Positions 1 through 64,000 of a stretch of 64,000 nucleotides of DNA are shown one piece after another (position 1 is the first letter of the stretch; the number at the start of each line of letters is the position of its first letter). The DNA lies in assembly GCA_026419785.1 (NCBI GenBank), contig JAODTK010005132.1, positions 147,001 to 211,000 of the forward strand. The letters are read 5' to 3'. The DNA is from Sclerodactyla briareus. Its lineage: Eukaryota > Echinodermata > Holothuroidea > Dendrochirotida > Sclerodactylidae. The position numbers and the translations under genes were made by a program. The notes under the pieces are model-generated. The model searched no databases. It had not been told where the DNA came from and was given only the letters and a program-made list of their open reading frames with translations.

Positions 1-904
1 GCACTCAAAATATATGTATCCTAGGGAATGAATTATGTTGGCAAGAGTTATTCATGTTTCCAACCAAATATATCTGTACAAGTGAGAATTATTTCAGTTT
101 TACAAAATGTGTGTGTAACGAAAAAAAACAAAAAAAATTATTGCAAAGATTGTCCATGGACAAGAAACACGAATAGTGTTAAAGCAGAAATATAGTTCAA
201 AACCAAAAAATATATTTGGCCACGATTATTTGTTGGCAACAGAAAAATATATTTCCTTCGAAAAATATGCTTGCAACGAAAAGATATAGATCATCAACGT
301 AGCCTTGTGGACAGCCGTTGCTCCTAATCGTCAATTCACCGTGAGCCATGAAGTGCACGTGGATATACTGTACTGTACTGGGGGCAGATGAGTGGCTTTC
401 TGTCAAGCTGCAAACGCGGCTTCTAAACTTCCGACTTTTTCGATATCGATTTGAGAGCTGAAAGCATCATTATTTACCGGTGCCCTTGATGTCGGTTCAG
501 ATCATCTTCACAAGTTTTGACAATTGACAGCCAATCTGAGTTGAGTTCGGTCAGTGGGACTGGCGAAATTCGAAATTACATTGTATATTGAATTATTGAC
601 CATATCGACGGCCGTACGTTTGCACCAGTAGTACTTTGGTACAGCTGCACAAACTCCTCCTCCACGGAGTTCCACGAATCACCCCCAAAATAGAGCTCAG
701 TTCCGGAAAATAGCAGTTTTATAGATTGTTCACACCTTAATCACTGAAGTCCAATAATAGCTGGGATAAATATCTATGTTGCTCCGCAGAAGTTCCCAGA
801 GCTCGTTTCGTCGCACAATCACTTACTGGGATTCTCGGATAGTTTTGTACGAAGAGTGGAAATGATTAATTATTCACTAATGAAACGACTGAACCTCAGG
901 GCGG
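1..904. other. Upstream intergenic DNA, nothing recognised
   Basis: A/T-rich sequence with several TATATTT/GTTGGCAAC-like pieces (about 205-300) that resemble pieces near 2790-2900, probably remnants of one repeat. The short frames present show no recognisable protein. Confidence 0.5.
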
Positions 905-1018
905 CGATCCTGGGGGAGTATGGGGGGGGGGAGTATGGGGGGGGGAGTATGGGGGGAGTATGGGGGGAGTATGGGGGGGGGAGTATGGGGGGAGTATGGG
1001 GGGGGGGAGTATGAGGGG
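905..1018 (+). repeat. G-rich (GGGGGAGTAT)n tract
   Basis: About eleven runs of four to ten G are separated by AGTAT. The plus strand could form G-quadruplexes; the minus strand reads as Pro/Ser/Tyr-rich nonsense frames. Length differences between G runs may be sequencing error. Confidence 0.9.
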
Positions 1019-1635
1019 TATGCTATACCATATCCCACCCCCTCCCATGATTTGAGCGAAGACATCAGGAAATTGTGGGGTAATTGTGATCGTAATAGAG
1101 CGTTGATATAGGTTGACGTACGGTACCAGTCTGCTTGTCCAGCTACTCAACCAATACCGTGCGTAAGATAAATTGCCAATGGTTGAACTGGCAGCGCGCC
1201 ATCGATTCACGTGCAGCTTCCCAAAAAAAAAAAAAAAAAAACCCCCCAACAGTCATAATATGGTTGACATGTTAGCTGCGCTCGTACCACGGTCGTATAC
1301 AGCCCTGCATGCTGCATGCTATTTTCACGAATCGATCGCGAGTCGCGACATAGATGATAGATCTACAGACGCAGCCTGAATTAATCTGAGTCATTGTGTA
1401 GGGGGCGGCATGAAAGCCTTGAATAAATTTACATCGTACATTGTGGCTGTGGATGTCGGTGTGGGGGTGGGTGAGGGGTCGGGGGGACCGCTGTAACCTT
1501 GCTTAGGTGTTGTGTGCTTGATACCTGAATAGACGGGGGCAAACTTCTGTGAGAGGAGAGAGAACGTTCCGTGAAACCCTGTAAAACAACATAACGCAGC
1601 ATATGATAATAAACCAGAAAGCGAAAAGGCTTAGT

Positions 1636-2361
1636 GATTCCTTGACTCTTTATGACAACCTATAGCTAGACACGAGACAAATGGGAGATTGCACCGGCTC
1701 ATTATGGGCAACATAACAACTGACAATTTCCCGTTTATTTCAACCAACCATAGGGTTCCTATACTCTTGATAAGAAAGCTACACACTGAATTCGAGATTT
1801 TTTAGAAATTTGACCTATGGCGGACCTCAGACGTTCTCTGACCTGACCCCAAAACAATAGGGTTCATGTACCAACTGGGGAACACACATACTAAGTAAGA
1901 ACTTATCCATCCAGGTGGGGCCGAGTTTACCGTGTTTACAAGCCAAAATTGGCCAAAATATTGACTTTTCACAAATGTTCTATTTTCGACTAAAATTCAC
2001 CCCCGACCCTCACCAAAAACAATAGGTTCCTGTGCTCCCCATAAGAAAGCTACACACTAAATTTCAACCTGATCAGACTAAACATTCGGACTTATCGTGT
2101 TTACAAGGTTTTCATACTTTGACCTCTGGTGACCTAAGATGACCTCTGACCTGACCCCAAAACAATAGGTTTCATGTACTCATCATGGGGAACACACATA
2201 CCAAGTAATGGAGCTTCAATCTCTCCATGTAGGGTCGAGTTTCGTGTTTTACAAGCAAGCGTCACTTAAACACCACACACCACCACACATAGCACCACAC
2301 AACACACACTTACATACACCACTTCATATTGCATAGATTCCTCTGACTTCGTCAAGGAATC
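1636..2361 (+). mobile_element. Short-inverted-repeat element, family 1, copy 1
   Basis: The element starts GATTCCTTGAC and ends GTCAAGGAATC, an exact 11-bp inverted repeat. The interior has no coding capacity and carries phrases such as GACCTGACCCCAAAACAATA and a CACCACACAC-type tail. Copies at 17690-18272 (inverted) and 20123-20367 share these phrases and flanks (AGGCTTAGT before, AAAAA after). It looks like a non-autonomous DNA element or foldback family; no transposase is seen. Confidence 0.65.
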
Positions 2362-2369
2362 AAAAAGCA

Positions 2370-4910
2370 TTTGCTTATTGATGAATACTAAAAAGACTGT
2401 AATACTCTCACTTCATACTTGCATAGGCCGGTAATAGCATACGTGAGGCTGTTATCTCCTGGGATACCGTAATATAAGAGAGCCCTCGAAAATTCGAAGG
2501 TAGCGCATGCCCGAAAAAAAAACCTAAGAAAAACTCATTTGAATGTTGAATATGAGATATTTCTGACATGATATCTCTATTCTAGAGCTGGGTATATGCC
2601 TCTGGAAACCACGAGAAGTGCCGTTTCCGGCCACCTAGAGGGTTTGTAAATTCCAAAAATTTCCTGTTTCGCTCCGCGCCAACTCATGAGGGCGCCCACT
2701 TAGATATCTCACAACCTATCCCCTCCCCCCCACTTGAGGATACGGATCGCCGCCCATGCTGATACTAAGACTACGTTGATAATATGTTTTTCGTTGACAT
2801 ATAACTGTGAAGAGCAAACAAATTTCCGTGGTCAACATATATTCGTTGCAAAAATATTAGGGTTGTAAACAATTATTTATTGCAAATGAAATATATCTAT
2901 CAATTTTTTTATTGGGGAAGAGGCCTGCCTTTATCCAAACTATAAACCCGAATCTTAATCTTAATTTCTTCCATCGGAACATATTTTGTGTTTCCGAAAT
3001 ATTTTTTAGAGGGGAACAGTATTTTTAATTGTAAACAAAATATTTCCACAATCGATTTGGCGAATTATTATTTCTTGAGATATGGATGAAATTTCTCCCA
3101 TCGAATATATTTTAACAATAGATAATATATATTTCTTTCTGATAATATGTTCCCTTTTCTCGCGCCGTAGTTCTCGTATATGCTGCACGTATTGGTAAAT
3201 CAATTTGATGTTTAAAAACGGAATGTATTTTAAGCTCTTACCTTTATGTAGTCGCTGGTTGGGAACTGTACGGTCCATGTATTTTTGACCGGTATAGTTT
3301 ATACATAAGCAACCCACTGGTTCAATGGTATTGAAGGTTAGCCTGAGCGAGTGTCTGCCTTCCACTAAAACATTCCGCAATCACGCATCATTAGTAGAGG
3401 TCCTGCTTTACTGTATACACCCCCTTTCTCTGCGGACTGTGGTGCGTGTTGTACTGCTGTACCTATTAGCGATGGAAGACAGCAGGTATATCCGACGCGA
3501 AATACACGACAGAAGATGAATTTCAATAGTTTCAACAGTTCAACAGTTTCGAACAACACACATTTTGACTATTGCAACGCTTTTTCTAACGAGAAACCCC
3601 ATTTTATGCCTGCATAATTATATGGCACCATCAGACTAAGGCAAACATTGGTTGTTAATGAAACCAGTCAGCCGTGGGGTGAATAGTGCCACGCACTGGC
3701 CGAGATGCATTCACGATCGATGTGCTTTACAAATGAACACACAGCAACATCATGTCGATCATTAAATGCAAAGCAACGAACACGTACAACTGATAACAGA
3801 AATATCTGTAAATTGACAGACAATTCAACAGTTCTTGTTGTTGTTTTCCTATTACGTAACGTTATGTTATTGTACTAAAAAAAAAACATAAACTATCAAA
3901 AGAAAATATTCAGTGAAATGGAGGGAATCTTCAGTCAAAGAAAAAACATGCAGTTGCAATTCGTTTCAACATACCGCACTGTCAGTAACTGTCTGCGATT
4001 TCACAATTGTCGAAAACTTCTGTCAAATAACATTTTTTTTGTCAACAGGAATTGTCTGTTATTACGTTAAACATAAGTATAGTGCGAGTGTACAACTGTA
4101 CCAACTTTTTAATATTATTTTCACACAAACATCATGTCTCAATATTTTCTGCAAATTTACAGACGGACGATTCTTGCAGACTGAGCTTAGTTCTTTTCTC
4201 TTCATGATCAGCGAATGAACCGCGGTATTCAGGTATTGTGATTTTACAAAACTCAAGTTTAGGTGACTTCAAATCAGTTCTCTCATAAGAACGTTTATAA
4301 TTAGAAGATGTTTTTTACTTTTTTTTTCTTCATTTTAAACCGATTTCAACCAGCGTTAACAGCAAAACTTTTCGCTCAAATGAATACTGTGATTTCGCGA
4401 ACATGTAAATCGGTGACCGACCGAATTCTTTGTTTAAAAAGAAACAGTCTAACGAATTTTTCGGTCACATGATGCTGTGTGGCACTGTCTCATCATTCAT
4501 TCATTGGAGAACATGCCTGAACATGAAATATCCACCCATCGCTCCCGATCGATCGACCTCCTTTGGGCAAGCGACCGGGCTTGAACTTACCCATCAATTC
4601 TACGAAGTACCCGTGAATCTGCGCCAACTATTGGTAGTAGTCTCTGAAGCCTCCTGGACAATGAGCAATTACAATAAATTAAGACACTGTATATGCTACT
4701 ATGTATAATTTACAAACTTGGTTCACCCCAGAATAGAAAAAAATAGACAGTTAATTACTGCTTTTGTTTGGAGCAGGCAATATATCAACGTAAATGCCAA
4801 AACAATACACTTTTCATATCTGCAGCCATCAGATACCTATTTTGAACTCGATACATGATGTTAGATATCGTGCTAAGCTGACAAACATGTTAGGGTTTGT
4901 TCTCTTATGA
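2370..4910. other. Intergenic DNA, nothing recognised
   Basis: Scattered small frames (for example 3006-3380 minus and 3913-4218 plus) have no family features. A piece near 2790-2900 resembles 205-300. No RNA gene or transposon terminus was recognised. Confidence 0.5.
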
Positions 4911-4919
4911 TGATCAGGA

Positions 4920-5470
4920 TCTTACGCTAGAATAATAAGGTTCATCTTCTGTTTGAGTGCAACCTGCATACTGAATTCTAACTCCAAACATACTCGTGCT
5001 GACAAGCTTTCGAGTTTTTTTCTCCCTCACGGCCTTCAATTATTCTTGACCAAAAACCACAAACAATAGGTAAAAACTCCTCGGCATATATGCGACCCAT
5101 TTACGTCAGTTGAAATTCATACACGCTTGCTCTTCTCCAGATATCGTGTTGACAAGTATGAAGTTTTCCTCTCATGTCCTTGAATTACTTTGACCTAATA
5201 CGCCAAACCCAGTAGGGTTCATCATCGGTGTATGTGCACCGCGTACCTAATTTTAAGTCGTGCATGCTTGCGTTCGTTGGTATCGAGCTGACAAGCTTCT
5301 TTAGGTTGCTCTCTCACGACCTTGAATAATCGACCTTGACGTGACGCCATAAACAGTAGGAGTCATCTTAGGCATATGTGCAACCCACATACTGTCAACT
5401 CTCAAGCTTGCGTTCATTACAAGCCTACTGACTAATAGTATCACACACATACCAAACATACAACATACCA
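4920..5470 (+). repeat. Degenerate tandem repeat, about 140-bp unit, 3-4 copies
   Basis: Units recur from about 4930, 5060, 5205 and 5350 with the shared order: CAATAGG/CAGTAGGGTTCATC, TATGTGCAACC, CATACT, GCTTGC, CTGACAAGCTT, CTCTCACG, CCTTGAATTA. The array ends in ACACACATACC-like sequence, as in the family-1 elements, suggesting related origin. Confidence 0.6.
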
Positions 5471-6639
5471 CACAAACGTACATACGCACGTCTCCATGAT
5501 GGTAACCAAGGCGAACGTCAGGCGTTGGAGTGGAGGATAGTGGTGTGCGGGACGAAATTATTGCGTTTTGTTGTAGCCATGGGTGTAAAAATGCCCTCTT
5601 GAGACACCATTCAGAACAGAATGTGCGAGGAGTTGTTCCATTGAGATCCATTTGTTCCTTGGAAAATTGGGGCCCTTCTCGGCATCTATATCTGTTGAAG
5701 TACTGCCCAACATCCCAAGTGGAGCCCAAAGGTGATCAGAGAAGATGCAGAGTGCAGAATGACATAGTCGCAGTTCCTCACATGATTCACGGCCTAGGTT
5801 TTTAAGCTTCTAGGTTTGGTTTCAACAGTTATATGGTGAAACAGGTTGTTCCAACTGTAACTTTCTTTTACTTGTAGTAGTCTCTTTTAAGTGGCCATGA
5901 TTGGTATGAGTTGAATCAGAGTGCCGCGGATAGTCGTCGAACCGGCGAAAGATCATCAAACGGATTGGGATGAGTCCTAGTCTAGCCTTGTGAAAAATGA
6001 GTCTGCTAACAGTTCTTCTGTCTTTTCTTTAGGAAAGGCCTCGAGATCGCGCAGCATAGTGGTGGTGACACTGCTGCTTGGGGAATACTCATTACCACAC
6101 AAAACGAAACAGATTGGTGATGAGTTCATTTCCAATGTATGAGGTCTTTCTAATAGGGGTCCCAGACAGACGAACCATACTCGTGTTGGGGATATGCGAA
6201 GGACATGTGAGCAGTCTGTTTGATTTCTTCAGTAAAAGTGTAAAATAACAACTTCTTGAGTAGAATAGAAGCTTAGGTATGGACACTAGAAAGTAGTAGT
6301 AGGAAATTTTACAGCGCCAGCAACAACAAAATACACCTAAGTATATTTGGAGAAAGCCAAGCTGAAATAGTTTCGATTTGAAAGCAGCACTGATGCCGGG
6401 ATATTGTAGGGAGGAGTTCAAGGTTGTGGGGACCATTGTAATAGAATCCTCTGGTGCCCATTGTTACACCAGTGTTACACCTGGGAAATCTTAGTTTGTT
6501 AGCGGATTCACGGTGGCGACTCCTGGCAGCAGAGTTCTGAAGATTCTGCAGTTTGGAATGATTACATTTGGTGACACCATAAAGTAGCGAATTACAATAT
6601 TGCTATAGTGCTCATATCTAACGAAGTATTCGATGGCAC
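5471..6639. other. Intergenic DNA, nothing recognised
   Basis: Frames at 5530-5805 plus and 6092-6436 minus were read; neither shows a recognisable domain. The sequence lies just 3' of the minus-strand LINE remnant and could contain its untranslated end. Confidence 0.4.
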
Positions 6640-8000
6640 TTTACAAACACAATAACTACAAAAATATTGTACATGGCTCATAAGTTTATTGTGACAAAGA
6701 AAAACAACGAAAAAAAACGTCTTGAGGTTTTTCTTGAAGGCAGCGAGAGAAGTGCTGGAAGTGACATGAACAGACAGAGCGTTCCAAAGCTTTGGACCAG
6801 CTACGCTAAAAGACCTGTCGGCGAAGGTGCTGTTTCTGGTGAAAGGGACATCGAGTACACGTCGAGTCGCTGATTATTATGTAACTGACGGGTCTGATGT
6901 GTATTAGATTAGCAAGGTAGACAGGAGCCAGGGTATGAAGGCATTTGTAGACGAGCACCAACATGTCATAATCGGACTGAACGCAGATGCGATTTCTTCC
7001 GATGAAGCTGTAATTTTGGTTGTGTTAATAGCAGGCGCAGTAAGCCGATGAATGTGGTTATGTCAAAACGTGTTGTTAGACAGGTCAACTCCTACTAAGT
7101 ACTACGGAGGTTAGCAATGGTTAGGACCACCAATTTGCGATTACAAATTTTGAGAACACGGGCATGGCATCTCATGACAAACAACTTTTCCTAATTAAAG
7201 TGGAGTTGTCATGTGTATTGAAACTCATCGAGTTTGTCCATATACTGTTGAAGCTTCTCATGGTCATGATATAAACAACATAATCATCAGCAAGAGGCAG
7301 AATGACGGAATGGAGGTTTTCTGGGAAATTATTTATTAAATGAAGAGAATTGCCTCAGCACACAGTACCCTGAGTAACACCAAATTTCACATCAGTCAAG
7401 GGGAGTGCTCACCCCACCAACATCCCTCTCCCTTCACGGTAAGAAAAAGAGCTGTGTATTGAAACAATATTATTAGTGGAATTCAAATACCCTAGGCAGG
7501 AATTTCTGTGGAGGATTAGGTGGCAAGTAATGACATCAACGAAAACTCTCCTACGTTCAAGAGACTCCTAATTCAAGAGACTCCTAATAATAGCGTGTCT
7601 ACTATCAGTCTACAATGGACCTTTCAATTTCTTCTCCCACCAGTGACCGTGAACAGAAATCAAACTTGCGGTCGTGTTTTAATTAGGGCGCACAAAAAAG
7701 GTATGAACAGCTTGTTTGACATGAAAAGGACAGCTGGAAATTTCTGAGTTTAGGAACCTACTGGCTTGGCTGCGATATAATCGATTTGTGGAGTCCAAGT
7801 AACTTGGAGTTAATACTAATTATAATTATCACTAGATGTCACCAGATTCACAGAAAGTCGTTATTACGAAGCTGGCGGCGTCTTACAACGGAAGATGTGA
7901 CAAGAGATGCTCTTAACTGTAGCCAGGGCTGCCCGCTATCTCCAGACTTCTTCTCTTTCCACACGGTAGCTTTTTGAGAAATGGCATGCGAGGACTGCTA
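6640..8000 (-). mobile_element. Decayed LINE (non-LTR retrotransposon), reverse transcriptase part
   Basis: Read on the minus strand, fragments in order match a LINE reverse transcriptase: a GVTQGT segment (about 7360), LPENLHSV then LADDYVVYI (about 7305-7260, the catalytic [FY]xDD-type motif), LDEFQYTWQLHFN-like sequence (about 7220), and the C-terminal SFSVAGPKLWN-type block with SSTSLAAFKKNLKT (about 6820-6720). Many frame changes and stops are present, so it is dead. The clade is probably CR1/L2-like. Its 5' part and exact ends are not resolved. Confidence 0.75.
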
Positions 8001-8679
8001 TTTGTCTGGTATATCATAGGAAACAACACACGTGAAGATGTCCCAGAACGGAGATAGCAATGATCTTCTAATTATTTGAGTTCGCGCTATCTGCCGCGGA
8101 GGCAGAAAAAACTCTCACATCTTAGCGGCCGCTCCAAGCCCTATCAGCTTGTGATACATCGGGGTAGACGGCAGACAGACTGTTGAAATCATGGTTGGTT
8201 ATACTATTTTTCCTGTTGTCTTCTTCGGTTCCAGCACTTCCGTACTATTTACTCTCTTCCAACTTCCATTTCCATATCTTTTCTCATTTTTCGTGTTGTC
8301 CGATTTTCAGATTTCTTCTTGTCAGTTGTCTAGTCACCCGTCCTCCGATATCGTACAGTATATGCTCACCGTTGAGGCCCGAGAGATATCATCAGCGTAT
8401 TGTTGGTCTACGGTAAGAAGTTGTTGGTAGTATTGTATCATAATCCACTAATTGAGATGGTAGGATAACTGCATCAATGTCATCTTCATCCGATTTAGCT
8501 ATGTTGCTGAATTAGCTAGGTTAGTTATAAACGAGAACCCAATAGCTCAGTGATCCCTTTGTAACCCTACTGAACAACTGAAGGAATGTTTTTGGTCATG
8601 CTTCGTAAGGGATGAATTTGTGTAACCTTCGGAACTCGAATACCAAGCGAAAGTATCATATACCAAAGGGAAAACCCCT
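8001..8679. other. Intergenic DNA, nothing recognised
   Basis: A frame at 8183-8430 encodes a hydrophobic Ser/Phe/Leu-rich peptide without recognisable features. No repeat border is evident. Confidence 0.4.
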
Positions 8680-9260
8680 TCGTGCCATATGTACAAATTT
8701 TGTACATCATTTCATCGCACGGTTATCATGCTCACAAATTTCGGACCTTGACCTCTGTTGACCTTCGGACCTTGGACCTCACTGAAAACAACATGGATCC
8801 TATATACATGGAAGAGCTTCGTGTCAAGTATGAGCTCTCTACATCATTTGGTTGCACAGTACTCAAGTTCTCATGGTTTCCAGACTTTGACCTCATGAAA
8901 ACCCTTCGTGCCAAGTATGAGCTCTCTACATCATTTGGTTGTACAGTTCTCATGCTCACATGGTTTTTATACTTTGATCTCTGTTGACCTTAAATGACCT
9001 CGGACCTGACCCCAAAACAATGGGGATTCTCTGCACGGTTATTGTGCTCACCAGTTTTCAGACGTTGACCTCTTTTGAACTCCAGTGACCATGGACCCCA
9101 AAACAATAGTGCACATCTACTCTACATGGCAACCCTCCGTGCCAACTATGACCTCTCTACATCATTTGTTGCACAGTTTCTGGGGAGGGGAGTCGGAAAA
9201 ATCACAATCCGCATACATTTCCGAACCCTACATGGCAACATGTCGGGGACACAACACTAG
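8680..9260 (+). repeat. Satellite-like family B array (TATGAGCTCTCTACATCATTT)n
   Basis: The core AAGTATGAGCTCTCTACATC, then ATTTGGTTGCACAG..CTCA and TTT..GACTTTGACCTC, recurs at 8827, 8917 and, weaker, 9147, with GACCTGACCCCAAAACAATG at about 9005. The frame at 8682-8987 contains the translated unit twice and is not a gene. Copies continue at 9830-10054 and 11465-11860. Confidence 0.8.
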
Positions 9261-9829
9261 AGTAGTTGGAGGGCTCTTAACCAATAGCTGAAGACAGTGA
9301 ACAATAAGTTTTAGGGAAACAGCAAATTCAAAGCACGCCACTGAACAATGGTGCGATGATGTCATTGTGAAACTGCGAATAAAGGAATACGTTCAGCTGT
9401 GACGGAGTGGTTTCAGTAACGCTTCAATTATCGAATTTCTAGTCTGCTGGTAGGACTATCTTGCGCTCACGGCCTTAGTGAGTTGTGAGACAGTAGATTG
9501 TTTTCCCTACTCTCATTGTTGGTGATGCGGAGTACCCGCACAAGCACAAGAGCAGTAATTCCCAAAGCTAGGGGTTTTCAGTATGATTCCACTGATGAAC
9601 CAACCCAGCCACTCGATCATACCAGAAGCGACAGTCACGGCACGGAAAAAAATCGACACTTGGGATACCTCGACAAGAGATGATGGGTATAAGAGATGTG
9701 ACTGATGTCTCCCCAAAATAAAACGAAGCTTATGGAAAAGGAATTGCTGGAAAAAGAGTTAATGGAAGGGTTAATCGTTATAGTGAGAAAGTTTGCCTTA
9801 TGTAACTCACCGCATCTTTCAGTTAAAAA

Positions 9830-10054
9830 GTTATCGTGCTTACAAGGGTTGTGGAATTTGACCTCGATGGATCGTAGAGGTGACCTCCGACTTGGCCCCA
9901 AAAGGATAAGGATCATCGACTCCAACTCCACAACCCTTCATGCCAACTATAGGCTTTCTACATCATTTCGTTGCACAGTTTATCATCTCACAAACTTGAT
10001 AGACTTTGACCTCGTGTTACCTTCGGTGACGTGGAACCTCACCCCAAACAAGAG
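9830..10054 (+). repeat. Family B satellite copy, left of LINE insertion
   Basis: It carries TCGTGCTTACAAGG, GACCTC..GACCTCCGACTTGGCCCC, then CATGCCAACTATAGGC and TCTACATCATTTCGTTGCAC, ending CCCCAAACAAGAGGGATACCA. The LINE at 10055 interrupts the unit, which resumes at 11465. Confidence 0.75.
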
Positions 10055-11460
10055 GGATACCAGACCCATTTCCTTGACTTCAGTCACCAGTAAGCTTTTA
10101 GAGCATATTGTTCATTTGCACATAATGGCTCATTTTGACACCCATAGTATTCTCACACCCACACAGCACGGGTTTAGGACAAGACATTTCTGTGAAACTC
10201 AACTGATCCAGACGTACCATGATCTGGCTTTCTCCCTAAACGAGAGCAAACGACTGATGTCATCTCAGACTCTCGAAGGGCATGTTGGGCCACCGTTCCA
10301 AAAACCGGCTTCTCGAAACTCGACCATATGGGGTGATGGCCACAGTGAATAGGTGGATATCCTGCTTATCAAAAAATTTCCAAAAATTGCTTTGTGTGTG
10401 GGGTGGGGAGTTTTCTCAATGGGCAAGTGTTGACTCTGGTGTTCCGCGAGGTACCGTTTTAGGCCCATTGTTGTTCAACACCTATATAAATGATTTGCCA
10501 GACCACCTACACTCAAACTGGTAGGCTGTTGCTGATGGATGTGTTCTTATGAAACATTCATTCCATACAAGACTCTGATTGCCTAAAGTGGACCTGACCA
10601 TCTATAGCAGCCTGGACCAAAACATTGGCAAATTGACAATTCAATGCTGAAAAATGCAACGTGCTTCGTATCCCTTCTAGTAGATCCCTACATAGTTTAC
10701 AACTACACCTTGGTAGCACCATTCTTAAAAGACATGCTTCGAACTTACAAACAATGATTTGAAGTGGAATAATCACAGAAACAGAATGACACTTGCTGCT
10801 AACAAAATAATTGGCTTTGTTCGTCGAAACCTAAACTTCTGTACTAAAGACACCAAAGCAGAGGTTTATAAGACCCTCATCCGTCCAAGTATTGAATACT
10901 GTTCCTCTGTTTGGGACCGTACATGCACAGCCAATCATGAAGCTGAAAGGGTTCGAGAAGTCAGCCAGAATGGTACACAACAACTATGATTGGGACCAAC
11001 AGTGCATTTGCCCTTGTTCAAAACCTTCAGTGGGATCATTTGAACACTAGGAGGGAGACTACAGGCTCTATACTTCACAAAGCCATAGGGGGGGGCAACC
11101 TTGCCATTGTCCTTGCATGATCACCTTTCATCAATTCGCCAGCCCCAACGTAAAGAACCCGCCGCTCCGATTCGAACAATTATATTGAGCATCACACACG
11201 TCGGGATGCCCTACAAAGACGCCTCATTCAAGATTCAAGGAAACAACAGGGACTGGACAACTTGCCACACTGACCCAGATAACAAGTATTTTAGCCCAGC
11301 GAACGTCAAAGCTGGTTGAACGCACCTGTAGGTTCAGCATCGGGACTAGCACCCCCCCCCCCCCCCTCCCGTTTAGTAGCACTAACACACCCAGCCCTGC
11401 TCGTTTTGTTCCTTATGGAATGTTGGGCAGTCCACCAAAGAAGAAAAGAAAGAAGGGAAA
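10055..11460 (+). mobile_element. 5'-truncated LINE (CR1/L2-like) inserted in family B satellite
   Basis: Conserved reverse transcriptase pieces occur in order: RPISLTSVTSKLLEHIV (about 10060), TPTQHGFRTRH (10155), VPRGTVLGPLLFNTYINDLP (10443), a degraded ADD region (about 10525), NKIIGFVRRNLNFC (10803), YKTLIRPSIEYCSSVWD (10868) and a C-terminal LQWDHL-TRR piece (11025). There are many frame changes. The endonuclease half is absent. ATACCA stands at both junctions (10050-10055 and about 11462-11467), a candidate target duplication. The 3' part has a run of C at about 11350 and an A/G-rich end. Confidence 0.8.
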
Positions 11461-11464
11461 TCCA

Positions 11465-11860
11465 TACCACATGGCAACCCGTCATGCCAAGTATGAGCTC
11501 TCTACATCATTTCGTTGCACAATTTCGTCTCACATGTGATTTTCAGACTTTGACCTCTTTTGACCCCTCACCTGACCCTTGGACCTGAATACAAACCAGT
11601 AGGGATCATCTATCCCCAAATGACAGCCCTCGGGCCAGTATGAACTTTCTACTCGTTTTGACATGTTATTGTGCTGCTGACAAGCTTTCAGACTTGGCCT
11701 CTGTTGACCTTGGACCACACCCAACCCCAAGAACATAGTGCGCATCTACTCTACATAGGAACCATCCATGGCCAAGTATGCGCTCTCTACATCATTTGGT
11801 TGCACAGTTCTCATGCTCGCATGGTTTTTAGACTTCTGCTATACTTCTTGGCTATATTGG
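11465..11860 (+). repeat. Family B satellite, right of LINE insertion
   Basis: Two to three units with CCAAGTATGAGCTCTCTACA, GACTTTGACCTC, GACCTTGGACC and ACATAGTGCGCATCTACTC, near-identical to those at 9105-9160. Confidence 0.8.
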
Positions 11861-12560
11861 CTAATCCCAATTACGTGGCCGTCCGTTATTTTTGCAATAA
11901 CAGTCAGCTGTCCGCGTCAGAGTAGTAACACAACAATCGAGTACTTGCTCGATTTGCTGTGTCTAAAGTAAACGCAGTACTTTTCAAACGCAATGTGGGT
12001 TGCGTAGTCTTTAGAAGCTTATTTTTACACGCGCAGTATCGGCTCGCAGTATACGCCGGGTTTATGCTTAACGGAATACGGGCGAAACTACGCGTTTCTC
12101 GTTGCGTTCGGGAACGTCATGTTCACACGCGCAGAACTCTCCTGTTCGGCACGCGTGGTTTATATTGTGTCTCCATGGAAGACGCCACAAACTCGAACTA
12201 CTCTCTTTTGTGTATCAATTTACTTCGATCGAACTAACGCAATAGTTTACCCTAGCTGCTTATTCACTGTTCAGAGATACAAAAATATATAGAATCTAGA
12301 GATAAAGATCGTAATTGTTTGGGTAATTTACTTTGAGGGTTTTGTAGAATAGGAATCAAATACAGAAGATCGACTTTTACTGGTTCATAAACAGTCTCGC
12401 CTTCTGACATTTAGCTTAATAACGAAATCGGCTGCGCCTCGTCCAGCTTATTTAACCAAATTCATTAGTCTCGACTGTTTATTAGCCAGTAAAAGTCTCC
12501 AGTTGCAATTTATTCTCAATTAATGGATGCTTGCGTTCTTTAAAGATCGTTCTGGAAGAA
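11861..12560. other. Intergenic DNA, nothing recognised
   Basis: A CpG-rich patch lies at about 12000-12170. The frame at 11959-12237 has no recognisable features. Confidence 0.4.
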
Positions 12561-12565
12561 GCGTC

Positions 12566-12680
12566 ACATACACACAGCAACACACCCACACACACGGACA
12601 CACGCGCACACCGCACGCACGCAACGCACACGAAACACGCGCACACGCACGCCAACGCCACACACACACATATACACAGC
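12566..12680 (+). repeat. (CA)n / CACACG-rich low-complexity tract
   Basis: Alternating purine-pyrimidine sequence of CACACA and CGCACACG type. The minus-strand Cys/Val-rich frames here are artefacts of the repeat. Confidence 0.9.
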
Positions 12681-14669
12681 CTGACTGCGTAAGCGTAGTT
12701 TCCTTCGGCAACGATATGGTGAGAATGCCTACATGGAATTTGCTTATAGCTAACAAGTAGATTATCGACTTAGCTCGTCAACTATCGTCAGTGACAATGT
12801 TTTGTAAATGTCAGTAGTTATAACTTCCACTGCTGTACTTTATATGGGAATAATCAAGGGAAATATTGTTCCTTGATGAAACATGGATTATTCTCTTGAA
12901 AATTCCGGTTGTGGTTGGAATTTTAGTAATGTTTCTTTCTCTTTAGACCTTAGAAGTTTGGCAATATGCACTTCACTGCTTCGTGCAAGTTCTGCTTGTT
13001 AAGGTAATCTGAGTTTGAACAGTTTCATCTTGGACACTGGGGGGGGAAATCCGACAAGAAAAGCCACAGAAGAGAACGAAGTGGATCAAGAACGAAACAT
13101 CGAGTCGTAAACGCGTCGAGATCACCAGAATTGAAGAGAGATCGTTAGACACAAAGCGCGTCCTCGTAGGAAGAGGTTAGGGTGTGGGGAAGAGGTAGGG
13201 TATTTTTTCGCGGAACAGGGTTGTTACGTTTCCTAACGTGTGCACAGATTGTGGCCACAGGGGCTGGAATGTTGGACGCGTTAACCCAAAGACCATATCC
13301 CAAATAGATAGGAGGTTGCTTTGAGTAACTCCATTGGCAAGTTAGGCGCACACTACTGATAAACACATCGAGGTGACATGTTCCTGCAACTAACCACTGA
13401 TTTGCGATAAAGGCATAAAAAAAAAAAGTTGTTTTGGCCTCAACCGCCCGACTCCCGAATTTTCTCCGTCGAAATTATTTTTACTTTCAAGATTTTTTAA
13501 GTTCTTGTTCCGCTTGCACAATATTACATTTCGTCACCACAAAAAACTTTCCTTGTCGGATCGTAGTACTTAAACACACATTATAAAACCCAATCATACA
13601 ATAGCCTGACTGTGGGAGTATGCCAGTCCGTGACGGCGTGGACTCAGCGATCCCGATCGACGATCGATCGACATGACCGTCCTACCATTGCTCTTATTTC
13701 CCTCGAAATACTACTCACGCACTTACAATAAAGTTTTCGTAGACTAGAAAGGAACGTTGGAGCCGCGCGTTGCACGGCGGGGCTATGTAAATGGCTTGGA
13801 CACGTTCATCACACCGATCAAATTATGCCTGGCCTGGGGCTGCGTGGTTCGCGGCGATAATTGCATTATCACGCGTGCCAGACGGCATACCCGTCTAAAA
13901 CTTTGGAGCCACTTCAGTGTTGGCACTTCGCACCCCCTGAGATGTAAGAATAGTGAACGTTTTGCAATAAAATTTTGAATGAAAAACAACAATCATTGGA
14001 ATGATTATAGGAAATTCGGAGCATAATCCCTTCACGATCAGTGTGAACTGTCCCCAAAATCCTGTCAAAGAAAATAACTCCAGCCCTACAAATTTTTATC
14101 GTGTTCTCATACCAAAAGTCGCAACGCTGATGAGAGGACACACGGTGTGGGGCTTGATCGCACTTCTAGATGTATCTTTCTTGCAACTCGCCGAGAGCGT
14201 GCGCTCCCGTACCACTCAAGTAGTGTGATAATACACAGTGCCGATCACTAGCACTAGCAGGGTCTAACATGACGTCGTACACGTCGGAGTTCTGTGTAAA
14301 CTCGGCGTGAGAATTTTTAGAATAGTATGGACCGGAATTGCTGTTGTGACGACTTCTACTCTGAAGGATGATTTTTGATCACCACTTAGGCAGTGTGAAA
14401 CAAAACGATTCAGACATACTTCTGAAAAATGTGAGAGAGTCGCGGAGTCACGAAATTGCCCATAGTGTGATATAGGCCAGATGAATTGGTGTCAATCTTG
14501 GCGTGGTTTTTGCACGCGAAACTTCCGGTTCACGGTTTTGCTACTTAATTTGACTACTGTACGGTTGCAGCGAAACTGAAGCTACTGATGCAGTTAGTAC
14601 TAGTAGTGCGGGGGAAGGAACGCATTGGGTCCTTTTTCACATGTTACTTATGTGCGGAATCCGCGTTCC
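12681..14669. other. Intergenic DNA, nothing recognised
   Basis: Frames such as 13757-13978 plus, 13783-13992 minus and 14001-14228 plus overlap one another and show no family features. There is an A run at 13420 and a 25-base A run at 14670-14694, possibly the tail of a lost retroelement. Confidence 0.45.
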
Positions 14670-14764
14670 AAAAAAAAAAAAAAAAAAAAAAAAAGAATCC
14701 GCCCGCTTCTGTCCGCCATTTTTTAAGGGTGGGAGGAAAACAAACTCTTTTTTTTTTCGGCTAA

Positions 14765-15495
14765 GGTGCAATGGGCCAGTCAAGGCCCCCTCAAGGTCTA
14801 TAATATACTAGTGATATATAAATACTGAAAGTTCGACTCTTCTGCCATTGACTAACACTTAAGCAGTCTAGTGTTACGGATTCAAACTCTAATTATGACC
14901 TTATTCCACCATATTTGGCGGAAACAGTGTCACTCACCTGGAGGATAGTGTTTAGAATCAGCTTGCAGTATTTTCCTTCAAAACTCGTCATAGTATTGAT
15001 GTGTGGGTGAATTTTTCTGGTCTCAAGCCATCTCAGTGTCCAGTGAAAGTCAACGTATGGCACGATCTCGTTAACCAGAAAACAGCCTGCAGCCGGCTAA
15101 ATTAGGAAGGCACAAAAATGCTGAATTGTCTATAAATCCTGCACCGTGATTGGTCAATGATGATTGCGGATATGCTCACAATAAAAAATAAACAGATTGT
15201 GTCATACTTTGACTTTCGATGGACACCGAGATGTCTTGAGACCAGAAAATTCACTCAAACGCCAAGACTGTGACGAGTTTCGAAGAAAAAAAACTACTGC
15301 AGACGCGGATTTACACGACACAGATCTTGCCAGGTGGGCAAACTTTTTCCTCCATAGATGGTGGAATAAGCTCATAATTCGAGTTTGAATCGGATAATCG
15401 CATGCTGCTTAACTGTTGGTCAATGTGGTGCAGAAGAGTCGAACCTTTCAGTATTTATATACTATAGAACGTGAGGGGCCTGTGGGGCAGTCATC
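14765..15495. mobile_element. Long foldback (inverted-repeat) element
   Basis: The left arm (about 14765-15085) and right arm (about 15195-15495) are near-complementary: for example TATAAATACTGAAAGTTCGA and CTCTTCTGC at 14817 against GCAGAAGAG..TTTCAGTATTTATA at 15431-15460, TTATTCCACCAT at 14901 against ATGGTGGAATAA at 15358, and TTCTGGTCTCAAG at 15015 against CTTGAGACCAGAA at 15235. Arms are about 300 bp with a spacer of about 110 bp. No transposase frame is present. It resembles a foldback/MITE element; the outer ends are uncertain. Confidence 0.8.
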
Positions 15496-15876
15496 GTACT
15501 TGTAGTGTTGTACTTGGGATTGTAGCTCGACATCCCATGTGATAACCAATCTTCCATTACCATTATTGAGATCGGCAGCTAGCTATCAGGGACAGAATAA
15601 GCGGCCGATTTTTACCCATCGGTCCCCTCGATGTAGTGCCTGGTCACTGTTTGAGTATGCACTACTGGGCGCAGGTATTTTCATTGCCATGTCGCCCAGT
15701 CACAGCTGAGCGATATACTAGAAGTATTTGCAAACAAATCTTCGCAGAAAAATGCGAAGACCTCCAACATCGGCCGTGACACTGACACTCGACAGTCACG
15801 AAAATGTAGGCTGATCAACGATCGTTAGCATCATAACAAAAGTTGTATATGGATAAAAGACCACGTGTACACAGAC

Positions 15877-17272
15877 TAGTGTTGCGCGGTTTACCGCTAT
15901 CGTTATTTACAGATACTCGCAGCACCAGTACTCGCAGAAGTTTACCGACGGTCAAAATGCACAGTTGACGATACCAGTACCGGCAGAAATTATTGGCTAC
16001 CATATCCTGGTACTAATTGAAATTACGTAATCCAGTGCTGTCATACTTGAAGTTTTTTACCGATCCAGGGCTACCGCGTCGTGACATTGAACTTTATCTT
16101 CGATCTGTTAAAATTGATAAACCTGCCCCACGTGTGTTGGGAGCTGTGTAGGCTTATTTGCATTATTTGCCGAATATCCCGACCGCTGCGAACATCGCAG
16201 CTTCACCGAAACGTAACATGCAAAGCTGTAGCCTAATGTTGCTAGCTCACTCCCCCGATGCTGTGCACTACTTTAAAATAAGCTTCTTGGGAACACGTTG
16301 GTCATCACCTATACGGTTCGACGAGCATTCAGTGTACTCCCAATTCTCACTGCACGCTACACAATTATACCACATCGAGACCAACAGCAACGGACCTCTC
16401 GCACCAAATTAACTTCAATAGGATTTTCCCTTGACTCTGTGGTTAAGGAGCGGATTTATTTACGATTGTCGATCAGCAATACTGAGATATAATTTGTGTA
16501 GCCTACAATTCTATTAATACACGAACTGATTAATGACAATTGGTGGATAAAACATCATACATGAAAAGGTTTTCAGCATTGATTTGGTGGCTTTCGACTC
16601 TAATTTTAGATTGTGCCTTGCTTTAGTTTTATTGCTAAAATAATCACAGTACGTTCGGCTTACTGGTAATGTGCCACTCGAGACGTCCAGCGGCGGCTGA
16701 GGTTGTTATACGTCATGGTATGGGAAGGATGTAGTAGTTGTCTATAACTTGATGTTTACCTGAACAGCCATAATAGTATGGCTGTTTTAGGGACAGGGGG
16801 CTTCCGCCCTGATTGCGTCCTTCTGGTCGACATGTATACATGTATTTCTGCCAGCGTACTAGTATCTAGCAAGACAGTGGTCAATGCATGTGCTGTTTGT
16901 ATTGTAGTGTCTCGTATCGTTTTTTTTTTTTTTTTTGTTCTGGTACTGATGCAAACACCAACTCGTGGTATCACTGCATAGGGACATGGTCATAATTCTT
17001 TTCAGCTATCGATACAAACAAAAAATATGAACATTTAATTGATTACACAGCAAATAATCTCTCTGTGGCAATCTTTTTACATGAAAAAAAGGATGTATGA
17101 AAAAGAACATTGTGAAAATAGATGCTCCATACAGTGAGCTTCAGTAGCAGTGTAGATAACGATCGCTGGCAGTATTTTTAAGGCAAGTGTGAATACCAGT
17201 ACCAGCACCAATACCGGTGCCAGGGCACCGGTAATACCAGTTCCAAAAAAATATAGGTACGGCGCAACTCTA
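15877..17272. mobile_element. Non-autonomous hAT transposon (1,396 bp) with 8-bp TSD
   Basis: The ends are TAGTGTTGCGCGGT on the left and, reverse-complemented, TAGAGTTGCGCCGT on the right. The flanking octamer ACACAGAC occurs directly on both sides (15869-15876 and 17273-17280). An 8-bp target duplication with short TAGxGTTG-type inverted ends fits the hAT superfamily. The subterminal regions are rich in ACCAGTACC/ACCGGT. No transposase frame is seen. Confidence 0.85.
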
Positions 17273-17689
17273 ACACAGACTCACTGAGTGTACTGTGCAT
17301 TACAATATGACTGATATCTTTGATCTACTTACGGCCTTGTTCCCAGCTACCGCATCGTGCGACGTATCACGTAACTCGCTCCTCAAGCATCGTTGGCTTG
17401 AACAGTTTCGAGCGAAATAAACTAAACAAACGTAACAAAGTAGCAGACTTACATAGGCCATGAGTTGTGTGCGATGCATTCGTCAAGGACAAGAGTTAGA
17501 TAATAAAACTCTAGGGATTTACTGAAATGTGTGTAACTAGGCAATGCTGTAGTGGTCACCTGTGATAGAAAGAATTGTGGGGGAGTGGCGGGACATTATG
17601 TATATTGACTTCTATTTTACTGAACTTCATATTAAGTATAACTCAGTGTACTTTAATGTTTCAAACACACTACATTCACAAAACTATGT

Positions 17690-18272
17690 AAATATGTTGA
17701 TTTCGAAAATTGGAGCCGGTATCCCCAAAATAGACCCCGGTTCTCCTCTGATCTTGATTGACGGGGCTCTACTTTTGGGACACATAGGCTGGTCAAGAGA
17801 CTTATTTTGTCCAGAAGTCCAGAATGGTGGTCAAATGCAAGTTGGAATTTGGTATGTAGTTTTTCTGGCACGGGGAACATGAACCCTGTTTGTTTTTGGT
17901 TTAGTCGGGGTGGAATTTTGGTCAAATATTGGAAATCGTGAAAATTCGATCTTTTGGCCAATGTTGCTTGTAAACACGATGACTCAACCCGACTTGGATG
18001 AAATGAAAGCCCATGATTGGATGTGTGTGCCCCATGATAAGGTATGACCTATGGTTTTTGGGGTCAGGTCAGAGGTCATCAGGTTGTAAAAGGTCAGAAA
18101 CTGGAAATTAGTTGTGTAGCTTTCTTATCAAGAGTAATATGGAACCCTATTGGTTGGTTGGGAAAAATGGGGAAATTCTTCAGATGTTTATTATGTTGCC
18201 ATAATGACCTGGTCCAATCTCCATTTGGTCCGTGTGTTGGCTATGAATGCTCAAAATCAGTTAAGGAATTCC
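17690..18272 (-). mobile_element. Short-inverted-repeat element, family 1, copy 2 (inverted)
   Basis: Its reverse complement matches copy 1: TTCTTATCAAGAGTA and CCCTATTGGTTGGTTG (18120-18160) match GGGTTCCTATACTCTTGATAAGAA, and AAGGAATTCCTTAGCC at 18263 corresponds to the GGCTTAGTGATTCCTT end. GGTCAGGTCAGAGGTCATCA is present. The far end (about 17690) is approximate. Confidence 0.65.
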
Positions 18273-19370
18273 TTAGCCTTTTGGCTTTTCTGGGTTTTTT
18301 AAATACATATCATGAAGGTTACATATTCTGTCAGCCAATATGGACCTGATGCATAGCTTTGTTGTCATAGTATTACCACCTCAGTCACAGTGCAAAGATT
18401 AGGGAACATCTTTATTGATGCCCGCCGCTGGCGAAGGTCCATGGTTCAAACCTTGGTGTCGACAGTGATACCAATTTCCACCCGTTCCTTTCTCGTGTGT
18501 AGGAAGGAAAGTGGCTGCACGAGTAAAGCTGCTCTCACGTCTGCGGAGGAGACGTTGAATGCGTCCCGGGAGCAGGAATTTCTCACACCTGCATCGTAAC
18601 AGGGTTGTAGTGAGAACGCTGATACGAGGACGAGGCAGAGGGCCACACCCTCGAGGCCGAAGCAGAGGCCGCACCCGACGGCCGAGGACACCTTCTGCGG
18701 CCGAGGCCAGGAAATAATATTATAGTATGAAATTTTTGATTACCAGGGGTGAAATAATAAATAATTTTGTTTTGGCTTCTCCATGGCTACCGCTCTAGTC
18801 ATTCATGATTACTATATGGAGACAAAAAGGTTCAAAGTTCCCCAACAAGGGAAGTCGAACATCTTGATAGGCAGAGGGGCAAAATTCCTTGTGGCGAATA
18901 CACTGCGTGTTCTTCACCAATCCACATTTATGGTTTGGGGGTTCACATTTAATTGACTATTGACATCTGTCATAACCTTGGAATGGCTTGGACATGTCTA
19001 ACAAATTAGCTAATATTTTGCTATAAGGTGCCCAGCACAAAGTACCAGGCCAAACTAAACATTCCAAGGCCTGTAGATTAGCTATGGTACCAATAAAACC
19101 TTTATGTGTATCCCGCACAACTCCTAGGCCTGTAGCAGTGAATAGTGGAAACACACACTTGGATCCACAGTGGAAAGTCAACACCTACATCATGAGGTTA
19201 TGATGACAGATCTTACACAGGACTGCCTGTTATTCCCCATTACCTGTATTCCAGCCATCTCGTGCTGACAGACGAGTTGAACAGTCCCCGCTTGGCCAGT
19301 GGCCAGCCTTGCAGCTCAAGGGAATAATGTAAACCACTCTCACAGAGAGTTCAATGGGAAGGGCTGACGG
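18273..19370. other. Intergenic DNA; GAGGCCG-rich stretch, otherwise nothing recognised
   Basis: 18630-18715 is GC-rich with repeated GAGGCCGAAG/GAGGCCG words, resembling a second such stretch at 21165-21265. Frames at 18390-18691 overlap on both strands and show no domain. No RNA gene found. Confidence 0.5.
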
Positions 19371-19374
19371 GTAG

Positions 19375-19660
19375 ACAAATTGGGGTAATTAATTGGATTT
19401 AATTAAAATCTAATCTCCCTATGTGAAGAAAAAAATGTAACTCAGCCTAGCCAGTGGCATGATTCATCCACCCACCAAGTTTCAACCTGATCGATGTACG
19501 GTTCAGAAGTTACGAATGGATACCTATTGGGGTGATTAATTAGATTGATTCAATTCAATCACACTATGCAAACAAAAATGTAACTCGGCCCAGCCAGTGG
19601 CATGCTTCACCCACTCCACCAAGTTTCAACCTGATTGCATGTATGGTTCAGCAGTTACGA
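19375..19660 (+). repeat. Tandem duplicate, about 140-bp unit (two copies)
   Basis: GGGGTAATTAATTGGATT at 19382 and GGGGTGATTAATTAGATT at 19530 start two copies sharing ATGTAACTC, GCCAGTGGCATG, CACCAAGTTTCAACCTGAT and GTACGGTTCAG/GTATGGTTCAG followed by AGTTACGA. Confidence 0.8.
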
Positions 19661-20122
19661 TTGAACGTGACAACAGAACGGACGAACTAACGGAAGAACG
19701 AAGGAGAAACATCGATGACTGGTAGAGCTGCTTACCCACAGCTAAAAATTGAGAATTGAACAAACACAAATTGATATGCAACAACTTTTATTCTTGAAGT
19801 CAGTAATCAGAATGAAAAAAAATATGAATGCAGTGTAAAACTGTAATGCTTGTGGGCTTTGTATGAGGTATACTTCTCATCAAAGAACACACCTCAACGA
19901 AGATGATGAACCAATTTATTTACCCAGGCTGTTGCCACCAAAGGGTTTTACATTGAGGTTGTTGTTTTACAGTGTAAGGAAAACAGTGCACAGTATTAAT
20001 GTTTTCTCATGGCCCTATCAGTTACCTGCACCATTCACCTCAGATGGTTTTAGGTAAGCATTACATTACAGTAGCACAAACCTAACGACAAAACAAAATA
20101 AAAAAAAGCAGAGAGGCTTAGT

Positions 20123-20367
20123 GATTCCTTGACTGCCTTGAAGTTTTTTGACCTCAGATGACCTTTGACCTGACCCCAAACAATAGGGATCATGTACTCA
20201 TTATGGGAAACCCACATACCAAGTATGAACTGATCCACCAAGGTGGCTGGTCGAGTTATCATGTTAACAAGTAGGCGTCACATACACACACCACACACAC
20301 ACACACACATGCACACACACACAACTGTCATGGATGCATAAATTCCTTTGACTAAAGTCAAGGAATC
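20123..20367 (+). mobile_element. Short-inverted-repeat element, family 1, copy 3 (internally deleted)
   Basis: It starts GATTCCTTGAC and ends GTCAAGGAATC, as copy 1 does, and keeps GACCTGACCCCAAACAATAG, CCCACATACCAAGTATG and a (CA)n tail at 20282-20325. It is only 245 bp. Confidence 0.7.
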
Positions 20368-20379
20368 AAAAATAATTTG

Positions 20380-21740
20380 GTGTGAATTCTTATGTACAGA
20401 CTACGTGTCAGTTAGGCTAATTTGACAGAGATTACTAAATAGTGTTCAAATAATCTTTCTAAATACAAAATTGCGATTCAAGCATTGCTGACGAGTAACT
20501 TTTTAGGCCTAGGACTGTGCCAAAGTCCCCGCAAAATATAAAGTATATTAAATAATAAAATACATTCCACAATCTGCAGCGCAAGACACATTCTTTTTTT
20601 CTTTGTATTTTAGTAGTCCAGGCTTCGGGCATAGTTTTATGCACTGGAGACTAGAATTTCACCTCGCAACTGCTACTACGACATACGATGGACGATCATC
20701 ATTCATCATCATTGCCATAACCTACAAAACCTACAATCCCCGCAAAAATTGTTGGAAAAATCCTCCCCAAATACCGTATTTGGGAAAGATTTGAAAACGG
20801 TCAATTTTGCCGGAGGTAATGCAACGCCCCCCCACCATTTCAATGTTGGGGAAATGTTCTTAGGATGGAATCAATGACATAAATAATTCAACATTGAATA
20901 GGGGGAAAGGTGCCTTTGCGGTACGTGCAGTTTCGTTCCAACTACTCTGGGGGGGGGGGGGGATTGTAGGCCTAGCCTTCCAGGCATGTGAGCGAGTGAG
21001 TTTCACATGTGGCCGCGCCAGTCAGGATGGATTAGCCGAATAAATATTAATATGTCTAGTGCAGGATTCAATGATTTGAACAAAACTAGTACATATGCAT
21101 ATGTCTGCACTGTGCAGTGCAAGTACATTCAGCACTGTAAGTGTCTATGGCCAGCTAGCTCGACCCGGCCTCGAACCAAAACCCGAGGCCGGAAGCTACG
21201 AGGGAGGCCGCAGCCTCCAAGACGAGGCCAGCAAAAGATGGCTCGAGGCCGAGGATGGCCTTGAGTCCTCCAACACTGCTTGTTAATGTCTGAAAATATA
21301 CGAGAAGAGTAGGCGAGTCTTTGCCGGCGTTCATGGCCACGATCACACTGAAGATCAGTCCGGAAATGTATGAATATATATATGTGGTGAGAGAATGTCC
21401 TTAATTGGATGTATCACCAAGAAAGAAGAAGAAGAAGAGAGTTGTTACCCATTCATAACATACTTGAATCATGTATGTTTTTCCGTAAACAATTACAGAA
21501 GCCCAGAAACATCATTAATTGGAAAAAATATACCCCAGGCTCAATTGTATAAATTGTATTTGCAGAAACGTCATCTGAACTGCTTGTGATAGGATCCTTC
21601 GATCATCCACCAACTCACTTTTCTTCTTCATCGTATTACTCCAAAGCACCCATTTGGCATTTGATGGAGGATAGTTGGCGTGCAGAATCAGAAATTATTG
21701 CTATGTGGTGCCTAAGTACTGTATCAACTGCCCTCTTGAA
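20380..21740. other. Intergenic DNA; GAGGCCG-rich patch, otherwise nothing recognised
   Basis: A run of G lies at about 20949-20962 and GAGGCCG words at 21165-21265. The small frames present have no recognisable features. The last part leads into the LINE remnant. Confidence 0.45.
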
Positions 21741-21749
21741 TGCTCTCAT

Positions 21750-23370
21750 TTCGAAAAATTCCCCCCCAGTCCAACAATGCTTTTACTCTTCAAGATTCTA
21801 TTCTCCAGTCATGTTCGAATGGGATCAGAAATAAAAATGGAATCTTCATTCTGTGTGTAGATTTCAATCTGCCCAACATTAATTGGGTTAACCATTCATT
21901 AATGCGTAGGCAGCAAATCCTCAAAATGCAATGCGCTGCTCGATTTCTGTAATGACAACTTGACAACTTCCTAGATCGAATAGTGACAGAACCCTTTCTG
22001 TGTCTGACAGAACCCACTGTTTCTGTTAACAAAATATTACGAGGAGAGTAGAAAATAAACTTGACACTTGAACCCACCAGAATCGCAGGGGTGACACAGA
22101 ACATAGTGTAAATATTTGGTTGTTTTAACTTTATACCGAGGACTTGTTTCCAAATGTCTTGTCAGCACGGCTTTAGAGCAGGTCGGTCATGCGAAATTTA
22201 TCCGTCACCACCCATGATCTGCCAGAGCTCTTGATGGTCACCAGCAAGTGGATACAGTTGTCTTAGACTTTAATAGGCATTTGATGGTGTCCCCCATATG
22301 CGCCTCCTCAAGAAGTTGCAGTATAATGGGTTGAGGCCTTCCCTCCTCGAGTGGATAGAAATATTCCTAACCAACCATTCACAACAGGTAGTTTATCGAT
22401 GGAGAGTCCTCTGGGACAGTGTCGGTGACATAAGGTGTGCCACAGGGTACCATATTGGGGCCACTGCTGTTCCTGTCATTCATAAATGATATTTCTTCTG
22501 GCATAACATGGAGCCTGTGCCCATTTCTTGATGACTGTCTCATATACAGACCCTTATCCAGTGCCAGTGATGGTGAACAACTCCAGCAGGGTCTCAATAA
22601 TCAACATCAGTGGTCCTTTATCTGGCAGATGAAATTTAACACTGAGACTTTCCACTTCTCCATTATAATATCATCAAGGAGTATTTAATCTTGGAGGGGG
22701 GGGGGGGGGGACCATCTTTCTATCATTGCTGAACACTCATACCTCGGCTTCGTGTCGTCATCCAACTTGTCATGGCAAACCCACATTACCAACGTTACCG
22801 AAAAAGCCAACAAAATCTTGGTCTTCTTCGTCGCAATCTCAGGGGAGGTTCTCGGAAACTCCGACAACAGGCTTACTCTTCACTTGTGGGTCCACACCTT
22901 GAGTACAGCAGCATCATTTGGAATCCATGCACCAAAAAGGTTGTGAACAGAGTGGAAATGTACAATGTTGTACTACTCGTTTTAGGCAGATACCACCACT
23001 GTAATTGTGTAACATCCATGCTAAAAGAACTCCGAGTGGGCTTCCCTTGAAAAGCACCAGCGAACAGCCAGTCTCTCAATGCTGTTCAAGATTCATACCA
23101 ACATGGTTGCAATCAACCCAGCTCACTAGTTGGCACCGTGCAGCGGTCCATATAAACAAGACAGTACTATTCCAACAATACTGTACCAGCATATTCCAGC
23201 TCGCATCCAACTTTACTAAAACTCATTTTTCCCATAGACTGTGAAGTGGTGGAACTCACTCTCTCCATCAGTCATAGAGGCTCCATCTGTGGCAGTGGCT
23301 CCAGGGAGCTGTGGCATCTGTGATCAAATTGTTCACAGCTCCGCTTTTACTTGCACGTTGCCGGGAACCT
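21750..23370 (+). mobile_element. Decayed LINE (CR1/L2-like), endonuclease and RT remnants
   Basis: In order on the plus strand: an endonuclease piece DFNLPNINWVNHS (about 21860), HGFRAGRSCE (about 22170), LQYNGLRPSLLEWIEIFLTN (22316), VPQGTILGPLLF (about 22437), INDISSG then FLDDCLIYR (22483-22550, catalytic motif degraded from ADD), YLGF/SNLSWQTHITNVTEKANK (22742-22812) and NLRGGSRKLRQQAYSSLVGP then LEYSSIIWNP (22835-22930). Multiple frame changes and stops make it inactive. Confidence 0.82.
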
Positions 23371-23374
23371 TGTA

Positions 23375-25380
23375 TTATTAGCTCAAACCACTCTGCTATC
23401 TATCTATCTATCTATCCTTCTATCTATCCAGTCTGTAAAGTTTTGGTTTTCGGGCCACAAAATGTTTCTGCTTGATGAATCTCGACCAGACTTGGTCACA
23501 ATGTTTAGACTGAGTGGTCATCGTTGACCACCTGAAGGTCAAATGGAAATTGGCGCTACTTCTCCTACAAATTTTGGTGCACAAAACTGATGTTCGGTCG
23601 TATCGATGGTCTAACAGCCCTTCCTCCGGGGTGTTCAGGAATTTTAGATCCAAGGTCCCACTGGGCCGAGGGCCCGTTTTATGAAATTTCACAGAATGGT
23701 ACTTGAAATGCATCTCTCCCCACAAGCGTCAATTGATTTACTTCAAGTTACATGTAATGGTCCTGGGTGACGGCTATTGGGGTGTTTTGGAATTTTGGGC
23801 CAGGGCCCACTTTGGCTCTAGGGCCCATTATATGAAATACCACAAAATCTTGTAGTTCCTACCAATTTTTAGTGCATAGTGTTGACAATCGGTCATAATG
23901 ATGGTCTGACAGCCGTACTGCGGTTGTTCATGAATTTTTGGTCCAACATCCCACTTGGGCCGGAGGGCCCATTTTATGAAATTTCACACATGTACGTGAA
24001 TGCATCTCTTCCCACAAGCTTCAATTGATTTACTGCAAAGTTACATGTAATGGTCCTTGGGTAGACGGCTATTGGGGTGTTTTGGAATTTTGGGCCAGGG
24101 CCCACTTTGGCTCTAGGGCCCATTATATGAAATACCACAAAATCTTGTAGTTCCTACCAATTTTTAGTGCATAGTGTTGACAATCGGTCATAATGATGGT
24201 CTGACAGCCGTACTGCGGGTTGTTCATGAATTTTTGGTCCAACATCCCACTTGGGCCGGAGGGCCCATTTTATGAAATTTCACAGAATGGTACTTGAAAT
24301 GCATCTCTCCCCACAAGCTTCAATTGATTTACTGCAAAGTTACATGTAATAGTCCTTGATAACGGGCCATTGGGGGTGTATGGGAACTTTGGGCCCAGGG
24401 ACTACTTTGGGCTTCTATGGCCCTTATATGAATACAGCAAATCGGGTTAATCTCCAACAATTCTGTTGCACAGCTGCTGTTCAGCTCATAATGCTGGCCT
24501 TATGGTCCGTACTTCTTATGTCCAGGGATTTAGGACTCATGGCTCAGTGTGGGCCCTGTGGCTTAAGCAAAATGCTTCTCTTACAAATTTTGGTGCACAG
24601 TGCTGACACACTGTACGTCATACTGATAGTTAATAGCCAACCTTGGGTTGTCTGGAAAAAAATTTTTGTGGACAAAGTTCCCACTGGGGCCCATGGGCCC
24701 CATTTATGAAATTTCAAAGTTAATAGTATTTGGAAATTAATAATAGTACTTCCAAATTACATGTATTGGTCCTTAGGTAGAGGGCCATGGAGGGTGTTTG
24801 GGAATTTCGGGTCCTGGGCCCAGTTTGGGCCCTAGGTCTTATTTTTTTAGCATTGTACAAGGAATTGGAGGTGAAGGTCATTAAAGGGGTTAGTAGGCAA
24901 TTATGTTCGAATTGTAAAATAATATACAAATTGCATGTTTTTGGCCCTCAAATACTCAGGTTTGATGGATCATGACCACACTTGGTCACAATGTTTATTG
25001 ACCAATGGGTCATCATTAACCACCCAAAGGTCAAGGTCAAATTGCATTAAAGGGCACAATGGGCCATGTGTGGAAAACTGCAAAATGCTACTTCTCCTGC
25101 AGATTGGTTCAGATTGCCAGGTATGTGAACATTATAATCATTGATTGGAGTAATTATGGGTCCTCCGGTATGGTTAGGTGGAGATCATTAAAAGGGTGGT
25201 ACTAGGCAAGGGTTTTGGGGGGGGTTCAATTGTAGAATTATATGCAATTTGCATGATTTTGGCACTTAAATGCTCTTTATTATATATTCATTGACTGTTG
25301 GGTGACATTTGACCACCCAAAGGTCGAAGTCAAAGGTAATTGACAGAGCCTAATGGGCCATTGTGTGAAAACTATGTAAT
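23375..25380 (+). repeat. AGGTCA-rich satellite (family A), cluster 1, with 295-bp tandem units
   Basis: It starts TTAGCTCAAACCA and (CTAT)n, then GATGAATCTCGACCAGACTTGG, GTCATCGTTGACCACC and AGGTCAA. Three units at 23589, 23884 and 24179 are spaced exactly 295 bp (marked by GTTCGGTCGTATCGATGGTC and GACAATCGGTCATAATGATG) and share GGGCCC, CATTTTATGAAATTTCACA. It continues with divergent units to 25380, where a hAT element interrupts it. Confidence 0.85.
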
Positions 25381-25386
25381 CTCCTC

Positions 25387-26343
25387 TAGGGCTGTGACCG
25401 AGTCCCGGGTAAACGGGTTCCGCCCGATCGTATCGGGACCCGGGCATAAAAATCCCTACCCGGTACCCGAAAATATAGTAAAATAAAGCAAAGTAGCGAT
25501 GAAAAACCTTCTATTTTTTCCATTCACAATTATTACATTTCTTACTTTACTTATTACGGAATTGTCTCGATAAGATACGCAAACAAAGCAGACATTCGCG
25601 AAGCAGACTAGACTAGGCTCACTGCTCATACATAGACGAGCGCAGCGGCTGTGCCCGCACCCGTTCTGCAACATCTTACTTCTTAGGCCGACAATAATGT
25701 GACAGAACGACGGACATGGTGTTCCATGGCCCCGCAAATCAAGACTACGACTCTGTACACAAACCTTTTAGTTGTGAACCTCTCCTATCTCAGCGCCCGC
25801 TCGAAGCGCTGCACTTGACAACTCACTTCCAGCAGACCGGACTGTCAGTTCCTCAACTGCTACGTATAATCGCACTGCCACAATTCACACATGTGGCCGG
25901 CTGTGACCACAAGTACTTGGCACAGCGCTGAATGAGCGAGCGGCAGGGGATTGGGAACACAAATTGTTTTAGGAAAAAGTTCACGTGACGTGAACTGACC
26001 TGGTTTAGTACAACCAAACGGCAGTCATCGATACTTAAATGACATGCTAGTATAATTGTCAGCGTTAAGTACCAAGGGAATTATGGGATAGCTTTATTTA
26101 AAACCCTAAAACTTGGGCCTATAATTTGGTCCAATATTCATTTGATATGCTAAAACGATGTCTAACTGCATTGCAACATCGCGATACGTTAGGCTTGAGT
26201 TTGTACACTACTTCACATACATTAGATAGGTTGAAAGCACAATATCGTTCCATATTTTGGTCATTAAAATACGGGTACCCGTGTCCCGCCCCTAATTTTG
26301 GATGGACCTGGGCCGAAAAATTGCCCGAAAAGTCACACCCCTA
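25387..26343. mobile_element. Non-autonomous hAT transposon (957 bp) with 8-bp TSD
   Basis: The ends are TAGGGCTGTGAC on the left and, reverse-complemented, TAGGGGTGTGAC on the right. The octamer ATCTCCTC flanks it directly (25379-25386 and 26344-26351). Subterminal GGGTACCCG-like palindromes occur near both ends. The inserted target is a family A satellite unit, whose ATCTCCTNNACAAATAAA continuation resumes at 26344. No transposase frame is seen. Confidence 0.87.
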
Positions 26344-27069
26344 ATCTCCTCTTCACAAATAAATTTGTATCTTCATGATGCTTGCTCAGATATCACAAAG
26401 TCAGTTATGACTGAATCAATGCACAACTCAAATAACATATCATACCAGTTCACTATATTGAAAATGTGTCCGGTTGGAGCTACTGAACCATATGGTGTCC
26501 TCTGGTATATATCTCTATTCCCTCATTGCCCTTGGGCAGCTACCGTTCATTTGGATCCTGCTGAGTATCATTGTCAACGAAAACGAAAAATCCAGTAGAT
26601 GACCTAAATACAACATCACAAAGCATGAAGAAAGTTGATGTGAAGCTCGAACTAAACGGACCTGTCAAACGGAACATATTCTAATATTCTTTTGGAAATG
26701 CGTAGTATGTTGCCCATTTCACTTGTCGCCATAACACTACTGTCAATGAGGGCGCTATTAGAAGCAAAGCAAATGGCTCCACACTGACTTTACATTCTGG
26801 GATTGATAGAACAGAGAGATTTAGGTATTTATTCTTTGTTAATAAACATCCATGCCCCAACAACGACCATTGAACTTTAGGATGAAAGATGGTCAAGATC
26901 TTCTTCAGTAACCTCTAGAGACAGGCACACAAAAATAACCATCCTGCTTATTGGGTAAACTGAACACAGGAACCCCCCCCCCACACAAACCCCTCCTCCC
27001 CCCCCCCCCCCCACACCTGCAAGAAAGTAGGACCTCAGAACTCAGAAGACCATGTTCTATTTTTCACAG
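26344..27069. other. Intergenic DNA before CACTIN; no promoter recognised
   Basis: It begins with the rest of the family A unit. C runs occur at 26970-27012, just upstream of the exon 1 acceptor tract. No initiator exon for CACTIN could be identified, so the sequence between the first coding exon and 27070 remains unassigned. Confidence 0.4.
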
Positions 27070-27242
27070 GGAATCACTCAGTTCAGATGAGGGCAGTCGG
27101 GGGGCGACTGACGCGGTAGTCCGAGGCGTCGTTCCAGGTCCACGAAGAGGAAGCACCGGAGCCGGAAAGACTCATCCTCCTCACGTTCCAGGTCGCCAGT
27201 GCCAGTCGCCAGGGAGAGACCTTTGAGCAAGGAGGAGAGGGA
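27070..27242 (+). CDS. CACTIN: CACTIN exon 1 of those recognised: RS-rich N-terminal region
   Basis: The acceptor is TTTTTCACAG before 27070 and the donor is GTGAGC at 27243. The exon first reads ESLSSDEGSRG, then, from about 27112 and in another frame, an arginine/serine stretch (SRSTKRKHRSRKDSSSSRSR) and LSKEERE. RS repeats are typical of the cactin N-terminus and of splicing factors generally. The frame must change once between about 27100 and 27112, near a GGGGGG run, so a homopolymer error is plausible. The last partial codon GA joins exon 2 in phase to give ERE-KQRR. No initiator methionine is visible here; a further upstream exon is expected and was not found. Confidence 0.75.
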
Positions 27243-30200
27243 GTGAGCAAAAATATAGATTCATGCTCTTGTGCAAAAATCGCTTCAATATAATACTTAC
27301 TTTGGGTTCACCACTTGTGTATATATTAGACTTACTATCCCACTCATGAGCAGGCGCGTACCGAGAGATTTGTCTTGGGGAGGGGGGTTTGAGGTCGGGA
27401 CCCCGGGGAAGTGCGCCGTCATTTTGACCTCACTCTCCCCATTGGCAAATTAACAAACAATTTATTTATGGGCCCCTAGACACAATGCTGCTGCAATATT
27501 TGCTAAATAACAGCTGCAAAACCTCAACTGCAAAAAAATCAGTTTTTGTGTAATTTTTTTTTTTCCAATCCTTGGGTCATGGGGGGTTCTCACCCCCAAA
27601 CACCCCCCCCCCCCTCTGTGGGTACGCCACTGCTCATGAGGTTGGCCATACAAGATTTGAACCTTGACGGCACCCATTTTTGACACACCAGAGTTGAGTT
27701 AAAGACACAAAAACCGTCTGTGTCTTTGGTAATGAAGGACAGACACAGTTATGGCTCACACATCCTTCCGGTGGCGGAACTTGGAAGGTGCATCATACAT
27801 TGGTTTGATAAGGCAATATGCTAATGTCTGAAAAGAGAGCTGATTTGGCTTCTGTACACGATAACTTACCCTACCCTTGCTAGATCAAGCACATACTTTC
27901 ATCATTAGTACCGATCAAAGGTCATCGGAGGTCAACATAGTCAAAGTCTTAAAAACCTCTGAACACAATAAGAGATAATGTTTGGTCCAATCAAGCTGGA
28001 AATTTCAAGCTGAAAATTCGATGTGGATCTTATTTGTAGGTTTCAAGAACGCCTACATTTGTAAGTTGGGTATCATTTTCAAGGGAAAAGTTGATTTTTT
28101 CCAGCGATTTTGGCTCATGAACAGGTAACATGACCCCACCTGAATGATTCAAGCTACATGCATGGGATATGGAATTCTTCAGGATGATTTCATGAACGTA
28201 TTGCTCTTGGGGGGTCTGGTCAAAGGTCATACGAGGGCAACGAATGATATCCTCCTCCCCTTCAAATTGGTCTTGAGGATTAGTCAAGGAATCACTGAGC
28301 AATGATGATTTCATGATCCTATTGCTCTTGGGGTCTGGTCAAAGGTCATACAGAGGTCAAAATGATATCCTCCAATCCAAAGTTCAAATGCTGAGGATAG
28401 TCAGGTCACTAGGCATGATGAGTTCATGAATCCTAATTGCTCTTGGGGGGTCTGTCAAGGTCATACAGAGGTCAAAGAATGATATCCTCATCCGAGTTCA
28501 AAATTGGCTGAATCAGGAATCACTGAAGCCCGTTGGCCGTGGGACGACCTCTGCAGTCCTCAACTCGAGTTACTCATTCTCTGGTTACCTTGTAGAAATT
28601 CATAGGCCATAATTGCAGTACTGCAGAGAGAGTTGACACTAGCCAGTGACCAGGCCAGGCACCCTTAATATTTCAGTGGTGCTCGCTCTACTATGACTTT
28701 GCATCAGTGATTGTCCGTTGATTCTATTTTATGAGAACAGCCAAAAAGAGAAAGTTTGTCATGTCTCAAGGGTGCTATTGTTTGGATATTTAGAGTTATT
28801 ATGTGATTCGTAATAAGCCATTTCGTGGTTGTAAGTGCGCCTCTCCACCACTGAACAGTTCCCAACGGCATAGACACCTTCCCCAGTAGCAATATCGTTT
28901 GGGCCTAATTTTAAACTGTCACACTATTTTAAACACAACAATTCATCCCATGTATTCGGATGTTTTTTGTTGATATGTATGGGGGAAATTTGTGAGTTTT
29001 GTGTTGGCAGAATTTGTAATTTTCGGCAAGGGAGTTTCAGAAGATTCTGCACATTGTACGTCCACATCGAACTGCTGTCACTCCCTCATGACCTTCAACA
29101 CATATCAACAATCATCTCATTAAACTGTAACTCCGAACTGGCTCCTTCAAGTTGGTAGAGTGAAAACCTTTTTGTTATGTTGGTTTGATGGTTATGAAAG
29201 TATCCAGTTTTACAAAAAGGGGCAACCTAAGAAGACCCATTACATTTGCTGGAGTCATTGACCTATTCCTTTTACCTGGTGATATGTCCCATCAGTCAAA
29301 CTGGCAGCTATATCCAGTCTTTGTATAGGTTTGAAATCTCCTCCCAATGAATGAAAATATCTGTGGAAGAATCGTTCAGGTTAGATCCCATTTATCCATG
29401 GGATTGGCCCATTGTGATGAAGTTTCTTACATCGCACAACAGTTGACATTGTCTCGCTGTATTATTTGGCAAGGAAACAAAGGAGGCTCATCAAGGCACG
29501 AGACCATGGACCGAAAAGAGCCTGGACGGATGAGGAAGAAAGAGGCCAAGGACCGGAAGAGGAAGGAGAAGAGAGAAGATGGGCTGGGAGACGGGGATGA
29601 TGGTAAGTACAGTCTTTTACAGCGGGCTGAGCATGGTGGCCTCATTGTTGAGGGTGTGAACTTGTGGGTGGGTCACGTCTACGTGATTACCCTTCAGCAA
29701 GTGCTTGTTCTTTGATGCTTCCTTCCACCCAGGTTGTGAATTTCTTGGGTACCTGTTATCACACTTAGATAGTGTTGCACTGTATGTGTCCCAAATTCTT
29801 GAGATCCCCCCGGTGCTAACTGTTCTGTGTGCCAGGTGCGAATCCAAGGGTTGGTGCGCTATATAGTGTGGGTGCGAAAATTACGATGAGCAGTAGTAAT
29901 GATTGTCAAGTGCTTTGAGATGTTTTCCCCGTGTGATGAAAAAGTGAGCTGGTGGGCAGGAGAGTTAGGAATACACAAATCACTATGGTGAATGAGCAAG
30001 ACTAGTAATTCAAAGAGAAAATGGAGAGGTTGATTATATGACGGACCAATGTGAGTTCGGGTGGTTATTTATAATTTGTCTCTCAATTCTTATTACAAGT
30101 TTATTACTAATTGGGGCGTAACATTAGTTGAACCTCAGAATGTTGGTTTGGGCCTTGTCTTAGTTTGATGTTGACTACTGTCCTGTGTAGGTTGGTGTAT

Positions 30201-33200
30201 TTGGTTTCTAGCAGTTACTGGCTTCGATCAAGGCCAACTTGTCTCACTATTCAGTATTCATGAACAACTTACAGATATCTGCTGGGATTACTGAGCCAGA
30301 GACAGTCCTGATCATATATTAAAGTCTTTCTCTCCTGTTCACCAGGGGTAAACCAATGAAGACAACCCATTCGGAGATCCAAAACCTTGGATGTCACATT
30401 TGGTATGGCAGAAGGTGAGATTTTACCTAATAAATTCAGGTGAAGAGGGCCTTGTGAACACATGCTAATGGGTTTTGATGCTACCTGTAAGAATAAACAG
30501 CTTTCTTTATCTAGGTAAGTGAAGCTGAAAGTAATCTATTATCATAGGACGTCATTTTGATGCTCGGGCCTCATGGGGCACACGTTGACAGGCCAGGGTG
30601 ATTGCCTGTATCTGTAGCAATTGGGGGAAAGGTTGTTCCGGAATTATTCAGGTCTGCCATAGCGCAAAATACACATGAAAATGCTGGCTCTTCCAGCGTT
30701 ATTTATCCCATGCCTTGTTCAAAACATGCATGATGCACATCATATGGACATTGATGCATGCCAAATTCTAGAAATCGTCAAACATTCCCCACATGGCAAG
30801 AGTATAAATGAGAAGAATAGGACGGGAGAATAGATGGATAAATAAGATGGGAGATGGATAGTGAGTTGGATAGATAAATGAGTTGGATATACGATCACTA
30901 TTAAAAATTTTTTTTTTTTTTTTGTTTTTTTTTTTTTTTAAACAAGGACATGAGGAAGGGCGAACCCTAATTGCCTAAACAAAAAGGCAACCCCCAAGCA
31001 CAAGAAACTAAAGAAAGAGGCGAGATCAGCTTGTTGATTCTACTCGGAACCGTTGGAGGTCAAATCAGGAGGAAATACATCCCGAGGAAGGCCTATTCCA
31101 GACACCCGAAGTGCGAGGAAAAAAATGAGGACATAGGTTTCGGGGCGAGACGTGGAAGATGCAACGAAAAGGAGATGGCTGGAAGCAGAAAGAGGGAGTA
31201 TGGCGAGTAACTCGAGTAAAGGAGAACGATCCCAAACTCAGAAGAAAATTGACCATAAAAGGAACGGATAAAGGAGGCTAGAGAGAGATACAGATCTGCG
31301 ATGGGATAGAGCTTCAAGTGAGGAGGTAAGATGATCATCAGTGATGGAGACGAGGGCCTTCTCTGGATACGATCAAGACACTGAGAGAGGATGGCGCAGC
31401 CCCACCCCAAATATGGAAACCATATTCCATTAGGAAACGAATTTGGGCTTTGTAAAGGAGAAATAGCGGTTGTGGGGTGAAAAGATTCCTTGTGCGGAAT
31501 AAGAAGTGCCCAAACTTTATCTAGACGCATTAGTAGCGATAGAATTGATAGGGAGTTCCAGGACAGGTGTTGCGATTCATCCAAGGAATTAAGAGAAGAT
31601 CGACGAGGGAGGATCTGGTCAGCCATGAAAAATAGCTGGTGCTCAGAACAAGCCGACCAGAAATCAGCAGTTCTGAGTTTAGATTGGTTGAAGGAACCAG
31701 ATTACGTGCCCCAGTTCAAACTAGAATGAAGTCAAATTGTTCAACTGATTGGCAACTAGGGACGGTTGTAGACAAAGCGTCCGCTTCCGGGGGCGAGGAA
31801 GCACGAGAGTGAGTGAAGGGTAGAATCACAAAGGAGGGATAATATAGAAGGTAGAGCTAAGAAGATCAATGATAAAAACGAGAAAGAGTGGAGGAGAGAA
31901 AAACAAACTTGAGGAACACCATCATTGATAGGGAAGGTCCGGAGAGAGAACCATAAACACTACAGAGATAGAGCGAGAAACGGTAAGAAAACTGGCAGTC
32001 CAGGAAGTTAGAAGGGGCTGAAACCAAATGAAGTTAAATTGGCAAGGCGTCCCGGCGTGCCAACACGGTCCAAAGGCTGCTTCGAGATATCAAGGGCAAT
32101 AGCCCGACTTTCACCGAAAAGACTCAATGGCTTGGGCCCCCTGATTGGTGACAAAAGAGAGGTCCCCAGTAGATTCGGCCATGCGGAAACCTAATGGGGG
32201 CACTGTGAGAGAGTGAAACTCAAGAAAGTTCAAAACATGGCTGTTTACTATAGTGTTTCCATAACTTTGGAGAGGACCGAGCTGATGGCAATCGGACTGT
32301 AATTGGAGGGTTGGATGTCACCCTTTTAGGGATTACGGGGCAGACATGAGCATGTTCCCACACAGAAGGGTAACATCCCATAGTATAACAAAGGCGGTAA
32401 AGCTGCACAGGATAGACGCAAGTTCGGGGGCACACTCCAGGCCAGGCTATAGGAGGGAATGCCATAGGCACAGATGCACTCCGTCACGATACAGGTCATA
32501 AAAATATTGAGTGTTTGGCGGGGACCATGCGAAGTAGTGAAAGACAACATCCAAGATAGTTTCACAAAGCAGGCAAAAGATGGAGGAGGATGAGCATCTG
32601 TGTTCATAGTGGAATTAGAAGAGAAGAGCTCGGCAAACGTATTCGCTTTAGAGGTGAGCATAACTAGCCAAAGAGCCATCAGGCTTGACCAGCGGAGGGC
32701 ATTTGGGGGAGTACAGAAGTTTCTGGGACACAGATTTGCCAGCGTCCAAAATGAACGACTACCAGAAGGGCAGATGAAAGTTATTTAGCCATATACGTGA
32801 AATGAAAGAAATTTTTTGCCTCATCGATATTCTCAGAGCACACATTACGAGCTTACAGAACAAATAGGGCTTGACGGGAAATCAGGTGAAGAGAAGATGC
32901 CAAGCTCGATAACGTCGGTTTCTTCTCCTGGACGGCAGAAGTACATTGATGGTTGAAACATTAAGGGTGGAGAAGAGGAGCCTGATCTTAAAGTGTTGAT
33001 AAAGGTGTTCATTCCTAAAAGAAAGAATTTCCGAAATAGCAGAGGTAGAGGGGCATCTAGAATTTATTTTTCATCCCAAGGGAAACTGAAAAAAATCCCC
33101 GAAGACCAACCAGTCAGCTTGGAGTAGGTCCAGAGTTTCTGCCTTTGGTGGGGAGCTTGCATTAGGAGTTAGCTGGATTAGACAGGGTAATGAGGCAAAT

Positions 33201-36200
33201 GGTCCTAAGGAGCCAATAGGGGCAGAGACCGTTGCTGGACTGTAAATAAGGTGCTGAGTAGTGAGAAAGACGATCCAACCAGTTAGAGCAGAGAAGTCCC
33301 AGGCCCGATCTGGGATAAAACGGTGGGAGCATTGATGAGGCTGGGTGAGACATTGGTAATAGCAAAGACTCAGCTTCGCACCAGCTCTATCAGACCGTAG
33401 AGTGTATGAGCCATCTGCGTTATCACATTGAAATCACCCAGTATAAATATAGCAATTTCAAGTCGTTATAATCGTTGAATTAGTAATTCCACAGCAGAGG
33501 TGAGATGCGGACTGAGCCCTCTGATTATTACAATTGGGCGAACGTTAAACACAACCGAACACCTTATTCAAGCGAGGAAGAGAGGGGGGAACTTTGAGCC
33601 AGAGAAGTTGAAAGTCGTCACAACAGAGATCAAATTCAGAAAGGAGGCTGACAGGGATGCTGGAGTGGACCAAGGCGCACCTCCAGCCTTAAAATGAAAC
33701 AATCATGAAGATATAGTGGGGGGCCACTGGAGATGTGTTAATCAAGCGTGATTACTCTGTTTCAGTTAAAAAAAGTGATGAGGTGTGCTGGGCCATGAGG
33801 AGTTGGTGGACTGTGTTGAGAATGGCGGGGAGACCGCGTATAATTCGCGAAAGAGAAGAAAAAAGAGAACCATAGTCACGTGAGGGTGGGCTGCAGTAGG
33901 TGTCCGTATGAGAACCTGAAATAAACCATGACAAGGGTAGTAAGAGGGAGGACAAAGGTAAGGGGCAAGTGGAAAACCCACGGTATCGACAAACAACCAA
34001 CAAGACAATTTTCGGAGGAGGCAAAAACGGACCTCGAGTGGGCACACCGAAACACCGACCTAGGGGGACCCCTAGTCGCTCGAACTGCAGAGGAGGGTGG
34101 CTCGGATTTTAACGCCAGATGAAAGGCAGCCTCCCCATGGCGCTACCCCCCCCCCCCGGGGTTCGGGCCTCTGCAACATCTGACGCAGGCCTGCAGCGCA
34201 CCGCCTCCACCTGTACCCTCATGCCCAAGAAAAAATAACCCATGGTATCGAGGCGAAACCGGGGTAAACACAGGACCTTCCAGGTCCCAGAAGACCGGCA
34301 AAACCTACCCCCGAGGCTTAGATTATGCAAAATGTTAAGGCAAAGAGGGCCTGAAACGCATAGAGCATCACTAAAGGCACCCAAGGGTCAGCGGTGGTAC
34401 CCCCCGGGCGGCAAACAGAGTTTCCTACCACCATGTCAGTTTGAATTGATGAATGGGTGAAACAGAGCTTATGGGTAGGGAGATAAGCTCTGTCACTGGT
34501 GATTGCTGCAAAATCTATAACTGTGCACGATATCTGTTTGAGAATATAGCCAGGTCTACCACTGAAAGGAAGAGACACTCGAAGAAGTTAGCAAAAAAAA
34601 GTGGGTGAGCGGTGTTATTACTCAATTTGAAATTTTATGCCCTTCCATCAGGACCATGCTAGGACATGACAGATTCTCATTACAATATTGCATGCACTTC
34701 TTCACAGTCTCACCCTCATTCACACAAAGACTCCAAGCATGACAGTGACCACAATGCGGGGAAAGCTCATCTCAGTCTCAGAAGGGTTTCCAAATTTCCT
34801 TTTGCTGAGATAACGGCGATTTCACCCTTCGGCTAGGGCCTGGAAAAACTGGTTTACGTTGTTTGCTAGCTCCAAAAAGAGGAGGTTATTGATAAAGAAA
34901 TCTGGATTCCGGCTAGAATCGCAATGAAAAAATTGTGATATATTTCAGGTGCCGGAGAAAAATAACTGATTGGAGTAATGGCCAACCGATGGCGTTGCCA
35001 ATTGCGCTGCTTCTTTTCTGACACGTTTGAGTTGGGAAGCTTAGGGGGGCCCAGTAGCTCAAGGCCTTATGGAGTAGAGGTAAGTATTCACCCCTGTGAA
35101 TTACCATATATTAGTTAGGTGGATTCCACCCAAAGTGTGATTTTGCTGAGGTAATGGCAATTTCCAATCCGGAGTAATAACCAACAGGTGTCTTTGGTGT
35201 GTGTCGTATTTGTAATAGTTTTTTGTTTTTTCTATTAACAGAAAAATGAGCAGCTTGGTTCTGTCACAGGTGACCACGGAAATTAGGAGGATGGGGAAGG
35301 ACAGCAGATCGAGAACAGGGTAAGTGGAGGAAGCGAAAGAGAGGTGAGTGGCTATTTGGTGGTAATAGACCAGCCTCAATGTGTTGCAAAGTGTTGAGAG
35401 TTGTTGACGTTAAGGGATGTGCTCCTCAAACTGAATTCCAACAAGGATGACAAACCTTGGCCACGGTTATGAGATGTGTAGAGAGGTGTTGGCATGGATA
35501 TAGATAGATTATGATATTTGTGGGGTAGTCGCGCAAGGATTTAAAAAAACAGCTCGGAAGAAACTTATTTCTTCTGAAAGTTTTGGACCCGGATTTTCGC
35601 AGTCAGGGGGGACCTCAAATAAAATTGAAGAGCATTGGCTGGATTTTGTGTGCACGTTGAGAGGTAAGAAAAAGTGACTGGGTCATAAATCCCGGGTCAT
35701 TACTTTCAACTTTCAACTCTACCAAATGGACAGGTATTGGATTAGCCATTCTTCTTAATGCAGTTTTCACACATCTAGGTAGTGGCTGATCAGCTTCAAT
35801 GCTGTTTCTTTGGGTAAGGCACTCCTTATTTCCATTGCCTCTCTTCAATGGATATTTGCAGTGGGTCATACTGACGACTTTGAAAATGATGCTTTGTAAT
35901 GGCGGCTTTGCTTGGAATTGAGAGGCAACCGTGGGGGGGGGGGTTTGGCAGCTTGCCATGTTATCATCTGCTTGTATTGCCCCCTCCTTCACCCCCACAT
36001 GCAAGATACTGTACTGCCAAAGTGGCAGGGTCTTATTCTGTGTACATATACCTGGTGAAGGCTTCGCAGCTGACTAAAAAGTGAAAAATCGAGGTCTGCA
36101 CTCTTCCTGGGCTTTCAATAGGTTCGATCCATTGCTTGGCAAGTACCTCATGAAATGAACTATATATATATAAAAAAAACCACACATCAGCAATTGTAGG

Positions 36201-39200
36201 CCGTCAGGTTGTAGGAATGAAAGATCTATGGACACTTTGCACCTTTGTCGAGTAATTATGCATCCTCTCATCAACTAGTTTGTTCAGGTGGTTGAAGCAC
36301 CGGACATCTAGCCGGAAGTTCCAGTCGCCTTGGTCATGTCGTTTTAACTACATGAATGAACGTTACTTTTGTTGTGCATCACTCACTCATGTGGACACAT
36401 GCCTGGAGAACACCTAGCGACATCCACTGGCCACTTCTCATCCCCCGCGGCCTCCTCTGAGCAACCTCCAGGCCTGGTCATGGCCTGTCCCCCCCCCCCT
36501 CTAATAAACTGAAGTATACCACAAAGCTGCACCAACTATGAGCTACCCAGTAGTCCTGCAGGCGGTCCCAACCCACAGGGTCCCATACCCAACATATGCA
36601 TCAATGTAGGCAGTGCTAGTCCAGTACCCCTGTAACTGGAAAAATGGCACGGCAAATTGAACACCATTGTCATATAATTATGACTTGAAACTTGGTATAT
36701 TCTCTTTATTACATTACAACAGCCAAACCCCAAGGCTAAATTTTAGCTGATCTGAGTGAGCCGATCAGGCACAATCAGCTATTGAAGAATTTGCCTGTGA
36801 CATCACTGAGGAATAGAGGATCCCCTGTATTTTAAAGTCAATGTAAATAATGCACTTCTACATTTCTACAAAACTAAGTAACAAACAAACTATACATGAG
36901 CTCCAAATGAAAAACTTACAAGATCATTCACATGATATCAAAGCATAGTCTTAATGTAAATAACTAATTTGTCTTTCTATTATAAAGATGCCAAATTAAG
37001 GCATTTAATGTGTAGGGTCTATGGGCCTTGGCATCAATCCCCTGTGATGTCAAAGATTCCTCAAATTCATCAAAAGAAATTGATGATGAGGGAACATGCT
37101 AGAACCTCTCAATTTTGGGGTGTGGAGTTTCACCTGTACATGACCATTGGTCTTTAATGCATGAAGATGTTTTGTCCTAAACTCTAATTCTAACCAGACA
37201 ATCCAACATCTTTGCTGTTTCCACTGACAGCTGGAGCTACAGAAAGTGAAGCAGAGGCGGCTGGAGAGAGAGCGTGAGAGAGAAGAGAAGGGACAGAGAG
37301 GTGGTGAGTAATCTAGGATCGGTCTCTGCACATATTTAGCTTCATGGGTGTATCAGCGGTTGGAAATCTTTTAGCAAATAGTAGTCACTGATTTTGGGAT
37401 TGAATTGAGTCATTTGAGACACTCCTGGGTATGCAGCGTCTCACTGTGCATTCACAGCCAGTTCTACTGTCAGTTTTATGTTGCTGACTAGCGATAGTTT
37501 TTTTTTATTGAAATCACTATTTTACACAACCATTTATGTTACTTAACCTTACTTGCACAGATACACACACATAGCTCTTTGGATACTGGGATGAGCTGAT
37601 TCGATTGAGTTAAGTACCCCACAGTGTAGTCAGATTCCTGTAAGGAAAAACCTGATACCAAAGTGTTACAAAAATGAAAAACGACCTTTTTCGATTGTGT
37701 AAGGGAATTCACCATGTTTTAGACCTCACTTCTCCAGACCCAATGAACATATTTTCAGGAACAATTTCATGGTTTCACTTTATATGGCTAGTCACACTAA
37801 AACAATTTTGTATCATTCTGGCTAGATCGTCTGTTTCAATTCAGGCTGACAAGGAAAGGGTGTGGTTACAAATTCATACCTACCAGTGTCCCATTGCCTA
37901 CCTCACAAACCGTTCACCTCAACGATAAATAGGAAATCTATAATTATCAAAATGTAGGGGAGGGCGAACCCACAACGGGATGGTTTGCCAAATAACAAAT
38001 CGAGTCCTCATCAATGTGGCAAGGTGCTCAGCCATTTTGATGAAGTAGTCACATCACTATGGTTTTTATGCGATAGGGCAAATTGCAAGAAAGTCACACC
38101 TCTTAGTCTCTCTGTAGCACATTTTATGATCTGCCACACAATTTTCAAATTTGTGAACACAGCATTGTTTTCGGTCCGGATATCTACTCAAGAAGAGAAT
38201 CTGAGTGAAATTTATTGAGTCTGCGCTCATTTCTTATTGTTGCTAAATACAGCCTAACTAACCTGTCTAGGCAGTCAGGACCCAACATGACTCATCGTAC
38301 CTAGCTTTCAACTTACCAACGATGTCTGGAGGAAATACAAACAACTATGTCCCCTATGCATGGTATACATACGTAGGCAAGTTGCTTACACGCCCATTGC
38401 TGCATAACACAATATCATTGTAGTGGACAGGCTCTTTACAGTTGCTTGGATTGATATTCTTCCATATCTGACCCTTGAATTATTCTCGTTTCAAATCATC
38501 TTCATAATTTCAGGAGGAACTCCAACGATCAAGAGAGGCAGATTATTTCAAGGAATGGGAGAGGCAGGAGGACCAGGTAAGAATACCTGTCCTTCACTCT
38601 GTACTCTAAGTGTACTCTAAACAAAGATTTCACTCTGCTTCACCCAGTGGCATTACCTGACTAGGTGGTAATGGGGTGCGGTACAGTGATTTTGCAGCAG
38701 GGGCACTTTGTGATCACCGTCTTGCTATCTTTTGCAGTGAAGTGAATGTCTGGAACATTACATTTTTCCAGGAAAATAAGGAGGAATCCACATTTTTAGC
38801 TCGTCTCAGCCATGTGGCTGATAATTTTAATGTGAGTGGGGTCAGTTTTGGGAAGAAAGCAAGGAATTGTAACATTCTGGTATTTTGGGTACCTCTACCT
38901 TGTAATCATACTGAGTCCAACATGCCTGGCCAGCTGCAGTTGGAACTTGATGGGTGTCTTACATGGGTAAGACACCCATCAAGTTCCAACTGCAGCTGGC
39001 CAGGAGTACACATGTGCTCTTTATTTTATTGTGGGGATCAGGGTCAACTTAAAAGTCTGATAGTTTGGGATTTTGAACCTTGTTTCAGGCTCGTCAACAT
39101 GCCTGGCCAGATGAACTTTGAAATTGGTGAGTGTTCTTCCCATGATGATAACAAGCGCTGTTTGTTTCAGTGTGTCAGTCAGTAGTCAGTATCGATAAAA

Positions 39201-42200
39201 AAGTTGAAAATTGTGATTTCATAGCCCATCAGTTCATACTTGGTGGGTGTGTTCCCCATAGTGATTATATCATCTCTAAATGTTATGTTTAGTGGGTTCT
39301 TGAAAATCACCAACAGTTCCTTTAAATTTAGAAAACATCACTATCAAAGTTCACTTATCCATTCCATTATGTTAGGTGCTTCTTCCATGGGGTTATTTGA
39401 AGGTATTAGGGAATTAAAATGTTTCCTTCTTGTTAACAGTTCCATCTCGACCAGGCGAAGCTCAGATCCAACGATTCGAAAAAGGATGGTTGAGGGTAAG
39501 TGGACTTATCGGCAGGCTGTTTTGGCCCGCATTAGTCTGATTCTTTCCTACCATATTACTGGTACACCGTCTGTTTATAGCCTATGTAAGATGTTGTGTG
39601 AACACTAAGGGCTATTAATAATGGTTATGCACCGTCTCAACCAAGTGTTGTGTGGAGCAAACCAGGGTCTAGTAGGGTCTGTAGTAATGCTGGAAACCAA
39701 ACAGTTGTGGGTTCTGATCCCAAAGGAGGCATTTCGGTTTCTTTTCCAGGCAGAAAGAATCAAATCAGCAACCAGATAGCCTAAGTGTAGTTTTTCAGTC
39801 GGGCGCCCAACGCCCGAGCATCACCAGTACATTCTGACTTCTGAAGGCCGTTTTTTCCAGCCCACTCAGTTGTAATGAGTACATTTGTTTGCACTAGGAG
39901 GAACTGCTGTCCAGGCAGCACTGGCTTTGTTGTCTGGCCAAGGTGTCGGATCATTAAGTCCTGCAGTCTGGGCAACTGTCGAACAGAGTGTGCTCCAAGC
40001 TTTCCTTCCTTCTCTGTTCACCAAAGTGCTCAAGTCTTTGACGATTACTCCAAACACAGATCCAAACAAGAACTCAACCACTCGTTGGAGTAGGAGAGCC
40101 CAAAGCAGTAAAAAGTGACAATTGTGTGTGCAAAAAGACATGGGACTGCTTATATAAGGGTTCACAATGGGGGAGGGGGGGTGGGCTCTGTACCTGTCCG
40201 CCCTTGCATTCGGTCGACTTCATCATAAAGGTTCAGGAAGCCAATTGGGGCTCATCTAGGAACCCTTAATCATGGATGAGCACCGGCGATAACTCGCCTT
40301 CTCTCTCAACTAGTTCTCGGATGTCAAAGAGGCAGGGGTATAACCAACCCCAACCTGCTCCCGGGACCCCTATTTTACGTCCCATCCAAAAGGGCCATCA
40401 GTGACCTCCAGGACCCACCACCTTTCCTCCGAACCTGGAGGGGTGGATTTCAATTTCAATGTGACTGCTCACAGTCCACCGACGAGACTTATTGCAAATA
40501 TCCCGTACAAAGCCCAGTAACCCCAAAAATCCACGCATCACAGTGAACCATGAAGTGGAGACCTCGCCCATCGCACTGCAAGTGAAGCCACCTGGGAAAT
40601 GTGCAAGGTGACTGCTGGAATTTCGAACCTGGAATATTTTGGTACCACATCCATCCCTTCCATCCTCACATCATTGCAAGTCACATTAATGTGCTTTATT
40701 TATCCATTCCCCGTCATATTTTCTTCTTGTTTTAACCAGCTAAAAAACCAATTGATTTGTTGGCCCGGATCATCAGCCGGACAACATGGAGGATGATCTC
40801 TCTCGATTGAGATGCAGGAGCCGTATAACACACATGCTGACTGTGAGTATAGTGGTAACCCGGGTCAGTGTGGTAACATTATGGTGGGTGAAGGCCTTGC
40901 ATGAATGTCCTCTGGTCTGGCTTCAATTCCATCATGGTTTTTTGTTTGGTGTGGCGACAGCAGCTTAATTCTCTGATTGCGGCACTTCACCCAATGAGGG
41001 CATTGCCCTATCTGCCCTATTTTGTGAACTTTTCAACAACGTGACTCTGCCTTTATAGCCTCCACTTTGGGACATTCAAATCTCTCCAAACTAATTAACG
41101 TTGGCAATGAAACTGCTAAATGGGTCTAGTTCATATCATATTTTGGAAGGGAAAAAAGATTAAGTGCTAGGTCTTACCAAACCATCGCAGTGTTAAAAAA
41201 AACGCAATATCTCTCCACCTAGGCAAAAATAAATACCCCGCTCCACAGGTTGAATAGCGAGTCGGCAATAAATGCCAATCAGTACCCTTGAGCCTAGGAA
41301 TTGAACTCACTTCAAATCTGTGGCTTGATCCTTCACTTTGCTCTGGTCCAACGACCACCCCCAGCTCCCAACTCTGGCATATCACCCTCTTTTTCTGACA
41401 GGGTCTGACGATCCGTGAACCTGGGAGGATCGGCCTGGAGGATCAAGTCTACCTCGAGATGAGAATAAGACAACCTGGAATACTGTCGAGATATCACCAC
41501 CATCACAGAGGATGAACTGGCTAAACTCAAGACATAGACCGGAGAGTCAAGTGATCTTTTCAAAGCAACCCCTACCCCCCTCCCCATCTGTGAGAACTCT
41601 TTGCTGGTAGCATCTAACACCATAACATTCAGGGACTTGATAGAGAACTCTTTGCAGTGAACAAACATCTACTTGTGATTCTCCCAGAATGTCGAGACAA
41701 TATGTTCAAGAAATGAACCTAATTTGTGAAAATTGAGTTGTTGAATGGCTATAGTGAGGGTCAAATTGGATATTTCAGAGCAACTTTGTTACTGGGAAAT
41801 GTGAGGTGGTTCAATGATAGAGATAAGCTTCTCCACCGAAAAGGCTACTGGACAGGACCGGGAGACTTACATCCCCCCCCCCCCCTCTGTTGGGGTGCCC
41901 TGACCTGCTTGTCGAATAATTGAGAATCTGTCTAAATCCTATGTGGATTTTGTTATTTGCAACCCTCATGACTGAAGGCCTTGACATGGGGAGATGCTGA
42001 TGCTTTAGATGAGAAACTGATATAATCATAAAGAAACTTTAGCAGCGTAAAATCCAACCCTGGTACCTAATGTGCTTTTGGTGATTTAGTGGGGAACATG
42101 AATATAAACATTATTGGAATGGAAAACAGAGAGGTCTTCTTGAGTCCACCTTGAAATGACCCCAACTGTTCTGGCAGTGCAGGTTCGGTGGGAGGAATTC

Positions 42201-45200
42201 CCGCGTTCTGGTGCAGCGTACGCGAAAACTTCAAAATATTCAAACGGTTGTTGTTGGGTCGGGGATTGAGTTAGATCTGCATGTCAGCACTTGAAATGCT
42301 ACCCCTTCCGTCCGCTACCATCAAGGACTCTTGCCCTTCAACTCCTTCGGGGACCTACCAATGCGGGGTTCTTGAACCCAATGGGCAACATTGCTGCAAT
42401 TATCTGTTTAAACATCATGCCATGTTTACCTGCAAAGGAATTTTGATGGAGTAAGTGGCAGTGGCTGATATAGTACCTGAATTTTACTCGCAGGCAGAAC
42501 CCCAATGGACACCTGTGTAATGAGAGGAAGATAGTGCCTACCCAAGAGAACATCAGGTCATTAGTTGGTATATTGCATCTCTCGATTACAGTCTCGAGCT
42601 CGGGTGGACTGAGCCCATCAATCACTAAACTGAATAACCTTAACACAAAATGGAAAGCTACGAGGCAATTAGCCCCTGGGTGAGAGCAAGTTATTTTTTC
42701 AGCAGTAAAAGGTTTGATAAAAGTGTACAGGTTTGTGATCAGGCCATCATAGCATATGGAAGGGAGTGTAATATGAATGTTAGGATTTCATTATGAGAAG
42801 AAAAAACATTATGAGTGTTGGAAGTGAAGAAGTGGTCTAAGAATGCGGAAATTATTTTTGTACACAGGGCTCGGTGGAAGGCAAGGGGGGGGGGTTGGTG
42901 GTACATAGGCAGAGATGTATCATTCCCCAGTCAATGCTTCAGGGATTCTGTGTTTTCAATTATATCACTGTCTTGAGTAATGTAATATATATCAATATGG
43001 AAAATTCTATGAATATAAAACTCAAGTCATTAGCTCAAACCAAACTATGCCATATAGACCATGATGTAGTAAAATTTCAAAATGTTATTCTCTTACAAAG
43101 TACATAAATATTCTTCAAAACTGTGTCATAGGTGCAATAGGGTCGTGAGAGTTAAAACAGTAACATCTGTTGGAAAGCATTACGGATCCCCAACAGTCCT
43201 TCTTCGATGGATGGACCAAACCTGGACCAAATGTTCATCAACCTTGGGGACATCTCGTCATAAGAGCGTCAAGGTCAAAAGTCACAATAGGCTATTGTTT
43301 GAAACTGCTTAATGGCCTCATGATCTGAATATTTTTCCTCATAGCTGTACATGTGACTTGGTAATTTGTGCGGATTGGCTACAGACACATTGGTGCTTAG
43401 TTTTATTTTTGAGAATGTTACTCAAGTCCCTTAATGTTAACTGTAGACATTACTGGGCATAATAGTGTATATGGGACCTGCTGGGAACATCGAAGAGATT
43501 TTCGAGATGCTAGGAGACAAGCTGTTATTGCCGAATGAGTAATGACACACGTATAACATTTTATCTCACCTTGTTACAGAGTTGCCCAGGACCGTCGTGA
43601 GGGGATCACGCCTCAGTGAGCCACGAAGTTGCTGGTATTTTCCAGGGGAAAAACACAGCCAGTTGGTAGCACTGAAGAATCAGAATCAATGAAAGAATTA
43701 AGGTGGAATGCGTACGATATGGTAGGGGTCCCAACATTTAAGACACATTTGGATTTTCCAAAGCTATTTTGGCTATGCATGAGGGTATAAACTTGATTAT
43801 TATATCCTTTTAATGGAAATAACATGATGAGTAGCATGATTTAGAGAACCGGAAGCTCGTGGTTTCCTAAACCCTATTGGATCATGGGAACAACATGGAT
43901 TATGGGAAGAATGGACGGAAATGGGCGATGGTGCAAAATATATTATCTGACAGCTTCAGAACCTCCTACCCCCCCCCCCCCCTCCACTGTGAGGGGGTTT
44001 GTTATATGTGAACTACATTTAAAACATGGGAATGGGCATTGATGCAGTTTTGTCTCGCCTGAATGCACATCAGGGGGGGACTTAGTAGTCAATATGGCGT
44101 GTGTGTGTGTGCGTCACACTTTCTCGTTAGCCGGATATCTTTGGGAAGGTAGGAATGCAACAAAACATGTTTCAGGGGAGCATTCGGGGTTGGGGAACGA
44201 TTTGATTGATTTTTGGGCAACAAAAGGCACTAATTAAGTAAGGTAATTAGCTATTTTATGTAATTTATTGTTTTTTAGCTCATTAGCAAGATACGATGAA
44301 CCGTAGGTGCTATAGTGACTTGGTTTGGAACATATATGCGGGATATAGGTAGATGGACTGATCAAATTTTCAGCGTCAAATAAAATATGTTGAATATTAT
44401 GTCTAATTCACATAATTTATGCGAAAATTTGAAAGTTTGTCGGATTTCACGAACTCTACTTTCCAGTCCAAGACTTTTTAACACAGATCGGGGGGTCAAT
44501 GGAGCGGTCATTCCAACGTGTCTAATTTGCATAATTCATGTGTTAATTTCAAAATTTGCCGGATTTTCATGATTAAACTTGGTAAATTGCCTAAATTTGA
44601 ATAATTTAGGCAAGTGTGGTCACATTTCACAAAAAAACTTATACTTCGTTAGTAGACATTGTCAATAATCAGTCCTTTCGAATTGAAATTGGTCACTGAT
44701 TAGTAGGCTGTTTATGTTATAAAATGCTAATACCAAAACTTTAACCGACAGGAAGCCTTGTAGTTGTTTGCATGGTGACTAAGAGAAGTAAACACGGACG
44801 TGCAACCAGCGAGACTTGGGGCGGATCGCCTTGTTTATGATGTTAGTGAAACAACAATATTCCCATTTGATGGGAGAGTGTCAGGAGATGTCAGTGCACA
44901 AAGCACTTGGTGATTCAGAAAAAAGGTGGGGGTTTAAACCATCAAGAGCTGCACGGAGGTGCAATGCCTATACTAACTTATTAAAAGAGACATTCCGTTT
45001 GAGCAATAATCTCATGCATATGCAATTTTGGATTGTACTTAGTATGTTGGGACAACAGAATTTGCAGTTAGTTTGGGTGGTTACAGAGCTTGTTTTTGAG
45101 TTTTTTGTTTTAGAGTTGCCTATGCAAGAATGTCAAAAGTTTTTTCACTCGGCTAATATTCAGTTTTTGCTCGTCCAGCACTGCTATTTGACAGTACTTC

Positions 45201-48200
45201 CAAAGACACATAGGCTATGCAACTAAACACACTGGACGTATGTAATACGTGACCTTGCTGCCTGCTTTGGGATTCTCATCTGTTAGTCCAGTTCTTCTTG
45301 CCAGTGAAAATAATATTGTGTAGAGTTGTACAGGGGGCAATACTGTCTTGCTGAACATATCTGCGTGAAAAATGGGAGCAGATTCAGTTTGTATGATGTT
45401 ACACGTAAATATGTAGCACGGTGATCAATGGTATGATAATTACTGCCAATCTACAGAGAACACACTGGAACGTTTCGATTGTCACGTATTAATAACGTGC
45501 TTGATGTTGTTGCTACCGAAAAAACACGTTGCTATTCATACATTCAATTTCCCCCTTTTGATGTGGTCTCGAAAATTAACATTCACCTATTCATCTTTGG
45601 AGACCATCTCACAGTTGATGGAGTTAAATCCAGAGCTATATATAAAGTTTGACGTAGTAAATGTTCCGGTTTATAAACCGAAAATAAACAATTGTCCAAC
45701 CGACTCTTCACATGATATCTCTTATAACCGACTCAATCTTCTCCTGTCACCAAGGTACTGGGGCGTCGCTACTCCAGCAGCTGAGCTCCCACATGGCCAG
45801 GGCTAGGTCAAGGAAAGACACCAGGGAACCGACTGAGGATAAACTGGCCATCCACGACAACGGTAGGCTTGGAGAGTCCTGGAAGAAGATACATTATATA
45901 AATATTCTGTAGTATTGTTAGCAAATTGGGAATGGAATGGCCTTTCGACAATCAGTGTGGTTCAGGTCAGCTGACAAAAAAAACAAAATTGCTGTGGTTG
46001 CTGTATTGACAATAGTACATGGTAACGTCTTTATCGGAGTAGGAAAAACACTGCCGATGACGGGAGGGAGGAAACAAGGATGTAGTTTTCAGCAGTGGAG
46101 GGGGGCGGGGGGGGGAGCAGACATTGGCTGAACCAGGCGTTAGGTGCGATTGCTTCCCTCATGGCAGAGAAGGGAACCCAATACTGCCTGGGTAGTGGCT
46201 CCTTGCCCCAGTGTGAGCACCAAATCTTCATAGTGGTGGGCTGGGATTGACCAGACAGAATGAACTGAGGAATATCAGGAAGATATGGAATCTCCCAATA
46301 AGTTAGGCTATCTGGCAAGCCTAGATAAGAAAGCAACATACATCATTAGAAGTCCATTTGACGCCTCTGGGTCCAAAGTCCAATACCAGTCCACTGGGCC
46401 CATATTCGCCATGAGGGAAACAAAGGGTGTGGAGAGGGAGTGGGATACTCGAGTAAAGCTCACAGTTCTATGGAAGTATAGTAGTAAGTGAATCTTCCTT
46501 GACATCAGAAGGGAAAAAACAAAATTTGAGTACTCACACGTACAGACATGGGAAAGATAGAAAACAGTGGTACAGTTAATGTTCTTGGCTCAATATTTGA
46601 CATTAAAGGTTCCTTGCAGTGAAAATGAATGTTGCTTGACAAATGGTTCATATTGTTTACTTAATATGTCCATTGCTGGGAGAATCATGGGCTATAACAC
46701 TCATAGGGAAAGTGATTTGTTCCGATGAATGAGTTTTTCCACTCTGGAATCTTCAAATTTGTCTAATTTCAAGTCGACATGAAGACTGCCCACACTCTAA
46801 TCCACTTGCAGCAAGGTGTTGAAGCTGCTGCTCTGTTCCCCTCAGTGATCCCCTCAACCTCAGAGGGTCAAGGGCCTTCCTCATCTCAGAAGAAAGAGGA
46901 GGAGGATGTTGATCCTGACGAGGAGCCCAGAGACCCCTCGGAGGAGAAACCTGACCTGGAGGAACCAGTAGCGATGAGGAGGATGAGGAGTAAGTATGCT
47001 TTGGTTCGTGAGCAACCTGCACTAGATACGCTACTGCATGTTGCAGGGTGGTCTCCTCCTCAGTTGGGTGGCTGTCGAGTGGCCGAGAATCTTGACTAAC
47101 ACTGCATCCTTTTGATGTCATACATACCGTACAAATGAGTTAACCACTGGTGAAAGGGGTCTTCAGCACCAACACTTTCCAAAACAAACCAGACCTATTA
47201 GGGCCATATTGAAACTCCCTCGTATCATCTCAATGCATTGGGTACTAGTCTCATGAGAAGTGCTCGCTTTCCAATGTGCGGCGCTCCTCAAACTTTTCAA
47301 ATTGCTCCATGCATATGATCACCTCAAAATCAGTTGTATGAATTCAGGTCCTATGTTTAATTTCAAGGTTATATACCTGAATTACTTATATTCATGCAGA
47401 GTGTTCGGAATAGCTGGTGTAGCGTCACAAAATGCTCCTCAAATGAGCAAGACCGCTCCACACTTTCGTGGAAGTGCATAGCTGTCAGTTTGTACACAAA
47501 ACTATAGACAACTTACAGGTTTCTGCAAAAAGTGTCTGGCGCTATTTTGAATGCTGGTCATGCATGATCTTACCCAAATGACGCTCAATATCTGAATGGA
47601 GTGTATCAAATTGTCACTATTTGGATCAAGTTGTGAAAGTGTGGTTCATCTCACTTCCCAGAGTCATGACTTGAAGACACCACTTGTCTACCGAAATACA
47701 CATTCCATCTTGTATGTACCGTACATACACAAGATCAAGAGAATGCACCGTGCCTGTGATGCTCTGTCTAGCAGCGTGCAGAGAAATATTCTAGGCTGAA
47801 CTGGGTCCTTGTACCAAGTGATAGCAAAAGCAAACTGCCTAGTCCATCTGTGGAATGATAATTCAGATTTTCTAGCTCAAACCAGCTATGCTGGTTGAGC
47901 TATTGTAATCCGCATGTCATTCTATCCATCTGTCTACTCTATCTATCCAGTGTGTCAACATTTGCCTTTTTCTTCCCGAATGTTCGCTCTTTGATGGATG
48001 TTGACCAAACTTGGACAGAATTTTCATTGAACTTTCACCACTCAAAGGTCATGGTCAAGGTCATTAAAGGAGCCTAAACTGCAAAATATATCTCCTACAA
48101 AATAAAGTTCGATTTTCGCGATGCTCATTCAGTGTTATCATGACTAGTGGTTTCTTCGGGGTGTTCAGGAATTCAGGTCAGAGGTCGTTAAAGGACATAA

Positions 48201-51200
48201 TAGGAAATCCTGTTCAAATTGTTGAGTAATATGCAAATTGCCTGTTTTGGCCTTTAAACACGCATGCTTTGATGGATGTTGACCAAACTTGGACAGAATT
48301 TTCATTGAACTTTCACCACTCAAAGGTCATGGTCAAAGGTCTTTAAAGGAGCCTAAACTGCAAAATATATCTCCTACAAATAAAGTTCGATTTTCGCGAT
48401 GCTCATTCAGTGTTATCATGACTAGTGGTTTCTTCGGGGTGTTCAGGAATTTCAGGTCAGAGGTCATTAAAGGACATAATAGGAAATCCTGTTCAAATTG
48501 TTGAGTAATATGCAAATTGCCTGTTTTGGCCTTTAAACACGCATGCTTTGATGGATCTTAACCACACTTGTCACAGAATTTTCATTTCAGTGACTTTTCA
48601 CCAACTCAAAGGTCAGGGTCAAAGGTCATTAAAGGAGCCTAAACTGCAAAATATATCTCCTACAAATAAAGTTCGATTTTCGCGATGCTCATTCAGTGTT
48701 ATCATTGACTAGTGGTTTCTTCGGGGTTTTTCAGAATTTCAGGTCAGAGGTCGTTAAAGGACATAATAGGAAATCCTGTTCAAATTGTTGAGTAATATGC
48801 AAATTGCCTGTTTTGGCCTTTAAACACGCATGCTTTGATGGATGTTTACCAAAGTTAGACTCAATGTTCATCGACTGCTGGGTGACCTTTGACCTCTTGA
48901 AGGTAAAAGTCCAAGGTCATTAAAGAAGCCTAATGGGCTATTGTGTTAAAATGCAAAATGATCTCCTGTTATAAATCAAGGTGGATTTCAAGATGCTCGT
49001 TCACTGTTGTCATAGACTAGTAGACCTTGGTGTGTTTCAAAATGTCAGGTCAGAGGTCATTAAAGGGACATTATAGCAAACTCTGTTAAATTGTAATAAA
49101 CACATTGCAAAAAATACAAAGTTTTGTTTGGCCCTTAAAAGAGTTCATGTGCTTGACTGGATTGTAGCAAAAGTTGGACCCAAGGTTCACGACCCGGCTG
49201 ACCGTCACCCACTTGATGGTCAAGGTCAAAGGTCATCAAAGGAGCCAAATGGGCACTGTATGGAAATTTTGCAAAATGTTTCCTACAGATCAAATTTGAT
49301 TGTTTCGTTCTTGGTCAGTGTATCATTGACTTGTGGTATCTTCGGGGTGTTATAGAATTTCAGTTCAGAGGTCATTAAAGGGGGGCACATAATTGGCAAT
49401 CTATTCAAATATAAGTCATTTGCAAATTGCATCCATCCACATTTTGTCTTTTTGGCTCCCAATTGTTCCCTCTTTGACGGGATGGTGGTCGACTTGGAAA
49501 ACAATGTTCAATTGACCTGCTGGTGCATCATTGGCCCCGTAAGGGGAGGTCAAAGTCACTAAATGGGGATAACAGGTGTGGAAACTGAAGAATGCTACTT
49601 CTTCAGATCAATTTGTATTCTCACGATGTCTGGTCAGTGTTATCATGACTAGTTAGTCCCTTCAGCTTGTTTGGTAATTTCAGGTAAAAGGTCTTAAGAG
49701 GGCCTAATGTTTTTTTCTGACGCCTAACTAATCATGCTTTGATGGATATTGTCCAAAGTTTAAATTGACCTATGTTATGCTTTGTGCAAAAACTAGACAC
49801 ATAATTGTTACATTTGTGCAGTTTGAGCTACAACACCATTGGTCTTGTTGACATTTCCCCTTCAAAAACAATCTTGCCTATGAGAGCATTCCTTTCAATG
49901 GGGTGCAAGGCCCCCTCAGTGCTGTGAGATTTGCGCAGACGAGGCGGAGGAGGGTGTAACGTGACTTGTTGACAGGGCATCAAAGGTGGGGGGCAATGCT
50001 CCCACTGATGCAAACATTTCCACACAGTAATTCTTTGAAAATGTGGTTGTATCCCCCCACACCCCCCTCACACCCCCTGACACCTCAACACACAACACCC
50101 CCCCCCCACAAACACTTTGGAGGAAGTTCATGCTTGTTGCACTTGCACTGTAAATGCAGTGTTTAACATGTTTATTTTACAATAGGCATGTAACTGCACA
50201 CTATCCCCTTATTTGTGTAACATTCCTCCATTTATTGAGACTCTCCAAGATTTAGTTTGACTTTTGTGGTGTGTGTCGCAGGACTCTTGGCATTTTATAC
50301 CTAACAGAAGGCTGGCTTCAGTCGTTGCTCCCTCTGCTCACTAGTGCCGAGCCCACACTATATTGTTGCAATCCTTTCATGCTCTCGTTCGTCGACGCAC
50401 CATCTGGTGTTGTCTTTATTCATTGTGTCCCCAGGGCTCCCAGGGGAGCGAAGCACTGCATGCTTCCTACACTTTTTAGTAACGATCCACTTTACAAAGT
50501 ACCCACTTTTGCATGTGGGTAGCGTGAGACAATCAAGGAGACATGCTTGTCTAAAAAACACTGCAGAGAAAACCCTTTGGGCCTATCCTACAGTCAAAAT
50601 CACATTTGCTTGATTAAGCACTCAGCTCTTCCAACTGAGCTAATTTGCCGCCTGGTATATATATTATAGGAATATCTTAAAGCTGTCATTCCATTCCCGG
50701 GGTGATAATTATCAATTGATCTTTGATTTGATTTTTCAGTGGGCTCTATTGACAGAGGTGACCTGGAAGCAGAGAGTCAAGAGGAGTACACCCAAGGCTG
50801 TTATAGACTAAGCTGATTGACCCCAAGAGACCTGTCCTTCGAACACGCTAATCTACGACCCAGAAGAGGACATGGCTAAACTGGAGCAGGCCCGCAAACA
50901 ATTGGTTGCCACTGGCTCTGCTGAGGTAAAAACTATGCCTGTTGGATGAGGGGGTATACCCGATGTTCCAGGGTCTGATGTTCCCGAGGTTCGATGTTCC
51001 CGGGGTTCGATGTTCCCCCTTTTCAGGTGTCATTAAAACTTATACAAAAAACAGGGAACATCGAGCCCCGGAAACATAGCACCCTGGGAACATCGGACCT
51101 TAGGAACATCTAACTCCGGGAACGTCGAACCTTGGGAACATCAAACCTCGGGAACGTCTAACCCCGGGAACATTGACATAGCCCCTAGATGAAAACCCAA

Positions 51201-54200
51201 GTTCCAAGTGGTTAGCACAGTTGGTAGAGCGTCCGCTTTCCACCGGTAGGCCGGGATCAGAAGCCCGGTCGGGTAATACCAAAGACATTGAATATGGTAC
51301 CTGTTGCCCTTCTCGCTTGGCGCTCAGCAGGAGGGGATAGGAAACAGGGCAAAAAGTGGGGAAGGCATCTGTGAATTTAGTGGACTGTCGCGTGAAGTAC
51401 CCCCTCCTTCACATTAAGTTACCGCAAAAGAGGCATCGCCTTGTTCCGTGTACCTGGTGCAGGTTCCGCCGTGACTATTCGGCCATAATCCAGGTCCGCA
51501 CCCGGGCCGGGCCTGTATAGGTAGGGTCTTTGTCCGGCAAGTGATGAGTAAAAAAAAAAAAAAAAAAAAAAAGTCCTGGGGATTAGTGTCTGTGAAGGAA
51601 CAATCATCTATCTCTCTCTAAGGTGCTGTAATTGCATGATTACTTATTTGAGCAATGATTCGAGAGAAGAACTAAGTGACATATATTGAAGACATGCGTC
51701 TGTTTCATCTGTGTGATATGAGAATGGTTTTGTAATAGCATCCACATTCAAAATTCTCACTTGAAGTTCCATTCAGCCTTTATATCATGGCCTTGTAGGA
51801 CATAATTTCACATATTTTTCACCATTTTTATATGATAGAATCTAGAAATACTGTTTGGTAGGCGTGGATCATTTTATGGTTTGTTTAACTTAGGAAAAGA
51901 AAGAAAAGCTGACTGCGCAAGTAGCATTCATTTTTGTATTTGACAGAGAAATTGGGACTTACATAAATCAAACTTTTTAGTATTCTTTTTTTCTTGGGAG
52001 TATTTTTTATGTTTTGTGTAGTGTGGTGGATATTGGGTAAATCAGTATAGGAGATAAAGAGCCTCAACGGGAGTCAATAAAGTTCACGTTCAGGGTGTGT
52101 AGACTTGAGAAATATGAGAGCCGGGCATTCTGCATCTGCGTTTGTTTCAAAATTAGTGACGGGATAGTGTAGTGTGGGATGTGCGTCGGGTCATGACTGT
52201 GGCCCAAGTCGGAACGGAGAGGCCATATTGTGACATCATAATCGGTTTTAACATCGTGGACCACTATATTCGTGCATTGTACAGTATATTCAGCACATTT
52301 TTTCAGTGCCAGGTGGCTGGCTCTATTTTTTTGAGTACTGGGCACACTACCCAACTGCCAGATGGTCTCGCCCTCTGCCGCCCATGGTAGCTACTCCTGT
52401 TCATGTTATCAGTATTTGCTTCACTCCATGACAGCTGGCATCTATGAAAACCTTCAGGGTAACCGGGGTTATCATGTGACCTTGGTGAAGAAGCTAAACC
52501 AGGTTATACTGTCTCCATAAATTGTCACTTTTTAATGTTTACCAAGAGATTTTGTATATTTTTCATAGCGCATCTAGAGGGGGTCCTGCATTACTGATTG
52601 ATCTGCCGGGGTGGGGATGTCACTGAAATGGAGAAGAATCGTATTGACTGTATCATAAATGAAGCAAGCGATGTGGTCAGAGAGTTTCGACAGTCTGTTG
52701 ACTAAATTACCATTGCCTTGTTGAGTCCAAACGTGACACCATTTGGACTGACACAAGACATCTTTTGACCGACCTTCTACGAGACAGGACAAAACAGAGG
52801 GCATGGAAGGTTAAGACTCCCTTGTCCTAAAATGAACAGGCATCGCAATTCATTCGTTCCGTGTAATAAAACTTTATAATGATAGATTAGTGCGTTAATT
52901 TCTTGTTGTTTCATATTCGGAGTATTATCTGTATATAATATTTCGATAAGTGTTTATTCATTATTCTGTATCCATAAGTGCAAATACCTAAATTTTCAAT
53001 GAAGTTTCACCTGACCTTACCTCATCTTGAGAAGCTTCCAAACCGTTCATTCCAGTTCCTCCCCTTCTGTTCCTGTCATTCAGGCTACCAAGGAGAGCGA
53101 GTTCATCAAGAAGGCCAAGGAAGGCATGGGGTTGGACGAGGGTACCTTTGGGGTCGAGATGCAGCAAGGACAAACCTTACCTCTGGGCAGACAAGTACAG
53201 GCCCAGGAAGCCCAGGTACTTCAACAGGGTACACACGGTGAGTAGATTTCTCTCAAGATCTGCTAGAATAATAAATGAGTGGTGGGAGGGGGGGGGTGGA
53301 GGTATGGCGAGTGGTATTGGGAGTGTAATGAATAAAATATTACTCTGTTTGACACTGTCTCCTGGTCCAGATGAAACTAGATGGCAAAAATCTCTTGCCC
53401 TGGCAAAGAAATGGAGACACCAATGCTGGGAATCTTTTCCTGACTTAATCCTCTTGATTCCTAACATGGTCCCCTCTTCCCCCCATTATGCAAAGAACAC
53501 TAGGCCATAATGTGTTGTGTGTGACTGTTAATGTTAGGCTGTGACTCAATGAGATCAAGCCAATATAATTTCAGACTGGCCTAGTGAATAGGTATTATCG
53601 TCAGATTATTAATGATAATGATTTCGATTTTTATAGCACCTTAATATGTGGCAACCACATCTCAAAGTGCTTCACAATCATTACCACTGCTCATTGGTAA
53701 CTTTTCACACCCACAACCCTTGCTGTTCGTTACCTGGGCACACTGAACAGTAATGCCACATCATCGTGTCCCCTGGCGGCCTTCCCATAGGTGCAGCCGA
53801 CATACAGCGCAATGCTATTGATTTACCTCCAGGGTACTCCATTTACAACCTGGGTGGAGTGAAGCAATTGAGATAAAGCACCTTGATCGAGGGTACAACG
53901 TGGACTCGAACCCACAACCACTGGGTTACGAGCTTGACGCCTTAGCCAATTAGGCCACCACGCTCTCATTCATATTCTTCAGAGTCAATTTCCTCCAACA
54001 TTCTGAACTGCTCTCCCTACTTGATATCCTTCTCTCTGTTGTTCAAGCCTGTCTGTTATTAGGGTTCTATCTGCCAGTGACAGATTACTATATTTGTGCT
54101 TGTTCCTCTAGCTTCAGTGGATTACCATTCTGAGTCAAATTAAGGGCACGATATTTTGGAGAAAAAAATTCTCTGGAATGCTGTACCATCAGCACATCTC

Positions 54201-57200
54201 ATTTAGTTAGCTGTGAACCCCCAAACAGGAAGGTTGCCCTACCAGTTGGTGCACAGTGTTAAAATAATTTCTAAACCGAAAGTATCTCTAGGATTGTTAA
54301 AAATTACACTTTCATGGCCTTTCAACAAGGATGAAGTAGATGACAACACTTGAGCTGAGTACAGGTAAAAGAACAGTTTTCTTTTCTACTTCTTGATGTT
54401 TTGGAAGATTGGGTCATTTCGTGAAAATATGCCAGAATGTTTCTCCTCCTACAGTTTGTAGGATTTATCAGAGACTAATGCTACATATGGGGTGTTCAGA
54501 TATTCAATGGGTTACCAAGAGGTAATTTTGGCCAAAATGGTCATTTAAGAGTCATATTATAAACAGAATGATTCTTCTTCCTCATATTGAATTATAGGAT
54601 GTTCAGGAGTTTGAGGTCGGAGGTCATCTGGGGTAAAGTTTGACAATTCTGTATGACTCGTCAAGCAGATTCTACTCTTTTAGAAGAGATCCGATGATCA
54701 ATGAAAATTATTCAGTATGTCATTGACCAATGGTACTTATGGAGTGTTCATGAATTTAAGATCAAAGGTCATCTAGAGGTCAATTCCAGCTATTTTGATT
54801 AAACAGTCCAGTGGACTTTTATGCTACAGAATGGATTGGATGATCAAGAAAGTTGGTCAGCATTATTAGCGACCAATATTACATATAAAGTTATTCATGA
54901 ATCCGAGGTCAAATGTAATCGCCAGAATCAATTTCCGCTATCTTGCTCAAATGGTCAAGCGGCTTTACTCCTACAGAATAGATCGAATGTTCAAGAAAGC
55001 TGATTGATATGGTTAAAAATAAATTGACTACTAAGAGTAAATAGCTACTGTGCTATTGGCACTCTCTGTTCATTTTAAGGCTCAGTGAGGGTTAAAGGCA
55101 GGTCAACGTAGACATGCAAGGTCCAACACACCGGCATTCGTTAAGGTGCGGCTGAAGTGCATGTTTTACTTGTTCCAATGATTATTTAAGCCCAATGTGA
55201 TGGATTTATATCCAGTTTTAGCTAGTCCCAAAACCCTGCAGAACTACTCCCATAATATCCAGTTTTAGCTAGTCTAAACCCTGCCAGAACTACTCCCATA
55301 ATATCCAGTTTTAGCTAGTCCAAACCCTGCAGAACTCCTCCCATAATATCCAGTTTTAGCTAGTCCAAACCCTGCAGAACTCCTCCCATAATATCCAGTT
55401 TTAGCTAGTCCAAACCCTGCAGAACTGCTCCCATAATATCCAGTTTTGCTTGTCCAAACCCTGCAAAAACTACTCCCATAATATCCAGTTTTAGCTAGTC
55501 CAAACCCTGCAGAACTACTCCCATAAATCCAGTTTTAGCTAGTCTAAACCCTGCAGAACTACTCCCATAAATCCAGTTTTAGCTAGTCCAAACACTGCAG
55601 AACTACTCCCATAATATCCAGTTTTAGCTAGTCTAAACCCTGCAGAACTACTCCATAATATCCAGTTTTAGCTAGTCCAAACCCTGCAGAACTACTCCCA
55701 TAATATCCAGTTTTAGCTAGTCTAAACCCTGCAGAACTACTCCCATACATGATGTATTGTGTTAACGGAATGAGAATTGTTCCATATTTATCTTTTTACA
55801 GGGGTTCGAGTGGAACAAGTACAATCAAACTCACTATGACATGGATAACCCTCCTCCAAAAGTGGTCCAGGGGTACAAGTTCAATGTGAGTACACTGTTA
55901 TTACCATCTGAAATAAGGTTCCTTTAGGAGGAAAGGGCATTTCAAAGACAACATTGGCATTCCTCTGCCATTCTTTGATTCATTGATTGAATACATCACT
56001 ATCTTCAAAATACCTTCCACTAGGAGGGAAGGGTAGATTCAAGGACAACATTGGCCTCATCTGCCATTTTCAGTTTTTATTCATTGAATGGCAAACTTCA
56101 TAATGTCAAAGTAATCAAATTTTGTCCCAAAAATGTTGAGACTGTTGAGACTATGAGTTCATCACTCCGATACTAATTTGCTCCCCTTCAGCCCTGAACC
56201 TATGCAGTCATGTGTATATGTGTGATACTCGGCTTGTAAACAGGTCTGGGGCCTGTTTCATAAAGGTCATCGCAAAGCTATCGCTAAGCAGTCATCCATT
56301 GCAACCAGCAATGGCGATGGATTTGCAGTTTCACAAAGCCCATCGCCTATAACGATGAAAAAAATAAAAAGATAGTACAGTGGACGAGGCTATCGTCAAA
56401 ACATATATCTCCACACTCCCTGTCACAAAGCTCTCTGAAACTGAACAATGGCATCTACATCATCAACAGTTTTGACGCAAAAGAAGGTAAGTAGGCTGTT
56501 CAAAGAAATGTCAATGAGTCAAATTTGTGTCTCAAAATCATCAGCTGAAATTGGAAACTCCAGTGGAAGATAGTCTAAGAATTTTGTATTAATGCCAGAA
56601 ATATGTGACTTAGTGGTTAAGGTGTAGAAGTCTCCAGTGGCGTAACATCTGAGCGCACAAATATCTGCAAAAAAATATGTAGTTTAAAAATGTAGTTACA
56701 ACCAAGTAGACCTATGTAGACTACGTGTTACCCCAAATAATCTGACATTACAAATCAAGCCTAACCCAATGTAATATATAATTTTCATGATATCGTTCCT
56801 CTCGCAGTATAAGAATTTCGTGTGAATGCCAGAAATATGTGACTTAGTGGTTAAGGTGTAGAAGTCTCCAGTGGCGTAACATCTGAGCGCAACAATATCT
56901 GCACTCCGGAGAGCTATGGCGTGGAATGGTGCAACAGGCTTTATTTTTAAGTAGGTCAATAACCTTCATAACGCCATTACGTGTCAACCGGTAGTATATT
57001 TATGCATATCCGGAGTAGGAATCTAACGGATTCTGACGATCTCGAAAAACTCGCACCCTCCGTAAAGCCCTCGCATTACAAATATACAACAAAATCGCTG
57101 CCATGCAAACTGGCGGATTTTAGTATACTAGTAGCCAAACCAGAAAAAAACAGCTGATGGTTATGCCTAGGAATGCCTTAAATTTGGTAGGGGCTTAGTT

Positions 57201-59854
57201 CATGTTAATAGCGCGCGACGTGGAATGGCGCAAAATCAGCATGTGACCACTAAATTAGCGATAAATTGAACTTAACGATGGATCTATCCATGTTTGCAAC
57301 TATACTCAAAGCGCTCGCTAAATAATGATCGCTCGCTAACAGTTAGCGATGCAGAATCCATTGCAAATGCTTAGTGAAATCGTTCAAAAAATCCATCGCT
57401 AGTTCGCGATGGATTTCCAGTTTTGCGATGATATCGCCATTAGCGATGATCGTTGAGCGTTAGTGAAACAGGCCCCTGGATTGAGGAAGACCCACTCTCC
57501 ATAATGTGTACATATTCCCTTTTTGTTATGATGTCAGATCAGATTTCTGTTCTTTCTGTCTCACCTGAACAAAGTCGTGTATGAAAGTTGTGTGCACGTG
57601 TGTGTATGTATGTGTGTCACGCTTGTCCCTTAGCAGCATTCCTTCAAAACTGTTTAGACCAGATTTTTTTTGTATGTGATATTAGGTTTGGGTGAATACA
57701 ATATGAGTAGATTTTGGGCACTCGTTAGATAATTAACCTATTATATTAATTTGATTGTTTGGGCTCATTATCAGGATTAAATACAAACCATAGGTGCTAT
57801 GATGATGTTGTTTGGCATGTAGGTAAAGGATATTATGGTGGCTGAACTGATTAGGTTCCAGCCTGGAATATGTTCATTAGTGGTTCTACTTGCATTTTTA
57901 TGTGAAATTTTGAAGTTTTGTCATATTTTCACAAAACTTGTTTGGATATGGTCCGCCTCAGATGAGAAATTTCAACATGAATTCTGGGTCACTTGAACTC
58001 ATCAATATGTTTTTAATTAGCATGATTTCTGCCATTTCGAAAGTTTCGTCTGATTTTCACAAAACTTGGGTGATGTTGTCCAGCTTTGGTCTGAAATATT
58101 ACAACAGACAGTTAGAGAATGCATAATTATAGGTCAATTCAAGGTCTAATGGCATAAATTTATGCATTTTATTCCAGTCACATTCTCACAAAACTTGGTA
58201 GACTAATAAACATTCAGCCCCACTAAATTGAAATGAAAGGTGGACTGTTTACTGGTTAGTGTCATTCATATGTGAAGGGCTTAGGGTCTGACAAACAGCC
58301 ATCTCTGTGATTGCTTTAGATTCTGCTGTTATTATTTGCTGACTGGCAATTGGCTCTCTGTCGTCTTCTGGGATTGAAAAGTTGAAACATACTCAATTCC
58401 TTCTTACTCTGACGAAGCATCCACTGACCTGAACAAGACCACCATTTTGAGAATCCACCTGTTCTAGGCTATTCTCCAATTGTCAGTTATTATTTTTTCT
58501 GTCCATAGAATTGTAGCTGGAAAAAACACCACTCCATATCTCAACTTTCAACTTGTGGTCTATCTTTCACAATCATATTTTGTGTTTTCATTGTCCCTAT
58601 CATATTTTCAGATATTTATCCAGCATGATGACAAGAGGAAGACTCCAGAGTACAGTTTGTCTCCGAGCCCAGACAACAAAGACTTTGCCATATTGAAGTT
58701 CAATGCTGGTCCTCCTTATGAGGTGAGTTCAATCATTATTTTATAATCAGTGCTTATATGCATGACATCTATTCACTGGACGCAAAGGTTACTTGAGTAT
58801 TCAACCGTACCCATGCTATCATGACCAATACTCCCTGCTATCGTGGCCAGTACCCCTACTGTCAGCCCTAGACCCCAACTCCATCACGAGTACCTTACAA
58901 ATCATCCAAAATACTTCTACATCAGCACTACTCCAACTATCATCACTACTACCCCTACTATCACCACCAGTACTCCCCTGCTATCATCACCAGTACCCCT
59001 TCCTATCACCCCAGTACCCCTACTATAACCACTAGTACCCCAACTGTTACCACCAGTATTTTTGCCACTAGTACTCTTACTGTCATCACCAGTACCCCTC
59101 GCTGTCATGATTAGTACCCCTATTATCACCCAGTCCCTCTTGCTATCACCACCAGTACTCCCCTGCTATCATGACCAGTACCCCTACTATCACCACCAGT
59201 AGCCCAACTGTCACTACTAGTTCCTCCACAAATTCCTCGCACTAGTACTCTCACTGTCATCACCAGTACCCCTTGCTATTATGATCCCTATTATCACCAC
59301 CAGTCCCTCCTGGCTATCATGACCAGTACCCTGACTATCACTACTGGTACTCCAACCGTCGCCACTAGTACCCTTACTATTACCATCGGTACCCCAAATG
59401 TCGCCACCAGGGGCACTTTTATATTACCACCGGTACCCCCCCAACCATCGCACTGGTACCGTACTATGGGATTTACCAGTACCCCCCTGGCTATCATGAC
59501 CAGTACCCCCCCTGCTTCAATGACTAGGGGTTTGCAAACAAAAAAAAGGTTTTTCACATTCATGCGCATGTGGAATCTTCACCTCAGTTCTACAATATTA
59601 TGGAAGCTCCCAAATTTCACATCGCGAAATATCAGCGACAGTTGTATGTATATAGCATGCGCAAAACACTTACGTATAATCCCTGAGCCATATACACAAT
59701 GGAAATATCACTATTCTTTCCCCAGGACCTTGCCTTCAAGATAGTGAACCGTGAATGGGAGCTGTCCCATAGGCATGGCTTCCGGTGTCCAGTTTCAAGC
59801 ACCAGCATCTTCCAGCTGTGGTTCAGGTTCAAGAGGTATCGCTACCGAAGGTGA
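27070..59854 (+). CDS. CACTIN: CACTIN (cactin), whole gene span, 17 exons recognised, 5' end missing
   Basis: Cactin is a nuclear protein of the spliceosome. In flies it binds the IkB protein Cactus and affects Toll/NF-kB output; in mammals it is needed for efficient splicing of selected transcripts. Reading exon by exon gives, in family order, an RS-rich start, a Lys/Glu-rich helical part, the middle region (FHLDQAKLRS, PIDLLAR, ITTITEDELAKLK, SLLQQL, HMARAR), an acidic linker, and the highly conserved C-terminal domain (YLWADKYRPRKPR, EWNKYNQTHYD, DNKDFAIL, REWELSHRHGFR, FKRYRYRR-stop). The recognised coding length is about 1,980 bases (about 660 codons); human cactin is about 758 residues, so N-terminal coding sequence is missing. 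Introns are long and repeat-filled. Several exons carry frame changes, so this is either an unpolished functional gene or a decaying one. Family identity is very secure. Confidence 0.93.
27351..27632. mobile_element. hAT MITE (282 bp) with 8-bp TSD, CACTIN intron
   Basis: The ends are CAGGCGCGTACC on the left and, reverse-complemented, CAGTGGCGTACC on the right. The octamer CTCATGAG flanks it directly (27343-27350 and 27633-27640). CAGTGGCGTAC-type termini plus an 8-bp duplication are diagnostic of hAT. It is internally noncoding and contains GGGG/CCCC runs next to the ends. It sits about 110 bases after the donor of exon 1. Confidence 0.9.
28020..28540 (+). repeat. Tandem repeat, about 115-120-bp unit, three copies
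   Basis: GATGATTTCATGA (28183, 28304) and GATGAGTTCATGA (28418) begin units reading TATTGCTCTTGGGG, TCTGGTCAAAGGTCATAC, AATGATATCCTCC and AGTCAAGGAATCACT. The last phrase resembles the family-1 end GTCAAGGAATC. Intron of CACTIN. Confidence 0.8.
29474..29602 (+). CDS. CACTIN: CACTIN exon 2: basic helical segment
   Basis: The exon begins after TTTGGCAAG and ends at the donor GTAAGT (29603). The first base completes the codon left by exon 1, and the reading continues KQRRLIKA, then after a frame change RMRKKEAKDRKRKEK, then after another one MGW. Human cactin has the equivalent order: a basic helix, a KKEAKERKKREK-like run and MGWGEEYMG. The 128 bases after the completing base are two more than a multiple of three, although the next exon starts in phase 0, which agrees with a net missing base near 29573. 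A tRNA-derived SINE begins only about 25 bases after the donor. Confidence 0.8.
29626..29945 (+). mobile_element. tRNA-derived SINE, copy 1, CACTIN intron
   Basis: The order of blocks matches the inverted copy at 53620-53972: GAGCATGGTGGCCTCATTG (A-box region), a degraded B box, CTTCCACCCAGGTTGTGAA, TGTGTGCCAGGTGCGAA, GATGAGCAGTAGTAATGATT and CAAGTGCTTTGAGATG. The head is decayed compared with the other copy. It starts about 25 bases after the exon 2 donor. Confidence 0.75.
30346..30414 (+). CDS. CACTIN: CACTIN exon 3: DNPFGD motif
   Basis: The acceptor TTCACCAG and donor GTGAGA border 69 bases, exactly 23 codons. The reading is G-stop-TNEDNPFGD, then VWQK, matching the conserved GYTN-DNPFGD...F-W-K block of cactin. 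The second codon is TAA where the family has tyrosine (TAC/TAT), a one-base difference. The segment between DNPFGD and VWQK reads differently from the expected NLLGTF, which suggests compensating small indels. Homology is clear from DNPFGD, its position and the phase. Confidence 0.8.
30908..34600 (-). mobile_element. Near full-length LINE (Jockey/CR1 group), minus strand, in CACTIN intron
   Basis: On the plus strand a poly(T) block at 30908-30941 marks the 3' poly(A) tail. On the minus strand, reading from about 34400: an N-terminal part (RCRPASDVAEARTPGGGGSA), an endonuclease part with IFILGDFNV (about 33440) and SGLGLLCSNWLDRLSHYSAP (about 33300), then reverse transcriptase pieces KANTFAELFSSNSTMNTDAH (about 32650), LYRLCYTMGCYPSVWEHAHV (about 32380), and the thumb region FPYLGWGCAILSQCLDRIQR (about 31400). 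Frame changes are numerous, so it is not active as written. Its insertion enlarges the exon 3-4 intron. The 5' border is approximate. Confidence 0.83.
34601..35241. other. CACTIN intron remainder, nothing recognised
   Basis: Two loosely similar phrases (TTTTGCTGAGATAACGGCGA at 34801 and TTTTGCTGAGGTAATGGCAA at 35142) suggest an old duplication. No gene or transposon end seen. Confidence 0.4.
35242..35319 (+). CDS. CACTIN: CACTIN exon 4 (probable): NEQLG...QQIENR
   Basis: TTCTATTAACAG precedes and GTAAGTG follows 78 bases (26 codons, phase 0 to 0). This frame opens KNEQLG and closes QQIENR, directly before exon 5 (LELQKVKQ). The family has a less conserved LEKKG...EDNR helix here. The middle carries a TAG; another frame reads VTTEIRRMGK across it, which resembles the expected charged helix. 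Position, phase, length and the closing residues support the call; sequence similarity is weaker than for other exons. The exon lies just beyond the LINE inserted at 30908-34600. Confidence 0.6.
35975..36176 (+). mobile_element. SINE 3' part, diverged copy of the 51203-51572 element
   Basis: CCCCCTCCTTCAC, GTGTACATATACCTGGTGAAGG, TCGCAGCTGACTA, GAGGTCTGCAC and GGCAAGTACCTCATGA follow the same order as CCCCCTCCTTCAC, GTGTACCTGGTGCAGG, GCCGTGACTA, CAGGTCCGCAC and GGCAAGTGATGAG in the other copy. It ends in TATATATAAAAAAAA. The tRNA-like head is absent. Confidence 0.65.
37231..37303 (+). CDS. CACTIN: CACTIN exon 5: LELQKVKQRRLERE helix
   Basis: The acceptor is TTTCCACTGACAG and the donor GTGAGT at 37304. 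The reading LELQKVKQRRLEREREREEK is almost identical to the human LELQKVKQLRLEREREK, a charged single-helix or coiled-coil stretch. The length is 73, one more than a multiple of three, and both flanking exons are in phase 0. Removing one G from the GGG at 37290-37292 would restore the frame into exon 6, so this looks like a homopolymer error or a single-base insertion. Confidence 0.9.
38514..38576 (+). CDS. CACTIN: CACTIN exon 6: EADYFKEWERQED
   Basis: The acceptor is CATAATTTCAG and the donor GTAAGA. The 63 bases are 21 clean codons starting EELQRSREADYFKEWERQED, matching human LEMLQREKEAEHFKTWEEQED. No frame problem is present. It ends the long charged helix before the Cactin middle domain. 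Confidence 0.93.
38925..39004. repeat. Perfect 38-bp inverted repeat (hairpin), 4-base loop
   Basis: The arms 38925-38962 and 38967-39004 are exact reverse complements (CCTGGCCAGCTGCAGTTGGA... and its mirror) around the loop ATGG. A further single copy of CATGCCTGGCCAG occurs at 39099. The plus-strand frame 38676-39185 runs through it but resembles no protein. Intron between exons 6 and 7. Confidence 0.95.
39440..39495 (+). CDS. CACTIN: CACTIN exon 7: FHLDQAKLRS, start of Cactin middle region
   Basis: After TTGTTAACAG the exon reads FHLDQAKLRS, matching the human FHLQQAKLRSKIRI. The next codons drift (NDSKKDG) where the family has KIRIKDGRAK, and a TGA stands where CGA (Arg) is expected at 39491. 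The donor is GTAAGT at 39496. At least one small indel and one C-to-T change at a CpG-type arginine codon separate it from an intact exon. Confidence 0.88.
39885..40118 (+). other. Unassigned 77-codon frame in CACTIN intron
   Basis: The frame reads MFALGGTAVQAALALLSGQG then GVGSLSPAVWATVEQSVLQA and ends in a basic RWSRRAQSSKK tail. It has a folded-protein look (amphipathic, no low complexity) and is preceded by GCACTAG, a possible acceptor. No family was recognised. It could be a transposon fragment, a skipped exon or chance. Confidence 0.2.
40140..40600. repeat. Probable interspersed repeat of unknown class
   Basis: The stretch is unlike the surrounding A/T-rich intron: it holds TTTTACGTCCCATCCAAAAG and CCTCCGAACCTGGAGG, phrases of a kind common in retroposon bodies of marine invertebrates. 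No second copy is present in the window to define borders. Confidence 0.35.
40740..40842 (+). CDS. CACTIN: CACTIN exon 8: PIDLLAR ... IEMQEPY
   Basis: The acceptor is TTGTTTTAACCAG and the donor GTGAGT at 40843. Three frames carry family residues in order: AKKPIDLLAR, then MEDDLS, then IEMQEPYNTH. Human cactin has AKPIDLLAKYISAEDDDLAVEMHEPY in this place. Two frame changes (near 40785 and 40803) are needed. The order of matches and the flanking splice sites make the homology certain although the exon cannot be read through as it stands. Confidence 0.88.
41170..41390 (-). mobile_element. tRNA-derived SINE (probable), next to exon 9
   Basis: On the minus strand a tRNA-like head has GTGGTCGTTGGACCAGAG (A-box region) and GAGTTCAATTCCTAGG, which matches the B-box consensus GTTCAANNC, followed by a body without coding potential. 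It lies immediately upstream of the exon 9 acceptor. Confidence 0.45.
41402..41545 (+). CDS. CACTIN: CACTIN exon 9: GLTIR ... ITTITEDELAKLK
   Basis: The acceptor is TTTTTCTGACAG. The exon begins GLTIR, shows QVYLEM in the same frame, then NKDNLEYCRDITTITEDELA in another frame, continuing KLK. This matches human GLTVADMEDLLEDIQVYMELEQGKNADFWRDMTTITEDEISKLRKLE. At least two frame changes occur around 41425-41465, and a TAG follows KLKT. The 3' border is uncertain: GTCAAG at 41546 is a weak donor chosen because it leads to exon 10 after a KLKT-DR-like end. Confidence 0.85.
43027..43330 (+). repeat. AGGTCA-rich satellite (family A), single unit
   Basis: It starts TTAGCTCAAACCA, then GATGGATGGACCAAACCTGG, ATGTTCATCAACC and CGTCAAGGTCAAAAGTCA, matching the unit order of the clusters at 23375 and 47870. 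Confidence 0.65.
43580..43721 (+). CDS. CACTIN: CACTIN exon 10: DRREGITP ... VFKGK-like
   Basis: After CCTTGTTACAG the exon reads VAQDRREGITP, then in a shifted frame SVSHEVAGIFQGK, then SQLVALKNQ in a third frame. The human order is ERREGVNASVSSDVQSVFKGKTYNQLQVIFQGIEGKIR. The donor is GTAGGG after GATATG. At least three frame changes are needed, more than in any other exon. The next conserved residues (GYWE) are in exon 11. Confidence 0.85.
44050..44700 (+). repeat. Interspersed repeat family C, copy 1
   Basis: It shares with 57540-58260: TCTCGCCTGAA, GTGTGTGTGTGCGTCACACTT, TAGCTCATTAGCAAGATACGATG, CCGTAGGTGCTATAG, AATTTGAAAGTTTGTCGGAT and TTTCACGAA. Noncoding. Intron between exons 10 and 11. 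Confidence 0.7.
44701..45754. other. CACTIN intron, nothing recognised
   Basis: A 136-codon frame at 44816-45226 (plus) opens MGRIALFMMLVKQQYSHLMG; I recognise no domain in it, and it lies in repeat-rich intron. Confidence 0.35.
45755..45862 (+). CDS. CACTIN: CACTIN exon 11: YW-SLLQQL-HMARAR
   Basis: The acceptor is CCTGTCACCAAG and the donor GTAGGC at 45863. The exon shows TAC TGG (YW) and, one base out of frame, SLLQQLSSHMARARSRKDTR; the family reads GYWESLLQQLRAHMARARLRERHQ. A further frame contains RHQGT near 45810, matching RHQD. At least two small indels are implied. The segment is part of the conserved middle domain. Confidence 0.88.
46812..46989 (+). CDS. CACTIN: CACTIN exon 12: QGVE...LFP and acidic linker
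   Basis: After CCACTTGCAG one frame stays open for the whole 178 bases: QGVEAAALFPSVIPSTSEGQ, then an acidic, low-complexity part (KKEEEDVDPDEEPRDPSEEK, PDLEEPVAM). The donor is GTAAGT at 46990. The human equivalent is QGVESEPLFPILK followed by a long Pro/Ser/Glu/Gly-rich acidic linker. No frame change is needed, and the phase-1 end joins exon 13 to give M-GSIDRGDLE. Linker length and composition vary between species. Confidence 0.88.
47870..49745 (+). repeat. AGGTCA-rich satellite (family A), cluster 3, about 280-bp units
   Basis: It begins CTAGCTCAAACCAGC...GCTGGTTGAGCTA, which can fold, and then TTGATGGATG recurs at 47991, 48269, 48548 and 48835 (spacing 278, 279, 287). Units contain AAAGGTCATGGTCAA(A)GGTC, ATATATCTCCTACAAA, GTTATCATGACTAGTGGT, GGTGTTCAGGAATTTCAGG and AGGTCAGAGGTCATTAAAGG. 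The first three units are nearly identical; later ones diverge. Intron between exons 12 and 13. Confidence 0.92.
50585..50660 (-). other. tRNA-like fragment (A box only)
   Basis: On the minus strand, ATTAGCTCAGTTGGAAGAGC is a perfect tRNA 5' half with an A box, followed by CTTAATCAAGC. No B box (GGTTCRANNCC) and no acceptor-stem partner follow, so it is a fossil or a decayed SINE head, not a working tRNA gene. Confidence 0.4.
50740..50925 (+). CDS. CACTIN: CACTIN exon 13: DLE...YDPEEDMAKLEQARKQL
   Basis: The acceptor is GATTTTTCAG and the donor GTAAAA at 50926. The exon starts in phase with exon 12 (GSIDRGDLEAESQEEYTQGC), then passes through frames reading KLIDP and DLSFEHANL, and ends cleanly LIYDPEEDMAKLEQARKQLV then ATGSAE. 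Human cactin has EEDLIQQSLDDYDAGRYSPRLL...LEPDEDLQRLQLSRQQLQVTG. At least two frame changes lie between about 50805 and 50855. A minisatellite with inverted halves starts about 35 bases after the donor. Confidence 0.88.
50958..51178. repeat. Minisatellite with two opposed halves (GTTCGATGTTCCCGGG)
   Basis: 50958-51022 has about four copies of a 16-17-bp unit like GGGGTTCGATGTTCCC; 51050-51176 has about seven copies of its reverse complement (GGGAACATCGAACCC-like), with about 28 bases between. The halves can pair with each other. It begins about 35 bases after the exon 13 donor. Confidence 0.88.
51203..51572 (+). mobile_element. tRNA-derived SINE with poly(A) tail
   Basis: The head GTGGTTAGCACAGTTGGTAG contains an A box (TAGCACAGTTGG), and GGGATCAGAAGCCCGG stands in the B-box place but is degraded. 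A body of about 270 bases follows with TGTACCTGGTGCAGG, CCGCACCCGGGCCGGGCC and TAGGGTCTTTGTCCGGCAAG, then 23 A at 51550-51572. A diverged copy is at 35975-36176. Confidence 0.8.
51573..53083. other. CACTIN intron, nothing recognised
   Basis: Frames at 52064-52390 and 52574-52804 were read and show no domain. The sequence is A/T-rich without clear repeat borders. Confidence 0.4.
53084..53237 (+). CDS. CACTIN: CACTIN exon 14: KAKEGMG ... YLWADKYRPRKPR
   Basis: The acceptor is TTCCTGTCATTCAG and the donor GTGAGT. The first half reads ATKESEFIKKAKEGMGLDEG then TFGVEM; the second, one base out of frame, reads KDKPYLWADKYRPRKPRYFN then RVHT. Both halves are near-identical to the family. The length is 154 where 153 is expected, so a single extra base near 53162 explains the break. 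This begins the C-terminal CactinC domain, which mediates Cactus/IkB contact in flies. Confidence 0.95.
53620..53972 (-). mobile_element. tRNA-derived SINE, copy 2, intact promoter head
   Basis: On the minus strand the head reads GAGCGTGGTGGCCTAATTGG (A box TGGCCTAATTGG) and GTGGGTTCGAGTCCACG (B box GGTTCGAGTCC, perfect). The body matches 29626-29945 (CTTCACTCCACCCAGGTTG, TGCCCAGGTAACGAACAGC, GAGCAGTGGTAATGATTGTG, AGCACTTTGAGATGTGG). It ends TTAAGGTGCTATAAAAATCG and an ATCATT-rich 3' end. Confidence 0.85.
54140..55060 (+). repeat. Diverged family A satellite units
   Basis: GGTGTTCAGATATTCAATGG, GATGTTCAGGAGTTTGAGGT then CGGAGGTCATC, GTCATTGACCAATGGTACTT, AGTGTTCATGAATTTAAGAT and AAAGGTCATCTAGAGGTCAA recur at roughly 130-150 bases, a more diverged form of the family A theme. 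Confidence 0.65.
55206..55748 (+). repeat. 45-bp minisatellite, 12 copies
   Basis: Unit: ATATCCAGTTTTAGCTAGTC then CAAACCCTGCAGAACTACTC and CCATA. Twelve copies of CCAGTTTTRG/CCAGTTTTGC are countable, differing by single changes (AGTCCA/AGTCTA, CTACTC/CTCCTC). It ends about 55 bases before exon 15 and therefore overlaps the likely branch-point neighbourhood. Confidence 0.97.
55802..55885 (+). CDS. CACTIN: CACTIN exon 15: GFEWNKYNQTHYD
   Basis: The acceptor is TCTTTTTACAG and the donor GTGAGT. The 84 bases are 28 clean codons beginning GFEWNKYNQTHYDMDNPPPK and ending VVQGYKFN, nearly identical to human cactin. The exon joins exons 14 and 16 in phase 0. A 45-bp minisatellite ends only about 55 bases upstream of the acceptor. 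Confidence 0.97.
56248..57476. mobile_element. Harbinger-like DNA transposon remnant, non-autonomous
   Basis: The ends GGGGCCTGTTTCA (56248) and TGAAACAGGCCCC (57464-57476) are a perfect 13-bp inverted repeat, and subterminal ATCGC/GCGAT words are frequent on both sides. On the minus strand ADIVALRCYATGDFYTLTTK (about 56900-56840) resembles the start of PIF/Harbinger transposases (ALR-YATG-FY). An approximately 80-bp piece containing it is duplicated directly (56590-56666 and 56824-56904). No target duplication could be confirmed. Confidence 0.65.
57540..58260 (+). repeat. Interspersed repeat family C, copy 2
   Basis: It shares with 44050-44700: TCTCACCTGAACAAAG, GTGTGTATGTATGTGTGTCA then CGCTTG, GGGCTCATTATCAGGATTAA, CCATAGGTGCTATGATG, TGTGAAATTTTGAAGTTTTG and TTTCACAAAACTTG, the last motif three times. 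Confidence 0.7.
58612..58722 (+). CDS. CACTIN: CACTIN exon 16: DKRKTPEYSL ... AGPPYE
   Basis: The acceptor is CATATTTTCAG and the donor GTGAGT. The 111 bases are 37 clean codons including DDKRKTPEYSL, PDNKDFAILKFNAGPPYE; human has DKRSTPEYFLEACADNKDFAILRFHAGPPYE. No frame change. The first residues IFIQH correspond to human IFYPDL. Confidence 0.97.
58800..59515 (+). repeat. About 21-bp minisatellite (CCAGTACCCCTACTATCACC)n
   Basis: More than 25 degenerate units of the type CCAGTACCCC-TACTATCACCA fill most of the intron between exons 16 and 17. Because the unit is near 21 bases, frames remain open for long stretches on both strands (STPTITT-like on plus, GVLVVIVGV-like on minus); these are not genes. 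Confidence 0.92.
59726..59854 (+). CDS. CACTIN: CACTIN exon 17: last coding exon, stop TGA
   Basis: The acceptor is TTTCCCCAG. The exon reads DLAFKIVNREWELSHRHGFR, CPVSSTSIFQLWFRFKRYRY, RR, then TGA at 59852-59854. The invariant end of the cactin family, FQLW-FKRYRYRR, is intact. Decayed tandem copies of this exon follow immediately in the 3' region. Confidence 0.97.
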   Translation, partial: DLAFKIVNREWELSHRHGFRCPVSSTSIFQLWFRFKRYRYRR

Positions 59855-59931
59855 AGCTGCCATCTCTATTCAGTGGGAATCGGGAACATTGATGCTGTCA
59901 TGGTAATACATGCTGCTCTCATGACTCACTC

Positions 59932-60560
59932 AAGATTGTAAACCAGGAGTTGTTAATACGGGTGTGACTCCCGATCTTCCAGCTGTGGCATTAGTTCAAG
60001 AGGTGTCCTACTAAGGTGAAGCTTCATCTAAACACGGACTGTTGAGTTGATGACTCGGGTACTGCTCCAAGATTGCGAACCGTGAGTTGTCTCTCTCCGG
60101 CATGGATTCCAGGGTCAGTTCAACAGCAGCTTTTGCAGCTGTAGCACTGATTTAGGGAGTCTAACTACCGAAGGTGAAGCTGTCATCTCTAATAGAAAGA
60201 AGAACTGTTGATGTTGATGACTCGGGTAGTGCTCAAGATAGCGGACCCTGAGTTGTCTGGTGTCAGTTCCGAACAGCCTTTCCCAGCTGTGGTCCAAGTT
60301 TGAGCATTGTCACTAACAACCGATGCTGCCTTCTTCATTCAATTGCCAGGAACGTGACCATCGATGTTGTCACGGTAATACAGCTATCACTGCCTCAGGT
60401 ACTCGTTTGAGACTGTTAGTTATCAAAGAGATATGGTTTTTGGTGTCAATCCATTTATGGCTCAGGTTTAGGAGGTATCGCTGTCAGCAGTGAAGCTGCT
60501 ATCTCCATTCATTGGTAACATGATCTTGGATGTGGTCACAACAATACCATTCACAGTGGC
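59932..60560 (+). repeat. Four degenerate tandem copies of CACTIN exon 17 and its 3' flank
   Basis: The segment beginning AAGATAGTGAACCGTGA in exon 17 (59738) recurs as AAGATTGTAAACC (59932), AAGATTGCGAACCGTGAG (60069), AAGATAGCGGACCCTGAG (60235) and a weak copy at 60409. Each copy goes on to a version of CAGCTGTGG..TCAAGAGG...CTACCGAAGGTGAAGCTG..ATCTC and GATGCTGTCATGGTAAT. Unit lengths are about 194, 137, 166 and 174 bases. None keeps an open frame. They lie in what should be the 3' UTR and probably arose by old tandem duplication of the last exon plus flank. Confidence 0.85.
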
Positions 60561-60898
60561 TACAAATGCTCCTCCGAAAATGTGTCATTACAACAGAATC
60601 TCCTAGCTATGGTTTGAGTATTGCTATGGGAGTTCAGAGAGGGATACCGGTAGTATTTTGGGGCTGAATCATACCTGGAGGTATCCTCTGTCCTTCAAAA
60701 GACTGTGGCAGAACCAATTGGGAAGAAGCTGATAAAAGAGCTTTTGTAAAAAATAGATGTGTCAGTCCAAACCCAACCTTTATACAATTTTCCATGACAG
60801 AACAAGAGGCCTCCATATTTTTTGCATGTGTCATGTACAAGATAGAAAAGCCTCCCATCATGCAATTATAAATTATGTTTCTTTGCACAACCCTGCAC

Positions 60899-60904
60899 AA
60901 TAAA
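60899..60904 (+). promoter_or_regulatory. Candidate CACTIN polyadenylation signal AATAAA
   Basis: This is the first AATAAA I found after the CACTIN stop codon, about 1,045 bases downstream, in CACAATAAAATTG. A second lies at about 60990. The intervening 3' region contains the exon-17 copies. Assignment rests on the hexamer alone. Confidence 0.35.
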
Positions 60905-63900
60905 ATTGACATGGTAGCTTCACTTTGAAAATATTTCAGTTCATGAGGTTATGAGAGGGAATTGCTGTAGTGGTGTGGTAGTTGTGGTAATAAAAAAGAA
61001 AGAACGGAAGAACGTCTGTTGATTTATTTAACACAATGTAACAGAATACAGTGATATTCTCTGTATTATTCAACTGTGACATCTACATTCCTTGTAGGAA
61101 CATTAAAGACTAAAGAGAAAATGATTGAGATTATTAGAGATGGGGATCTGAGGAAACTGGAAAACCAGCCACATCACAGTTTTTTTCTTATTCCCCCCTC
61201 TCCTTTCGGCCTCGTTGCAATTGCTGCTGCCAGGGCCCAACCAGAAAACCTAGAAAAGGTGTTTTGACAAATAGCTTTGTGATTGTTTTTCCTTTTTGTT
61301 CATTGAATGTCATTTTCTGACTTGTGTAAAACTCAGTGAAGTGATTGGAGAGAGTGAAAGAAAATATTAAAGAAGGGGATAAAAAAAATATGGCCCCTGC
61401 AATACTCCTCTACCTGCCCCTCTCCCCTCATACTCGTCTCGTGCTGCCAGAGGGGGTCTGTTGCAAAATATTGGATGGATCATGACTTTCCAATCCATTC
61501 AATAATATCACCTCCCTCCTCCTGTCTTGACCAATAACCCTAATCCACCATGTTGCCTACTGCTGGATTCTATTACTTTACTGAATGCAGGCTCTGCTTT
61601 CATTTTAGCATCACCAAGGATCAGATCAACCTATCAAAATTTTCCAAGCTAAAAATAAGACGAATCACTCACAGGATTAATAAAGGGTACTTGCTTAATA
61701 AGGGGACTTGCTCCAGTTCTACTCTACCTGCAATCTAGGAATATGCTCACAAACAGGCCAAGCTCTGGCGAGTTCAACTCACCCTGCTCTTCAAATGCGA
61801 ATCAAATCCGAGCCAACCAATTGACCAATATTTCATGACAAATAGGACCAAATTTATTACCACAGATGCATTTCTTCTTCAAAACTCACACATGGCTGAG
61901 TTTAAACGGTCCTAAACATGTGAAAGATGCACCACCCAAGGAACATCCCATATATTCATTCTGCAATCAATCAGAGCGGGTGCTTTAGAGAGTTTAACTG
62001 GGGACCCTTGTTTATTTTTCGTTTGCGTGTAATTTTTTAAACTGGACTAACCATTTTGCGTGTGATGCCCATGATGGGCTGGCCTCAGGCCCAAACTGGG
62101 CCTCAATCCAAACATTCCGAGAACCCTTAAGATGGCTATTAGAACTGTCATTATACCAAACATCAGCACGGACCGTGCATCAAAATTTGTAGAAACATTT
62201 TGCTGATACATGATGGGCCTAGTGCACATTGGGCCTGCAGCCAAAAGCTCGCAAACACCCCCTGGACCACTACCTAAGCATTGCATTTAATAACTAAAAA
62301 AATCAATTGGAAACTTGTGGGAGGAAATTCATTTCAAGTACCAAATGGACCTTTGGTTGGAAAATTCCTGAGCAATGCACCCAAAGGTACGTCTGTTAGA
62401 CCATCTTTATATATTGGTAGCCAATTATCTTGCCGTGTGGTAGCCGTCCAGGCCAGCAGCAGGATTCTTGACAGAGATGTTGTATTTCGATAGGTCAACA
62501 ACAATAAGTTGTCGAAGAAGACGATCCATAAATCTTTCCCGTTATTCTTGAAACAAAAATCCAAAAACTGAAGTGTGTGAACAGAAATAAATATGCGAGA
62601 ACACAAAAGAAGTCCGGAAAGTAAAACCGCAGCTGTCCAGATCAAAATTACTTGCTGATAGCTAAACTTGACGGAGTAAATCAATTGCTGGCAAGCGACA
62701 AGCGTTTCTCCAAATGATGTGTAAACTGAAGTGATAGGAATAACTGATATGAAAACGGCAAATACTATGAAACTAAAACTAACCCAAAGGTGATAAAATG
62801 AGTGGATAATGCATCCAGGGCAATATGCCTATTACATAATTTGATAACTCAAACAACACCTGTTCCTGGTATTACGTATTGCACTGATGTAAACGGTTCT
62901 AGAGTTAGACTGATAATCATGCGTCTCCCTGAGCTAAAAACCTTATATAACCAATTACCAAAATAAAGGCCCTAAGCACAAAAACCCACTTGACCCATAT
63001 AGGAAAACAACCATTGAGAGTAAGGAATTTCAACCAAGCAAGTCCAAAGAATCCCAAATACTCTCCCAGCCCAACCAATGAGATAAGCCTGGAGAAACAT
63101 AACAAACCCCAGATGTTTTCACTCTTACCCCGGTCCGTCCTAACCATACCCTATAAGAACACGCACAAGGAAACAGCTTAAGTCTGCACGACGAGACACT
63201 GGCTAAACTGTAAACCGTCTCTGGTAATCACCAAGTCCGATTGCCAAGGGGCACAGGGATTACTAGGCCACTAGATCCAATACATAGACAACCCCAGCAG
63301 CCAGGCTTGGCAAGCACCATATGAGCACATAACAATATAGGAGCCAGTAACAATGTTTGCGGATCAGCGGAGTCACCTAGACTGGTGATCCTGAGGAGCA
63401 CAAGCAACTTCATTCATATTGACTTCCAACAACCCTCCTCTCTGCGACTGTGCCCGCACAATGTGCCCTCACATGATGAAACCCACTGCAAAAACCCTCA
63501 ACACGTATTACCAAGAATGAAACATTGCAAATGGCATTGTAAAAACCAAGAATTATTAAACTAATTGGCAGTACAGAATAAATTAGAGGGAAAAATTGCA
63601 AACGAACTGATATGAAACGTACTCTATGAAAAGTGTAGGTATTCAGAAAATTAAATAGCGTGTGAATGTATGAATATTGCAGATAGACTGGCAAGTTTGA
63701 TTCAATTTGCAATTTCCACAACTTAGCAAGTCATTGCAGAGCGAGCCTCGTAGTGAACGATCCCTTTCGATCAAATTTTACAAGGAGATTCCAACAGTCT
63801 CTTCTCCTATTCCAATGTCCAATAAAAGAGTCACCCGTTCGAATACATACGGTATTCCATAGATAACCTTCTGTCCAGTCTTGGAAATGTCTCCCTACAT

Positions 63901-64000
63901 CCACTGCTCTCCGTTTAATCCATGAGATTTTGCATGAAGGGCTTCACAAACTCCTCTACTGGCTTCTGACTTCTCCCTGTCCCCTCCGGGCCGAAGATTT
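60905..64000. other. Downstream DNA, no gene recognised
   Basis: Frames such as 61076-61267 plus, 62334-62684 minus, 62917-63147 minus and 63410-63721 minus were read. The last three are hydrophobic and could be pieces of a membrane protein or transposon, but carry no motif I recognise. No RNA gene or repeat border was identified. Confidence 0.4.

Follow-up and report, generated by a model that had tools for sequence, protein, structure and literature searches.

We confirmed that the last CACTIN exon is followed by decayed tandem copies of itself. In the 64-kb window, i.e., the whole stretch of DNA that was analyzed, this array consists of five related units, which are the exon and, downstream, four degenerate copies of the exon plus its 3' flank (Table 1). 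The unit anchors at 59737, 59931, 60068, 60234, and 60408 gave copy offsets of 194, 331, 497, and 671, the same as those in the initial annotation, and pairwise identity among the five units was 52-70%. The flank is indeed part of the repeat, as annotated, but the copied unit begins about 7-11 nt inside the exon and not at the splice site.

Table 1. Features of the CACTIN 3' region.
Feature	Position	Strand	Remarks
Penultimate CACTIN coding exon	58612..58722	+	Phase 0 end; donor read as GAG|GTGAGT
Last CACTIN coding exon, master unit (u1)	59726..59854	+	Stop TGA 59852-59854; acceptor TTCTTTCCCCAG|GAC
3' flank, part of duplicated unit	59855..59930	+	Recognizable in copies 4, 5; shortened in 2, 3
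Degenerate copy 2, exon + flank	59931..60067	+	Score 31; nhmmer E 1.4e-29 at 59926-60067
Degenerate copy 3, exon + flank	60068..60233	+	Score 52; nhmmer E 1.2e-41; blastn 4.8e-11 to exon
Degenerate copy 4, exon + flank	60234..60407	+	Score 41 (60234-60396); nhmmer E 4.1e-39 at 60231-60392
Degenerate copy 5	60408..60560	+	Score 41 (60397-60560); nhmmer E 6.9e-35 at 60403-60558
Possible sixth fragment, nearly erased	60583..60619	+	nhmmer E 0.3; doubtful
Hypothetical alternative last exon	60350..60493	+	Acceptor-like CAG|GAA, phase 0, 47-codon open frame to a stop
First canonical polyA signal after stop codon, AATAAA	60899..60904	+	

Identity of the Exon and Support for the Copies

The last exon encodes the CACTIN C-terminus: it matched the final 41 residues of human Cactin (E 7e-18) and positions 85-125 of the 125 in Pfam CactinC_cactus (E 3.1e-12). 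The penultimate exon matched positions 52-84 of this family (E 1.3e-5) with 25.6 bits, under the Pfam whole-protein cut-off of 30, and the two exons joined, which are the CACTIN exons verified here, aligned with human Cactin 687-758.

Gapped local alignment of 59726-59930 with copies 2-5 gave the scores listed in Table 1, against means of 8.7-9.4 for dinucleotide-preserving shuffles (1000 each), and no copy's score was equalled by any of its 1000 shuffles. Two controls, 60726-60890 and 59560-59725, showed background similarity (872/1000 and 892/1000 shuffles as good). Directly after the array, control stretch 60561-60725 scored 14, matched by 8/1000 shuffles, and was therefore regarded as a doubtful sixth fragment; against the best of the five units, 53 of 2000 shuffles were as good. 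When the window was searched by nhmmer with a five-unit profile, only those five units passed the inclusion threshold, a result that is partly circular because the profile was built from them. Among pieces of at least 60 bp with E no higher than 1e-6, self-comparison by blastn paired the exon with copies 3 and 5 (3.0e-7 for the latter) and linked the stretch of copies 2/3 to that of copies 3/4 (9.3e-14); the pairs of exon with copy 2 and with copy 4 were absent at these limits.

Decay of the Copies and Proposed Effects

The initial annotation, whose interpretation as a whole was partly supported, held that every copy keeps the core and that none has an open frame. The former was too broad, as only copies 2 and 4 had an exact CAGCTGTGG and only copy 3 an exact CTACCGAAGGTGAAGCTG. 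The conserved EWELS codons were gapped in all four copies, and no significant overall third-codon-position excess was found among mismatches. The core frame was interrupted in three of the four, with stops well within the core in copies 2 and 3 and just three codons ahead of the exon's stop position in copy 4, but in copy 5 the exon's frame is open over the last 14 codons to the homologous stop at 60491-60493, within a longer open run of 58 codons (60317-60493).

It had been proposed that the array could provide alternative last exons, affect the choice of 3' end, or favour unequal crossing-over. Exon start plus intron end was undetectable upstream of copies 2, 3, and 4 (matched by 465, 822, and 761 shuffles per 1000), and upstream of copy 5 there was a faint hint of a homologous 3' splice site (82/1000). 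The hypothetical exon in which copy 5 lies, in phase with the penultimate exon and ending WLRFRRYRCQQ-stop, is the sole exception to the lack of support for alternative last exons, and is weak, post hoc, and unproven. Neither AATAAA nor ATTAAA occurs between 59855 and 60898, which leaves altered 3'-end choice unsupported; the location of the array inside the predicted 3' UTR was supported. Folding of the region was no better than that of shuffles. Unit identity of 52-70% is too low to favour recombination, and present-day crossing-over is unsupported. The unit start inside the exon, the EWELS gaps, and the lack of third-position excess, early polyA signal, and special folding, together with many other tandem arrays in the window, therefore leave all three effects unsupported.

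Origin of the Array

The view that such an arrangement is unusual was overstated, given these other arrays and PMC9013439, in which tandem exon duplications of human, fly, and worm genes are described as abundant in coding parts and in UTRs as well. In the best reading, an old tandem duplication would have started inside the last CACTIN exon, the array would have expanded while non-coding, and the copies would then have decayed; unequal exchange or slippage probably built it. The array looks like ordinary tandem-duplication debris past the stop codon of a normal splicing gene, and not like a new genetic device.

Results

The last CACTIN exon is followed by four decayed copies of itself

The last CACTIN coding exon consists of 42 codons and TGA. 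Its product aligned with the C-terminal 41 residues of human Cactin (E = 7e-18) and covered positions 85-125 of the 125 of the Pfam domain CactinC_cactus, while positions 52-84 were covered by the penultimate exon. When the two exons were joined, a continuous alignment to human Cactin 687-758 was obtained, and because of this continuity with the human protein and the domain, the end of the gene, judged on these two exons, looks ordinary and intact. The same sequence comparison, with the human C-terminus and the Pfam domain, identified the source of the copies as a genuine CACTIN exon. Elsewhere in the window, the open reading frame at 46767-47096 was tried as a CACTIN exon and discarded, having no match in Pfam or PDB at E up to 0.01, and the stretch 53031-53243 gave a weak match to CactinC_cactus (E = 0.0096) that fell under the cut-off. 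Scans of viral and prokaryote contigs for CACTIN relatives returned 3 and 83 pattern matches, respectively, and 0 were confirmed.

Downstream of the CACTIN stop codon, the exon and its 3' flank recur four times, head to tail and in degenerate form; these copies are numbered 2 to 5, with the exon and flank as unit 1 (Table). None of 1000 dinucleotide-preserving shuffles reached the local alignment score of any of the four. This bore out the proposal of the initial annotation that a decayed tandem array of the last CACTIN exon is present here, and the self-comparison yielded repeats, well over shuffles, at the offsets that it had predicted. Some of the similarities were also seen by blastn self-comparison, with E values of 9.3e-14 to 3.0e-7: the exon matched copies 3 and 5, and the stretch of copies 2/3 matched that of copies 3/4. 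The pairs of the exon with copies 2 and 4 were absent from this comparison, which used pieces of at least 60 bp and E up to 1e-6. Two of three control stretches stayed at background, and the third, 60561-60725 directly after the array, was raised (score 14, 8/1000 shuffles). A possible sixth remnant within this stretch is doubtful. When the stretch 59700-60600 was used as a DNA query against the 319-Mb assembly, one matching place, itself, was found among the best candidates scored; no copy of the array elsewhere in the genome was retrieved by this query, in which common words are skipped and decayed copies could be missed.

Table. Features at the end of CACTIN and tandem arrays of the window (offsets are from the anchor at 59737; scores are from local alignment with the exon unit)
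Feature	Position	Strand	Remarks
Array, 295-bp unit	23594-24432
Array, ~279-bp units	47989-48871		93% matches (TRF); more diverged similarity to 49430
Array, twelve 45-bp units	55208-55747		94% matches; upstream of the last two CACTIN exons
Penultimate CACTIN exon	58612-58722	+	phase-0 end
Last CACTIN coding exon	59726-59854	+	with 3' flank to 59930, unit 1
Copy 2	59931-60067	+	start approximate; offset 194; score 31
Copy 3	60068-60233	+	start approximate; offset 331; score 52
Copy 4	60234-60407	+	start approximate; offset 497; score 41
Copy 5	60408-60560	+	start approximate; offset 671; score 41
Hypothetical alternative last exon	60350-60493	+	acceptor-like site and core of copy 5
Possible sixth remnant	60583-60619	+	nhmmer E 0.3; 53/2000 shuffles as good for 60561-60725
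AATAAA	60899-60904

That the similarity within the array might be due to chance or to an assembly artefact is hardly credible. Chance was ruled out by the shuffles and the profile search, and the copies are only 52-68% identical to each other, and therefore too unlike to have arisen by the mis-joining of reads from a single sequence.

The copies decayed behind a probably constrained exon

In three MAFFT alignments, the codons for EWELS were gapped in all four copies, with a gap that varied by copy and aligner from 4 nt upwards. As human Cactin has EWEYS at the position of the exon's EWELS, the exon was taken as the ancestral form; we infer that the copies may share a single deletion and descend from one already broken copy. 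Moreover, copies 2 and 3 have a common end sequence, 95% identical over 22 nt.

Across the aligned part of the exon, identity was 0.68-0.73 between exon and copies and 0.56-0.68 between copies. The difference was clear in the core, where all three alignments gave 0.74-0.75 for exon-to-copy and 0.62-0.64 for copy-to-copy comparisons; it was a small excess in the 5' part (0.64-0.67 versus 0.59-0.64) and mixed in the flank (0.54-0.63 versus 0.48-0.62). In the local alignment, mismatches at codon positions 1, 2, and 3 were 32/122, 41/123, and 44/130, and the overall excess at third positions was not significant against the other two (p = 0.48 with local and 0.25 with global alignment). First positions were mismatched somewhat less (0.24-0.27) than second and third ones (0.33-0.36) in all three alignments. 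This pattern of identities and mismatches fits one constrained master exon and free non-coding copies. An open frame through to the homologous stop was found in copy 5 only: in copies 2 and 3, stops fell well inside the core frame, and in copy 4 this frame had a stop three codons before the position of the exon's own.

The 3' splice site was probably not duplicated

Homology between the copies and the last coding exon sets in about 7-11 nt downstream of the exon start, with a CAAGAT-like sequence. The stretches upstream of this start were alike in two of the six copy pairs, copies 2 and 5 (score 25) and copies 3 and 4 (score 31), each with 0/1000 shuffles as good, while 41 to 223 of 1000 shuffles were as good for the remaining four pairs. 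Homology to the intron end and exon start was not detectable before copies 2, 3, and 4 (465, 822, and 761 of 1000 shuffles as good, respectively), and copy 5 showed a faint resemblance (82/1000). Since homology to the acceptor region was undetectable, the duplicated unit probably ran from within the exon to the 3' flank and left out the 3' splice site, even if a copied acceptor could in principle have been erased by decay. Thus, probably no copy inherited a 3' splice site of its own, and the acceptor-like site at 60350, before copy 5, would be of other origin. It is chiefly this probable lack of a 3' splice site in the unit that speaks against alternative last exons, which the initial annotation had considered; as a general property of the array they are not supported, given that no copied acceptor was detectable before copies 2-4 and the core frame was interrupted in three of the four copies.

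Copy 5 called for a separate judgment, as its last 14 codons are open in the exon's frame to the homologous stop, inside a 58-codon open stretch. The acceptor-like site preceding it (CAG/GAA) has 15 pyrimidines in 20 positions against 14 at the real acceptor; by this count, a crude gauge of acceptor strength, it ties for the top among the AGs in 59600-60930, and unlike the other site with 15 it is a CAG without a close upstream AG, although 60113 is also a CAG, with 14. The site is in phase with the end of the penultimate exon and would open a 47-codon exon ending at the homologous stop. Copy 5 would then have been brought back into use, by way of a new acceptor, as an alternative terminal CACTIN exon, the donor after 58722 being spliced at times to 60350, to give the C-terminus WLRFRRYRCQQ or a different 3' UTR. 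When 60234-60445 was shuffled with the core kept, such a site arose in 76, 145, and 311 of 5000 shuffles at cut-offs of 15, 14, and 13 pyrimidines, respectively. However, we did not count the site as significant, because there were four copies to choose from and the criteria were set after it had been seen, in the sole copy with a core open to the end. Moreover, it sits in the flank of copy 4 and nothing links it by descent to the real acceptor, the conserved residues FKIVNREWE...HRHGFRC would be missing from the product, and the changes in the last 14 codons are spread about evenly over the three codon positions (4, 4, and 5 by visual count). With one aligner, copy 5 had raised mismatches at third positions (15/30 versus 14/56, p = 0.03), but with another it did not (13/30 versus 15/56, p = 0.15). 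Collectively, these data make the use of copy 5 as a terminal exon highly improbable.

The array is predicted to lie within the 3' UTR

Neither AATAAA nor ATTAAA, the two motifs searched, occurs between the stop codon and 60899, and the first canonical polyadenylation signal lies past the array; the copies are therefore predicted to fall within a 3' UTR that is ~1.05 kb long. As no copy carries either motif, the altered choice of 3' end suggested earlier was rejected. The position of the array, wholly upstream of the first canonical signal, would suit a 3' UTR regulatory element acting through RNA structure, binding sites, or decay-triggering cryptic splicing, e.g., in self-regulation of a splicing factor. 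In line with this, the donor-like AAG/GTGAAG formed by the Arg-Arg-stop codons of CACTIN (59848-59856) recurs exactly in copies 2 and 3 (60013 and 60171); however, it is missing in copies 4 and 5 and is a by-product of those codons. RNA structure in the array was rejected, since folding was no better than in shuffled sequences (z = 0.24, 11/20 as good) and no Rfam family reached the gathering score in the window. The copy-to-copy identity of the core was not clearly above that of the 5' part or the flank, and therefore no element stands out as conserved. We regard a regulatory role as highly improbable.

Tandem duplication is common in the window

Many other tandem arrays were found in the window, several of them much less diverged than the CACTIN array (Table), and tandem duplication is thus common here. 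Pieces related to the array of ~279-bp units were found at 24860-25053 and 25287-25371. Most of the intron preceding the last CACTIN exon is occupied, at 58808-59524, by decayed arrays with units of ~21 bp (TACCCCTACTATCACCACCAG-like). A motif family with scattered and tandem copies was observed at 8672-11835, where two copies about 87 bp apart, at 8817-8981, have one frame open through both. In addition, a 98-bp direct repeat (94% identical, 234 bp start to start) was located at 56572-56903, and an inverted repeat with arms of 254 and 268 bp (78.5% identical, 125 bp spacer) at 14815-15461, which is possibly a decayed hairpin-type mobile element.

Discussion

The array is very probably an old partial tandem duplication of the CACTIN gene end that expanded while non-coding and decayed neutrally in the 3' UTR. 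A segment that began about 7-11 nt into the last exon and extended at least some 75 nt beyond the stop codon would have been duplicated head to tail. The downstream copy would have been redundant from the outset, as it lay behind the stop codon at which translation ends and would have lacked a 3' splice site. Frame-breaking indels would then have hit this redundant copy, and unequal exchange or slippage would have raised the already non-coding sequence to four, perhaps five, copies. These would have decayed neutrally within the 3' UTR, while the functional exon would have remained constrained at the protein level. What we infer here is the mechanism of exchange, the succession of events, the neutrality, and the transcription of the array as part of the 3' UTR, neutral decay being judged on the sequence of one species. 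Against a reading as pure debris, copy 5 retains a short stretch of open frame downstream of an acceptor-like site, which debris would not require. The lower mismatch rate at first codon positions and, with one of two aligners, the raised third-position mismatches of copy 5 also count against it.

Minisatellites or VNTRs of 3' UTRs are head-to-tail arrays as well, and the CACTIN array resembles them in its arrangement, with units of about 137-194 nt in a predicted 3' UTR, but its unit includes coding sequence and a stop codon; the copies are so diverged that present-day length variation is unlikely. Pseudoexons or exon relics are sequences with recognizable exon homology, no inherited splice site, and mostly no working frame, located in introns. 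The CACTIN copies likewise have recognizable exon homology, no detectable inherited splice site, and mostly broken frames, but they lie in the gene's own 3' region. All four are homologous to an exon of the gene in which they lie and follow it head to tail, and they thus conform to a tandem exon duplication. According to PMC9013439, such duplications are abundant in the coding parts and UTRs of human, fly, and worm genes, and the CACTIN array shares with them the homologous exon copies placed head to tail in one gene, here in its 3' region. The UTR cases highlighted there (Drosophila pip, hydra) are, by contrast, spliced, mutually exclusive exons (PMC9013439), unlike the CACTIN copies, before which no copied acceptor was detectable and three of which have a broken core frame. 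In view of that report, and tandem duplication being common in the window, the CACTIN array is a decayed tandem exon duplication, a kind already known. Among the literature matches listed, no title or abstract opening mentions the array seen here in CACTIN.

For annotation, gene finders that use protein similarity could call the copies as extra CACTIN exons. For the gene itself, the array offers a clear case of partial exon duplication in which, judging by homology, the splice site was missed and the copies therefore decayed harmlessly downstream of the stop codon. The array would gain importance only if copy 5 were spliced in; out of the remains of its own exon, a core splicing factor would in that case have acquired a second C-terminus and 3' UTR specific to the lineage.
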